Shown piece after piece: positions 1 to 64,000 of a stretch of 64,000 nucleotides of DNA. Below the pieces are notes generated by a model. That model was not told the DNA's origin and ran no database searches. It worked only from the letters and a program-made list of their open reading frames with translations. The stretch is from Neonectria sp. B-13 (lineage: Eukaryota; Ascomycota; Sordariomycetes; Hypocreales; Nectriaceae), in the NCBI GenBank assembly GCA_002682825.1, contig NOKP01000047.1:1-64000 (forward strand). The letters are read 5' to 3'. How positions within the stretch are numbered: the stretch's first letter is position 1; each line of letters starts with the position of its first letter. A program made the position numbers and the translations under genes.

Positions 1-440
1 AAAGAAAGTATTAGAAAAGGAGTATTCTAATATATTAATTAGTATAATTAACTTAGTATTAATATTTTAAAACTAAAACTAATTAAAGAAAATAGAAAAG
101 CTAAATATATAAATAATAGAAATAAGAAAGAGAATACTAAAAAAAGAGTATTTTAATATACTAATTAGTATAATTAATCTAATATTAATATTTTAAAACT
201 AAGACTAATTAAAGAAAATAGAAAAACTAAATATATAAGTAATAAAGATAAAGAAGAGAATACTAAGAGAAGAGTATCCTAATATACTAAGTAGTATAAG
301 TAATCTAGTATTAATATATAGGAACTAAAGGCAATAGAAGAAGGTAAAAGAGCTAAAGGTATAAGTAATAGAGATAAGAAAGAAGGTACTAAGAGAGGAG
401 TATCCCTTAATACTAACTAGTATGAACAATCTAACTATTA
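1..440. repeat. 126-bp tandem repeat (about 3.5 copies), RIP-altered
   Basis: The same block starting AGTAT(C/T)(C/T)TAATA recurs at 21, 147, 273 and 399, an exact spacing of 126 bp. A partial copy precedes the first and the fourth fades out near 440. Copies differ mainly by C/T and G/A transitions, as RIP would cause, and the rightmost copies keep more C and G. A 126-bp unit is 42 codons, so it may once have been coding, but no frame is open now. The array may continue left of the window. Confidence 0.85.
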
Positions 441-3400
441 CCTAGAAATACTAAGGCTATTCTAAAGATACTCTAGTTCTAATGTAAAACTATATTATCT
501 TATGAGAGTAAGTGCTTAATATAGACTATCTGAATGTAGTATTCTTAGTAGTAACTTTAGCTAATTGAGAGGAAGTAAGCAGCTTATTATAAGGGAGGAA
601 ATAATTTTGAATAATGAATATAAGTAAGTATTAGGAGGGAAAGGAGATTAAGAGCTAGAATAATAATATATTAAGGCTAATACTATTAGGCATTTAAAGA
701 GTAAGAGTAAGATATTAGATATAAAGAACTACTTTTTAGCCTAGCTTAATTATTCCTATTTACTATATTACTAAGTATAAAAGTATACCTAAAGGACTTT
801 TATAATCTATCTAGTAATAATTATATAAACTTATTCTTAATCTTCCTTTAGCCTAAAGGCTATCTTTTATTACTCTAGACTCTACTAAGATATAAGGCCC
901 TAGTTAAATAGGCTTTAAATAGATTTAATATTTATTTCTAATATATTAAGATCTTTTATAATACTTAAGCTTTATAAAGTAATATATTTATAGAGTCTTT
1001 ATAGACTACTTTAAATAGGCTATATTAAACTATTAGTAAATCTTAAGCTATATAAGTATTCTTATTATCTTTTTTAACTTAATAAAAAGATTATCTTCTT
1101 ATAAAGTATATTTAGCTTTTAGAACTAAAGCTTATTTAATCTTACTTATTATCTATATTAAGAGTAAATTAACTTAATCCTAAATAGTACTATTAGTATA
1201 TTTATACTTTATATAAGGAATTTAATTAAATTATAATTAGAAAGTAATTTTACTATTCTTAGTTATATACTTAAGTAAAGTATTCTTAAGTAGTTATTCC
1301 TTAAATCTAATAAGAACTATTTAGCCTTTAGTCTTATTAAATATTACCTAAGATAATACTAAGCTAAGAATACTATTTACCTAAGTATTCTTTATTCTTA
1401 ATCTTAAAAATAGTCTTTCTTAATAAAGATACTTAATACTAGCTATTATATTATATAGTAAACTAATAGAGAACCTTAAGATCTTATAGTACTTATATAA
1501 GTATTAATCTTTACTATTAGACTTATTACTTAAGTCTATCTCTTTAGCTTCTATATAAGAGGGATAATAGTCCTTATTATCCTATAAATTCACTCAATTA
1601 AGATAGGATTTACTTCCTTAAGACTTACTACTTATATTACTACTATTATTATCATTATCTTAGACCAATCTATATATAGCTTAATAATAGGTATAATAGT
1701 GCATTATTAGACCTAATAGTCAAAAAGGCAATAAGTAGGTTCCTAATAATAGTTAAGGTATACTCTTAGGTAATACTTAGGCCTTAATATCTTTAGATCT
1801 ATAACTACTTATTCTATAGTCTTACCTTTAAAGCATTCTAAATAATAATTATCTTAGGGAGAATGTATTATATATCCTAGAAATACTATTATAATATAAA
1901 GAAATAGTACTTATAAATATATTATTATCTTAATATAGAGTATTATTTATATTAAGTAGTATAAAGATAGATAGTTATAATATATATATTAATCTTAAAA
2001 GTTCTAAAATACTTTATAAAAAAGGAATTAATATTATAATATATATAGTATTACTTATAATAGTTTTTAGCTTTATTATATTAACTATAATAAGGTTTAA
2101 CTCTTTAAATATATCTTAAAATAGATATCTTTAAGAGTATTTATAGAAAGTCTTAGGAATACTATTATAATATATAAAAGTACTACTTATAAGTATATTA
2201 TTACTTTAATAAAGAGCTTAATCTAGGGTAAAATAGGTAAGATTAAATATTTATAATATTTATATTAGTATTAAAGGGTTTATAATAATATATAATAAAG
2301 ATCTTAAGGATCTACTAATTATATTAATTATAGTATCTAACTTAATTATATAAACTATAATTAAGTTGATATAATAAACATTAATATTATTAAACACTAA
2401 GCTAGAACTATCTAAATTAATTATTAGACCTTTAGTAATTTTAAAGAGTAAACAGTCTTAAGGGCTTATTTATATAAGTTATATTCCTAGGCTAAGACTA
2501 TATAGTAAAACTATTAATTAATAGAAATATAGTATTAAATTATAAGTTATTAAAATCTTAACTATTATTCCTATTATCCTCTGAATTAAAGTTAATATTA
2601 AAGAGGATCTAGATTAGCTTATTAAAAGCTTTAACTTCTAAAGTTAATAAATAGTTATTTTTATCTTTATACTAGGATAAGGTTTTAGCTAGTAAAGGAG
2701 AAGGAGGATAAGCTTACTGCTACTTCTACTAGCTAGCATTAAGGGTAATAGTTAGTATTATAGTTAGGCTATATATACTCCTATTAAGGTAAAAAATATA
2801 AGATTTACTTAGATAGTATTATTAGGTAGGCAAGTACTACCCAGCTTTAATACTTAAGCTAGCCTATATACTATAGCCTTCCTACTGCCTCTAGGTATTA
2901 CTTAGCTTCTCTCTACTATCTGTTTATCCAAGATAAAGAGGGTACTTAAAAGGAAGCATTTCTATCTCTATTATCTCTATTAATCAAGTAACTACTAAGC
3001 TAGACTAATACAGTTATATAAAGAGAAGACTCTTACTACCTTATTACTTAACCTCTTACTAGAAAGTTAACTCTTTTATTAGTAAGATAAAGTCCTTAGG
3101 GATACTAGAGTTAGCCCTAAGATATACTTATTAGTTACTTATAGTCTTTATACATAAAGTATATCCTTATATTAGATAAGCAAAGTCTAAATCCTAATAG
3201 CTAGTAGTTTCTACTCTTCTACCTAACTCTAACAATATTACCTAACTTAGCTAACTAAATATTAATCATCTTTAGCCTATAAGTCCTCTAGCTATCTAAA
3301 CTCCTAATACCTACTATATACTATTATTGCCTAAGTATCTAAGGGTAAGAAGGTAGCTAAGGCTAAGACTAAGCATAAAATAAGCTCTATCTTATCTTAC

Positions 3401-4340
3401 TTTACCCCTCTACTCTATCCTATGCAATATTACCTAGTCTCTATCCTATAGAATCCAAAAGATTATTATATTATCTATTTATACATTTATATATATAGTA
3501 TACTCCTTTTATTTTATACTATCTAGCTCTTATCTTATCTATAGTAAATCAGAGGAATAAAAGGGCTTAGTAATAAGAGCTAATAGCTATAGAAAAAGTA
3601 TTTCTAAAATAATACTAGTTTACTATCCCTATGTTAGTAAATTATATCTACTTATGCAATATGTTCTTACTGCTTACTATAGGTTAGACTTAGTTACTAC
3701 TCTATTTTAAAGGAAGGGGGGGAAGGGGGGCTATGCTTTAGCTCACTAGAGCTAGCTATTCCTGCTCTATTAAGTGTATATTAAGAGTGTATTACCTTAG
3801 TCTACCTTAGGTATAAATACAGTTAAGTCAACCATTATAGTATTTTTATAATTAATTAGCTCCCTATAGAAAGCCTTATAAGGACTAATAACTTAAGTAA
3901 GTGCTTACTACCTAAGAATAGAGTATAATAATAAAAGGCTATTATCCTATTAGACTATCTATCTTAGGAGAATAGCTTTAATAGTAGCTTTAAGCATTAG
4001 TTAGTATATAGCAAAGGGCTATAAGCAAGGAGAGAAAGTAGTATATATAGGTATAAAATTCCTCTAGGTAAGAAAGAAAGTTTCTTAGAAAGTACTTAAA
4101 GAATATAATCAATTATTCTATATAGGCAAGAAAGAGGGAATACAACTAATACTATCGCTAAATTGACCTAAAGCAATAATGCAATAATAGCAGTCCTATG
4201 CAACCAAGCAGATAACACAGCCAGCTTACAGAAATGAAATGCAGGCTAAGGAGGAAATGAGGAGCAATAAGAGGGTAAGAAGTCAAGAGTATAAGTTCAT
4301 AAGGGTAGAGGGACATTGGGCGATAGGGAGACTGCTTATA
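441..4340. other. AT-rich RIP-type DNA, content unidentified
   Basis: Long runs contain almost no CpA, TpG or CpG and are full of TA, TAG and CTA, the signature of RIP on former repeats. No open frame of useful length exists on either strand. Minus-strand reading around 840-1,500 gives stretches interrupted mainly by TAA/TAG, suggesting former coding sequence, but I could not assign a family. From about 3,400 rightwards CA and TG reappear and composition gradually normalises towards 4,340. A G-rich run lies near 3,712-3,730. Confidence 0.7.
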
Positions 4341-4344
4341 TAGA

Positions 4345-5980
4345 AATGGGTCATATGATGTTACATGATATGTCGAAGGTGGCAGGCGGCGATGGCGCCT
4401 TGCCCGAATGGATGTGCTGCTAAACCGGCGGGGGCAGCAGCGCTTCCGCGATTACTAAAGAAACATGGTTGTGCTCGCTCGACTGGCTCGTTGACCTGGG
4501 GAATCCAGAAGAGTTGGATGGCATTGCATCGGGATTCCGAACCATGCTCTCCCTCTGCGCAATCGAGACAGATGGCTGACGTAGAGTCATCTTTCTTGAT
4601 CACCACCACTGTCTACGGTTCTCGCACGGCGTAGGCTGCATAATCTCCTCGGTGAAATGGAGCTGGGTGAGTGGTCGATGCACAAAAGCGGTCGACATCC
4701 AGCGTCGAGGAAGACATTTCATGCCTCGTTGGAAGGTTTCGCGGAAGTTGGACCAGGCGAGCAAGCAAGCTTCGTCACATCACAGCGCATCCACAGCGAA
4801 TGATTTCCACCGTTGGCCCGGGTGCAACAAGGCACTACCGTGATCACCGTCGACCATCTTCTCGGCTTGAGGAAGTGTTCAAGACTGATCTTGCCCAATC
4901 CGGCATGGCGGGACTAATAACAGCGTCGACTCGCGTCGAGTCCAGAAGAACGACACGGCCTCATCTGAGAAGTCCCGATCGCGCCGATACTAGGAGATAA
5001 CGAACAATGCGTAAACCGAGGCAATATGGGAGGGCGATGGAGCAAGCATCGTCCGTGGTGCTGTTCGTTAGGGCAGGTCGAGCTAACGGTTTTGCGCACC
5101 GTCACCTCCCGTCTCCATTCAGCTCCTGAGGGGTGGGGACGGCGATACAGCCGGCGCGTCTTCCCCCAACGATAAGCTGCTCCTGGGCACCCTACCGCAC
5201 CGAATCCCATGATTCTGCAACTCTAAGTCTTGTTGTCACCTACACCGAGAAGGGGCTCGACCTATGGAGGCTGGATAAGGTTTTGGCCGCCTGTGGATCG
5301 CTGGTCGGCCCATGGCGCCCCGCCCGGTGCACTACCAACTCCTGCTCAAGCGAGGTCTACAACGGGTCGAATCTTCCTCAAACCGATCACGCGCTTCCTG
5401 CTCGAGCCGCGTTTCAAACGCAGCGATTTTCAACGGCAGGCCCCCGCTCCCGATCTTCGTTTTCGAACACAAGTGGAAAGAGTATCCTAGCTCACAAACT
5501 TTGTTGTGTGTTGCCTCGAGAACAGGGGACGTATGCAGACACCTGGTTGCGTAACGAGAGCAGTCAACGAGGAGGGATGAGGTGAGTAGATGCAAAGGAT
5601 CAGAGAGGAAGAGGAGATGGTGCATGATCGGGAGCAGTTGGATAAAGGGAGGAGATCCAACCATCGACACTGCCACCGAGCGCAGCCCCCCAATGAGGCG
5701 GAGTCTGAATATGGTTTCACTAACCCCTACGACAATGACCGCAGGGAGCCCTGCCACCCAGATTTAAAACGCCCCACCAGTCTCACCTTTTTCCTTTCCA
5801 TGCCACTCCTGCTAAATATTATGACACAGACACACACTCATTGGATATCTAAGGAACAAGTATACAATTTGCTAGCTAGGGCATTTAGGCATAGCCTAAA
5901 TCTTATTTTAACAAGATACTGGCCTAATGTAATTAGAGTGCTTAGTATAGAACCCTCAATAATATTATATCTACTATAAC
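4345..5980. other. GC-normal islet between two RIP-degraded blocks
   Basis: Composition changes sharply from AT-rich to ordinary GC at about 4,345 and back at about 5,800-5,980. CpG is common, so this stretch has escaped RIP. Several overlapping frames of 60-150 codons exist on both strands, but they overlap in all phases, none shows a recognisable domain, and none stands out as the coding one. It may be unique-sequence remnant or a gene fragment. I name no product. Confidence 0.5.
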
Positions 5981-7919
5981 TACAGTTTCCCCATAGGATT
6001 CCTTGTTTTTAGCTCATTATTACATTCCAATCTTACTAATTATTAAACTATTTGCTTTTTAATATTATAAATACTAAGCTTAGTTAAGATTATCTTATAA
6101 GTATATTTAGTTATACTTAAGAATAAGTATTATTATCTAAGAGAGACTGATTAGTATTATAGAAGAGTAATATGACTATTAGGACTTAGGTTCCTTAAAC
6201 CTTATTAGAAGGAATTAAGCAATAATAAAGAGGAAGATTATAATAAGAATAAGAATAAAAATAGGAATAGGAATAGAAACAGTAATAGCTAAGGACTAAA
6301 AGGTAATAAGAATAGGCTATTAGGACTAGAAGGAAACCAAAAAGAGCCCCCTAGGCCTCCTAGCCCTCCTAGTATAGCAATTAGCATAGAAGTATTACTA
6401 TCTCTAAGTACTCTAGCCCTTCTACTAAAGATAATATTAAGTAATCTTCTTCTACTAAAGAAGATTATTACTAATACTACTTTATACTCTAATATAATAA
6501 CTACATTAAGTATAGCTAGCCCTATATCTACTTTATTAATATCTATTACTATTATATTTATTACTCTTCCTCCCCTAAAGGTAATATCTTCTCTTATAAT
6601 TCTACTTTTAGAGAATATATCCTTTCTAAGTACTATAACCTTATCTTTACTAGTATTAGTAGAAATAATATAGGCTATATATATATAAATAATAATTACT
6701 ATAATCCTTAGGCTTAGTATCCTTATTCCTAATAAATCTCTATTAACTTCTTCTAACTTAGTTAATATTAATATTAGTACTCTCCTTATTCTCTAGATTA
6801 CTAAGTCCTTAGTTATAGTTAGCTTATTATAAATAGTATTAAAAGGCTTATTATAATTATAAATAATAATAAAGATACCTATAATTAGTATTGCTATTAG
6901 TTCTATTACTACTTCTAGTACTATTTTCTAACCTACTATTAGATTTATTATACTAAATAATACTACTAAACCAGAGTATACTACTATAATACTAGACAGA
7001 GTAAGCTAAATGGTAGGAATTGCTATAGGGTTAATAGGTAAGTATTAAGTTTCCTAACTAAAGGATAAGCAAACTAATAACCAATCAGCCAGCTTTACTT
7101 TCCTCTTAACATTAATACTATTTTTCTATAAAAAGCACAAAGGAACATTACTAAAAACCCTCTCAAGCTCTATCCAGCATCTAACAGAGAAATAGCAGGT
7201 CTCTACATAGACTCCTTACCCCTAAGCCCCTAATACTATAGAGAATTCACTCTTAACTTTAGAAGACCCCCTAAGTAAGAGGACTATTAGGCAACATTCA
7301 TAATGCCTTTAGCTACCCAAAAGCTATAGCAATCCTTTCATAAATCTCTTATAAAACTTATCTATATGAACCTACTAGTACTAAATCCAGTTAAGGCAGA
7401 TACTATAGGATTAGTATTACTAAAGCTAAAGTCTTTTACTTTCTTATTCTTCTATTAGTATTCTACTACTTTAAGTCATACTAGTAGGTCTAGCTATTCT
7501 ATATTACTAGACTAGCTAAAAGTAGATTTACTATTACTACTTTTACTTATATATCTAGAATAAGGGTAAGTATAAAGGATCTATCTCTATATAATATTAA
7601 TATTGCTAGAAGTAGCTATTTTAAGAGTATTCTTTTATTTACTCCTACTTTATTCACTTAACAGTTAAATTACTATATAAGGCAACCTTTAGAGCTATTT
7701 TCTACTTTAATGCCCTAAGGAAATTATTATTAAGGCACTAGGACTTAATAGCTATCCCTAACTTCTCCTATTATTAGTTGCTTTACCTCCCTTTATAAAT
7801 ATCTATAATAGAAACTATATTATTACTAGAAGAACTAGTTCTTAATCTATTAAATAAGTACTTATAGCCTTATAGTCTTCTAAGCTAGCTTTTCTCTTCT
7901 TATTCTCTATTATTTAGTA
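5981..7919. other. AT-rich RIP-type DNA, content unidentified
   Basis: Strong loss of CpA/TpG/CpG over most of the stretch, with slightly less degraded sequence at about 7,080-7,400. No usable open frame on either strand. Nothing identified. Confidence 0.6.
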
Positions 7920-9330
7920 CCTTTAGGCATCTTTAAGCTATTTTCTATAGCTCCCTAAAGCTAATTATATCCTTAAATAAGCAATCCTTATAAACCTTTA
8001 ATACTTATAGAAATCATAGAGCAAAGTATTTAACATTTATAGGCTTATTAAAGCTAGTACTAACTACTTCTACTATAAATAGATACTTAAATAGTTCTAT
8101 TAGCTATAGTTTCTATATAAGCTTAAATAAGATATTAAACTTAGGTATAAACTTAGCAAATAGTACTTATATAAAGTATTTATAGTAGTTAAGGTATATT
8201 ATATTTTCTTTTAAGATGCTATATCTATTAATCATATTAATTATACAAAATCTTAGCTTAGCATTAAAGCAATAGACCTTATCCTTATTTTTAATACACT
8301 CAATATAGAATAACATTTACTATAAGCTACTAATACTAAACTTATACTTATCTCTTATATTATAGTATTCCTTAATAATAGTAAAGTCTATAGTATTACT
8401 AAAGCCTAGAATATAATCTTTCTTAAGCTTAATAAATAACCTACTTTCATTAAATAAGAAGTAAGAGTTATTATAACCTTTAAGTATATATCCTTTCTAT
8501 TATTGTATAATAACTTAAATGAATGTCTTACTAAGCTATTCTATTATATTAAAAGATAAGAATTCAATTACTTCTTAGGACCTAATATCAATCTAGCCTA
8601 GAATACAGTAAACTAAAGATTAAAGTAATTATTACTATTTATTATAAGGCTCTAAGCTATAAATAATATTATCTAATAATAGAATATTATAGAATATAAT
8701 CATAAGATACTTACTTAATTCAATAGGTAAATCTTAAGTAGCTCTAAGAAACTATCTCAATTGTTTTATATATCTATAGATTTTATAGAAAGGCTTAATT
8801 CTCCTAATGTTATTATTCTATATTAATAGCTTACCCTCTAGAATATACTACTTCTTAATCTTATAGTTTATTATATTAAGCTTAAGGCTAGCCTATAGTA
8901 CCTAATGAATTCCTATATAATTACTAGTTAAATCTCTTCTACTCTTAGAGAAAATCTTAATACTAGCTCTAGATTTATTTAAGTTAATATAGATTTAATA
9001 GTATTCTTTATTATATTTTCTCTTTATACTTATCTATCTTAGTCTAGCTAATTAATAGTAATATCTAATACTTCTTACTTTTTTATAAATTATATATATA
9101 ATTATTATTCTAGCCTATAGCTAGAGTTCTCTACTAGTAACTTTCTTTAGCTTATTATAAGTATTTATAGCTAATTGAATAAGTATATACTGGATAGTTA
9201 GGCTATTTAAGAGCCTTATAGTAGCTAGGATTGAATTTTAAAAGCAAAGAAGGTTAAGTAGGAGAAAATAAAATCTACTTATTACTAGTATCTTTAGAAT
9301 ATAGGCTAGGCTATAATTCTTTAATATAAT
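7920..9330 (-). pseudogene. ATP-dependent DNA ligase-domain relic, destroyed by RIP
   Basis: Reading the minus strand from about 9,330 down to 7,920 gives one continuous frame broken only by TAA/TAG codons where CAA, CAG or TGG would be expected. Within it the ligase motifs remain recognisable. The nucleotidyl-transfer motif K-Y-D-G-E appears as K-Y-N-K-E at 9,004-9,018 (Asp and Gly altered by G-to-A change). It is followed by the middle-domain segment ending K-L-K-K-D-Y, and then by the OB-fold segment with the F-N-K-P and L-K-V-Y blocks near 7,990-8,060. The lysine nucleophile codon survives, but the many stops make it non-functional. The call rests on my recall of the family pattern, not on a search. 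The N-terminus and any introns are not resolved. Confidence 0.72.
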
Positions 9331-10865
9331 ATAAATTATCTATTTAGTCTTAAAGCTCTATAGGACTTAGAATACTTTTGAAAGTAAGTTATTTATATAA
9401 GTTAATTAACTATACTTTATTATAACTCTTTCTTATAAGCTAATAAATAAGAATAATAATAAGGCTATAATCTAATTAAGGATATTATTAAGTTCTTTTA
9501 AAGTTACCTTTTAACTAGCTTTAGATTTATAGTCTATTATAGCTATTATATACTTAATAGAAAAGACAAAGTCTAAACTACTATTAGTTTTCTATCTTTA
9601 AAGATTCTTTATTTAAGATAATCTAAAATACTATATATATTATATAACTCCTTCTAGTTATTATTCTTATAGACTAAAAACCCTCTCTAGTCTATATTTA
9701 GGAAAAAGATATAATAAGAATATAATAGCTTTTAGGCTTTACTATAGAATAATTATATTATATTTATTAAACTAAATAAGAATAGTAAGTATATTATATT
9801 CTTAGATCCTATGAATACTTAATAATCTTCTAATATTTCTTTTAAGTCTCTTAAGGAGATTATAAAGTAATCTAAAGGGAAAAGACATATTAAAAAAGAT
9901 AGTAATAGAAAGAGTAAAAGGGTAAGTATTAGCTTCTTATAGTATATATAAATATAGAGAGTATTAGGGAGCTTTACTAATATCTAGCTTTCATTTAGAA
10001 GTCAGTTAGCTACTTATATATCTAGTCTAGGTAGACTACTTATTAATAATTTATAGGACTCTTACTAAGCAATCTAGCTTATTTCTACTTCTTATCCTAA
10101 CTACTAATAGTAAGTACTATAAGGAATTATAATACTATAGGTTAAAGGAGAATGTAGAAGAAGGGATATTAAGCAATAAGGGATAACTAGGTAATACTAG
10201 ACTAAGGATAACTAACTTAGGAACTAAGGCTATCTTACTAGTATAAACTCCCTTTGAATGCCTTATTGCTTCCTCTTGTATACAAAAGGATATATAAAGT
10301 CTAAGCTTATACATTATGCATTAGTAAGATAGACTTTAAGAAAGCTAATATAAAAAGATATAAGAGCTATAATATATAATAATAAGAGAAAGGTATAACT
10401 TATAACTAGGTTATAAGTATTAGCTTAGACTAAGACTATTCAGCTAGTTAGTTCTACTGCTTAGTAATAAGAGTATATATAATCTCTTAAGCCTTTAAAC
10501 CTTTAGTTAAAGAATAGTTAGAATAATAAAGTAGAAAGTAAAGAAATAGCAAAGGATAGGGTTTTATTAGCTCATCCTAGGAGATAAGAGCTAAAGGCAA
10601 TCAATTGTATAAGAGTTAATAATTTAATATATTTCTTCTAATCCTAGTTTCTATTGTATTTAGACTTAGCCTTTAAGGTCTTAAATGCTTTCTTTATTAA
10701 TAACTCTAGAACTATACTATAAAGTCCTTTATTCTATATAAGGTTACTTAGCTTCTCCCCTTTTAGTATTATTTATAACTTCTTATAGTATATTAATAGG
10801 CTTTTATTTATATAACTATATATTTAGCTAAAGCACTCTATAGTTCTAAGCCTTCTAGGGTTATA
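9331..10865. other. AT-rich RIP-type DNA between ligase relic and LTR element
   Basis: Heavily mutated sequence with no usable open frame. The left part probably contains the degraded N-terminal part of the ligase relic. Nothing else recognised. Confidence 0.5.
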
Positions 10866-10870
10866 AATAC
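10866..10870. repeat. Target-site duplication AATAC, left copy
   Basis: AATAC immediately precedes the left LTR and is repeated exactly at 22,030-22,034 immediately after the right LTR. This is the 5-bp duplication expected from integrase-mediated insertion. Confidence 0.85.
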
Positions 10871-11259
10871 TATTATAGAAACCAGCTCTATAATACAGAT
10901 AGAAAGTATTAAGACAAAGGAAAGGTAGGCTTTAGGCCAATTAGAATACCCTTCTAGGGCATATATTAATCTCTTCTAGAGAAAGAGTCTCTTCTAGAGA
11001 TAGATCTTCTAGATTATAATCTTCTAGATCAAATTGTATTCATTCTTATAAGTATAAAAGGCATAGTTTCTCTCTTCCTAATTTCCTTCTTATCTTCCCT
11101 TTTATCTTCCCTACTAAGAAAAGCCTAAAAGATATTTAGAAAATCTATAGGAAGTCCTCTAGAGATAAGGTTCTCTAACTCTATAGGATTTCCTAGTAAA
11201 TATCTAGCTAGAAAGTCCTAAAGACTTTTAGCTAGGTATTCTAGGGTATTTCTATAATA
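10871..11259 (-). repeat. Left LTR (3' LTR in element sense), 389 bp
   Basis: Aligns end to end with 21,641-22,029; differences seen are C/T or G/A transitions. It contains an internal TCTTCTAGA-rich block (about 10,970-11,035) also present in the other LTR. It is preceded by the AATAC target duplication. Confidence 0.88.
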
Positions 11260-11499
11260 ATTGCCCTAGGAAGAAAAGAAAGAGTATTACCTTTAGTACT
11301 TAAGTAATCTATAATATATAATAAAAGAAATAAAGTAAAAATAGAAGTTTAACTATTAAAATCCTAAGGTAATTATAGATAGTAAAGCGAATAGGAATAG
11401 CTCTTTACTATAGAATTTCTTCCTATTTCCTTCTATTATATAAGTAACTTTACCTAGCCTCTATAGTTCCTTTATTCTATTTAGGATAGTTAGTATTAT

Positions 11500-13200
11500 T
11501 ATATTATTAATAATTATAGTAGAGTTTAAGCATTTCCTTTAGTAAGATTAGTATTAAAGTAGTCTTAGATATTATTACCTATATTAGCTAAAGAGATCTT
11601 CTATATAATTAGGTTACTATCCTTATTGGTTGGTTTAGAAGTTGGTCTAAGAGGGCTAGTATACTTGCTAGTAGTAGCCTAGATAGTTATAGGTTTTCCT
11701 AGTTTATACTTAGTAATAGGATAATTAATATAAGGGATTTCTATTAGGAGGAAAGCCTAAAGGTTTTATTTAGAGGAGCTTAGTTCTTCTAATATAACCT
11801 AAAGGTATACTCTTAAGAGCTTAATATTAGAAAATACTAATTGCTTAAGTATATTCTTAATTAGGTATATAAAGATAGTAGATAAAAGGTCTAGAAGGAC
11901 TAAAGGGCTATCCATTTTAACTATATACCTATAAGAGAAGTTAGTAAAATAAGCAGTTTATTCTAATATAATATTAGAGTAAGTTTAATTCTATACTACC
12001 TAATAGAAATTAGTAAAGTTATAAGTATATTAGTAGTTTAGGAATAATATGTATTAGTTACTAGTAACTACTATATATACTTAGACCTTTTCCTTATTCA
12101 TTTTAATATTAATATAAATAATAAATAAGTAGATAAGTATAAGTACTAAGATCTTAAGTTCTATAAAGATTAATAATAAAGTCTACCTTAGAATCTTAGT
12201 AGAGTATTATTAGAGATATTCTATTAAACTAATTATATACTTATATTTAAGAGTAGTAAATAGGTCTTTTAGAACTAGTAATAGTATAGTAAGGATATCT
12301 TAAGGAAGATAGAAAGGAATTATAGCTTAATAGTATAAAGTTATAGACTATATCTTATAAAGATTTAAGCTAAGGTATAGGGTTAAGGAAGTATTAGTCT
12401 TAGGGAAGTAGGTATACATTATAGTAATAAACTTCTAAATGCTAAAATAGTCTTTAACTGCCTTAAGGATAGTATAACCTTCTTCCTAAATGGCCTAGAC
12501 TTCCTTATTAGTCTTTACTCTATACTATTGCTCTAGGAGTTTAGTAAAGATTGAATATAGCTTAGTATTTCTTATGCAAGTACCTAGGAAGTTATTAGCA
12601 TCTAGTGTATAAAGCCTATTTATATAGGTTAAGGCATTAAGAAGGTCTATAGTAAAATGTCTATAACTATTATAAGTAGGATAGCTAAGAGCTATAGTAT
12701 TATTATCTAAGTTGCTAATAGAAATCATAGAAAGGTAGTATTATAATGTAGACTGTATAATAGCTTGAGTAGGTATAAACTAGTTAGTTACTTAAGGAGT
12801 TACTAGAGGAAGTTCCTCTGGCTTAAGAGGGTATATAGCTATAGTAATAGAGTCTAAATATTAATTATTATTAGGATTATAGTAATAGTATATAGCTCTT
12901 AATCCTAGGAACTTGATAAATCCTTTGTCTAGGTTATAGCTATTGTAATTAGCCTAGGTATAGAAGAATGTATGAATTGCTAGATTATTATAAACCTAGT
13001 AATAGAAATGATAAGCTTTAGAGACAGTATATAGTATGTTTTTATTACTATATAGTTCTAGGGCATAATAATATCCAGTATACCTAAGAGTCTAATTGTT
13101 TTTTACAATAGTAGTAGTAAAGTCTTAGTAGAAAGCCTAGTTATGAGAAGGATAGGGGTCTAAGCTTATATGAACTAGGAATGGTCTATGATTGGGTATA
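11500..13200 (-). pseudogene. Unidentified long RIP-interrupted frame inside the LTR element
   Basis: A single minus-strand frame can be followed from about 13,200 to about 11,500 with interruptions only by TAA/TAG, mostly explainable as former CAA/CAG or TGG. The longest uninterrupted piece is 67 codons at 12,525-12,728. This section keeps more CpA and TpG than the surrounding element, so it is less damaged. It lies downstream of integrase in the same orientation and would encode some 550 residues. I do not recognise the protein. It could be an additional retrotransposon ORF or a nested insertion. Confidence 0.5.
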
Positions 13201-14949
13201 TCTTAGTGTAGTAGGCTTTAGCAATGAAGAGTAAAGTTACATAGAACTCTAGGTGTAATAAAGCATAAAGAGAGGGCACTTTAGGTTATATTGCTAGCAT
13301 TGTATTAATTGTAGTAGGGTAATAACTATTGCTATAGTAGTAGGAGATTTACTGAGCTTTTGCCTTATTATTACTCCCTGGGATTTCCCTGAGATTTATC
13401 CAAAGTGCTTCTAACTATTATAGTTAGAGTTAGTCTACTTACCTTTTAGTAAAGATACTATTAGCACTAGTTAAGGTTATACTTTTAGATTAGTCCTATT
13501 GTAGGGTTTTTATCTTAGTTACTATAAGAGCTCTTATTATAGCTTTAAGAATATAAGTTCTAAGCACTTTTATAAGATATACTTATAGTATTAGTACTAA
13601 AAGCTAGGATTATAAATAGTAATTAATACTATCTTAGGTAAATAAAAAGTAATAAAAGAAGAAAAAGAATAAAACTAAGAAAATTCCTATGAATAAGATA
13701 ATAATTATACTTATATAGCCTTTTAATAATCTTATTTAAGAAGTAGTAATTATTATAGTAAGTTATTCTTCCCTTATTTCTCTCTTTATTTAAAAGGTTT
13801 TCCTCTTTTCTTACTTATTCTAAGTATCTTCCTTAGCTATCTAGGTTCTCTCTTTAGTCCCTAAGAAGTAATTACCTATAGTTCTTTCCTTAGTTGGCTA
13901 GGTTTATACTTAGCTAGTTATTTTACCTAATTACTTAGGGTATTTAATAATAATAGTAGCTAGTTTTTAGTAAGAACTATTTCTATTCTAGATATTTCTA
14001 TATAGGTTCTTACTAATATGACTTCCCTTCTAATACTTAAGCTAGGTTTCTATACTAAAATAATCTCTTTTTTAATACTTAGTATTATCTTACTAAGTGC
14101 TTCTTTAGCTTCTTTATCTTAGTTAGAGCTTTCTATTGTTCTAGAAATGCTTATAAGCCCTTCTATATTCTTCCTAAAAGCTAATTCTAAGGCTTCTTTT
14201 ACTTTATGCTTTTAGTAGAAATCCTAGATAATATCTTTTATATTAATTATATTTTCTTTTAGCTAAAGGTTATAATTATTTAAATAATCTTTTTAGATAA
14301 TAAGATACTCTATTATCTTACTCTTTCCTTACTTATATTTATACTAATTAATTACTTTATTAACCTTATAATACTAGTATTTATCCTATTATTAATCTAG
14401 TCTAATCTTTTTAACTTTAACTAGCTTAAGTCTTTTCTTTAGCTTACTAACTAGCTTTAAGTAGGCTATTAAGACTACTAAGTAGATTTTAAGATAGTTA
14501 GCTATCTTTAGGCAGTATACTAAATAGCTAATCCTTTCTATAATTTTATATAATTTAGTATATTATTCCTTAAGTTTAAGGATTTAATTATCTATTACTA
14601 AGTATTCTTTTCCTAGTTATAGTTATACTTAATTACTAGGCTTATACTTAACTAGTTAATATTAGAAGTTATATTATTACTTTATAATAGTTTATACTTA
14701 TATAATTATAAGTTAGACTTTTTTATAAAGAATATCTTATTAAAGTAGTATATTACCTTCCTTTAGATATTAAAGTCTATTATCTATCTATTAGCCTATA
14801 ATAAGTTTACTTAGGGCTTATTTAATTATAAATATATATAAGTTATTAAAAGAGAATTATAATAGAACTAATATATATACTTATAGTTTATCTAGAAAGT
14901 TATTAATAAAATATCTTAGAGTAACTTCTATAGTTTAATTATAATATTC

Positions 14950-15330
14950 TAAGGTTCTATCTATTTATAGGTACTAAGCTATAGATATTATAAGGCTAGT
15001 TCTAAAGGTATTTTATATTTTCTATTAAATATCTTTAAGGAATTTAAAGTCTTTATCTAAGATAATTCTCTTAGGAATTCCTTAGTTACTCTTTAAAAGT
15101 TTAATATATAAGGTATATACCTAGTCTTATATAGTATATTAATTATTACCTAAGATTAGAAGGTATATTTTAGAGAACTTATAAATAACTATAAGTAGAT
15201 TATTAAAGAATAACTTTCCTATGTTTTTCTATAATTTATTAGTAGAAGGAACTACTAATAGTCCTTTAATAAAGTCTATTATAATTATATTTAGATATAA
15301 TAGTCCTTAGTAATATATACCTAGAGAAGA
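14950..15330 (-). pseudogene. Gypsy integrase core relic
   Basis: Minus-strand translation from about 15,330 to 14,950 gives a frame with the integrase-core pattern: a D-F-I-K-G-L block, a V-I-Y-K-F-S-K block where the family has VVDKFSK, and I-P-K-R-I-I-L-D-K-D-F-K-F-L matching the family's P-x-x-I-x-S-D-R-D-x-x-F segment. In-frame stops and altered catalytic residues show RIP damage. The downstream part was not traced. Confidence 0.75.
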
Positions 15331-15365
15331 GGCTAAAGGTTAAATAGTATAAAAGAAAATAGAAA

Positions 15366-16355
15366 AAACAATAGTATAATAGGCTTAATACCTAAGCCTA
15401 AGGCAATAATAACTTAAGGAGATAAAAGTTTCTACTGTAAAGTTAAGGTGTAAGTTTTGCTGCCCTAATCAGCTGGAAAAGCTAGATCTTGGAAAAGCTA
15501 GATCTTGGAAAAGCTAGATCTTGGAAAAGCTGGATCTTGGAAAAGCTAGACCTTGGAAAAGCTAGATCTTGGAAAAGGCTAAAACCCCTTGGGATAAAAG
15601 CCTAGCTAACCTCTGTGCTTTCTAGGTTACCCCTTCGCATTCCATCCGACCTTCCATATAACACAAAGACCATATAACCAATCATATAAGATGACTGCTT
15701 CCTTCTGAATCGCACTATAGCCCAGCGAGCCCTCGCTAAGCTACACTTATAGGCTCTTATATGACCTATATAGCCTATTTCAAGCAGATCTAAGCCTTAT
15801 TTCTAAGCTGCAAATTATAGTTCAAAAGTCTAACCTATAAGATATAAAAGAGGTTAAAACTAATCAATGCCCTAAGGCTAAGGAATTAGCCTAGTTAATA
15901 GTCTTTAGTTATTATATCCTACTATAAGATGGAATCTAGCCTAATAGAGTAATAGCCTAGTGGATTGCAATAGAATAGGTCTTTCTAGAGGGGCTAGCTT
16001 TAAAGCTAGAAAGGAATAGCAATACTACCAATATAGAGAAGAGGTTTATTGATAGTCTGAAGCATAATGACTGTATCTTATGGGTTATATAGCTAATGAG
16101 CAACGCTGTAATAACCAACCTGCAACCGAAGGAGTAATGACTGCATTGGAAAGCAAGAGAATCCTATGGTCATCTCTAACATTGGCCACAAAGCTGTATG
16201 GAGGGATTTGGCGGAGGGAGTTCTATGGAGGGGGCAAAAGTCAATAATTAGGTTCAAAATCCAAAGATCTATCCCCCTGTTAAGCTTAAGCAAAGGAAAC
16301 ACATGATTCAGCGCAATCGCGGATAAGCAGAAATAGTAGTCCAAACAGTAGTTTC
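15366..16355. other. Less degraded islet inside the LTR element
   Basis: Between the integrase and reverse transcriptase relics lies about 1 kb with more CpG, CpA and TpG than its flanks. It contains the 16-bp tandem array. The sequence CAATAGT occurs at its left edge (about 15,370) and its right edge (about 16,350), so it could be a later insertion with a 7-bp duplication. No terminal inverted repeats are visible and the 83-codon minus-strand frame at 16,093-16,344 has no recognisable domain. Confidence 0.45.
15475..15578. repeat. 16-bp tandem repeat, six copies
   Basis: The unit GGAAAAGCTAGATCTT occurs six times in a row from 15,475 to 15,570 with one substitution in copies 4 and 5, then a partial copy. 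Copies 1-3 and 6 are identical, unlike the RIP-scarred sequence around them. Confidence 0.95.
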
Positions 16356-17719
16356 AATAGTGATTATAATTATATAAAATAGAATTAATAGACTAATAAT
16401 AAGTATAAGCTCTTTAGAAAGCTTTTATTAATTATTCTTATTCTTATTATATATATTATAGTCTATTATATACTCTATAATCTTTTATTATAATTTATAA
16501 ATAATAAAGCTTAAGGAAAGATTATACTATATTTATATTTCCTTAGGATAGTACTTATAGAAGTAGGTTTTCTTAATAAGTACTTTAGCTATTTTAGTTA
16601 GAATATATATTTACTTCCTTTTATTAGCTTTTACTAAGTATAAAAGCCCTTTGATTTAGATAAATAAGAATCTAACTATTTTATTTTAATCTCCTAGTTA
16701 TTTAATAATATAATATTATTAGTCTTTCTTAAGGTATTCCTATTTAATCTCTTTATATAATATAGACTGTACTATTAACTTAGTAAAGTAGAAGATTTGT
16801 TTAGGATCTTATTTATCTTCCTATAGTTAGTCTAGTTTACCCTTAGCTAACTGATTACTACTTAGTTCCTTTCCTTAAAGGTAGGATAAAGCATTTAGTA
16901 CTATATTAGTTAGGCTAGGGATATATTTAACCTCTAAAGGGAATTAGCTTATATACTATATAGTAATAGTAAGTCTCTTATTTATTCTCTTATTTTCTAA
17001 AAAGGTTAATATACTTCTAATAATAAATATTATAGCTATATAGTTAGTAAAGACTTATATTTTCTTTCCTTTAGTTAAATATAATATTATTCTTATCTTT
17101 TAATATATTTAAATAAGTCCTACTATTTCTAGTTTAATAGACTAGTATTATTTCTCTATATTCTATAGAGTTTAGCTTAGATATAAAATTAGCTAAATAG
17201 TTTTCCTAGGAATTATACTCTAGTCATTCTAAGCATACTTAGGATTAAGATAGAATAGGATTCTTCTTATGCTTTATTCTTTAGAGCTATTTAGCTATAT
17301 AAATAGTTCTTAGTCTAGATTAAAATAATATAAGGCCTTTATATTAGTAAGAATAGAATTAACTTCCTTAAAGTATTTCTCTTTCTTTTCTATAAGAGTA
17401 AAGGTTATTTTACTTATATATACTATTCATTTTAGTCTATTTCTTAGCTTCTCTTTAGCTTTTACTTTTATTAATATATTAGTCTTATAGTCTTATAAGA
17501 GTATAATCCTACTAATAAACTAATAGATAAAATATTAAAGCTATTTAATTATACTAATCTATTTCTTAAGCTATTAGAATATACTAAAGAACTTAAGGTT
17601 TTATAATACTTTAACTTACTTTTCTATATTACTTAGACTAAGTTTATTAATATAGAATTTAAATAATTATATTAACTAATAACTAATAAATACTTTTTCT
17701 AGGGAAAAAGTAATATTTT

Positions 17720-18230
17720 AGTCTTAAAAAAGCTAGAAGATCTTTTATAAGTTCTTTAGGAACTCTTTATTACTATTAGTAGTTATAATAATATTATTAA
17801 TAAAGACTTATATAAACTTTAAATATAACTATAGTATTTAGTCTATAAATTATTATATATAAGCTAGAAAGTTATAGAATCCTATTAAGGTAACCTTAGA
17901 TTGTTCTATCCTATAGTAACTAATTACTATAAACTAGTTATAATACTTCTACTATATTAAGAATTAATAAAAGAAGCTCTAAGTATTAATTACTATAATT
18001 TATTTCTTATTATATAACTTTATAATAATATCTCCTTAGAGTAATATAAGGTAAGTATTTAATAAGATAATATTATTAAGAGCTTAAAGATTAACTATTA
18101 TTCTATTCTTTTCTTTTCTACTAACTATCTACTATACTATAAATACTAAACTAGTAAAAGGTATTAGCCTATAGGCTTAGTTTATTTATCCTTAATTATA
18201 TAAAGTATTAAATACCTTATCTAAGAACTT
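17720..18230 (-). pseudogene. Gypsy reverse transcriptase relic
   Basis: Minus-strand translation gives the RT order of blocks: I-I-V-N-L-Q-A-L-N at about 18,080-18,106 (family: VVDLRALN), then S-F-F-Y-Q-F, then an E-Q-S-K-V block followed by a G-F-Y-N block and an A-Y-I-Q-Q-F block, then F-I-N-N-I-I at about 17,785-17,805 where the catalytic F/Y-x-D-D motif belongs. Both catalytic Asp codons have become Asn, the G-to-A change RIP produces. Several CAA/CAG positions are now stops. This fixes family and orientation of the element. Confidence 0.82.
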
Positions 18231-21200
18231 TTAGCTTTTTAAGCTTATAAAATAAGAGTAAGAGCTAAGTTTCTTCTTATACTAGTTCTCTATTAATAGT
18301 ATCTTTATTTCCTAGCCTTCTTTAACCTTAATTTCTCTACTATTAACCTAAAGATTAAAGAAATCTTCTATTATTACCTATAGAGTATTTATATAAGTGG
18401 TTCTATTATTATAAAGATAGACTAAATTTAGTAGTATAACTTTCTTTTTATACTTAGGTCTTAATATTCCTAGTTTAGCATTAAAGTTAATACCTATTTT
18501 CTAGTACTTTAGCAATAGAGTCTATTCTTTCTTTTTCTTCTTAATTCTAATAGGTTTTAATCTTACTAGATCAATTGTATTACATTAGATCTTAGCACTA
18601 ATAAGAGCTATATTTCCAAGTTAGGTAAGTATTAGTCCTTAGTTAATCTTCTTAATCCTACTATTAGAAGTAATTAGCTTAAATATACTAACTTATTTTC
18701 CTTTTATAAGGGATATAGATTACTAGGATTGATTAAGTATAAATATTATTTCTAGCTATTATATAATAGCTCCTATAACCTTAGGTACTTATAGAACTAG
18801 GATTAAGTCCTAGCTAATAGCTTCCTTTAGAGTGTTTATTTATATAGCTTTATTACTTCTTAGAGGAACTACTATAGAGTCTATAGCTTAGATAGGAAAT
18901 CTTTAAGCCTTCTATTTATAGATAGTTACTAGTAGTATTATACAGCTAGCTGCTTTAATTATAACTTATTGAATTAAGTTAAGAATATTTACCTTATTAG
19001 GGACTAAGAATTCTTATCTAAAGAGTAATTTAATACTAAGTTAGAATATAACTTAAGTATTAGTATAAACTTTAATAGTTACTAACTTACTATTCTTAGT
19101 ATTAAGTAGGAATAAGGTAAAGTCTATCTATTTAAGAACTTACTTAAATCTAATACTATTTAATTATACTATCTTAGATAAGTTCAATTAGATGTTTAAG
19201 AAGAACTTAAGTATTTCCTTTCTTACTACTAAGTAGATAGTACCTAAGTTAATATATACCTTTTATTAGTATTTTCCCTAGGGTCTAACTATTACTTATA
19301 CTTATATATATATATAAGTAATAAAAAGGTTTAAACTTAATATTATTTCTATTAAAGTATACTTAATAATATTAATAGTTTTCTTAGGAATCTTACTATA
19401 ATAAGTAGAAGGTAACTAAGTAGGGTTTTATTAAGAGATATTAAAGATAAAATAAATCTCTTTATATTAGTAATCTATAGTTCTAAATTCCTAGATAAAT
19501 CTATAAAAGTCTTTAGGTAACTTAGCTACCTTTAGGTTATTATTTTTATCTAAGGTAGAAATTATATTCTCCTTTTTATTTTTATTTTACTACTTTTTAT
19601 CTAAGTTTTAAGTATTTTTACTAATAGTAACTAACTTCTTTACTTTCTTTTATATAAGATAATAATCTTTATAGTTATTCAAGCTAATGCTTTCTAGCAT
19701 ATAGTATACCTAGTTAGATTAATTGCCTTAATTAGTACTTAGCTTCTTATTATAATTCTATAGGTAGAAGAGTAGCTTTTAGTCTTAGCTACTTAGTAAT
19801 TATTAGGCAGAAGATAGAGGAGTGGATAGTTACTAATTACCTTAGGCAGCTTAAGGTAGTAGTAAGAAGACTATACTAGCCCTTCTAAGGGTCTAACTAT
19901 AAGACTATAATCCTTAGAATAAAGGTCTTAGTAGGAAATTCTAGTACTAGGACTACTAAGAAGTAGTTTCTATAGTAGTTTCTTATAGTTCTTATCTAAC
20001 TTACCTATTAGTTATAGTACTTTTAGTTATACTAGATAGGCTATTATAATAGTCTATTATACTACTATAATTACCTTAGTAAACTAGGTCTTTCTAACTA
20101 TTAACTATAATCTAGGTGTATAGGTTTAGTATTATATTATTATATTCCTCTATTTAGTCTTCTAGTCCTTAAGAAGTCTTTAGGTATAGTATTTTCTTAT
20201 AAAGATATATATTTAGCTTTTAGTAGATTATCCTAGGAACTAGAATGTCTATATAGCTAATTAGCTATACCTTATGCTTAATCTAGAATACCTAACTATT
20301 AAAGTTTACTTAATTATAGATATTAATAATAATAAACTTTTCCTTATTAAAGGCTTATTAAGCAATCTCTAACTATATCTTAAAATAGTATTAAAGTAGA
20401 TTATACTATAGGTCTAATCCTTCCTTAGGGTCTTATAAGCTAGTTTATATTTCCCTAGTTAAATCATTAGTATACTAGCTAAAGGTATTACTTATTAAAA
20501 GTATTAGTAAATATATAGAAAGTAGAATATAATATTATTCTCTATGTATTATATATTACTAAAGAGTATTAATAAAATAAGAGTAATTTTACTAAATGAT
20601 TATTTTCTTATCTTTCTTAGTACTATTAAAGTTATTATTATATATTAGTAATAGTTAGAATTTTCTAATTTTATTAGCATAAAACTAAAGTCTTCTACTG
20701 TCTTACCCTCTTATAGCTTAAGCAAATATAACTACTATAGCTTATAATTGTTTAATGGTTATAGTAATAAAGGTTAGTTGTACTAAATCTTATGATAGAT
20801 AGTTATCTAATAGGTTTAGGTTATTATCTTTACCTCTAGAGCCTTATAAGTCTAGCTATAGCTGTAAGTTATTGCTTTCTAAACTCATTTTATAGTAGCA
20901 ATTAAAGTCAGTTGTTTCTATGCTTCTTAAAGGGGACTATAGGAAGGGATTAGAAAAAGGCCTAACTTTAGGCTTAGGCAATAGCAATAAGAAGCATATA
21001 GTTAGTTAGGGATTGCCTAACTACTTACTGGCTTTAGTTAGTATTAATAGAAGTAATTATTCTAGATCTACTCTAATATTATACTATAGGGAAGTAGGTC
21101 CTAATGTTTTACTTATAGGGAAAGTACTAAGAGAGTCCATAGGAATACTTTACTTTCCCTTAGAAATATATATCTTATTACTAAAAAGCTATATAATCCA

Positions 21201-21640
21201 ATTAACTTAGGATTAGAGTTATTCTCTTATTACTTAGTACTATAAGTTCTTTTACTAAAACTAAAGACTTATATATACTCTTAGGATATTATTATAGCTT
21301 AAGTATAAAAAGCAAATAATACAAAAGACTTTATATTATTATTTAATAACTTCTTTAGCTAGGAATAAATAGTCTAATCTATATTATTAATAACTCTTTA
21401 AAACTTTCTATTCTCTTACTTAATTCTATATTTCTTATTTAAGAGTATTCTTAATATTAATTATAAAGAGTATATATAATTATTAATAGTTATTTTTATA
21501 GACTTAGAATAGTTATTAGCTAAAGAGTAGATTAGTATATAATATATAGGATTTCTTATCCCTTAATAGTATTACTATAATAGTTATATAATAATAACTT
21601 AAGAATAGTCTAAAGTTCAATTCTCTATTTATCTACTAAT

Positions 21641-22029
21641 TATTATAGAAACTAGCTCTATAATATAGATAGAAAGTATTAAGATAAAAGAAAGATAGGC
21701 TTTAGGCTAATTAGAATACCCTTCTAAGGCATATATCAATCTCTTCTAGAGAAAGAGTCTCTTCTAGAGATAGATCTTCTAGATTATAATCTTCTAGATC
21801 AAATTGTATTTATTCTTATAAGTATAAAAGGTATAGTTTCTCTCTTTCTAATTTCCCTCTTATCTTCCCTTTTATCTTCCTTACTAAGAAGAGCCTAGAA
21901 GATATCTAGGAAATCTATAGGAAGTCCCCTAGAGATAAGGTTCCCTAACTCTATAGGATTTCCTAGTGAATATCTAGCTAGAAAGTCCTAAAGACTTCTA
22001 GCTAGGTATTCTAAGGCATTTCTATAATA
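21641..22029 (-). repeat. Right LTR (5' LTR in element sense), 389 bp
   Basis: Same length as the left LTR and collinear with it throughout. Followed by AATAC at 22,030. In element sense the internal region begins ATTAGTAGAT; a primer-binding site starting TTGG before RIP is possible but cannot be proved. Confidence 0.88.
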
Positions 22030-22034
22030 AATAC
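22030..22034. repeat. Target-site duplication AATAC, right copy
   Basis: Exact match to 10,866-10,870, directly abutting the right LTR. Confidence 0.85.
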
Positions 22035-23932
22035 TCTAATACAGAGAAGAGTAATACTATCCAAGTATAATATTCTTAAATAAGTATTACTATTATATAA
22101 TACTACTTTTTATATATTATACTATAAATATTATAATTAGTATTAAATATACTTAGTTTTCTATAAAGTAAGTAATCTAACTACTCTTATAAGTATAATA
22201 AACTATTATATAATAGCTTATAAGGTAGATATTCTTATATTATAGGACTATACTATAGAATAATAAATAATAAGGAAAGACTAACTAATAGAATAGGTAA
22301 AGGTTCTATTCAGCTAGTAAAGAGGAGCACTCTAGTATAAGTAGACTCAGTATATAGGCAGCTGGATTTAAGGTTCTATTCAGGTAGAAGATATTTACTA
22401 CCCTAAGCCTTTTAGAGTATTAATTAAAGTGCTAATAGCATTAGGATAATATAGATTATAGTTTGTCTAAGGAGTTACTAGGATTGAGAGTTGCTTTAGG
22501 GCCAGTCTTTATCCCTATCTTAAGCTAGTATGAATAGAACATATAATATATTAACAAAATAAGGCATAATATATAAGTATCAGTAGATACCCTACCCTCA
22601 TCCTAGGGTACTACCTATAACTATACTATGAACACATTAGAATGCTGTTTATACAGTTATCTTCCCTTAGTCTTATCTAAGAAGATCTATGCCTTATTAC
22701 ATAAAGTTTAACAGCCCTTCTACATTAAAGTACAGCCACTAGTAGACTAAATCTTCCTAGCTCTTAAGAGAGGATTAGTTATACAGTAGCTAATAACTCT
22801 AATGCCTTTAGTATCTTTAGGCTTAAACCTAACTTATATAATCATACAAGAATAATCAATGGATTTAGAAGATATAAGCTTAGCCCTTAAGCAATTAAAC
22901 TCTACAATAAGGATCAAAGGGCATAAGGTAGCTTATAACCAGGAATTAATCTTGGTTTTCTAAGCTTCTCTTTCTACTATCCTAAAATAAATCCTTCTTT
23001 ATACAAATTGCCCTTATTAAGATATTCAAGTCTCTGCTTTATGTACTATTAATGCTAGTTTAGGCAAATAGTTACTTATATATTATAGCTTTCACTAAGA
23101 TTCAAGGCTCTATATAAAGCTATTACCCCTATTTATTTTACTAATAAGGAGGAAATCCTTCTTATGATTATAGTAGTATTATTAGCTTAAATGATTTTGC
23201 TTTAAGCTAGACCTCTAGTTAAGATAGCCTTCTTAGAGTACTTAGGTATCCTTCCTATGCTTATATTACTTAAATGCTTAGATTATTACCTTTTATTACC
23301 TTTATTATAATAAAACTAATATATATAAAGGAATTACTAGTCTACCTTTTATATAGCCTTAGATTCATCTTAGATCAGTCAAAGCTCTGCCCTTTAGGTA
23401 GCATTATAAACATAGATTTCTCAAACTGCCTAGTTATAAACTATAGGTTAGGTTCTTTGACATAGGAAAGGTTAGCTAGGGCCTAAATTTAGGGATATTG
23501 TCCTAGATCTAGGTCCCTCATAGGGGTCTGCGATCCCAAAAGTAGGCCCCTTCAGGCACCTTAGCCCAAAGCTCAGCCCGGCTCAGCCCGAGCTCTAGGA
23601 TCCTCAGCCCAAGCTCAGCAATAGCTCAGCTTAGAGCAGCAGGAGCTTAGCTCTAGAAACGGAAATGGCTTTTGGTGTGCTTGAGTTTCGTCTTCGAGTA
23701 CAGTGGTAGTCAGGTGTGAGGTTTACAAACTAATACTAATTAGTTTAGTATTAGTTAGTATAAATACTAGTAGTATTGGTGCTAAGCCTTTATATGTCCT
23801 TCCCATCTCCTCTCTATTTATTTATGCACGGTATTTCTCAGGCGGTTTTAATGATGATGCGGTAAGGGGTTCAGTAGATTATTACTCAAAAAGACAACAA
23901 TTCGACTGTAACTTAAGAGACGCACTCGTTTG
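22035..23932. other. AT-rich to normal transition, no gene
   Basis: RIP-type sequence to about 23,480, milder than the retrotransposon. It ends in a short boundary zone (23,568-23,655) where the motif GCTCAG(C/T) recurs imperfectly at least five times. Composition is normal from there on. A 77-codon plus-strand frame at 23,703-23,936 has no support. Confidence 0.5.
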
Positions 23933-26005
23933 CTAAATATGGAAACCCAGCCCAGCACCAACACTCACACTAACCTGTATAGTGGACAAAGCCAGCTGAG
24001 CATAAGATTTGGCTTGCCTAAATACACGGTTTGTTAGCGTCAAGTATTCTTCAAGGAAACTCAAGATGGGAATCCATACCTGTCAAGTCTTAAACTAGAC
24101 AACCCACCACCGCCAAGGGACTGAGTGAGGACAAAGTTTACAGCGTACACGCCCGGAACCTCAAATCTCGTCACAGTTCCTCCAGGAGCAATAAAATGCT
24201 TGAACGCCGAAAACACAGCCTGAGGGGTGACTTGATCCAGAATGTACGGGTAAAAAGCCGGGTCCTTCACGATGATTGCGATATTTGCTGTGTCGCCTTT
24301 GTCTCCAGAGCGTCCAATAGCGATCTCGTGGAGCTTCACTCGCGATAGTCCTGAGCGGATGGGCTTGGATGATTCCGGACCAATAGCTTGCAAATGAGTC
24401 GCTGCGGGACGGATTGGCTGGCAACCTTCAGTGAAGAGTGGCACTTCTGTCGCGTCTTTCCTGCTCCCAGTGTGCGTTCTGGGAGATACTTTGCCTCTAT
24501 GGACCAAGACGCTGCTAGAAGCAAAGTTGGGACTACTCTTCGGCCGACCTGAGGCGAGAAGACATATTCCAGGGCAGCTGTTTGTCAGGAATGGTGCTGT
24601 TTCTTTGCTGAGGATGTCGAGAACAGCGCGGTTCTGGTGCCTTGCTGCGACTCTGAGCACGACTTCTCTTCGCTCGGGCTGGCTGGTGACTCGGCCGAGG
24701 CTGTGCTCTGCGCCGATGAGGATGATCTCGTAGTCTTTGGGTGGGATGGAACTGCTTGGATGACTTGCCGACGCAAGAGCATTTGTTCTGTCGATGATGG
24801 CTTTTCCGAGCACCTTTGCCTTGCTTTCGGCTTCTTCTCCACTGACGAGAATGTCTACCGTCAGTCGATACCCGTGCTGTTCGACAGCAGTGCATTTTAG
24901 CCAAGGGGTTGGCGGTTTTCCCTTCGCTCCGTGCACTTGGACGACGCCATTGTCCACCTGTTCGAGACGGACTTGGCTCATATCCACCACAACATCAGGC
25001 AAGGCATAATTCTCAGGGTCAAGAACCTCGTACAGCATCTGTTCACAAACGCCTCGCTTATCCACAATACCTCCTGTTCCATCTGGTTTCGAAATGAGGA
25101 AACTGTTGTCGTCGTTAAATGTCAGAATAGGATATCCCATGTTAGACCATCCGCCGTGAGGACTGAAGGCCGAAGTCCTCCAGTCCGTGTAGTTGCCGCC
25201 AGTTGCTTGACTACCACACTCGATAACATGACCAGCGAGTGATGCAGAAGCGAGTTGGTCTAAACTCTGTTGATCTGCGGCATATTTCCAGCCGTATTCA
25301 TACGCCAAGGGGCCTACCACAAGGGCACTGTCGACACATCTCCCCGTGACCACGATGCTGGCCCCTTCTCTGAGAGCAACGGTGATAGGTTCCGCTCCTA
25401 GGTAAGCGTTGAGGCTTAGAAGCTTATTGTCCTTGGCAAAGAAGCCCTCTCCCGACCCAGCACCACTGAGGGGATCGAAGGTCTCAAAAGCGCCCTCCTC
25501 CATCAGCTGGTCCTGTTTTGGGAGAAGGTCATCTCCAGAAACAGCGGCGACCGTCACTTTGTCACCGAGGCCCCGCTGTTGAAGATGTGCATCAATTGCA
25601 GCCTTCAATCCAACGGGGTCTAGTCCTCCCGCATTGGTGACGACTTTGATCTTTTTCGTCAATATACGGTCAAGATGCGGGATTAGTACAAGGTCGAGGA
25701 ACTCGGATATGTAGCCGCCATTGGGTCGCGATTTGGCTGAACCAGACCTTGCTGAGCGTGCCAGGAGGCCCATCGTCAACTCTGTGAGGTAATTAGTGCC
25801 TGGGCCAAATTGAAGCAAAGAAGTACTCACCCGCGAGGTAGTCAGCGACGACATAGTCAAGTTGGGGCTCATCGGAGTCGAGGAATTGCTTCACTGCCGA
25901 GGGGGAATCGCCCCAGAAGGCACTTGATTCATCATATTAGCATCTAATGGGTGATGGAAAGCTTGGGACTGCGAACCTGTAGCAGCCGATTCTTACTTGC
26001 TTCAT
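23933..26005 (-). CDS. AtuA-family (DUF1446) protein of acyclic terpene utilisation type
   Basis: Four exons: 25,977-26,005, 25,831-25,922, 24,080-25,781 and 23,933-24,017, giving 635 residues. Splicing restores the family N-terminus with S-A-F-W-G-D, and the E-L-T-M-G-L-L-A-R segment. E-C-G-S-Q-A-T-G-G-N is at about 228-237. The C-terminal AtuA-like domain carries G-R-S-G-D-K-G-D-T-A-N-I at about 530-541 and the closing S-L-G-G-G-G-L block. AtuA is required for growth on acyclic terpenes in Pseudomonas, but its reaction is not firmly settled; a lyase-type role has been proposed. Seen here next to a biotin carboxylase gene on the same strand, as part of an atu-like set. No PTS1 at the predicted C-terminus. 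An in-frame ATG at 26,155 is an alternative start, and the last exon is the least certain part. Confidence 0.87.
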
Positions 26006-26643
26006 CTTGATGCCTGTTGCTCTTGTGGTACAGTGAGGCACACTCTGAATCATGGGTTTGTTGACTACTGCTGCTCTGACTTGAGGGCTCTGAAATACCT
26101 GAGCAGCCCGCAGTACCCTCGGCAGAGGAGGCTCATAGAAACTCGGTGCTTGCATCTCCGCGATGGCCGGGTAGAAAGGCTGCCGAGCGGGGACGGCAAC
26201 CCGGCCCGCGTCTGATCGGGAACCGCTGCGGGGCCGAAATGATGTGTCACTGAATTGGACGCGATTGGTGATTGTTCCCGGTTCATGGTTTTACGTTGAC
26301 GCAACAGCTTGGTCGGTGGACGAGTCAAGGAAATTGTCCTTGGTAGAGTCGCACAGCTGAAGATTCGACTCACCACAAACGACCTTGAGGCTATGAACGG
26401 GTAGTCATCAGACATAATCTTGCAATCTAAGATCAGTTGGAAGAGGAACATGCAGATTTACTCCTAGTACCTGCTGTAAGGTGCTTATAGTTTGCCAGTT
26501 GATATGCTATCTATTTCCAACTAAATCACTGAACCTTTCCTCGTCAATGCATATATGTTGTAAGTTTCTATTGCGAGACACTTGTTACGTCGGCCACTTG
26601 GAAATTGCTGGTTACAAATAAAACATGACGATTTTATATAATT
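26006..26643. other. Intergenic: 5' region of AtuA-like gene, 3' of carboxylase gene
   Basis: 638 bp of normal composition. It should contain the promoter of the AtuA-family gene and the 3' UTR of the biotin carboxylase gene. No CGGWCCG site and no RNA gene seen. Confidence 0.5.
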
Positions 26644-29115
26644 CTAGTTAAAGCTGCATAATTTAATACCCTCATTGACCGCTTCACCTTCCTTGACATT
26701 TGATTCGAACTGACCATCCCTGGACGCCGCAATAGTGATCTCCATCTTCATACTCTCAATAATCATGACAATTTCGCCCGTTTTCACTTCATCCCCAGCC
26801 TTCTTAAGAATTTGAAGTACCTTGCAAGGCATAGGCGCATTGACGGTTCCCGAATCTGCTAAGCCACCTCCAGCAATTGCCACACGCTGGCTCTCAAAAT
26901 AGGATAGCACCGAGTAGCAATTGTACTCGAGGGGCGCTCCGATGGCTGGGAAATGACAGAAAAGGCGGCTGGAATCCCCATTGTCGGCATCATTGGACGT
27001 GCCCAGGTGATCGCCTGTGACAACAAACCCAAGGATCTTGTTGCGCCCGATGGTCACTTCGATGCGACCCATCTGGCATCCTGATCCATCGCCAAAGTTC
27101 AATTTCTTGATCTGTAGGGAGTGAATCTTGACAGTGCAAGTTCTCGCGTCTGGTAGTATTCCTGCTCTGAGAGCTGTACTTAATGCGTTGTATGCCTTTG
27201 CCACCGTCGCTGAGCTGTTTGCCTCATCTTGGCCATCCTTGGACTCCTCCGCCGCGACGGGAAGTGGTGCGATCTGCACGATAACTTCTTTCGAAATGTC
27301 TTTCGAGCCAAAATTGAGGCGGCAGACTCTTGGGTCTGTATCTACCCCCAGAGTTGGCTCAAACTTCGTTATGATATCACAAGGTATGTTGACCTTGTCG
27401 AATCGCTGGTTTCGGAAGCCAGGTCGGATGCTTCCAAACATACCGCGAGACCTATCCTGACCTCGAAGCTTCCTGAGGAATATGCTGGGGATAATAGAAT
27501 AAAGATCTATTGGGATTTGCTCGTTCACAGAACCGGGGCTTCGGAGCAAAGATTCGAGGTTGGTTGGAATGAACGATGTAGTATAGTCCACTCGTCGGAA
27601 CCCCTCGTGGAGAAGACATGCCTGAAGGAAGTGCTGGTTGGTCGAAATACCGATACAGACGGTGTCTGCCAGAACGCGTACCATCTTCTGTATTGCCATC
27701 GACCGTGTGGGAGCCCAGACTACAATCTTGGCGATCATTGGGTCGAAGTAGATCGACACTCGTGCTCCACTCTCAATAGCAGTCTCGAAACGAACATTCT
27801 CCTGGCTTCCGTTTGCTGTGGGATCCCATACACGAATAACACCGTGTTGAGGAGCAAAGTCTCGCTGGGGGTCCTCCGCGCAGAGTCTGCACTCAATGGC
27901 GTGCCCATTCTGAGGGATCTTTTGCAGTTTATTGAGGCTTGCTAGACTGCCACCCGAAGCCACAAAGAGTTGAAGGGAAACGATGTCGAGTTCGGTGCAC
28001 TCCTCCGTGATGGGGTGTTCGACTTGAAGACGGGCGTTGACCTCGAGGAAATAGAAGTTTCCAGCAGCGACATCGAAAATGAACTCAACTGTGCCAGCTC
28101 CCTCATACTTCAGCAGCTCACCGATCTTGACGGCTACCGCGCACATTGCCTCTCTCTGCTCCTGATTGAGCCAAGCACAAGGACTCTCCTCAATGACCTT
28201 TTGGTGCCTGCGCTGTACCGAGCAGTCTCGTTCCCAAAGAGAAATCACTTTTCCGTGACTATCACCGAGAATCTGAACCTCAACATGCTTTCCTGCTTCG
28301 ATGTACTTCTCCAAGATGCAATCTGCAAGTCCAAATGACCGCTTGGCTTCAGATTGCGCTCGGTTGAACTCAGACTCGAGAGCAGACTTGTCGCGGACAA
28401 TTCGCAGGCCCTTTCCACCCCCTCCTGCCGAAGCCTTGATCATGACAGGAAGCCCGATCCTTTCGGATTCTTTCTCTAGGTCCTCAAGCTTTATGCCTTT
28501 GGATGAGCCGGTGAATCCTGGGATCAGGGGCACGCTTGGTTCGTATTTGTCGAGATACTCCTTGGCTTCGCGTTTGTCTCCCAGCGTGTTGATGGCAGAG
28601 GAGGTAGGTCCGATGAAGATGATTCCAGCAGCTCGTACTGCGTCTGCAAAACCGGAATTTTCGCTGAGGTAGCCATATCCAGGATGGATTGCGTCGGCTC
28701 CAGCATTGACGGCAATGTCGACCAGAAGCGAAATGTTTAAGAAAGGATTTCCTTCTGGTTGATCCACGGAGCCAAGGTTGATTGCTTCATCAGCCTCTGA
28801 GACGTGTCTCGAGACGGCATCCCTGTAAGAAAGTTAATGGAATTGGCCGGCTGAAAGGCGTCACGGGAGAAAGGCTCACTCATCGGCGTAAATGGCGATT
28901 GACTTGATCTGAAGCTTCCGGCAGGTAGCTATGACGCGGCATGCGATTTCGCCACGGTTTGCGATAAGGACACTCTTGATGCGTCGGGTTCCGTCTTCCT
29001 GGAGAGGCACAGGCGCAACCCAGAGAGGGCTACGCGTGGGATATGCGCTTGTTTCCATTCCAAAGGTTCGGATGAGTGAGTTAAGGTGAGTAAAATTGGC
29101 GTCAAATGAGCCCAA
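26644..29115 (-). CDS. Acyl-CoA carboxylase alpha subunit (biotin carboxylase + BCCP)
   Basis: Two exons (28,880-29,115 and 26,644-28,822, intron 57 bp) encode 804 residues. Biotin carboxylase N-domain near 46-150 ([10 protein letters not shown]), ATP-grasp glycine loop G-G-G-G-K-G at about 212-217, [10 protein letters not shown] at about 339-348, a variable middle region, and a C-terminal biotinyl domain with E-S-M-K-M-E, the biotin lysine being about residue 771. This is the architecture of 3-methylcrotonyl-CoA and geranyl-CoA carboxylase alpha subunits. It would make carboxybiotin for the partner carboxyltransferase encoded at 30.9-32.9 kb. Unlike that partner it has no PTS1 (it ends S-F-N) and I see no PTS2. 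A second in-frame Met lies about 20 residues in. Acyl substrate cannot be fixed from sequence alone. Confidence 0.93.
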
Positions 29116-29493
29116 AAAATTACACAGGCTAGGTCCTTGATCGTGCTGCTCATTCTGTGTCTGGGAAAGCTGGGTTTGAATAGCACCTTTACTCTCTTGG
29201 AGAAGCTCCTTAAGTGGGTACGGTTATCCACGTCCGAAGCCCCGCTCGCACCGCCTCCGGACCGAAGACGGACCCCCACAGCCCCACTCTGGCCACCGAG
29301 GGATGAGGCCTGGTCAAGATTGCTGGCAGAAGCCTCGGATGGCTAATGCCATGAGGTGCCGTGTTGGTAGAAGATTATTGGGGAAGTGCTCTGTTTGCTT
29401 ACAAAGTTCCTAACCTTTCGATGACTGTCTAGTAATGTCCAACGCTCATCAGACTACACTGCCAAAATTCTCTCAGTCGAAAATCCCCCAAGC
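29116..29493. promoter_or_regulatory. Bidirectional promoter region, carboxylase alpha / hydratase
   Basis: 378 bp separate the divergent starts at 29,115 and 29,494, so both genes must be driven from here. It holds one CGGACCG palindrome (29,258-29,264). Confidence 0.6.
29258..29264. promoter_or_regulatory. CGGWCCG palindrome (CGGACCG)
   Basis: Inverted CGG/CCG triplets with one base between, the type of half-site Zn2Cys6 proteins bind. One of seven copies in cluster promoters. Confidence 0.4.
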
Positions 29494-30348
29494 ATGGCTG
29501 CTCAAAATCATCTGCAATGGAGCCTGGAAGTCCAACACGAAGATATCGCCATTTATCGTTCTGGAGTTAACCGAAAAATTGTTCTGAAACGGCCCCGTAA
29601 CGGCAACGCCCTCACCACCGCCATGGTCACCCAGCTGACCAACTTCTACCGTGAAGTGGCAAAAGATAACTCAATCTCGCGCATCGTCCTCAGTGCAGAG
29701 GGCAAGTTCTTCTGCACTGGCATGGATCTCGGAAAGTCCAGCACAGCCGTCAGCAAAGGCGATGATGCTGCGACGAATGAGTACCAGAGGTTTATTGGCC
29801 TCTTTCAAGCCATTCAAGAAGCGCCCCAAGTCACCATAGCCTGTATCAACGGGCCATGCTATGCTGGAGGGATTGGGCTTGCGTTCTCATGTGACATCCG
29901 ACTTGCGGTTTCATCTGCGAGTGTTACATTAAGCGAAGTCAAGTTGGGGTTATGCCCAGCAATCATTTCCAAGTATCTCATCCGCGAATGGGGCCCCGCC
30001 ATGACACGAGAAGCCATGCTGTCGGCACGCGCTATCTCGATGGGGGAGCTAAAAGGCATTGGTGCAGTTCATGGCCTTGCGCAGGATGCCCCTGGGCTCG
30101 ATCAGCTTTTGGACTCGTACTTGAGGGGACTTCGTTCTTGCGCACCGGGCGCGTCTGCGATGTGCAAGGAGGTGGTGAGGGGGGCTTATGACTCCGAAGG
30201 TGAGACCAAGCAAGACCGGACCATTCGGGGAGTGTTTAAGACTATGATGGGACCGGGTTCAGAGGCATCTATCGGAGTTCGGAACTTCCAGGCAAAGAAG
30301 AAAACCGACTGGGATGGTCTGAGAAATGGGCAGACTTCCAAGCTTTAA
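29494..30348 (+). CDS. Enoyl-CoA hydratase, LiuC/AtuE-like, peroxisomal (PTS1 SKL)
   Basis: Single exon, 284 residues, crotonase fold. Oxyanion-hole segments F-F-C-T-G-M-D-L at 72-79 and G-P-C-Y-A-G-G-I-G-L at 120-129. The position of the first catalytic glutamate of classical hydratase (Glu144 in rat) is Gly128, while the second is kept (Glu148 in S-E-V-K-L-G-L). This pattern followed by C-P-A-I-I-S resembles bacterial 3-methylglutaconyl-CoA hydratase (LiuC) and AtuE rather than crotonase proper. It ends in S-K-L, a canonical peroxisomal signal. In an atu/liu-like path it would hydrate the glutaconyl-CoA product of the neighbouring carboxylase. It is divergent from the carboxylase alpha gene. 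The subfamily assignment is inference from motif resemblance. Confidence 0.9.
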   Translation: MAAQNHLQWSLEVQHEDIAIYRSGVNRKIVLKRPRNGNALTTAMVTQLTNFYREVAKDNSISRIVLSAEGKFFCTGMDLGKSSTAVSKGDDAATNEYQRFIGLFQAIQEAPQVTIACINGPCYAGGIGLAFSCDIRLAVSSASVTLSEVKLGLCPAIISKYLIREWGPAMTREAMLSARAISMGELKGIGAVHGLAQDAPGLDQLLDSYLRGLRSCAPGASAMCKEVVRGAYDSEGETKQDRTIRGVFKTMMGPGSEASIGVRNFQAKKKTDWDGLRNGQTSKL

Positions 30349-30888
30349 AATGGAATGAGTGGCTGGGCCAGGTACGCTTGTATATGGATCATTTATTCGA
30401 TGTAGCATTGCATATGAACACTTCTTGAGAAAAGATATCACCGTTTAAACAAGTCGTACCCTCATCTCCTCGTCATGTCTAAATTCTGCCTCTCCCTGCT
30501 TTGCTTCGCTCGAACTCGATCCGTATCTAAAATTTGTCCCTTTTCTCCTAAGGCTCTGAGACGCTTTCATCTACACTTCAAGTGTTTTCTAGCGCTACTA
30601 GCAGAGTTGAGGTTTACCGCCATTTACTCGACCGATTATTCACCAGCCTCGGTTGCACTTTGCCGCCCTTATTAACGACACGGCTAACACGGCGAACTGA
30701 GCCGGTTTGGGGCGGGCCCACTCTTCGGTCCGAAGGCCGCGCCAACGAATAAGGACGGAACAGGCCCCTTCTAGGAATGGGAAATAAACAGAGAAAAATA
30801 CCCCAAGTCGCTGCGTCGGTCCGTATCCGTGCGTACTAACTGATACCATACCATTATTGAGCCAGATTAGATAGCCCACGAAGCGATC
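30349..30888 (+). promoter_or_regulatory. Upstream region of carboxyltransferase gene with two CGGTCCG sites
   Basis: 540 bp between the hydratase stop and the carboxyltransferase start. CGGTCCG occurs at 30,726-30,732 and 30,817-30,823, that is 163 and 72 bp upstream of the ATG. The second lies within GGTCCGTATCCG, which also holds CCG-N3-CCG. Confidence 0.5.
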
Positions 30889-32915
30889 ATGTTGGACATC
30901 GGAACCTATCCAGTTGGCGCTGCCAAATTGGATTTGCGACAGCCCATCTTCGACGACAACCGCACGTCTTGGACTCAAGTGTTGGAAAAGTTCAACAATG
31001 CTTTGGACTCTGTGAGTTCAGAGGGCGAGTTAGTCACCCAAAAGCGGCATCAGACTCGCGGGCAATTACTCGGTAAGTTTACTTTCTGATGTCTTCACTT
31101 GACATTTTTGCTGATCCATATGCGAAAAGCGAGAGACCGTATTGCACTGCTCTTGGACCATGACTCTCCATTCTTGGAGCTAGCACAGTTTGCAGGGTTT
31201 GGATTAGACTCTACCCCTTGTGCCAGTCTCATCGCGGGGATCGGAAAGATTAGGTAAGTTAAGTCTGCGTCAATTCTTCCATTCCGTGACGGCTCTGACC
31301 GAGAACAGCGGCAAAATTTGCATGATCATTTCTCATGTTCCTTCCATCAAAGGAGGCGCTTGGAACGAATTTACAAGTAAACCCCTTCGCTTTGACGCAT
31401 CTGCCTTTTGTCGCGAACTGACAACCCACCCCTTTAGTTCTGAAGCACAATCGGATCACAGAGATCGCAACTGAGAATGACTTGCCAATCATTGGGCTCG
31501 CACAAGCTGTAAGGCATATCTTTATTCCTTCTTACAAGTCAAAATAATCTGATTCCACTCGAAGGCTGGAGCATACCTCCCTCAGCAATTCAGAGTCTTC
31601 CACCGAGCAGGCCAGATGTTTCGAGACTTAGCCCGGCGAAGTCAAAATGGCAAACCTTCATGCAGTGTTGTCTTTGGGTCATCAACAGCCGGCGGGGCTT
31701 ATTTACCAGGGATCTCTGACTACACAATATTTGTCCGAAACCAAGCCCAAGTTTTCCTTGGGGGGCCACCGTTGGTCAAGATGGCAACTGGCGAGGAGGT
31801 TGACGCTGAAACTCTGGGAGGGGCTGAGATGCATGCGACTATTACCGGACTTGCTGATCAAATTGCTACTGATGAGTGGGTTTGACCATTTTGCTAATAG
31901 ACAAGTTATTAACGTGTGGCCACAGATTTGATGCAATCAGAAAGGCTCGCGAATGGGTCAAGTCTCTCCAATCACCGTCATCGACGACTAAGAGACTCCA
32001 GCAACCTTTGACGCCGAGATACCCGATTGAAGACTTGCTGGCGCTTGTCAACCCGGATATTCGAAAGCCGTTTGACATGAGCGAAGTCGTTTTGAGATTG
32101 GTGGACGATTCACGAGCCGCGGCGTTCAAGCCCACCTATGGCAAAAATCTGTTAACCTGCTGGGCCGAGATCCATGGTAATTGGTTTCGCCACCTCGTTG
32201 CTTGAAATTTAAGCCGAACTAACTTTGTGGTCTCAGGATATCCGGTGGGTATCATTGGCAACCAAACTCCTGTAATTAACGCAAATGAAGCGTGCAAGGG
32301 CGCACAGTTTATCCGACTATGCAATCAGAGGTAGGCCACAACTTCATATCCCATTTATACTACCAAGGGTACAAATCTAACAACCACAGAAACATGCCCA
32401 TTGTCTATCTCCATAACGTCACTGGCTTCATGGTTGGCTCCAAAGCCGAGAGAGAAGGCATCATCAAGAAAGGTGCGCAATTCGTCTCAGCAGTCAGTTG
32501 CTCCAAAGTCCCACAGATCTCGGTAATCTTGGGATCTTCATACGGTGCCGGAAACTATGCCATGTGCGGTCGGTCGTACCAGCCTCGCTTCCTGTTCACT
32601 TGGCCTTCTGGACGATGCAGCGTAATGGGCCCCGACCAGCTGGTGGGAGTAATGGACATTGTTAAAGCGGGGAGTGCGAGCAACAAGAACAAGGTCCAGT
32701 CACAGAAGAAGCAGAAAAAGGACGGCGATGCTAGAAACAAGACGCGTGACATGGTGGAGAGGGAGAGCGAGTCCTACTATACGAGTGCCAACCTTCTTGA
32801 TGACGGGATCATCGACCCACGGGATACGAGGGAGATTCTGGGAATGTGTTTGGAGATTGTTCATGTCACAAACGTCAAAGGAGCTGAGATCCATCAAGGA
32901 CTTGCGAGATTGTAG
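30889..32915 (+). CDS. Acyl-CoA carboxylase beta subunit (carboxyltransferase), PTS1-like ARL
   Basis: Eight exons: 30,889-31,072; 31,130-31,253; 31,309-31,376; 31,438-31,508; 31,565-31,875; 31,926-32,176; 32,237-32,330; 32,390-32,915. Together 542 residues, the usual length for methylcrotonyl/geranyl-CoA carboxylase beta. The N-half carries [16 protein letters not shown] and G-S-S-T-A-G-G-A-Y; the C-half carries [22 protein letters not shown] and [12 protein letters not shown] lysine-rich stretch sits near 450-470. The last three residues are A-R-L, which fits the PTS1 consensus (S/A/C)(K/R/H)(L/M). It would transfer carboxyl from the biotin subunit to a branched enoyl-CoA. That it works in peroxisomes is inference from the tail and its neighbours; the known fungal methylcrotonyl-CoA carboxylase is mitochondrial. 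Confidence 0.92.
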
Positions 32916-33659
32916 GTGTTAGGCTACCTAGTACGTCCCCGGATGATCATTGAATAGAAATTGAACCATGCAGAGAATAGCCAAATGGGATAAAATAACA
33001 AACCAAGAAACAGCAAATACTCGAAGCATCGTCGCATTAATATGCAGTAATCATGAATTGTTCGTAGAAACGTTTGAACCATCACAAACTGGTAATTTCA
33101 CGCAAAGCATTCAGTGTTTCGCGAGATCAACCCTTTAATAGTTGAAACAACAAGGACTGAACTCTGGCCACGTGTGATTCTTGGAATATTCCGCTTCTGC
33201 AAAGTCTGAGCTATGTCCTCTCTGCAGGGTAGGTCGAGGTCGACCCAGTCGTCACGGAGTGGCGACCCAAATAACTTTATTTATGTTGGCCATAATGGGA
33301 ACTTGAGGATGCCTTCCTTAATGCGTTGAAAGCCTTGATGAAGCTGACTTCATGAACAAGTCCGCGTACTGTATACCCCTTGTCTAAGTCGATCAAATTG
33401 ACGAAGAAATATGGTGCCAGGCTGTCTGCAATATATTTAAAGGTTCCTTGACTGCTTTTGTTGCTCGTGAGTCTTGCACACGACAATAATTGAGTTTATT
33501 ATCTCTACCCAAACCAATTCTTCTATCATGCTAATCAGAGCCTCGCTTCACCAAGAACATGGCGGGCTTCATGTGAACGTTCGGTGCTTTATTTAAAGTC
33601 TGTCCCATTCTCCTTTTGGGCTCTAGTTCGATTTCAACTGGACAACTATGTGTTCTTCA
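32916..33659. other. Convergent 3' intergenic region
   Basis: 744 bp between the stops of the carboxyltransferase and acyl-CoA dehydrogenase genes. A 69-codon minus-strand frame at 33,277-33,486 begins at TTG and is not supportable as a gene. No RNA gene or repeat seen. Confidence 0.5.
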
Positions 33660-35106
33660 CTATAACTTTGCTGTGGCCAATGCTTTGGTCTCCTGATTGA
33701 GTGCGAAATCTGTCAAGATCTCTTCACTCCCCCCTCCAACAACCATGACGCGCAAGTCACGGCTGATTTGCTCAACTCTCCTCCCCTTCCCTTGCTTCGA
33801 ATATCCAAGCCCACCCATAATCTGCTGTGACTCTCTGTTTACGCGTTCAAGTACTTGACAAGCCAGTACTTTGCAGTTTGCAAGGAGACCACCAATTCCT
33901 TCCGGCTGGGAACCGTCACGTCGTTTGGCCTGCCCAAGCATGAAGATGAGCTGTTCAAGATACGCTTGAGCAGAGTCGATGGATCTGCCAGCTGTCGATA
34001 ATTTTGCCCGAATGACTTGGTTCGAGATCAATGTTTTACCAAACGTCTCGCGGCGAATGGCATGGAGGTAAGAGTCCTCGGTACAAACTCGAGCTAACCG
34101 GAGTGCAGTGATGGCAAGCCAGATACGTTCATGATTAAAGTCTGTGTTTTTGAGTTAGAAAGCTCTTCCTGAACATCAAACGTCAAAGTAACCTACTTGA
34201 CATCACTATGGGGAAGCCCTTGTTCTCTTCTCCTACAAGGTTGTCTACCGGTACTTCAACGTCGTCAAACTCGATGTATGTGGAACCTGACATGAGGTTA
34301 GCAACCTGTTGAGGGAGACAAGGGCGGTCATTGTACCACTAGCGGAAACACCGGAGTTGTAAAGTCGCCTGCGAGTGACCCCAGGTGACGTGAGAGAAAT
34401 GATGAGAACCGAAATGCCCTTCTGGCCTGGCCCACCAGTACGAACAGCAGCGGTACAGTAATCCGCCCACAGCGCGTTCGTAATCCATTTCTTGGCCCCG
34501 TTTACAATGTATTTGTTGCCTCTCCGAATAGCTGTTGTTGTCAAACCTGCAACGTCCGAGCCAGCATCTGGCTCCGTCACAGCTAGACAGAAGCGCTGTG
34601 TCCCGTTCAAGATGTCTGGAAGAAAGCGCTTCTTTTGTTCAGCACTTCCAAAGCGGATGATCGGAGGTGCTCCGATTATGTTACCACATGCGAGGCCAAA
34701 GACAACTCCAAGGTATCCACATCGAGCGATCTCGTCCATGAAGACGAGGTCATGGAACTCATCCCACTCGGTTGGCGCGATACCGCCGGGGAGAGAAAGT
34801 TTGCCGAGATAGTCAGTTGCCAATGGAAACACTGAGGCGGCCATGAGTCCTGCCCGAGCAAATTGCTGAACAGCCTATAGCAGTAAAGTCGAGTCAGGCT
34901 TTGCAACAGTACATGAAGGGATCCTCACATACCTCGGGTGGGACAATGCCGTTCTGCTCCCATTCTTCGCAGAAGGGTGAAATATGTGTATCAACATACT
35001 TTCTGACTTCATTCCTTAGTCTAATGTGACTTTCGTTGTAGTATGGGCTGTCTCCCCTAGTATACCACAAAGGGTCTGCAAAAGGGGCGGGTGAGTACTT
35101 GGACAT
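33660..35106 (-). CDS. Acyl-CoA dehydrogenase, PTS1-like AKL
   Basis: Four exons: 34,933-35,106; 34,337-34,874; 34,197-34,286; 33,660-34,141, giving 427 residues, full length for the family. The flavin-binding segment A-V-T-E-P-D-A-G-S-D and the F-D-D-V-E-V-P segment are present. The MCAD-type catalytic Glu position near the C-terminus is Gly (V-G-G-G-S-E-E-I). A glutamate sits instead in N-H-E-R-I at about residue 272, where isovaleryl- and long-chain-type dehydrogenases carry the base. It ends T-A-K-L; A-K-L fits PTS1. Likely role: introduce the 2,3-double bond in the branched acyl-CoA before carboxylation, as AtuD (citronellyl-CoA dehydrogenase) or LiuA do. An in-frame upstream ATG at 35,139 would add 11 residues. 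Confidence 0.92.
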
Positions 35107-35885
35107 GTTCAACGTCAATGATGTTAGCTGTAAAGGCATGAGCCTTGAGTGACACGGGAAGGCGGACGGAGCACCCTAGTCCTTCACATTCATTTGGGAA
35201 TCTACTCTGAACAAAACCTGGGTTGTATGTTAGTAAGCTAATGGCGTGGTGACATTTGCCGACCCGTGTAGCCGTGGATATGGTGCGTAGGCGGAGAAGA
35301 CGGCAATGGACGGTTATGCTCCCGTCCCAAACCCCGCTCAACCGGCAGTACACCAAACTCTGGGCGGACTTCCTCGAAACTCTCAGACTCATCCGATATC
35401 GAACGTGGAGATTTTTGCTTTGCGGGGTAGTAGTGCGTTAAGGCTTAGAAAAGCTGCTTGTGAGTAGTTCGTGACGACACACGCCAATTTCAGACTACGC
35501 TTGGAGTGATTTTCAAGGATGTCCGAGTTCAAAGGTCGAACCGGCTTGGCTCTTCGCATGAACTAAATTGCACGTTTCGAAGAATGGCACCAGTTGATCG
35601 CTTGAAATCTCCTCAATGCTCTTTCTTGATAAGTCCATGTTTTAACAACAATTGTTGGCTGTTTTAGTTAAGTGTCGTAGTCCACAGTTGTGCACACTGT
35701 CAGAACTTTAGATCATCTCACTGCTTCTTTACCCGCATACAGATCAAACGCACACTTAATTAAGGCTACAGCACTTATAACATCAATTGCATCAATTAAA
35801 TATGACTTTATTCAAAGTACAACGAGACTTCTAGATCTGCTGTATTGAGACTTGGCCGACCATGAATTCTCCACTGGGCACATAT
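35107..35885. other. Intergenic: upstream of acyl-CoA dehydrogenase, downstream of MFS gene
   Basis: 779 bp. It contains the dehydrogenase promoter, with GCCGTGGATATGG near 35,268-35,280, which resembles GCCACGGATATGG upstream of the hot-dog hydratase gene near 39,219-39,231. No open frame of interest. Confidence 0.45.
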
Positions 35886-37708
35886 TCAAGAAACATATCG
35901 GAACAGAGGCGACTTATCACCCATCTCAATGAGCTCATCTAGGGAGAGATTGTCAGAATTTTCGACCATAATTTCACTTTGTGGCATTCCAACTTACCCT
36001 CAGTGAACCGCGCTAGAGTCTCGGCCTCGGGAATCTGGTCTCTCTTCTTGTTGATTGATTTGACAGAAAACCTGAGAATGAGAGTGCAGATGATTCCAAG
36101 AATCAAAATCCCGAGAGAGAAACCATATCCCAGCCAGTAGTGCGGTGCCTGTTTTGCGAGAAAGATGTTTGATCCCACAGCACCACCAAGGTTGCCAATA
36201 GTCATCAATAAAGCCATTCCAATAGCTCGTTTGAATGACGGGGCGAGATTGTTCCCCACCCAGGAAATACAGCCGATAACAGCGGGATAGAGGCCGCTGG
36301 GGATACAGAACAAAAAGGCGTAGGTCAAACCCGGGAAGCGTGGGTGGGGGGTGGACAACAAGCCGACGAAGCCAACCAGGGCAATACTGAACGGTATAAC
36401 GATGAAGAGCCATCGGTTTCGGTATCTGTCCGCCATTCGAGCAAAGAAGAGGGTCATACAGGCACCCAGGAAGTAGATGGGGATGGTGAGAAGCTGAGCC
36501 TGTGCGGCAGTGTAGCCAAGCTCCAAGATGATAGTCGGCGAGGAAAAGCTGAAGCCATAAATGCAGATGCTAAGATCCGATCCCGTGTTAGTACGAACCA
36601 ACACCTGGAACTTTGAGATATACCTGTTTCCCCAGTAAATGACGCAAGCAAGATAGATCTTCCAATCCAGCAAAGCTTCCTTGAGGTATCTCCACTTGAA
36701 TGAGCCCCCTGTCCCAACTCGACCCGCCGAAGTTCCAGCATCTTGCTCAAGGCGGCGGTTGATGATTTCCTTTTCAGCTGTAGTTAAGAAGGTGGCAGCA
36801 TTCGGCGAGTCAGGAAGAGTCCAAGGGATGGACATGCCGATGAGCACAGTCAAGATACCTTCGAGAATAAAGATCCATCGCCAACCCCCAAGGCCGCCAA
36901 CACCGTCCATGTGTTGAATAGCAAAGGCCAGCAGACCAGAGAATGCGCCCGCCAGAGATGCTGCAGAGAAGAAAATAGCAAGACGAGTCTGCATCTCCCA
37001 TCGGCAATACCAGGTCGTCAGCAGGTAGGTAGCGGCAGGGAAAAAACCAGCTTCAGCCATGCCCAGGAAGAAGCGGGTTACGATCAAGTGCTCGTAGGTC
37101 TTGACGATGCCTTGGAGTGTAAGAACCTGTTGAGTAAGATGTCAGACGCTGCAATGTCATCAAATAGAGAGCTGTTATTACCGTGCCCCACGTAATGACT
37201 AGAACCGTCATCCAGATAGAAGGTCGCATGAGTTTGAGGACGATGTTGCTGGGAACCTCAAACAAAGCATACGGGAAGAAGAAGACGGTCAAGACCATGT
37301 TGTATTGGGCGGGCGTGAGACCAAGGTCTGCATTCATACCCGCGACTCGAGCGTTGCCAATGTTCGAACGGTCCATGAAGGAGAGGATGTAGAGCACAGT
37401 CAAGAGAGGCAGCAGCCGCCAATCGACTTTGCGCATGATCTTCTTGACTTCTGCATCGTCATATCGAGGCAACTGAAGAGAATTACGGTTAGCCTAAAAG
37501 GATACAATAGGAATTGAGCACGTACATTGGATGCCTCAAGCCCTGTATGTTCATCGGCAGAGCCATTTCCGCTGTGTTCAAGGTGCGCCACACCCTGGCT
37601 GTCATAGGCAAGTTCCTTCTCTGCCATGTTGATCGATGTAGTAGAGTCAGAGTCAAATCTTGAGCATTCTGGATCGAGTGTAGAGATTGAGGGGATAGAA
37701 ATAATCAT
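35886..37708 (-). CDS. MFS transporter, anion:cation symporter (ACS/Dal5-type) family
   Basis: Five exons: 37,526-37,708; 37,182-37,472; 36,624-37,126; 35,998-36,569; 35,886-35,938, giving 533 residues. Features: R-K-V-D-W-R-L-L-P before TM1, F-M-D-R-S-N-I-G-N-A after TM1, R-F-F-L-G-M-A-E-A-G-F-F-P between TM3 and TM4, and the family tail ending G-D-K-S-P-L-F-R-Y. These are hallmarks of fungal carboxylate/vitamin carriers of the allantoate-permease group. Sitting between the dehydrogenase and hydratase genes of the cluster, it probably imports the acid that the pathway degrades, but the substrate is not readable from sequence. The start at 37,708 gives the longest form; a second in-frame ATG at 37,627 is equally plausible. 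Confidence 0.9.
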
Positions 37709-38014
37709 CTAAATCAGACCAGGAAAAGACTCTTTATCTGCGTCCAATAACCCTGGAAGGTCGTGGATGATCCGGGGAAGCGAAGCATGGCGTCTGGGGA
37801 AGCCCCCCTCACCCCGCAATCCATTCGCGGAGAGGGCAATCTAGACTCTCGCCCAGCCGGGGATGCTTTGCCGTGTTCGGCCGTGTTGACGTTCCCAAGA
37901 CTCGGTTTGCCCCTGTCACTTCCACGCAAATGCGTGGCACGTCCAATTACAAAGCCGTGATGAAGAAGCCTAGCAAATATTGGACATCGATTGTCTGGCA
38001 TGAAAGAGTCCTAT
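37709..38014. other. Intergenic, MFS promoter and hydratase 3' end
   Basis: 306 bp between two minus-strand genes. No distinct motif recognised. Confidence 0.4.
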
Positions 38015-39123
38015 TTACAATTTGCTCGAGGCCGACGTGACCGAGGTTCGGATCACGGCTTTACCACTGCTCAAACACTGCTTGCCCGTCATTACAACCT
38101 TCGCCTTCCAATAGATTTCCTCCCAACCGTTTGCATCAGATTCCGTTCTCCAAATCTCAGTCTCAATTTGGTCCCCAGGTCTAACGGGACCGGCAAACTT
38201 GGCCTGGAACTCCCCAAGGTTCTCGGGCTTGCCACCACCAAATATCCGAAGCAATTCATGAGCAACCCGATTATATGCATAGACGCCGTGCAATATCATA
38301 CCACCGTATCCCATCTCCTCACCGTACTCTGGCGTAGCATGCAAAGGGTTGTAGTCTCCATTTAAGCTACCGCTTATTAGCCGACGGCTTCATTGTTACT
38401 TCGTAGACCAATCAGTGACTCTTACCGATAAAGATGGGCGGCATTTGCAGGCATTTCCAGTCTAACTATCTCATCCGGTGCTCGATCTGGAGCAGGGGCA
38501 GGGGGCTCTTTGGATCCTCGCGGTCCGCCCCAGCCCCCCTGCCCAACATAGAACCAACTTCCAACGATTCGGGCATATACCTCACTAGTAGAGGCGTCAA
38601 CGAGCGAATCTTCCGACTCTACTACGGTTCCAGCCTTCCCTTTATCGTAGACTCCAGTTATCTTGGATCGGAACTCAAAATCCCGACCGGCCGATGTGAC
38701 GGGAAGGGGTTTCAGTAACTGGATAGATCGTTGTCCATCAACCAGAGACTTTGGATCCAAATCTGGCAAGCCCGATATTTTTGTGGATCTCTGTGAAGAG
38801 AAAAAGTCAAGAACCTCTTGATTGTCTAGCTTGAAGACTGGCTTGTGTTTTAGAAGAATGACACCTCGCAGTCATTCAGGCGCTATGTTCAACTTACCTA
38901 GAGCGAGGGGATACGTCGGAAAGACTGAAAACTTTTCATGAAGTTCCTGTGAAATAAATTCAGTCATTGAGTTGGACGTTGGCTTGAGACTGTGTGTACT
39001 CACGTATACGAATTGCGGTTCCTCCGCACCGCACCCGATGCTAACGTTGAAGAGCAGCACATCGCGCTTCAGCCACGACACCTTCTTCGGGGGGTACGTG
39101 AAACCAACACCTGGACCTTTCAT
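38015..39123 (-). CDS. MaoC-like / hydratase-2 hot-dog enoyl-CoA hydratase, PTS1 SKL
   Basis: Four exons: 39,004-39,123; 38,898-38,946; 38,426-38,837; 38,015-38,366, giving 310 residues, the size of a stand-alone hydratase-2 double hot-dog unit (as in the MFE-2 C-terminal part). The N-terminus M-K-G-P-G-V-G-F starts at a well-placed ATG. The hydratase-2 signature is present as N-G-D-Y-N-P-L-H, with the catalytic Asp at about 198 and His at about 203, followed by I-L-H-G. It ends S-S-K-L, a canonical peroxisomal signal. It should hydrate trans-2-enoyl-CoA to the 3R-hydroxy product inside peroxisomes. The second intron has two possible acceptors; I chose the 60-bp intron that fits the family best. 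Confidence 0.9.
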
Positions 39124-39627
39124 ATTGAATCGAATGGAATACGGGTCTCGAACTGAATGAACCAAGGTGGCGCTTCAGACTTGTTGGCGCTCTTAAGCTA
39201 TCCTCGATGGTCCTGTTAGCCACGGATATGGACTCCGGGGACTAATCTGAGTTCAGGGACAATGGTGGTATACTAACCAGAAAAGCATACCACTTCGCCT
39301 ACAGAAATCCGGAATGATATTGCTGTCGTTGTAAGCCGAGGGTGATTGATGAGACCTGTATTTGTGGGGTAAGGTGTGGGGACGGCAGTATAGCCGTCGC
39401 GGTGGGCGGCAACGAGATCCGGGCTACCGTCGGATGAAGAGACGCCCTGTTCCACAGTCGCAAACCAGGAAGAAAGAACGGTTTTCCTTGGTTCAAATGA
39501 ATACAGGCTTGGTGTGCGCTGTCATTGATATTTGTGACTTGTGACTTATTTGCGTGTTTGGGAGGGAATGGCAAGAAGTTGTCTGCGCCTGGTATGACCA
39601 GGTACTATTAGATTGAGGTACTACCTT
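39124..39627. other. Intergenic, hot-dog hydratase promoter
   Basis: 504 bp between minus-strand genes. It includes CGGATATGG near 39,223-39,231. No CGGWCCG site. Confidence 0.4.
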
Positions 39628-40513
39628 CTAGAGCTTACTATCAATCCATCTCGGTGTCCTCTTTTCTTTGAATGCATCCAAACCTTCTTGCATGTTCGGC
39701 CCGTCGTATATGCGACTGCTCCAACCATCCAGAAACAACCGGCTGCCATCCGCCACTCCCAAAGCCTCCCAGCCAAGCTTCAGTCCTTCTCTAGTAACTA
39801 TGGCAGCATCTGGGCTATTCGCCGAAATCATCTTTGCAAACTCTAGTGCCTTGTCGACAACGCTCTGTCCTTCGTCCACCACAAAATTACAGACTCCCCA
39901 TTCCTTGAACTCCTGTGCTGTCACGGTTCGGCCCGTCAGGGCTAGTTCCGTTGCCCTCTGGCGACCGGCTGTCTTCATAATGCGAGGAAGGGCGCCTGCA
40001 AAGGGAGTAACTCCGCGCTTGACTTCTGGTAGAGCAAACGTTGCGGAAGGCGAAGCAATGACCATGTCGCAGTTGACGACCATTTCGCAACCTCCTCCGT
40101 ACGCAGCCCCGTTCACGGCTGCGATGACGGGCTTCTTACCACTTCTCAATGATAGTCCACCAAAGCCGTTTTCGGGTAGTCGCATGCGAATACCCTTCTT
40201 GTTATTTTCCATCCATTCTGTTGTTGACCGAAGTCAGCTGAGTCCTGTAAAACTTCTCGTCGGGAGCATTACCTTTAAGATCTGCTCCGACGCAGAAGGC
40301 CTTGCCAACTCCACTGATGATGGCAACGCGAAGGCTTGGTTCCTGATCAAACCATCTAAACACAGAGTCAAGCTCTGAACTTGCCTCTAGAGACAGGCTG
40401 TTCAGACTGCGCGGCCTGTTGATCAGGACCAAGAGGACGCCTTGAGCCGGCAGTGATAGTTGGCAGTGTTGCGTGCTGGGTAAAGATAGCACCGTGGGAG
40501 ATAAGGCAGTCAT
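39628..40513 (-). CDS. Enoyl-CoA hydratase/isomerase (crotonase), PTS1 SKL
   Basis: Two exons (40,273-40,513 and 39,628-40,217, intron 55 bp) encode 276 residues. Both catalytic glutamates of classical enoyl-CoA hydratase are in place, 20 residues apart: Glu125 in G-G-C-E-M and Glu145 in L-P-E-V-K. The oxyanion segment F-C-V-G-A-D-L-K is at about 73-80, the split codon after it being joined by the intron. It ends D-S-K-L, a canonical PTS1. This second crotonase could act in ordinary peroxisomal beta-oxidation of the shortened chain, complementing the LiuC/AtuE-like one. It is divergent from the acyl-CoA synthetase gene. Confidence 0.92.
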
Positions 40514-40812
40514 CGTAATATAGAAATATGGTTTATTGAATAATGATCAGTATTGTCCGCATTTAGGGACGTGGTCAAAGAATGGAAGTCTCTTTATCAT
40601 CCTTAAGGCGGTCCGGTTGCCGTGCCGCTCCGCGAGCAGAGACGGGTCGGCAATATGACGGAACCCAACCCGTGTCGGGTAGCCGGTTTGACCGGTCGAA
40701 GACGGGTCACGGGTAAGACGCCACCCAGTGAACAATTACTTAGAGGAGTGGACAAGAATAAGATAACGGGATTTTGGTCACACTAACAAGTTCAATACAA
40801 GACATCCTTACC
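40514..40812. promoter_or_regulatory. Bidirectional promoter, hydratase / acyl-CoA synthetase
   Basis: 299 bp between divergent starts. It contains CGGTCCG at 40,609-40,615 and further CGG/CCG triplets (e.g. CCGGTTTGACCGG near 40,683). Confidence 0.5.
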
Positions 40813-42776
40813 ATGGAAATTCTCACAACCCGGGAGCCGAAGAGCAAGCTTTCGCTTGTGCATGGCTCTACCACACCTGAACTCTTCCGGTTGACTTTTG
40901 GTCAGCTCGTAGATCAACAAGCCGAGCGACATGGCTCGAAAGATGCCCTATTGGTTGGCTGGACCAAGGCTCGTCTGAGTTTCGAGGGTCTGAGCCAGCG
41001 ATCCAAGGAACTGGCACGCGGCTTGCTTGCCATGGGCGTATGCAAGGGCGATCGCGTTGCTATTCTATCTGGAGATGATGAGAGGCTCGTTGAGCTCTTC
41101 TTCGCCGTGGGGAGAATCGGCGCAGTCTTGGTTATTCTGAACAAAACTTATACCCTGCGCGAGTGCATGCGAGCTCTTGAGCATACAGGTATGCATTGCT
41201 TCACAATCACTTTCACACGTGATCGTTTACTAAAAGCGTGTGATAATATCTAGACCCCTCGGTCTTATTCATCGCCGATGTCGTTAATCGCAAGCCAGCA
41301 CTCCCCATTCTCGATCGATTACAGGCCCAGCGTGGCGGGCTAAAGCACGTCGTTTTGGTACGTTGGGACGAGGTTCCGGTACGGTCAGAAATGACTTGGG
41401 ACGACGTGCTACAAGGCGCCAGGTCTGTGACCACGAGACAACTTGAAGAAGTCGAAGCTTCGGTCGATATCGACTCTGTTGTCAATTTTCAATTCACCAG
41501 CGGCACTACTGGCTCACCGAAAGCAACTATGCTTAGCCACTTGTGAGTGCCACTGTCGTGACAGCATGCAACACCTGAAGCTAATGTGAGATTCTTTGTA
41601 GCAACATCATTAACAATGGCTTCATGATCGGCGAGTACTTGCAATTGACTACTGAGGACGTTCTCTGCTGTGGGCCGCCTCTGTTCCACTGCTTCGGACT
41701 TGTTGCCGGCTTGATGGCTGCGTTCACTCATGGAGCCACAATCGGTTTCGCGGGACGAGACTTTGATGCCGCACAGGTGGTCGACATGCTGGTGAGGGAG
41801 CGATGCACTGGCTTGCATGGCGTCCCAACCATGTTCATCGCCATCTTGAAGCAACTTGACAAGGTGGGCGTGACGATCGACACGATAAGAACTGGCATCG
41901 CCGCTGGAACAAAGGTACCACCTGCCCTGCTCAGTGAGATCCAAAAACGCCTGGGATATCGGCACGTTGCAATCACTTACGGTACGTCATAAGATTCTGG
42001 TTCAGACTTGTATACAGGCTAACATCACGCCAGGCATGACCGAGACGTCGCCCGCGAGTTTCATGACAGAAGTATCCGACACTCTAGACCAGAAGCTCTT
42101 CACCGTTGGCAGAGCTATGCCTCACGTCGCCGCAAAGGTTGTCGACCCTGACAATCGCATCTTACCCATCGGCGCTCGCGGTGAACTTTGCGTTTCAGGC
42201 TATCTCCTACAACAAGGCTACTACAACGCTCCCGAGAAAACCGCAGAGGTAATGATCAGGGACGATAATGGGGTCTTGTGGATGCACACGGGTGACGAGG
42301 CAACGATCGACGAGCAAGGCTACTGTCGGATCACCGGTCGTATCAAGGACATCATCATTCGAGGTAAGCTTAACACCCGAGAGGCCAAGACACAAGTGGA
42401 TGACTGGCTGAAGCTAACATTACCAGGCGGCGAGAATATTTACCCTCTCGAGATTGAAGAGCATCTGCTTCACTACCCAGCCATCAATAACGCCAGTGTC
42501 GTGGGCCTGAAGGACGAAAAATACGGAGAAACTGTGGCCGCCTTTCTCCAGACACGACCCGGCCATGATAAGCCGTCCCATGAGGCTGTCAGAACTTGGA
42601 TTCAGGAGGAGCTGGGAAGACACAAAGCCCCGCAGTATACATTCTGGGTTGGCATGGCAGGGGATATCACGGAGTACCCGGTGACAGGAAGCGGCAAGAT
42701 CCGAAAAGAAGTGCTCAGAGAGATTGGGAATAAACTTCTTGAGCAGGACAAGGAAATGCCCATGGCCAAGCTATAG
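40813..42776 (+). CDS. Acyl-CoA synthetase (AMP-forming), PTS1-like AKL
   Basis: Five exons: 40,813-41,188; 41,254-41,542; 41,602-41,981; 42,034-42,363; 42,427-42,776, giving 574 residues. AMP-binding P-loop T-S-G-T-T-G-S-P-K at about 207-215, Y-G-M-T-E-T-S at about 348-354, T-G-D-E-A, the hinge G-R-I-K-D-I-I-I-R-G-G-E-N-I-Y-P, and the C-terminal G-S-G-K-I-R-K with the catalytic lysine. This is a complete ANL ligase, probably for short or medium branched or aromatic acids. It ends M-A-K-L; A-K-L fits PTS1. It would start the pathway by CoA-activation in the peroxisome. The start ATG (40,813) is the first in frame. Confidence 0.93.
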
Positions 42777-42905
42777 GCATGCTAACTAAAGGACCGAACA
42801 AGCATGAATAGACGTCGACTGAGAATATTGAGGACAAGACCCCGAAGCCTGTTTGATACACCTGGATCCCGCCCCCAATCCTTTCGAAAACTGACGAAAT
42901 CAAGT

Positions 42906-45249
42906 TTACTTGGTTGCCATAGATTGCAAGGGGTCATTCTGCCCTAGAGCGTCCTCGTCCGGGAACAAGATCTTGTTCTCCAGCAGTGGAAGATTGCTGA
43001 AGACATCAACCCCCTCAGCGTACATTCCAAAGTCAGCAAAGTCAAAGAGACGACTCGGTGATGTCAAGAAGTTCATCTCATTTTCCGCTTGGCCATCCGT
43101 AGGGCTCCCTGGACGCGTTGGGGCTGACAGTAACGCGTAGTCGACGCTTTGCCACAGGGCCTTGACATCGCCGAGAGAGTGGCCTGGTTTGTCTGTGCAC
43201 GGATTCATGTCTGTTCGACGATTTTCACATTGCTGCCGGAAGCGGTCCAGCCTGTTTACCTGCAGAGCGCGAGTCAGAGGAACCAAGTATCGAGGTGGAT
43301 GGGAGAATTCGTACCATCAGAGCTGCGTGCTTCCAGTAACAAGAAAGCTCTTCCAAAAAGTCCAATGCCGACTTATAATGCTCCTTGCCCTCTTCACGAA
43401 TAGACTTGTTCTCATCATTCATCGAAAGAACGTGGATCGTGCCCGCTACCATTGTGCAGTAACCGTACAGAGATGTCAGAACAAGGACGTTATGATTCCT
43501 CGTGTCCTTCAAGTCTGTCAAACTCTTTGCATGAGCCCTACAGCTCCGCCACGCAGTTTTCTTGAAGATCGGGGGCGCTTTCTGTTTCAGTTGTTGCAGA
43601 CGCTGTTGGATGAGGAATGGATGGTTTAGAAGGCAGTGCGATAGGTGGAAAAGAGCTTTGGAGTATATGAAGGGCCCTGCGAGGTGCTGGTCAATGGATC
43701 CGTCTATGTAGCATCGCTCCTTCAGAATTTCCTTTAGATCTTCACTTATTCCGAAGCAGTGCTCCAGCTGAAGAAGAGTGGACGATATGGAGGCATAGGG
43801 AGATGTCGAGGACCAGGGTAGCCCTAGTTGAGAGTACTGATTGGCCTGGAGCACATAGTGCGATACTCTACTAAGAGTCGATGCCATCACAGCAATGAGG
43901 GCGAGTGGGCAGCATGTTTCAGCAGCCTCTTGGTCCAGGCAGTCACCAGTAAAGCGGTCGAGAGTTGGCGCTTCTTCCTCAAGACCTGTCCTAAAAGCCG
44001 ACTCCGAGCATGGTAGCTGTATTCTGCATTCCTCATCTCTTAGAATAGAGAACCGCTCCCTTGAGAGAGATATGAGTTTGTCTTGAAGGTACAGAGACCA
44101 GAAGGTTCTCTTCCGCTCTTCTCGGAAAATGGGGTCTGGGGTTGCTTCTGGCTCCATGTGAAGCTTAGAATGCAACGCAATGCGTAGCCCAAATCCAAGC
44201 TTCATGTACGCCGAAGCACATAAGCCAGCTAGTCACCAGGTAAGAGGCTGTTTAGGTAAACAAATCCGAGTGTGACCCGACTCACAAGGATGCTCAATGT
44301 TGACGATGAGAATAATCGTTTGCAGGACTGGAATGACATCCTCATCCGCCACCCCTCCATCCCAGGGAAGCTTGAGAGATTCCCAAGCCTTGCCAGCGTA
44401 GAAGAGAGCATCATCTGAGGCATTGAGCCGCAAATCCGGCAGCGATGAGTATCGACGAGCCGCAGCCAGTAAGGCCCAAACGAGATGCGTGGGCAATTCT
44501 CCAGCCACCAATCGACGTCGAAAGGTCACCTCGTGGAACAAGGAATATGGCTGGTTATGGCAGAATCGGAAGAATACGTCGGTTGCGAATAGGAGTGTGT
44601 GGATGGGCGGAAGCATGTCGGGCTGACTGTTGGACACTGAATTTAGTAGACTAGTAGCGCAGCCTAGAGGGTTCAATCGCGGATCGTAATGGGAGTCGGC
44701 TTGTGAGGGGGACTGATTCATCAGCAATGCCGGCAGGGCGGATAATGATGACAGGAGAGGCTCAAGTCTGGTGGTAGATAACATTCTCAATCAGTGGCAG
44801 CTAAGGTGATGCATAAGGCAACGGACGAACCTTTGGAGAGTGTCTTCAATCTTGGACAGCCGGTCCTCAAGCTTCGCAAACTTTGTCGAGATGGTGTCCT
44901 ACAAATAGTGTCGGCAAGATTAAGGGCGAGGTAAACAAGCAGGCCATATCCATGTTCCTTACCACAACCAAGTCCGACGCTTCATCGCTCATCCTGTTCA
45001 AGTTGAAAGACGTGCGTCTTTGGCTCCGTCCATCTTCGGCGTAGTCGCAGGATTGCGATAGACGGCTGCAGAATGTGCAGACAGGCTTCTCTCCTCCACA
45101 GCGGACCTTCTTTTTCCTACGATGCAGGTAAACGGCCAGTCATGAGGGCTCAAGGTGGGGATGGCTACGGACCTGCAATTGAGGCAAGCTTGTCGGATCC
45201 GCTTCCGACGGTGTTCGCCTGAATCAGAGTCATCTCCGGGGTCTGACAT
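42906..45249 (-). CDS. Zn2Cys6 transcription factor (fungal-specific TF domain)
   Basis: Six exons: 45,173-45,249; 44,963-45,116; 44,831-44,898; 44,286-44,785; 43,315-44,228; 42,906-43,259, giving 688 residues. The zinc cluster has Cys at 22, 25, 32, 39, 42 and 49 (spacing 2-6-6-2-6) and is split by the first intron. A short heptad-like segment (K-L-E-D-R-L-S-K-I-E-D) follows and may be the dimerisation coil. The middle homology region has the R-K-R-T-F-W-S-L-Y block of fungal TF domains. It lies immediately 3' of the acyl-CoA synthetase gene and divergent from the second regulator, so it probably controls the cluster. The first introns are inferred from frame and consensus. Confidence 0.9.
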
Positions 45250-45937
45250 GGCCTCAGTTGACACGACACGAGAGGAGAATCTGTAGACCTGCAGCAAAGA
45301 AAGAATCGAGACGCAGAAGTAGAATCCCCTAACGGGATGACGAAGATCTGAATTGCCTGTCCTGACCACCGATTACCCACGCACAGTCGCATGAGTTTAC
45401 CTCTTCCATCCCGTGATTTGCGGGGTATGATGATTTTAGTTCCGCCCACAACGCTAAGCGTGGTAGCTTCTTGAAAGTGCGGAGGTTCTCCATGTTGTCG
45501 GGGTGGACGGCTTGGCGACTAGTGGGCTCAATGGCCTCTTCCGCGGGTTCCGTTGAGCAGTTTGAGCCCACTCTTCAAACGCAATCGAGTATCTGAAGTG
45601 CTATCATTACTGCTTGACTACAACACCAGACAACACGTCTTCAATTGCCCTCCCAATTCATTCTGCAATCGTGTACCCAGTTCTCCGAGAAATGAGGGGC
45701 CTCGCAAAGCCCTTGGAATCTCACCGGAGAAGTAACGGCTATCCTAGGCTAAAAGCCGCCCCTCGGACCGACACCTTCCTCCGAGTCACGGCTGCGCGGC
45801 TCTATAACCGTCCCCACTCCCCGCGCATACGGTCCGCTTACGGTCCGCATTTTGAGTATAGGCGGGGAAAGATCCATAGTTACACGCTCGCCCGTTTTGA
45901 GGAGATTTGATCCTTTGCGGTAGTAAATTCCATCATA
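45250..45937. promoter_or_regulatory. Bidirectional promoter between two Zn2Cys6 genes, three CGGWCCG sites
   Basis: 688 bp between divergent starts. CGGACCG at 45,764-45,770 and CGGTCCG at 45,830-45,836 and 45,841-45,847; the last two are a near-direct repeat CGC(A/T)TACGGTCCGC spaced 11 bp (one helical turn). The density suggests auto- or cross-regulation of the two regulators. Confidence 0.55.
45830..45847. promoter_or_regulatory. Paired CGGTCCG palindromes one helical turn apart
   Basis: Two identical heptamers with start-to-start distance 11 bp, 91 bp upstream of the plus-strand regulator ATG. Confidence 0.45.
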
Positions 45938-48341
45938 ATGTATCAACAGCCAGATATCACCGAACCAACAAAGCCCTCACCGAGTTGTGACCTCGATCCA
46001 AGTGCCTGTTCTCCGTCGTCTCCATCCGAACGCCGCCCCAGAATTAATCGACGTCGCGCTCGCCGAGCTTGTCTTTCGTGCCGAGCTCGCAAAGTCAGGT
46101 GCGATGTCGTCGAGAGAGTTCCGTGTGGGAATTGCAGATGGGATAATACCGAGTGTGTCGTGGTCGGACGACGGCGAGGAGGGTAAGATAACATCCAATT
46201 GCAGGCCGCGAAGTAGATTATGCTGACGCGCTTTGGACTGCAGGTTCTTTCGCGCGTCGGAAAAGAAAGACGACATTATCGAGGACAATGGTAACCTACA
46301 CGAGGCCGATACAGACATGTCAGCATATGATGCGAGGTCTTGCAAATCAAGCGATGCAATAGCCTCATGTCAAACACCGATGGATCATTATGGCATCGGT
46401 GAAGATATGGAGTATACATGTAAGCCGCCACTGAATATTGTCAATGTTCGGTTGGATTGACAGAACAAAACAGCACAGATGTTAAACCTCTTGGCCGAGT
46501 ACACTGGCGATCACGCAGCGGTCTTTGGGCAAAGTTTACTGAACGCTGAAGAGCAATCACGGCCACAAATACCGATGACATGTTCTAGTCCGCCAGCTGC
46601 TCCAAACTTGTGCGGTTTGCCTGGTTTCATCAAGCCGCTATCATCCTGCATTGCCAGCGATGACCTGTCATACCTACAGTCTAAAGGAGCCTTGACACTA
46701 CCAAAGGAAAAGTTCCAGAACGCGCTTATCTGGTCCTTTTTTGAATACGTTTATCCTTACATGCCTGTTGTGGATCTCGAGCAGTTTCTTGAGTCTGTCC
46801 ATAACCGAGATGGCGATTCGGGCCAGATCAGCCTCCTACTGTTTCAGGCCGTGCTATTCGCGGGAACAGCGCACGTCAAAATGGATCTTCTAAAGGAAGT
46901 TGGCTTCCAGACCAGAAGACAGGCACGGAAGGCCTTCTTCCTGAGAGTTCGGGTTTGTTCAACGGTATTCTACTACGAGAAAATTTACTGACTTTCGCTG
47001 CAGCTCTTGTATGATTTCAATGCCGAATCTGATCACGCCGCCCTCGTTCAAGCCCTATTACTCATGACACTCTGGTATGAAACACCGGAAGAGCACAGAA
47101 ACACATGGCACTGGATCGACGTCGCAATCTCTCAGGCATTTGCCGCTGGCCTTCACAGAGAGCCGGCATTTATGAGCCCACCTCCTCCGGTTCGGGTACA
47201 AAGACTCCATCGACGGCTATGGTGGGCATGTCTGGTGCGTGATCGCCTCGTCTCGCTAGGCATGAAACGCCCTCCACGAATCAAAGATGACGACTACTGC
47301 GTGACTATGTTGGAGGAGAGTGACTTCGAACCGGAGCAGCGACAAGAAGCCGGTCTAAAACAACTGCAGGAGATGTGCTCTTACATCCAGGACAAACCCA
47401 AAAGATCTACACTGGCCAATCTATGCATTGCACAAGCGAAGCTTTGCCTCTGCCTGAACTACTATCTAAGATCACGATATTCCATTTTTACCGAAAATGC
47501 TGGCGACGAGACGGCGGAAGTTTTCAGGATATCAAAGCCTGACGACAAAGCCGCATTTGTGTCCTGCAATGAAGGCCTTGTGGCGTGGCAAAACACTTTG
47601 CCGGGTCTCTGCAGATATCAACCTATGTCCCACGGCAAACTCAACCGAGTTGATACAACCGTTGCTCTTCATCGCACCATCCTTCACATGATCTACTATG
47701 CTTCGATTTCAGCACTTCACCGGTCTCGATTCACCTTGCTTTTGCATGACGGAGACTCGTCGCTATTCGACCGAGAGCTCTCCAAGATCTGGATGCAACA
47801 TGCTGCCATTCAGGTCTCGGATATGGCGTCAGATGTACACAAACACGGCCTCGATGGGCTTCTTCCAACCCTGAGCTTGAGCGTGGTCGTTTCTGCTGCA
47901 GCTGTCCATCTCCTAGAAATTAGGGGCGTGATCCAGTCTGACAAGAAGAGGGCTCAGGAGGGTTATCGCCGCTGTATGCTGGTGATTGACTCCCTGGCAG
48001 ATATGTATGTGGCCGCAGACCTGGCCAAGGACGCAATGGAGTGGACATTTGTCAGGCCGCCCAGCCGAGATGTTGCATCCAACAATGACCTTGGGTCAAC
48101 GCTGCCTTCCTCCCAGAGTCCAACTGTCGCAGACACTGCACCTTTAGACGCTGACGCCTGCTTGAAGAGCTACATGCCACTAAGTCTTTCATCAACGGAT
48201 ATCTCAAATCAGGGACTTTCTGATGCCAAGTTCTCTCTGGAGACGTCCAACGCTGAATTGAGCGGCGAATGGTTACACTATCCGGTCGGGGAAATAGAAA
48301 GCTTCGAGAACTGCGTGCTCTTTAGCGATGTAGATGTCTAA
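45938..48341 (+). CDS. Zn2Cys6 transcription factor, CTF1-like
   Basis: Four exons: 45,938-46,182; 46,244-46,419; 46,474-46,952; 47,004-48,341, giving 745 residues. Zinc cluster Cys at 45, 48, 55, 63, 66 and 73 preceded by a basic run R-R-R-A-R-R. The fungal TF domain shows R-R-L-W-W-A-C-L-V-R-D-R and R-P-P-R-I-K-D-D-D-Y, which resembles the group annotated as cutinase transcription factor 1 and related fatty-acid regulators. If so, a link to peroxisomal acyl-CoA catabolism is reasonable, but the subgroup call is from motif memory only. Divergent from the other regulator. Confidence 0.88.
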
Positions 48342-49084
48342 GGAGAAGTCTATGATAATCAAAATGCGTTTCAGGTCGATTACCTTCTCCACGGTACCAA
48401 TGTGCCTTGGTAGTTGCATCATTATCTATGGTCAAGCTGAAATATAAATCTCGTAGAAGGAGTGCCTACAGTGGTTAATTCGGTCCCAGCTGTAATAGGT
48501 GTCTGTTAAAGCATTGGCTATACGCCCGTAGTACTAGTATCAGGGAGTGACGCGCGGCTTCCCCAAAGGTTCCATAAGTAATAATCATACACATTTAACT
48601 CATCTTCTAACGGAAACATTCATCCTGCGACTCTTTCCTACTGCTTTACTATCCATAAAATCTTGGTATGGCATCAAGGTTTGAGATTACTTTGTTAATC
48701 AGCAGCTACGGTTGCGACCCTGGAGCCAATCGCTATAACCAGGCAAGACAGCATGCTTACAGAGTCTTTTCTCAAAACTTGTGGCAAAGATATGCTGGTT
48801 GTCTCATGGCGATTATAATTATCACATCAAACAATAGAATCGCAGATGCAGTGTCGTTGTATTCTTATGGAAATAAAGACAGAGACACCACAGACTTGAA
48901 AGACTCATAGGTCTCGTCTCCTACAGCCTTTTTCCCTCTTCCTGCTCAGCCTTAGCTAGCACTTCGCAGGCAGAACTCATGCAACCAATTCATCCTTCCG
49001 TGCGGAATGTTGCGCACTATATATGAGCCGGTATCCTTAAGAATGGCGAAGAGAATCGATGGCACAGGAAGGCCAAACACTGAT
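48342..49084. other. Convergent 3' intergenic region
   Basis: 743 bp between the regulator stop and the stop of the next MFS gene. An 80-codon plus-strand frame at 48,668-48,910 has no domain and I do not call it. Confidence 0.45.
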
Positions 49085-51118
49085 CTACGAAGTAGTCATG
49101 TTCTTCTCAGAAACCCGAGGCATAACAGTCTCCTTAGCTGTATCGTCGAGCTCGGTAGGTGAAGTCTCAGAATCCTCGTGGGTTCGATACCCGTACTTCT
49201 TCATCGTTTGTTTGTCAAGCTGTAGATTCATCAGCATAACAACCACGAAATATACAAGATCAGACGCACATAGTGAACCAGCCAGATGTACCCAAACATG
49301 ACTGCGCAGCAGACAATGAGGGCAATTGATCCCTTTTTCCAATAAGGCGCATCGGCAGCACTGTAGAAGACGATACCCCAGAAGGTCCAAAGAACCATGG
49401 ATCCAATGTTCATTGAATAGAGGGTTACACTGCGCATAGCGTCATCGCCAGTTCGCTGCAAGATGATGTTCGCCCAGCCGAAGATGAGCGGGTTAACCAT
49501 ATACGCGCTTCCGGCCAGATAGAATGCGAAAAAGGTGCCAGCGAAAGGCAGATCACGGACGAGAAGCATGGCGCCAACAACTATCTGTAGCAGGCAGGCA
49601 AGGATTGCCATGGGGACCCTTTGGCCCGTGGCGTCCATGTGCCAGGCTGCAAGCATATTCGCTACGATGCCGACTGCTTGTACACCTAACGGGTACGTGT
49701 TGATCTGAGGCTGGGTAAATTTATCGTTATAGTGCTTCAGCCACAAGAGAAAGGTGTTTTGTAGTGGGAAAGCCTCGGTGCTGGCGCATACAGGAGACCA
49801 GAAGAAAAGGATCCAGCTAGACGGATGGTCATGAGATACTTCAAGGAGTCAAAAGGTATTGAGTACTCACAACATGGGAGTCAAGAAGACTCGCTTGAGA
49901 AGAGACAGCGGCATAATGTTGTGACCGTCCCGGTTGATCGGGGGAAGTCTAGAGATTGCAAGCTTCCTCTCATCTTGTGACAGGTACTTGGCCTTAGTGC
50001 TGCCGGGTATGTCCGGGAAGTAGAGGAAACCAAAAACGGCGATTGGTAGGGTGATGATCCCGTCTAAGATAAGCACATTGCATGTTAGTTGTAACTTATG
50101 AGCTTCTGTAAAATCAGAGGACGTACCAATCAGAAACACCCATTGCCAGCCCTGTAATCCAGACATTCCTTTCATCCCCTTATGAATGGCCGTCATCATT
50201 ACACCAGCAAACATGGTCCCAACTTGACCAGAGGCTGTGAACAACGCTGTTCGTTTGGAAATCTCTTCTGGCTTGTACCACGCTCCGATGATGTAAATGG
50301 TACCAGCATATGTGCTAGCCTCTGTTAATCCTAGAAAGAACCTGATAACACAAAGCTGCGTCACTGTCTTCGCAGCGGCACTGGCCATCTGATTTCTGTA
50401 AGCTGACAGTTAGAGATACCGAGAGCTCCAGGACTGTCTTACCGTTAAGCCAGCCCAAACGACGACCATTGAGGGAAACCAAATTCGAGGCGCAACCTTT
50501 TGGATGATAATGCCGTGTGGAAGCTGCCCCACAGCCATTCTACGTCTTGTGTAAGTAATGCTGGAATGATTCTTAATTGAAAGAGATATTACCCAGCAGT
50601 AGTAACGGAAAGTACGTTATTGTAGTCATGGCCACTCATGTTAAGGGCTTCACGAAGTCCAGCGACCTTGTAAGGATGTCAGAAACGATTAACCTCACAG
50701 GTTGTGACAAACTTACGTAGGCATTGGCGAAAGCCGCACGATCTGGAATATGTGTGAATAAGGCCACTTGGGAATGGGGATGATAACATACCAAGAAAGT
50801 TGAAGAAGTAGCTAAAACAGCAGTACGTCTAATTTGAGTAAGTATCACCAGCTGAAACAGAATCAACAGTTCGTTTCATCGGCGTACCATAATGAAGAAA
50901 TCTAGGACATCAGTCAGATTATCGTAGGAAGCATGCCACTGAAACTTCTTTTTGACATACCCAATTTTCTCACAAGTCGTCTCTCTTCCTTAGACTTCGC
51001 CGCCGCTCCCAAGAAGAAGCCTTAATTCGTCAATCAAATCAGCGCCCGCCGTAACCGAGGTGATCTTGGCGAACTTACTGCGTACCTTGTCGCCGACATT
51101 TCCACCTTGAGATTCCAT
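49085..51118 (-). CDS. MFS transporter, pantothenate (Liz1)-type ACS family
   Basis: Eleven exons: 51,079-51,118; 50,961-51,020; 50,888-50,901; 50,792-50,828; 50,717-50,742; 50,593-50,666; 50,443-50,539; 50,127-50,388; 49,871-50,063; 49,270-49,816; 49,085-49,219, giving 494 residues. The joined N-terminus reads E-E-R-R-L-V-R-K-L-D-F-F-I-M, then Y-F-F-N-F-L-D-R, typical of the pantothenate/Liz1 branch. Later features are R-F-F-L-G-L-T-E-A-S-T-Y-A-G and G-W-Q-W-V-F-L-I-D-G. The 5' half is unusually fragmented, with exons of 14, 26 and 37 nt, a pattern that simple gene finders would miss. It would carry an organic anion or vitamin across the plasma membrane. Its link to the catabolic cluster is positional only. 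Confidence 0.88.
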
Positions 51119-52413
51119 TTTCGGCCAAAGTTACACGAGTTCTCTTGCTCCTGTGTAACAAAATTCAACAACGGCAGAGACGAGAACTTCATAAGAAGGG
51201 GAACCAAGAAAAAGGTAAGAAAACCATGTAGGTTTGCTCATCCATTCACTTGCTCCACCATGCTGGATCGGATTATCAGATTAATAAGATAATCAAGGGT
51301 AAGACCCTTCATTCCTTGGTTCGCTAACCTAAAGTAGAATTACATGTCGGTTGTGTGAATTGAGTTTGGTCTAAAGGCCGAAGCTAACGCTCGTATTCGA
51401 GAAATGCAACCCTCGCCCTCGGTTAGGAAACGATCGGTTGATTACACAGCGCTGACCCACCAGCAAAGCATGCATTCAGGGGTCCTTTGAAGTCAGGAGC
51501 GCTGAGAACTTTTGTGCCCAGTGGAGCATATTCTGCTTGGAGTAATTGAGTTATTAAGAGTTCTAGGTGAGTTGAAATAACCTCAACATAAGATCTTTAT
51601 GCGGGGCTTATGTCAAGGATCGGCCGCCCCCAAGACCCGCTAGGCCGTGGAGACACTGCCTTTTGGGGTTCAAGTCTGGAGTTCTTGGATGGAACAATTA
51701 CAACGAATTAGAGACGAAGGTACGAAGGCAGAGTCCTAGCCCTTGAAATCGAGGTCCGTCTGCGCGGCTTAGTCTAAAGCTTCGTTGCGTTGGAAGTCAG
51801 TGCCCCTTCACGTTGACAGGCCTGGTCTTTATTGTCGTCAAAACGTATCGGTGAGGGATGGAATCAAGTTGCCAGCTTTGGGCAGATATCCTACTCGAAG
51901 CTCCCGAATTACACAGAATCATTACTCAGTCCATCTCTGGAACGTATATAAGTATTCACTGCGCCAACGTTATTTTACTACAGATGATAATCAACATATA
52001 GAAAGAAGGCTAATTCCTCTACGCTGATTTGCTTAAGGCTCTGAGCCTTAAGGACTGAAGTCGCTAAGGGGTTTATATACTCTTAGCCCAAGGCTGATGC
52101 TTTAAGCTTATGCTTAAAGGTACAATGTCCCTTTACACTTATCGATAATACAATAGAAGTCGCAACTAGGTGATTCGAAAATAGTTAAATTATGGATTAA
52201 GCTGGGGAAGAAATTAAGATAAAGTATTCGTCCTCCCCACAATCCTCAGATGGTTACAGCTGTGCTCTAGTGATCCAAGAATGAAAGTTTGTATTAGGTA
52301 GCTTCGTCTAACAAAACACTGTCAAAGTCATAAAGCGTTGGAATATTAGTCCAGTTGACTCGATTGTAGAAATAGGACCCAGTTTACCTAGGCCTCTCGC
52401 CAAGCAAATTATA
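51119..52413. other. Intergenic, no gene seen
   Basis: About 1.3 kb. It becomes more AT-rich and TA-rich at about 51,940-52,150 and includes a perfect 21-bp palindrome at 52,032-52,052. Short frames only. Confidence 0.45.
52032..52052. repeat. Perfect palindrome, 10-bp arms and 1-bp centre
   Basis: CTTAAGGCTC, then T, then GAGCCTTAAG. Similar CTTAAG/GCTTAAAG blocks recur over the next 90 bp. Function unknown; it lies 362 bp downstream of the stop of the secreted-protein gene. Confidence 0.8.
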
Positions 52414-53079
52414 CTAAGAAACAATAATATCAACATCAACGTGTGAAGGAAGATCAACATCCGGCGGGAAAATAAACAGAGAATGTCCTTCTGTTGTCTC
52501 TGTCCTTGCAACCATGAACTGTGAGCGCGATGTACCCTCGACCACGCACTCCAGTTGCTGGCCTCGAGCCGTAGGTGGCACACACGAGATGAATACTGTG
52601 TAGGGGCGAAAGGTGGCGGTTTGTGGGTAGGCGACAAGAGCATATGTGTTTGAAAATGAAGAGGCAAACACATGAAAGTCACCGACCATCAGACGGTTTG
52701 TTTCTTTCTCAAGATGGAACTCTCCAGGTCCGTAGTGATCCGCGACAGATGCTGGTACCACTAGAAACAAGGAATAGCCGTTTTCTTGCCTATAGAATAG
52801 GCTTTGGCCGTTGACAGCCTCGACTTCAGAGTTGGCGCCCTTGAGGTCGAAAGTGGTGGCCTCGGGCAGGTTGCTGGTGGAACTGGGTAAATCGCTGGTG
52901 CTGGACGAAGCGGCTTCGGTGCTTGATACGACGTCGGTAGTGACGGTTGAAGCGGTATCAGTCATACTCGAAAGGGTGGCAGAGGCATCGGAAGACGACG
53001 GTTTGCAGGGCCCAGCAGCACTACCACTGAAGAGCGATGCAACCGCCAACAAGCCGTAGACAAGATACGGAGTGTGCAT
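52414..53079 (-). CDS. Small secreted Ser/Thr-rich protein, unknown function
   Basis: Single exon, 221 residues from the first ATG in frame (53,079). The N-terminus (Y-L-V-Y-G-L-L-A-V-A-S-L-F-S-G) is a typical signal peptide with likely cleavage after A-A-G or nearby. It is followed by a Ser/Thr-rich segment (about 25-75) likely O-glycosylated, then a compact C-terminal region of about 140 residues with a Cys at C-V-P-P and another at L-E-C-V-V. I do not recognise a family. No intron needed. Confidence 0.72.
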   Translation of the reverse strand: MHTPYLVYGLLAVASLFSGSAAGPCKPSSSDASATLSSMTDTASTVTTDVVSSTEAASSSTSDLPSSTSNLPEATTFDLKGANSEVEAVNGQSLFYRQENGYSLFLVVPASVADHYGPGEFHLEKETNRLMVGDFHVFASSFSNTYALVAYPQTATFRPYTVFISCVPPTARGQQLECVVEGTSRSQFMVARTETTEGHSLFIFPPDVDLPSHVDVDIIVS

Positions 53080-54897
53080 GATGATGCCGAAGTGTGGCGA
53101 CACGCTTGTTCAGGCACGATACGAGCAAAGGCGTAGCAGGAAAATAATATTAAGAGGAGAAGGAACTCGCTGAAAGCTCAGGAGAAGCTGAAGGAGATTA
53201 TTCATAACTTAGCGTCGTTGTCGTTCAATAGTCTGCGCTTGGCAACAATAGTCCGACGCGCCAACCAATAAGAAGGGGATGCCTCTACTTAAATTAAGAG
53301 GCGTGGCGTTGCGTTAGAGCAGTAGCGCGCGCCTTGGACCTATTGACAAGCCTCCACCAACAAGCCTGGCCAAGCCTGGGGAGAAAAGAAACAACAAAGA
53401 AATATGGAAAAATAGGGATGACCAGTTGATTTATCTAAACAGTCAAAAACAATGGGATCTTTTCTGTTCTGATCGCATTTTGGCTGGGTGATACTAACCC
53501 GCACATTCTGCCTGCGTCAACAGATTAGAGAAGGCCACACTGGCTTTCTTTCTAGTTTATTTCTAGAACCACAATCACACCATGCCGAGAGCGAGGTCAA
53601 ATTGGGCACTTATCTAATGTGTACACACGTGCAGTGCCTGAAAGCACTTCACGTCACTCACGATGGAAGACTTTGTTCAGATGAATCCAGTGGAGCAGCT
53701 GTTCATCTTACAACCGTTGCATGACGTATACATCCGTAAGGTTATTTAAGGCTCATTACTTTGGCTTAATTAAGCTCTTGGGAGTTTACAACGAGCTGGG
53801 TCGTTACTGAGACAACTAGGATATAAATACACACTCAAATTGTGGGAGGAAAACCGTGGAGTTGGTTCTGCGTTCAGTTGCACAGGTGGCGAAGTGGTTG
53901 GCTGCTATGGAGGTCTCAAGGGCCGTGCCTCAGATTAACGAGGGAAAAGGGGTTTCAAAACGATGTGAGCTGATATTTGGCTTCGAAAGCGTCTTCTATT
54001 CTTTTTCTGCCTCATGGCGTTGACAGCTCGATGTGTCTTTTCTACTGGTTTACTGTAGTCTACCAAAAACGAAGGATATGGAGCCAAAAAACAGCGTATC
54101 GCGACTCCTGTCCATGGTATCTCAGGCAGAGACTGACATGTTTCTGGACTCTTCATTCCTTCAGTCATCGGAGCAGTGAAAGTGATCAGCTCCCATAGGA
54201 GCCCTCGCTTAATCCTTGTAACGCAGACCTTCAGTTATTCGCCCGGATGCGCATCAATGCGGATTGGAGTAGCACATTCTAGATTCACATGTATCGGGAA
54301 TACTTTGATCTGTCCCAGGACCACGGTACTGAAAAGCCGTTAGTACGGGCTCCTGCAATCAAAGCCACCTTGAGATCTCTGCATCTTGCCTCACGTCCCG
54401 AATTGGCGTAGGTCGGCGCGTTCAACGCAAGACCGTTATCGGTATCAAATGACCCGAAGATCGACATGAATAGGTGCCGGTTTCGGCTTTTCGGCTTCCA
54501 TGCCGTTTCAAATAAGCTTAATATCAAGGATAACGGACATACTTCGCTATCCTCCGGTTTTTAACCTCTGAACTGCGTGGGAATCTGTCTCCGCTTCGGT
54601 GATACTTCCCCTTCGGTCCAAGTGTGACATTGAACCCAGGTTCCGAACAGGGGTTCATCAGTATCTATGGGCCTTTTGAGAACTTTGATGCATAGCCCTC
54701 CATACTTCTCGATACTCTTTCTCCACTGATAATGCACACAGCCACGAGGCATTTACGGCCGCCTGGAGTTGAGTAGATTGGTCCGTAATTGTTAGGTGCC
54801 GAATGAGCGGTAAATGACGGATGATAGAATGCGATAGATCGGCGGTGGATGCAAGAGTATGTCTTTAAAACCAAGTGATATGTTGATATAATCACGA
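53080..54897. other. Intergenic, no gene seen
   Basis: About 1.8 kb holding the promoters of two divergent genes (secreted protein and L-amino-acid oxidase-like). Short frames on both strands lack support. Confidence 0.45.
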
Positions 54898-57059
54898 ATG
54901 AACAAAAATCAGGCTTACGCTAGATCCTCTGTCCTGCCGCTGAACATGCGTTCCTGTCTGATGTTACCCGCTTTGGGCTTCCTTTCTACAGGCTCTTGCG
55001 CTTACACACGATCCGAAAAAGCCGTGTCGTTTCTGTCTCCTCACAAAGTTGAGCAAGGAAGCCCTCACAACATTTTCGTTGAATACTTCGGAACTGTTGA
55101 TGGCGAACTCACTATCGTATATGGCTCTTGCAATGCTGTTTCGACTCCTTCCGACGCAAAGTATCAAATAGGTACTACGCACGTGGGGAATCATCCTCTC
55201 GCGAAGCGCCACGAGGATTGGATAGACTATCGCCCAACCAAGTTAGTCTGGATCACTCCCCCAGACGTTGAGGAAGGATGTTTCCATGCCTTTGCCAGCA
55301 ATGAGCACGTCGGACGTTCCGAGAAGGTCCAGGTTACGAAACGATTAGCTCGTCGTGGCAGAAAGACATTTGCTGATGTTGCTGATCCTATGGGCCCATG
55401 GTTCGATGGCGTGGCTTATCTCAAGCAGAAGCAACCTGATGAACGCTTCGTCGCTTCTTCCAAAAATAAGACTTTTGGAATCTTGGGCGGCGGAATATCT
55501 GGGCTGACAGCCGGGGTATGTTAAAGCACGACTGTTCATTGAACGGCACTAATTCGTCTCCTTAGCTGATGCTGGACTCTGTCGGCGTTCACAACTGGAA
55601 GATTCTCGAGTCCTCTGATCGCATCGGTGGTCGGATCATGACAACATACCTGAACAACACCGCGCCTGAAGAAGGCCAGTATCATGAGCTTGGACCGATG
55701 CGGTTTCCCGTGGAGATCACAGACCCAGATACCAACGATACATTCCCTATCATGGATCAAAGAATGGTTTTCCAGCTGGCCGACATCCTCAACGAAAAGA
55801 ACGCCGGCAACGAAACACTTCAGGTCAAGTTCTCCAACTGGATCCAATCATCCCCGAATACTCCTGTCACCACTAGCAAACGTCGCCCCGACGGTACTTT
55901 TCCTGGCAAGAGTGAGGTTGCAAACGACCCTGCCTACGAGGAACCGGTCCAGTATTCAAACACTACGGCTGCCGAAGAGGCCATTCAAGCATTGGAAGAC
56001 TTCAAAGGGATGAACCAAGAGCGCATCAAATTCTATGCCAAGGACATCTTTCGCGCTCATAAAGAAGCTGTGGAAACTGGCATGTTCGACTTCTCAGAGG
56101 TTGAGTACCTGCGGCATGTCGTGGGTAGTGATCTCAACACTACAGATGAGGTAACCCCCTCTCACGTCGTCTGGCCAATGTGGGAATATGAGACTGCGTA
56201 CTTTCTCGCCACCAAATGGGCCACGGTCAAGGGAGGTCTCAGCAGACTTCCCGAGGCCTTCCAGCCTATTATCGAAAACAGGATTGAGTTCGGCACCAAA
56301 GTTAACGGTATAAAGTACAACGAGAATAAGACTTTGTCGGTTACTTGGAAGCCCACTGGGAGCAATCCTTTCACCGCCATATCAACCACCGAGCACTTTG
56401 ACTATGTCCTCAACACCGTCCCTTTCAACTTGCTCAAGTTTTGGGACCTGCCCCCATATTCTAGTCTTCTGCGCCGTGCAATCGACCGGACTGTATTCGG
56501 AGGGGCAGTCAAGGTCGCTATCCAGTATAAGACGCGATGGTGGGAGCATCTTGAGCGACCTATTTTTGGAGGCTGCGGGCGTGTCAACAGCCCGCTCATC
56601 GGCCAAATCTGCTTTCCATCTCATGAAATCAACTCAACTGGCCCGGGCGTACTCATGGCCTCCTACATCTCGGATTATGACGCTACAGTTGCGTGCGCCA
56701 TGTCTGAGGAAGACCATATGGCATACATTCAAAAATCTCTCATTAAGATTTATGGTGACGTTGTCCAGGAGAATTGGACAGGCAATTACGCACGTGAATG
56801 CTGGGAACACAATGAGCACCACGCCGGAGCCTTTGCGCTGCCTATTGTGCCTCAGCAGCAGCTTTACCTGCCGGCCTTCTTCCGCACGGAGTTCAACACG
56901 GTGTTTATTGGCGAGCACACGAGTATCACGCATTCTTGGGTTTTCAGTGCTCTTGAAAGTGCTGCGAGAGGTACAGTTCAGTTGCTGTTAGATATGGGGC
57001 TTGTTGATGAGGCAAAGCAGATTACCGAGACGTGGATGGCTCGTTGGATTCGTGTTTGA
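54898..57059 (+). CDS. Secreted L-amino-acid oxidase-like flavoprotein
   Basis: Two exons (54,898-55,515 and 55,566-57,059, intron 50 bp). The longest form has 703 residues. A start at the in-frame ATG 54,946 gives 687 residues and a cleaner signal peptide (M-R-S-C-L-M-L-P-A-L-G-F-L), which I think more likely. A roughly 170-residue N-terminal extension precedes the FAD-binding loop G-I-L-G-G-G-I-S-G-L, which the intron follows. E-S-S-D-R-I-G-G-R and a C-terminal G-E-H-T-S-I-T-H-S-W segment match flavin amine oxidases of the fungal L-amino-acid oxidase group. It has many N-x-S/T sites, as expected of an exported protein. It would oxidise amino acids to keto acids, ammonia and peroxide outside the cell. 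Confidence 0.88.
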
Positions 57060-57351
57060 AGGATGGACTTTATTCTTTCACAATCGTATTTTGCTATGTG
57101 AGCTTAGAGAGCGCAATCAGTGATCGAAAGCGTGTCCACCTTCAGTAGATATCATTCTGCTGATGACCACGTTGATGGTTTCTTAGACAGGAGTCGAATC
57201 AACACATGGTTGACCTGGGTTCAAACATACGACTAGGCCCGTAGTAACTATGGAAAGGAACTGACATCTATCTCCTATTACAATTCTCGTTCCCTAAGAT
57301 CCTTGGTCAAGTCATTTACTCGAAGGCAGGCACTATAACAGTGTTCCCACA

Positions 57352-59243
57352 TTAGAAGACCATACCCTTGGTCTGCTTGCCTTGCTCCTCCTCCAACTTC
57401 CTGACGTTGATGTTCTTCCACATGAAAATAGAAGCCGCGCAAAGAGGAACCAAGCAGGAGCCGGCGATGACCATCAAGCGCATAACGTGGCTATAGGCTC
57501 CGACAATGGCCTCACGCTCAGGCGAACCATCAAGGTAAGACATCTGGGTGACGATATCGCCGAAAATAATGGTCGCGTTGGCCTTTGACTCCTCTGGAAG
57601 ACGTTTGTAAAGCTCCTGAGGCAGAAGGTTGTTCCAAAGCGCACCGCCAATGGCGAAACCAATGGAAGAACCAAAGCCACCAAAGAGACCCCAGATGGCA
57701 TTAACGGCAGCTAGTTCCTGGTGCGTCACAGGGGCCATGACCGCAAGCTGGCCGCAAGTTGCAAATATACCCGTACCAAGGCCACAGAGAACCTGAGTAA
57801 AGGCCAGAACACCAGGGGAAGTGTCGGGAGAGCGGAAAGGAATCAGCAGGGCAGTTCCAAGCAGCATGATGGGCACGCCGGCGTAAGAAAGGTACTTGAA
57901 GTTACCAGTATAGCTAATTATCAGACCAAAGATGGGTCCGAAGACGGCCGAAGTCAAGGAGAAGGAATTGAGGATGTAGCCTGAATGGGTGATGCTCTGC
58001 CTGTGCACCACTTGGAGGTACGAGTTGAAGTAGGCGTTCCAGCAGAAGATGGAGAGGAACATGGCCCCGTAGAGCAGACAAGAGCCGATGATAGTACCCT
58101 GCTTGAGATACTTCCAGGGGAGGAACTGCACAGGGGCGTAGTACTTCTCCCAAACGGCGAAGGCGGGAAAGAGGAGGACTCCAAGGACAATCATGGCGAT
58201 GATGTAGGGGGTCTTCCAGCCATTGGGTGCGTATACCTGGAGGGTGAACGGCAGCAGGAAAAGGCAAAAGGCAAACATGATGAGGATGATTCCAACAGCT
58301 AAGAGACTGTTAGTGCGTACTAGTAAAAAAAGGGCATTTTTGACATACCGTCGAACTGGATAAAGTAGTAGGCGATGGACTGGAACACATTGCGGTCTGA
58401 CCTCTGCTTCCTGGCGAGACCGGCCTTGCGAGCCTTGCGGTACATGTAGACCATGACTCCCATGGCCGGAATACTACATGCAGCGAGGATGATAGCAAAG
58501 GCTCCGAAAGCCCATCGGAAGTTGGACTTCTTATAGAACAGCTCAGCAATAGCAGGGCCGGCAAAGGTGCTGGCAATGCGAGGAGTGCCGTTGATACCGA
58601 AGATGATCATGCGATTCTTGAGAGAGGTGATATCGGCGCACATGACATCGATGACGTACAAGACTCCAATGTGGCCGGCCCAGTAGAGGACATGAGCGGC
58701 GATGTAGGTTTCCATGTTCTGGCAAGTCGCCTTCATGATCATGCCAACGAGAGTGAGTACCATCATGAAGAAGAAGCCCTCGACACGGCCCCAGATATCG
58801 ATGACCTTTGCGACCGCAAGGGGAATGCAACCACCCAGAGCGGTCGACATGACGCTGGAGATGTTGAGGAGGCCATGCTTGTCGAAGGACGAGGTGATAT
58901 ATGGGTTCAGGGCGGAGTCGATTGAGTTCTGGAGGAAGTCGACGAAGCTGATCAGGTAGAGCCTGCGAGGGCAGTCAGCGGGTATTCTTCTAGCGTTGAC
59001 AGCGCACGGATTGACTTACAGAACAAACATGCTAATCAGGGTAGGCTTGCTCCAGATGGCAGCGATAGCTCTGACGCGCTGAACACCCTGCTGGAACTGC
59101 TCCGAGTCGTCGGTCTGGTGACCCTTCTCGTCCTCAATATCGACAACATTGGCGGGAGTGGAGATGTCGTTCTTCTCGATGTCGACGGGCGAAGGTGGGA
59201 CGTCAACCGCGAGCTGCGGCTCGTCAGCCTTGGAGACACCCAT
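57352..59243 (-). CDS. Siderophore-iron transporter (SIT family, MFS)
   Basis: Three exons: 59,020-59,243; 58,349-58,962; 57,352-58,298, giving 594 residues. A hydrophilic N-terminus of about 60 residues ends in G-V-Q-R-V-R-A-I-A-A-I-W-S, and D-I-W-G-R-V-E-G-F lies between the first membrane segments. Both are hallmarks of the SIT/ARN/MirB siderophore transporters, and the hydropathy suits 14 membrane spans. It should import ferric siderophores by proton symport; which siderophore is not readable. The 3' end lies about 290 bp from the convergent oxidase gene. Confidence 0.92.
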
Positions 59244-62200
59244 GGTTGAAGTGATGAGGCAGCTTTTTCGTTCTCAGGTGGAGAACAAAAGCTTGCAATC
59301 GAAGTGTCTACAGCAGAAAGGAGTGGGACGCTGGAGTCTGGGATGGAGATCAAGCGGCCTCTAAATACAACGTCGCGCCGACGTCGCTACACCTCAAGTA
59401 GCACGGATCGCTGGTGCCCAGAGAACTTCGCCGAATAACATGAATGTGTGACCACAAAAAAAGGGCCGAAAACTTGGCGCATCGCCATGCACCAAGAGGA
59501 AGGGTTCCTGACTCTGCAGGTGGAACGAACGGCGGCTTGGAAATCCAATGCTTACACTAATTTAAGCATAGATGATCAGATAAGATTCTTCCGCGCCAAG
59601 CAACGGTTCACCATCGTGTGGTCCGTCCGGGTGAAGGGGGCGACCTCGCTCCAGAGAGTCTGATGACCTCTCTCTGCAGCCAATGGTGCATATGCACGAA
59701 CGTGGATATCCCTTCATTTAAATTACTAACGTGTCTCGAGAAGGAAGAGATATTCAGCGGCTCCACGCAGCATTTCCTCTTACTGCTCATCTCGTTGGAG
59801 GGATGTCAAGACATCATGAGGTCGCTAGCCCCCTTCAGGCTTAGCATTGAGAACGAGTGAATCCTACGGGATTTAGTTAGCATTCAGAATGCCTGGCGTG
59901 TGGATCGATCAGGACATTGAGCTCCGAGAACTGGATGCAATAATTTCCGTCTTTGTCAGAGTGCGTGGGATAACAAGGTCAAGGTTTCAAAACTCGTTTC
60001 TGATTCGTACAAAAACGATCTCGAAGACAGGGCAGGGGTAAGTCCGAGAACCGAGTGGGAAAACCAAGAGGGGAGGGAATTTTGTCAAAGCCACCAGAAC
60101 GGGGAACGGGACGAAACCCCCTCCCTGAGCATGAACCACGGGCACGGTAACCGCTCCACTGTGCTAAGCCAAGAAGCCGGCTGGAAAAGTTTGCTAAATG
60201 CCAAGCAGAAACAGTGGGAAATATGCGAGTAAAAGTCCATTCCTGGCCGCCGAGCATTGGCAACGTGGGGGCATCCATGGATGATACCAAGTGCCAAGAC
60301 AAACCACCGATGACCAGGAAGCTCCTCCACTAATCAACTGCGGTTGTTGCCAAGTCAAAAGCTACGCTACGAAAAGACTTCGGATAGGCCCCGAATAGGT
60401 AGAATGCACCGACATGGTCGAGTAGGTCGAAGGCCAGAGAGTGTGTTGTGCGTTATTTTCGTTTCACGAACGGGTTGATTTTCCGAGCAACAACCCTAGC
60501 ACCGTGTTGTTTCTGGGAAGAGATCGTTCAATTGGCGGGGAATACTGGAGTTCTGCGTAGCCGCCTCAAGACCGCTCTCTTTTGCAAATATCTGATTCAA
60601 CATTGTCAATTCTACGTGAGGGTTAGCGAGGCTCTTGGACCCTAATGCTCTCTGTTCCATTTTAGGCTACAACGATCCTCAACGCTACTTACTAGGAGAA
60701 AACCAAGGCCATTCTAGTGGCATTTACGTCAATCATTTACAACGGTCCTTACAGGGCTTTCGATACGAATCTTTGGTCCTGTCGGGACAAGTCGCGATCT
60801 TGCAGCACTCACGCGTAGTGTGAATATTCAGAAATCTTCGGCTATTGTTAGCCGAAGCATTCCCAAAAGTCTTCGCTGCTATAAAACTCGTGCAGCCAGT
60901 TGACTCTCTTGTCATGCACTCTTACTAGGATAATTAATAGTTTCAAGATTTCCCGCAACAGCATCTTATCTGATGTGGATACTCTTCCTCTCACCCATGA
61001 CATCCTAACGAATAGTGATCCTTCTTGATTCCTGAATAACCTCACATATTTGACATTTGCTTACCCTGCACAAAACTTTCTTTCGGAGTCACACAATGTC
61101 TGAGTGTTGTCACAGCAGGATAAGTAATATACTGGCCAATGCAGGATACCCCTCACACAGGGGTGAAGCACAGCATGTGTTTGTTTAGCAAGTATCGGCC
61201 ATGTTCGCTTGCTCGAAAGCTACTTCACTGAAGTTAACTCAACCTCTGTCGCACTCGCTTCCACCTCAGCACTCGAACCCATCTACACGCACTGGCTCAC
61301 TTCGTACCCTACAAACGCCATCCATGGATAATTACAGTCCCTCTTGGAGGCATTCCGAGGGCCCTTGTAACACTGTCATGCCCAGTACTGCCAGTATTCC
61401 TCTTTTCGACCAGGACACTTGAGGCAAACATGGTCGTAACCTACCATCGTCTTACATTCTTGGCCATGATTATTCATTCCTAAGCTCATAAAGAATGTCG
61501 ATGCCGCCAGCACGAGAAAAATCTGTAATTGACCCCCTTGCAAATAGTCCAGGTACCTGTAGCCCGACGAAGCATATTGCAGGTCTTTTGACCAAATTAA
61601 CCCGATTGCTCTGGTCTATATAAGCTTATGAGCTTGATCTTGGACCTCGACTATCTTGTCGTCGCAGATCTGGGCCCCGCGTCGCGTAAGGTCACCCGAC
61701 GTTAGATCTGTGATTGTTAGCCCTGTTAAAGTTGGCGGAGTGTTCCGCTGAGGGGAATGGCCCGGACCGCTGCTCCGGAATGTCAATTTCACATATAAGG
61801 GACTTTGGGATCTACTCGTTAAACTCGTTGAACGTGATCGAGGCCGGATGAAGTAATAAGAATGGAAACTTTTTGAGGCTATCTTGGTCACGTTTCTGTT
61901 ATGTTCTGGTTTGAATCCATCAGCCACTTTCACGGTTTCATCTAACCTGATGCACCGTTAACAGCAGAGTCAAGTTTCATGGATGCGACACAGATCCAAG
62001 ACAACACAGTGCGTGCTGGACACATTTGCCGATCATACTGAGAGAAAACACAGTTCATGGCAATAAACCCAGCAGTCCGTCAAAGGCGCAGATACAAGGG
62101 GTTGGGGAAGTACAAGGAGCTACTCCTCAGGTAAAGTTCCAATGCTCAGAGAGCCTATAACTTGAGGAAAAACTACATCAAAGTGACGTCTGGGTTTCTG

Positions 62201-63719
62201 GCGGTAAACTCTGTTGCGGACTGCCCCTCCAACTCGCGTTCCGATCAGTCAACCATGTCTTGGTGCTTGTCTTAAAAAGTTCGGATGCAGCCAATACAAA
62301 GGAATACCGCGCTCCAGAAAGTGGAGTTCACGGCACGGCTCAGTCCGCCTGCAGATCCAGCAGATCAAAATGTGACGGTTCAACAAGTACGTCTCAGTGA
62401 CTTGGGCGGGCTTGTAGAAGATCAGCGATAGCTGAAAACATGCAGAGGGCTGCTGTAGAAAAGATGACGCATTCGTCACTATAGCACCTTTCCTGGTAAA
62501 TCGGAAGCAGTCATCTTTCTCTAGTGGCAGACCGATTTCTGGAGTACTCGGAATGTGACGCACAAGGGCCAGGACATTTCGCCATATGAGCTGGGTTCAT
62601 CCATCGCATACTGAACCCATGTATAAAACGAAGCAAAGAAGCCTATGTGAGGCGATAATCCAAGCCCTACCCAGCTCAACGACAGACATTAAGTCAAGCT
62701 TAGCCCACGAATCGTTGTATGCCTACTTCCGTCTTTTCATCGAACCCTGCTGTTCATTTAATTGATAACTCAGACTTCAATTTTAAGCCGCATATCACGA
62801 TGTCTGACCGCAAGGTACGCTGATGAATAAGAACATACCCGATCAAGAAGATAACTGACCTGCGACAGTAGATAATATACTATTCCTTCCCATCCATTGA
62901 ACACTGGGAGCTGTCTGACCAGCAGGTGACAGAGTAAGTGAAGCGTCAACCAAATTCCCACGATCTCTACTCAGTAGCACGCCACCAGGGTCGTTAAAAA
63001 GAACACCGGTGTCGAGCAGTGGATTCAGAACAAAGCCTTGCCTTCTACAGCTTACCCTTCGTGAGTCCCCGAAAGTCCCGATGTATCGAACTATGACACA
63101 GCTCACTCACTGAATTAAGGCCCGTGACGGTGGATAACATCCAGAAGCTGAAGCAACTTGAGGGTGTGGTAGTTGAAGAGATTGAAGATGTATAGAATTC
63201 TACAATGAATTGATGTGTGCAGCTACATCGAATACGAACCTTGGTCTGAACCATGGTCATCTACGTATCTTTTGCGCCTCTTCTATCTTGTTTCTGCGAT
63301 ACACGGTCTTTAAACCATTACAATGGACAAATTAGTTTCTCAAAAGCTTCAATACTCTCCCAGTGAACGTCGCACTGAGCCGTATAAACTGGTGAGATGA
63401 TGGTCTATAGTCCTACTTTTCACAGACAGAGAATCATGGGGGAAACAAACTGCAATGGTGAAAGATGCGAGTTGTAAATTGTAATAGGCCTGAAGGTTTG
63501 ATAAACATTGTCCCTGCCACGACTTAATCAGCTGCCTGCATCTATAAAAGACGGTGTTGTTGCTATCTTCCTGACTTAGCTTGTCAGTGCTCCAGCTCCC
63601 TTTTAACCTTAGACTAGGCTGGCCCAATTGTTGAAAATGGGCCTAGCAAATAAAAACACAAGAACGCCAGCACCATATCCGGGCCTCCTTGTCAGCCCGC
63701 CCTGACACAGGATTCCCAC
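59244..63719. other. 4.5-kb stretch with no supportable gene
   Basis: Normal base composition and no RIP signature, but only short frames (up to about 107 codons) on both strands, none with a domain, a credible splice pattern or a good start. The first part (59,244-59,700) holds the siderophore transporter promoter and 5' UTR; the last few hundred bases are 3' of the tyrosinase gene. No tRNA-like structure recognised. Confidence 0.5.
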
Positions 63720-64000
63720 TTAGTTGCCGTATACATAGCAGAACCTCCCGCTCTGGACCCACATGATATTTTCGACAGCCTGGCTTTCGTCGATGAAATC
63801 TTCTATCATAGGCACCTCGTCCTGCAGTGTTGCCTCGGTAGCTGCGTCATCCTGGTATCTATTGCCTCCATACTCAGTTTGCCTCGAACTGTTGACTGAC
63901 TGCCACTCCCACCAGATGCGATCAATGTTACCATGGTGGAGATAAAAAATGGGATCTAGCTTCCTTAGATTTCTCAATGGTTCACTCATAAAAGGGGAAG
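63720..64000 (-). CDS. Tyrosinase, C-terminal part, cut by the right window edge
   Basis: Minus-strand frame of about 90 codons running to the right edge. It contains D-P-I-F-Y-L-H-H-G-N-I-D-R-I-W-W-E-W-Q, the CuB site of tyrosinases with its copper-binding histidine pair. The end (S-G-R-F-C-Y-V-Y-G-N) resembles the C-terminus of short fungal tyrosinases. CuA and the N-terminus lie outside the window. An acceptor-like CTAAG at about 63,959 just before the codons for K-L-D-P may mark an exon boundary, so the most upstream residues are unsure. Confidence 0.88.
   Translation of the reverse strand, partial: SPFMSEPLRNLRKLDPIFYLHHGNIDRIWWEWQSVNSSRQTEYGGNRYQDDAATEATLQDEVPMIEDFIDESQAVENIMWVQSGRFCYVYGN

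What the first reader, a model, noticed from the sequence alone, without database searches (positions are those of the whole stretch)
23933..42776. Peroxisome-addressed atu/liu-like catabolic cluster in a fungus
Nine adjacent genes combine AtuA, acyl-CoA carboxylase alpha and beta, acyl-CoA dehydrogenase, two crotonases, a hot-dog hydratase, an acyl-CoA synthetase and an anion carrier. Six of the encoded enzymes end in PTS1 tripeptides: SKL (30,348), ARL (32,915), AKL (33,660), SKL (38,015), SKL (39,628), AKL (42,776). The gene content mirrors bacterial atu (citronellol/geraniol) and liu (leucine/isovalerate) operons. In fungi the leucine branch is mitochondrial, so a fully peroxisomal version would be a distinct pathway for a branched or terpenoid acid.
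Basis: partly seen in the sequence, partly recalled or inferred. Interest (0 to 1): 0.85.

Follow-up and report, generated by a model that had tools for sequence, protein, structure and literature searches.

The report
Peroxisomal terpenoid-acid-type degradation cluster in fungus
A fungus carries, in one gene cluster addressed mostly to its peroxisomes, a set of enzymes like those that bacteria use to break down branched terpene acids, and the cluster suggests a job for AtuA, a protein whose role in that pathway has been unclear.

The parts
23933..26005 (-). AtuA (635 aa, 4 exons: 26005-25977, 25922-25831, 25781-24080, 24017-23933); ends ..GFHI
   Evidence: PF07287 E 1.5e-116 and PF23544 E 9.9e-25; introns; N-terminus and last exon match Ilyonectria P0242
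26644..29058 (-). Biotin carboxylase + BCCP (alpha subunit of an acyl-CoA carboxylase, 785 aa, 2 exons), biotin site ESMKME (Lys752); no PTS1
   Evidence: PF00289, PF02786, PF02785, PF00364
29494..30348 (+). CRO1: stand-alone enoyl-CoA-hydratase-type enzyme (284 aa, one exon), ends SKL; 97 of 120 listed relatives carry an HMG-CoA-lyase domain as well
   Evidence: PF00378; best solved relative 4zu2 isohexenylglutaconyl-CoA hydratase 1.1e-31; relatives
30889..32915 (+). CT: carboxyltransferase (beta subunit, 542 aa, 8 exons), ends ARL; Ala164 where MCC has Phe, no three-residue insertion
   Evidence: PF01039 E 9.8e-120
33660..35106 (-). Acyl-CoA dehydrogenase (427 aa, 4 exons), ends AKL; Glu in the stretch NFNHERIW, Gly-rich loop VVGGGSEE
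   Evidence: PF00441, PF02770, PF02771
35886..37627 (-). MFS carrier (506 aa, 5 exons)
   Evidence: PF07690
38015..39123 (-). HD: stand-alone MFE-2 hydratase-2-type enoyl-CoA hydratase (310 aa, 4 exons), ends SKL
   Evidence: PF22622 and PF01575
39628..40513 (-). CRO2: enoyl-CoA hydratase (276 aa, 2 exons), ends SKL
   Evidence: PF00378 E 5e-54
40813..42776 (+). Acyl-CoA synthetase (574 aa, 5 exons), ends AKL
   Evidence: NCBIfam fatty acid CoA ligase family NF009233, 511.5 bits, below cut-off 832
42906..45250 (-). Adjacent fungal transcription-factor gene, candidate regulator (boundaries approximate, not spliced)
   Evidence: PF04082 on 43225-44232; a Cys-rich stretch near 45,060 read by eye only

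Best explanation
The cluster encodes a peroxisomal catabolic pathway that works like the bacterial acyclic-terpene-utilisation (Atu) route on a beta-methyl-branched, most likely isoprenoid, carboxylic acid. Inferred order: the carrier imports the acid; the acyl-CoA synthetase makes its CoA ester; the acyl-CoA dehydrogenase puts in the 2,3 double bond; the biotin-dependent carboxylase (BC + CT) carboxylates the gamma methyl; CRO1 hydrates the product to a tertiary alcohol; AtuA cleaves the carbon-carbon bond, releasing a C2 acid unit and a 3-oxoacyl-CoA; CRO2 and the hydratase-2 serve the remaining beta-oxidation rounds. In the sister cluster of this genome, which has no AtuA, the cleavage would be done by an HMG-CoA-lyase domain fused to the hydratase. 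The biotin subunit probably enters the peroxisome bound to the PTS1-bearing CT. Shown by sequence: genes, PTS1 signals and their conservation in two families, pocket residues, hydratase class, bacterial and fungal gene linkage, AtuA-citramalate lyase homology. Inferred: substrate, direction, AtuA's reaction, piggyback import, real localisation.
Against: In Pseudomonas the lyase step of this pathway is assigned to LiuE, not AtuA (PMC4097962, passage). The window CT has Ala, not Gly, at the diagnostic site, and by whole-sequence score the fungal CT profile is nearer MCC-type chains (about 555 bits) than GCC 5ikl (508 bits). CRO1 is far below the NCBIfam cut-off for gamma-carboxygeranoyl-CoA hydratase (96.2 of 426 bits). 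BC and AtuA lack a canonical PTS1 here; most CT relatives end ARI or ARM, looser than the yeast consensus that demands a final L. Elsewhere in this genome an HMGL-hydratase fusion (C53:328k) lies about 12 kb from an AtuA paralogue, both without PTS1. AtuA also occurs at C1:781-800k with synthetase and hydratases but no carboxylase match. 14 of 23 stand-alone CRO1 rows showed no AtuA partner. No expression, growth or enzyme data.
Confidence: 0.62

Rival explanations
1. A second, peroxisomal leucine/isovalerate (Liu) pathway: the carboxylase acts on 3-methylcrotonyl-CoA and the rest mirrors mitochondrial leucine breakdown.
For: Whole-sequence scores of the CT family are slightly higher with MCC-type chains than with GCC; an acyl-CoA dehydrogenase with a Glu in NFNHERIW would suit isovaleryl-CoA (the role of that Glu is recalled).
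Against: No Phe in 119 of 119 relatives with the site and no insertion; the genome has a separate MccB-type gene with both; hydratase nearer the Atu enzyme than 5jbw/5jbx.
Confidence: 0.1
2. A catabolic pathway of the same chemistry for another beta-methyl-branched substrate, such as a sesqui- or diterpenoid acid, a prenylated side chain or an alkylated sterol side chain, rather than citronellate or geranate.
For: The diagnostic pocket only says that more room is available; the bacterial AtuA-carboxylase loci are mostly actinobacterial, where the substrate is not known to me.
Against: No specific evidence against; it differs from the best explanation only in substrate.
Confidence: 0.22
3. A biosynthetic cluster: the enzymes build an unusual acyl group in the peroxisome for a secondary metabolite.
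For: Peroxisomal enzymes serve fungal siderophore synthesis (PMC3709128, start of abstract in listing); a transcription-factor gene is adjacent and an AT-rich block lies beside the cluster.
Against: No polyketide synthase, peptide synthetase or terpene synthase was seen among the ORFs examined (not every ORF was scanned); the two bacterial counterparts looked at gene by gene hold acyl-CoA enzymes.
Confidence: 0.05
4. AtuA is not the lyase: it does another step, and an HMG-CoA-lyase-family enzyme encoded elsewhere (C27, C41, C39 or C53) does the cleavage.
For: LiuE does it in Pseudomonas; the genome has other HMGL-family genes; the C39 fusion ends SKL and could act in the same organelle.
Against: AtuA homology to a chain deposited as citramalate lyase; complementary occurrence with the fused lyase domain; in 0 of 10 bacterial genomes searched does an HMGL-family match lie within 20 kb of the carboxylase-linked AtuA, contig ends permitting.
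Confidence: 0.4

Closest known systems
Pseudomonas acyclic terpene utilisation (atuABCDEFGH) pathway
   Same: AtuA, acyl-CoA dehydrogenase, CoA synthetase, biotin carboxylase pair with roomy pocket, AtuE-like hydratase
   Different: Eukaryotic, mostly PTS1-tagged; none of the nine genes is an AtuB/AtuG-type dehydrogenase (what AtuB and AtuG are is recalled); lyase proposed to be AtuA instead of LiuE; extra hydratase-2 and second hydratase
Leucine/isovalerate (Liu) pathway and mitochondrial MCC route of fungi
   Same: Chemistry of gamma-carboxylation, hydration and lysis
   Different: Pocket residues, hydratase class and compartment signal
Actinobacterial AtuA-CT-BC-ACAD(-ACS-ECH) gene groups, e.g. 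Streptomyces globisporus L055
   Same: Same enzyme families in one locus, with no HMG-CoA-lyase-family match nearby
   Different: No PTS1 on CT; CT about 48% and AtuA about 32% identical
Citramalate lyase CmlA/CmlB (PDB 9erq, 9evf)
   Same: Fold of both AtuA domains; CmlA is itself deposited as an AtuA family protein
   Different: Two subunits instead of one chain; 16% identity; substrate citramalate
C39 paralogue cluster of the same genome
   Same: CT, ACAD, ACS, hydratase, all with PTS1-type ends
   Different: Hydratase fused to an HMG-CoA-lyase domain; no AtuA match on the contig and no BC match in the 20 kb read

Membership tests
Geranyl-CoA carboxylase (GCC) beta subunit | No three-residue insertion before the pocket residue | tested here: met
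   Gap opposite the MCC insertion; the relative P0116 aligns without gap to GCC 5ikl there
Geranyl-CoA carboxylase (GCC) beta subunit | Gly in place of MCC Phe191 | tested here: not met
   Ala164 in the window; Gly in 104 of 120 relatives. So it is described as working like GCC, not filed as GCC
Geranyl-CoA carboxylase (GCC) beta subunit | Activity on geranyl-CoA | not testable with these tools
   needs enzyme assay
3-Methylcrotonyl-CoA carboxylase (MCC) beta subunit | Phe191 and three-residue insertion | tested here: not met
   own MccB-type gene has both
Isohexenylglutaconyl-CoA hydratase (AtuE) | NCBIfam equivalog cut-off for gamma-carboxygeranoyl-CoA hydratase | tested here: not met
   96.2 bits against 426
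Isohexenylglutaconyl-CoA hydratase (AtuE) | Closest solved structure is that enzyme | tested here: met
   4zu2 (named 'putative'), 1.1e-31, next 4k3w 1.1e-25
AtuA (PF07287 + PF23544) | Both Pfam domains above cut-off | tested here: met
   390.2 and 87.5 bits
Citramalate lyase-like fold (CmlA/CmlB) | Whole-chain fold match in both domains | tested here: met
Citramalate lyase-like fold (CmlA/CmlB) | Carbon-carbon lyase activity | not testable with these tools
   needs enzyme assay
Peroxisomal matrix protein set | PTS1 at the C-terminus | tested here: met
   6 of 9; not met by AtuA, BC and MFS
Peroxisomal matrix protein set | Conservation of PTS1 in relatives | tested here: met
   CRO1 116 of 120 standard plus 4 looser, CT 116 of 120; ACAD, HD, CRO2 and ACS tested only in paralogues of this genome
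Peroxisomal matrix protein set | Localisation in the cell | not testable with these tools
   needs microscopy or proteomics

The most novel reading that the evidence does not exclude
Fungi hold a widespread peroxisomal version of the bacterial terpene-acid pathway in which AtuA is a carbon-carbon lyase of the citramalate-lyase superfamily, exchangeable with an HMG-CoA-lyase domain fused to the hydratase. The carboxyltransferase became peroxisomal by turning an ancestral C-terminal FRM into the PTS1 ARM, ARI or ARL.
Probability: 0.42. Interest if true: 0.85.

Novelty: new variant of a known kind. Interest (0 to 1): 0.72.

Why it matters
If true, it adds a biotin-dependent carboxylation pathway to the peroxisome, explains how fungi could use isoprenoid acids from plants, and gives AtuA a testable reaction. 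It also offers a natural experiment: two unrelated lyases exchanging places in one pathway, and a bacterial-type C-terminus that needs only a small change to become a peroxisome signal.

Tried and rejected
Rejected: that the CT ending ARL is merely inherited from bacteria (0 of 80 bacterial relatives end in a PTS1). Rejected: the Liu reading for the carboxylase. Considered and left open: a longer AtuA N-terminus (the ORF is open to 26,290, but relatives start at MKQVRIGCYS or similar). No solved relative of AtuA by single sequence; the profile search found one. Literature: the searches in the held open-access library listed no paper that I recognised as describing a fungal peroxisomal GCC-type cluster or the CmlA/CmlB structure; I saw listings, and passages of five papers only (PMC13343957, PMC4673880, PMC4368105, PMC12148953, PMC4097962). 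DiGuistini 2011 on Grosmannia clavigera is not held, and a 2014 paper on limonene genes in that fungus is recalled and was not looked up, so prior description cannot be excluded; PMC4368105 reports beta-oxidation genes induced by monoterpenes there and has no mention of a carboxylase. PMC12148953 names two fungal AtuA proteins and suggests terpene uptake or detoxification. A tblastn test for an HMG-CoA-lyase gene in the 80 bacterial CT loci found none; its sensitivity was unproven, so it was repeated with the Pfam model in 10 of those 80 genomes, all with AtuA. Neither test has a positive contrast, because the 8 long loci without AtuA also lacked it. The 120-row lists are the best-scoring of 6053, 256 and 7175 hits, include unnamed metagenomic proteins and may hold some that are not fungal. 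The CRO1 search admitted only proteins up to 1.75 times the query, so full-length fusions were left out and the fused forms counted are exon-truncated calls. Only 15 of 120 CT rows were given to the contig check: 5 share a length with an AtuA row, 4 with a stand-alone CRO1, none with a fused form. VIA-align rows other than 9evf match only a ferredoxin-like piece (346-465) and were not used. The C53 fusion may have a further exon after the FGANK stop; not checked.
Full report
Where it lies. The window is the first 64 kb of a 227-kb contig (C69) of a 60.9-Mb fungal genome. The closest named protein matches are from Fusarium nematophilum (CT 90%, AtuA 81%, CRO1 82%), so the host is probably a Nectriaceae fungus; its name was not given. 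The cluster starts at the edge of a 24-kb AT-rich block with the dinucleotide bias of repeat-induced point mutation.

Gene models. Nine genes were spliced by hand; every intron is GT-AG and 49-65 nt long. Pfam names eight of them and NCBIfam the acyl-CoA synthetase, below its cut-off. The biotin site (..ESMKME..) is present.

Are the PTS1 signals conserved? For CRO1, 116 of 120 listed relatives end in standard forms, mostly AKL, SKL or PKL; the other four end HKL, ANL, AML and NKL. For CT, 116 of 120 end ARI, ARM, ARL or ARF; the four others are two short and two over-long gene models. Two of these CT relatives of unknown source, with ends GMQHLARL, raised the doubt that the ending is just inherited, so bacteria were used as control: 80 relatives from a scan of the GTDB genome set end FRM (75), FRL (2), FRH (2) or FRP (1), none in a PTS1. 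The fungal ending is therefore derived, one residue away from FRM in the case of ARM. The yeast consensus [A/S/C/P]-[K/R/H]-L used as yardstick is quoted in PMC13343957 (passages read); ARI and ARM are looser forms. AtuA in the window ends GFHI; its closest relatives with a full last exon end AHI, TRL, AHL and the like. Of the 48 closest rows 14 fit the loose pattern [SACPT][KRHN][LMI], many others being exon-truncated; of the 72 lower-ranked rows, mainly early-diverging fungi with some other eukaryotes, 57 fit it. So AtuA looks ancestrally peroxisomal with a worn signal here. The other four PTS1 proteins could be checked only in paralogues of this genome: ACAD SKL, ACS AKL (C39), HD SKL, CRO2-like SRL and SHI, ACS SKL (C1).

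Which pathway? Jurado and colleagues (PMC4673880; passages read) give a rule: MCC-beta has Phe191 preceded by a three-residue insertion, GCC-beta has Gly and no insertion, and swapping the residue shifts the substrate preference. The window CT has no insertion and Ala164; its relatives have Gly (104), Ala (12), Thr (3) or a gap (1), never Phe. The genome's own MccB-type gene on C13 has Phe and the insertion. The 80 bacterial relatives have Gly and no insertion. Against this, whole-sequence scores of the family are somewhat higher with MCC-type chains than with GCC. I therefore say that the enzyme works like GCC, not that it is one. CRO1's best solved relative is the putative isohexenylglutaconyl-CoA hydratase 4zu2 (113 bits), well above 5jbw/5jbx at 73 bits (that these two are LiuC is recalled).

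Linkage. Of the 80 bacterial CT loci, chosen only by similarity to fungal CT, 66 have AtuA, 79 BC and 73 ACAD within the fetched flanks, by tblastn (70 of 80 loci are 12 kb or longer). Streptomyces L055 carries AtuA, CT, BC and ACAD by tblastn and CoA synthetase, hydratase and a TetR regulator by Pfam. In fungi, near-consecutive locus tags link the genes: F. nematophilum AtuA 000781, CRO1 000783, CT 000784; F. torreyae 010687, 010689, 010690; F. sarcochroum AtuA 1133, CRO1 1131, CT 1130; F. decemcellulare AtuA g2667, CT g2669; Polytolypa hystricis AtuA 07610, CRO1 07612. Polytolypa belongs to another fungal class (recalled). What lies at the tags between was not seen.

How it most likely works. 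See Best explanation. The dehydrogenase has Glu in the stretch NFNHERIW and a Gly-rich loop near its C-terminus; that isovaleryl-CoA and long-chain dehydrogenases use a Glu of that helix, and that MCAD has its catalytic Glu in that loop, is recalled, and would suit a branched substrate. Import of the biotin subunit with CT is an inference from the alpha6-beta6 build of GCC and from piggyback import in general (recalled).

What weakens it. The substrate is not identified; an HMGL-hydratase fusion and an AtuA paralogue, both without PTS1, lie about 12 kb apart on C53; AtuA relatives also sit at C1:781-800k with hydratases and a synthetase but no carboxylase match; 14 of 23 stand-alone CRO1 rows had no AtuA partner; and BC relatives were not examined. 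No paper describing this fungal pathway was recognised in the ten searches listed under Tried and rejected, but key subscription papers are not held.

Verdict. It is a new variant of a known kind, with one bold and testable part: AtuA as the lyase.

Noticed in passing
C69 (five-fold pairs within 22,972-34,370 compared), also C114; C20, C27 and C41 by coordinates: Contigs appear as inverted repeats of themselves: the paired loci compared on C69 (4 pairs) and C114 (1 pair) are 100% identical as reverse complements, and paired coordinates sum to a constant. Probably an assembly artefact; a real inverted duplication is not excluded.
   Followed up: partly
window 1-24000: AT-rich block (GC 0.24-0.39) with RIP-like dinucleotide indices next to the cluster.
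   Followed up: no
C39:426,400-437,600 (L025, L026): Second cluster with CT (..ARM), HMGL-hydratase fusion (..SKL), ACAD (..SKL) and ACS (..AKL).
   Followed up: partly
C1:781,000-801,000 (L035, L036): Two AtuA matches with two CRO2-like hydratases, a hydratase-2 and a CoA synthetase, several with PTS1-type ends, but no carboxylase match.
   Followed up: partly
whole genome G000: About ten strong and two weak AtuA loci in one fungus, mirrored copies counted once, against none in 14 control genomes.
   Followed up: no
C53:328,000-343,000 (L125, L038): HMGL-hydratase fusion ending FGANK and an AtuA paralogue ending ISLA, both without PTS1, about 12 kb apart.
   Followed up: partly
window 55,566-57,059: Amine-oxidase family flavoprotein (PF01593) beyond the cluster.
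   Followed up: no
P0289-P0360: AtuA of Mucoromycota, chytrids and some protists often ends in AKL or SKL (41 of 72), suggesting an old peroxisomal role.
   Followed up: partly
window 35,886-37,627: The MFS carrier may belong to the allantoate-permease-like group that includes the yeast biotin transporter Vht1 (recalled), so it could bring in biotin rather than the substrate.
   Followed up: no
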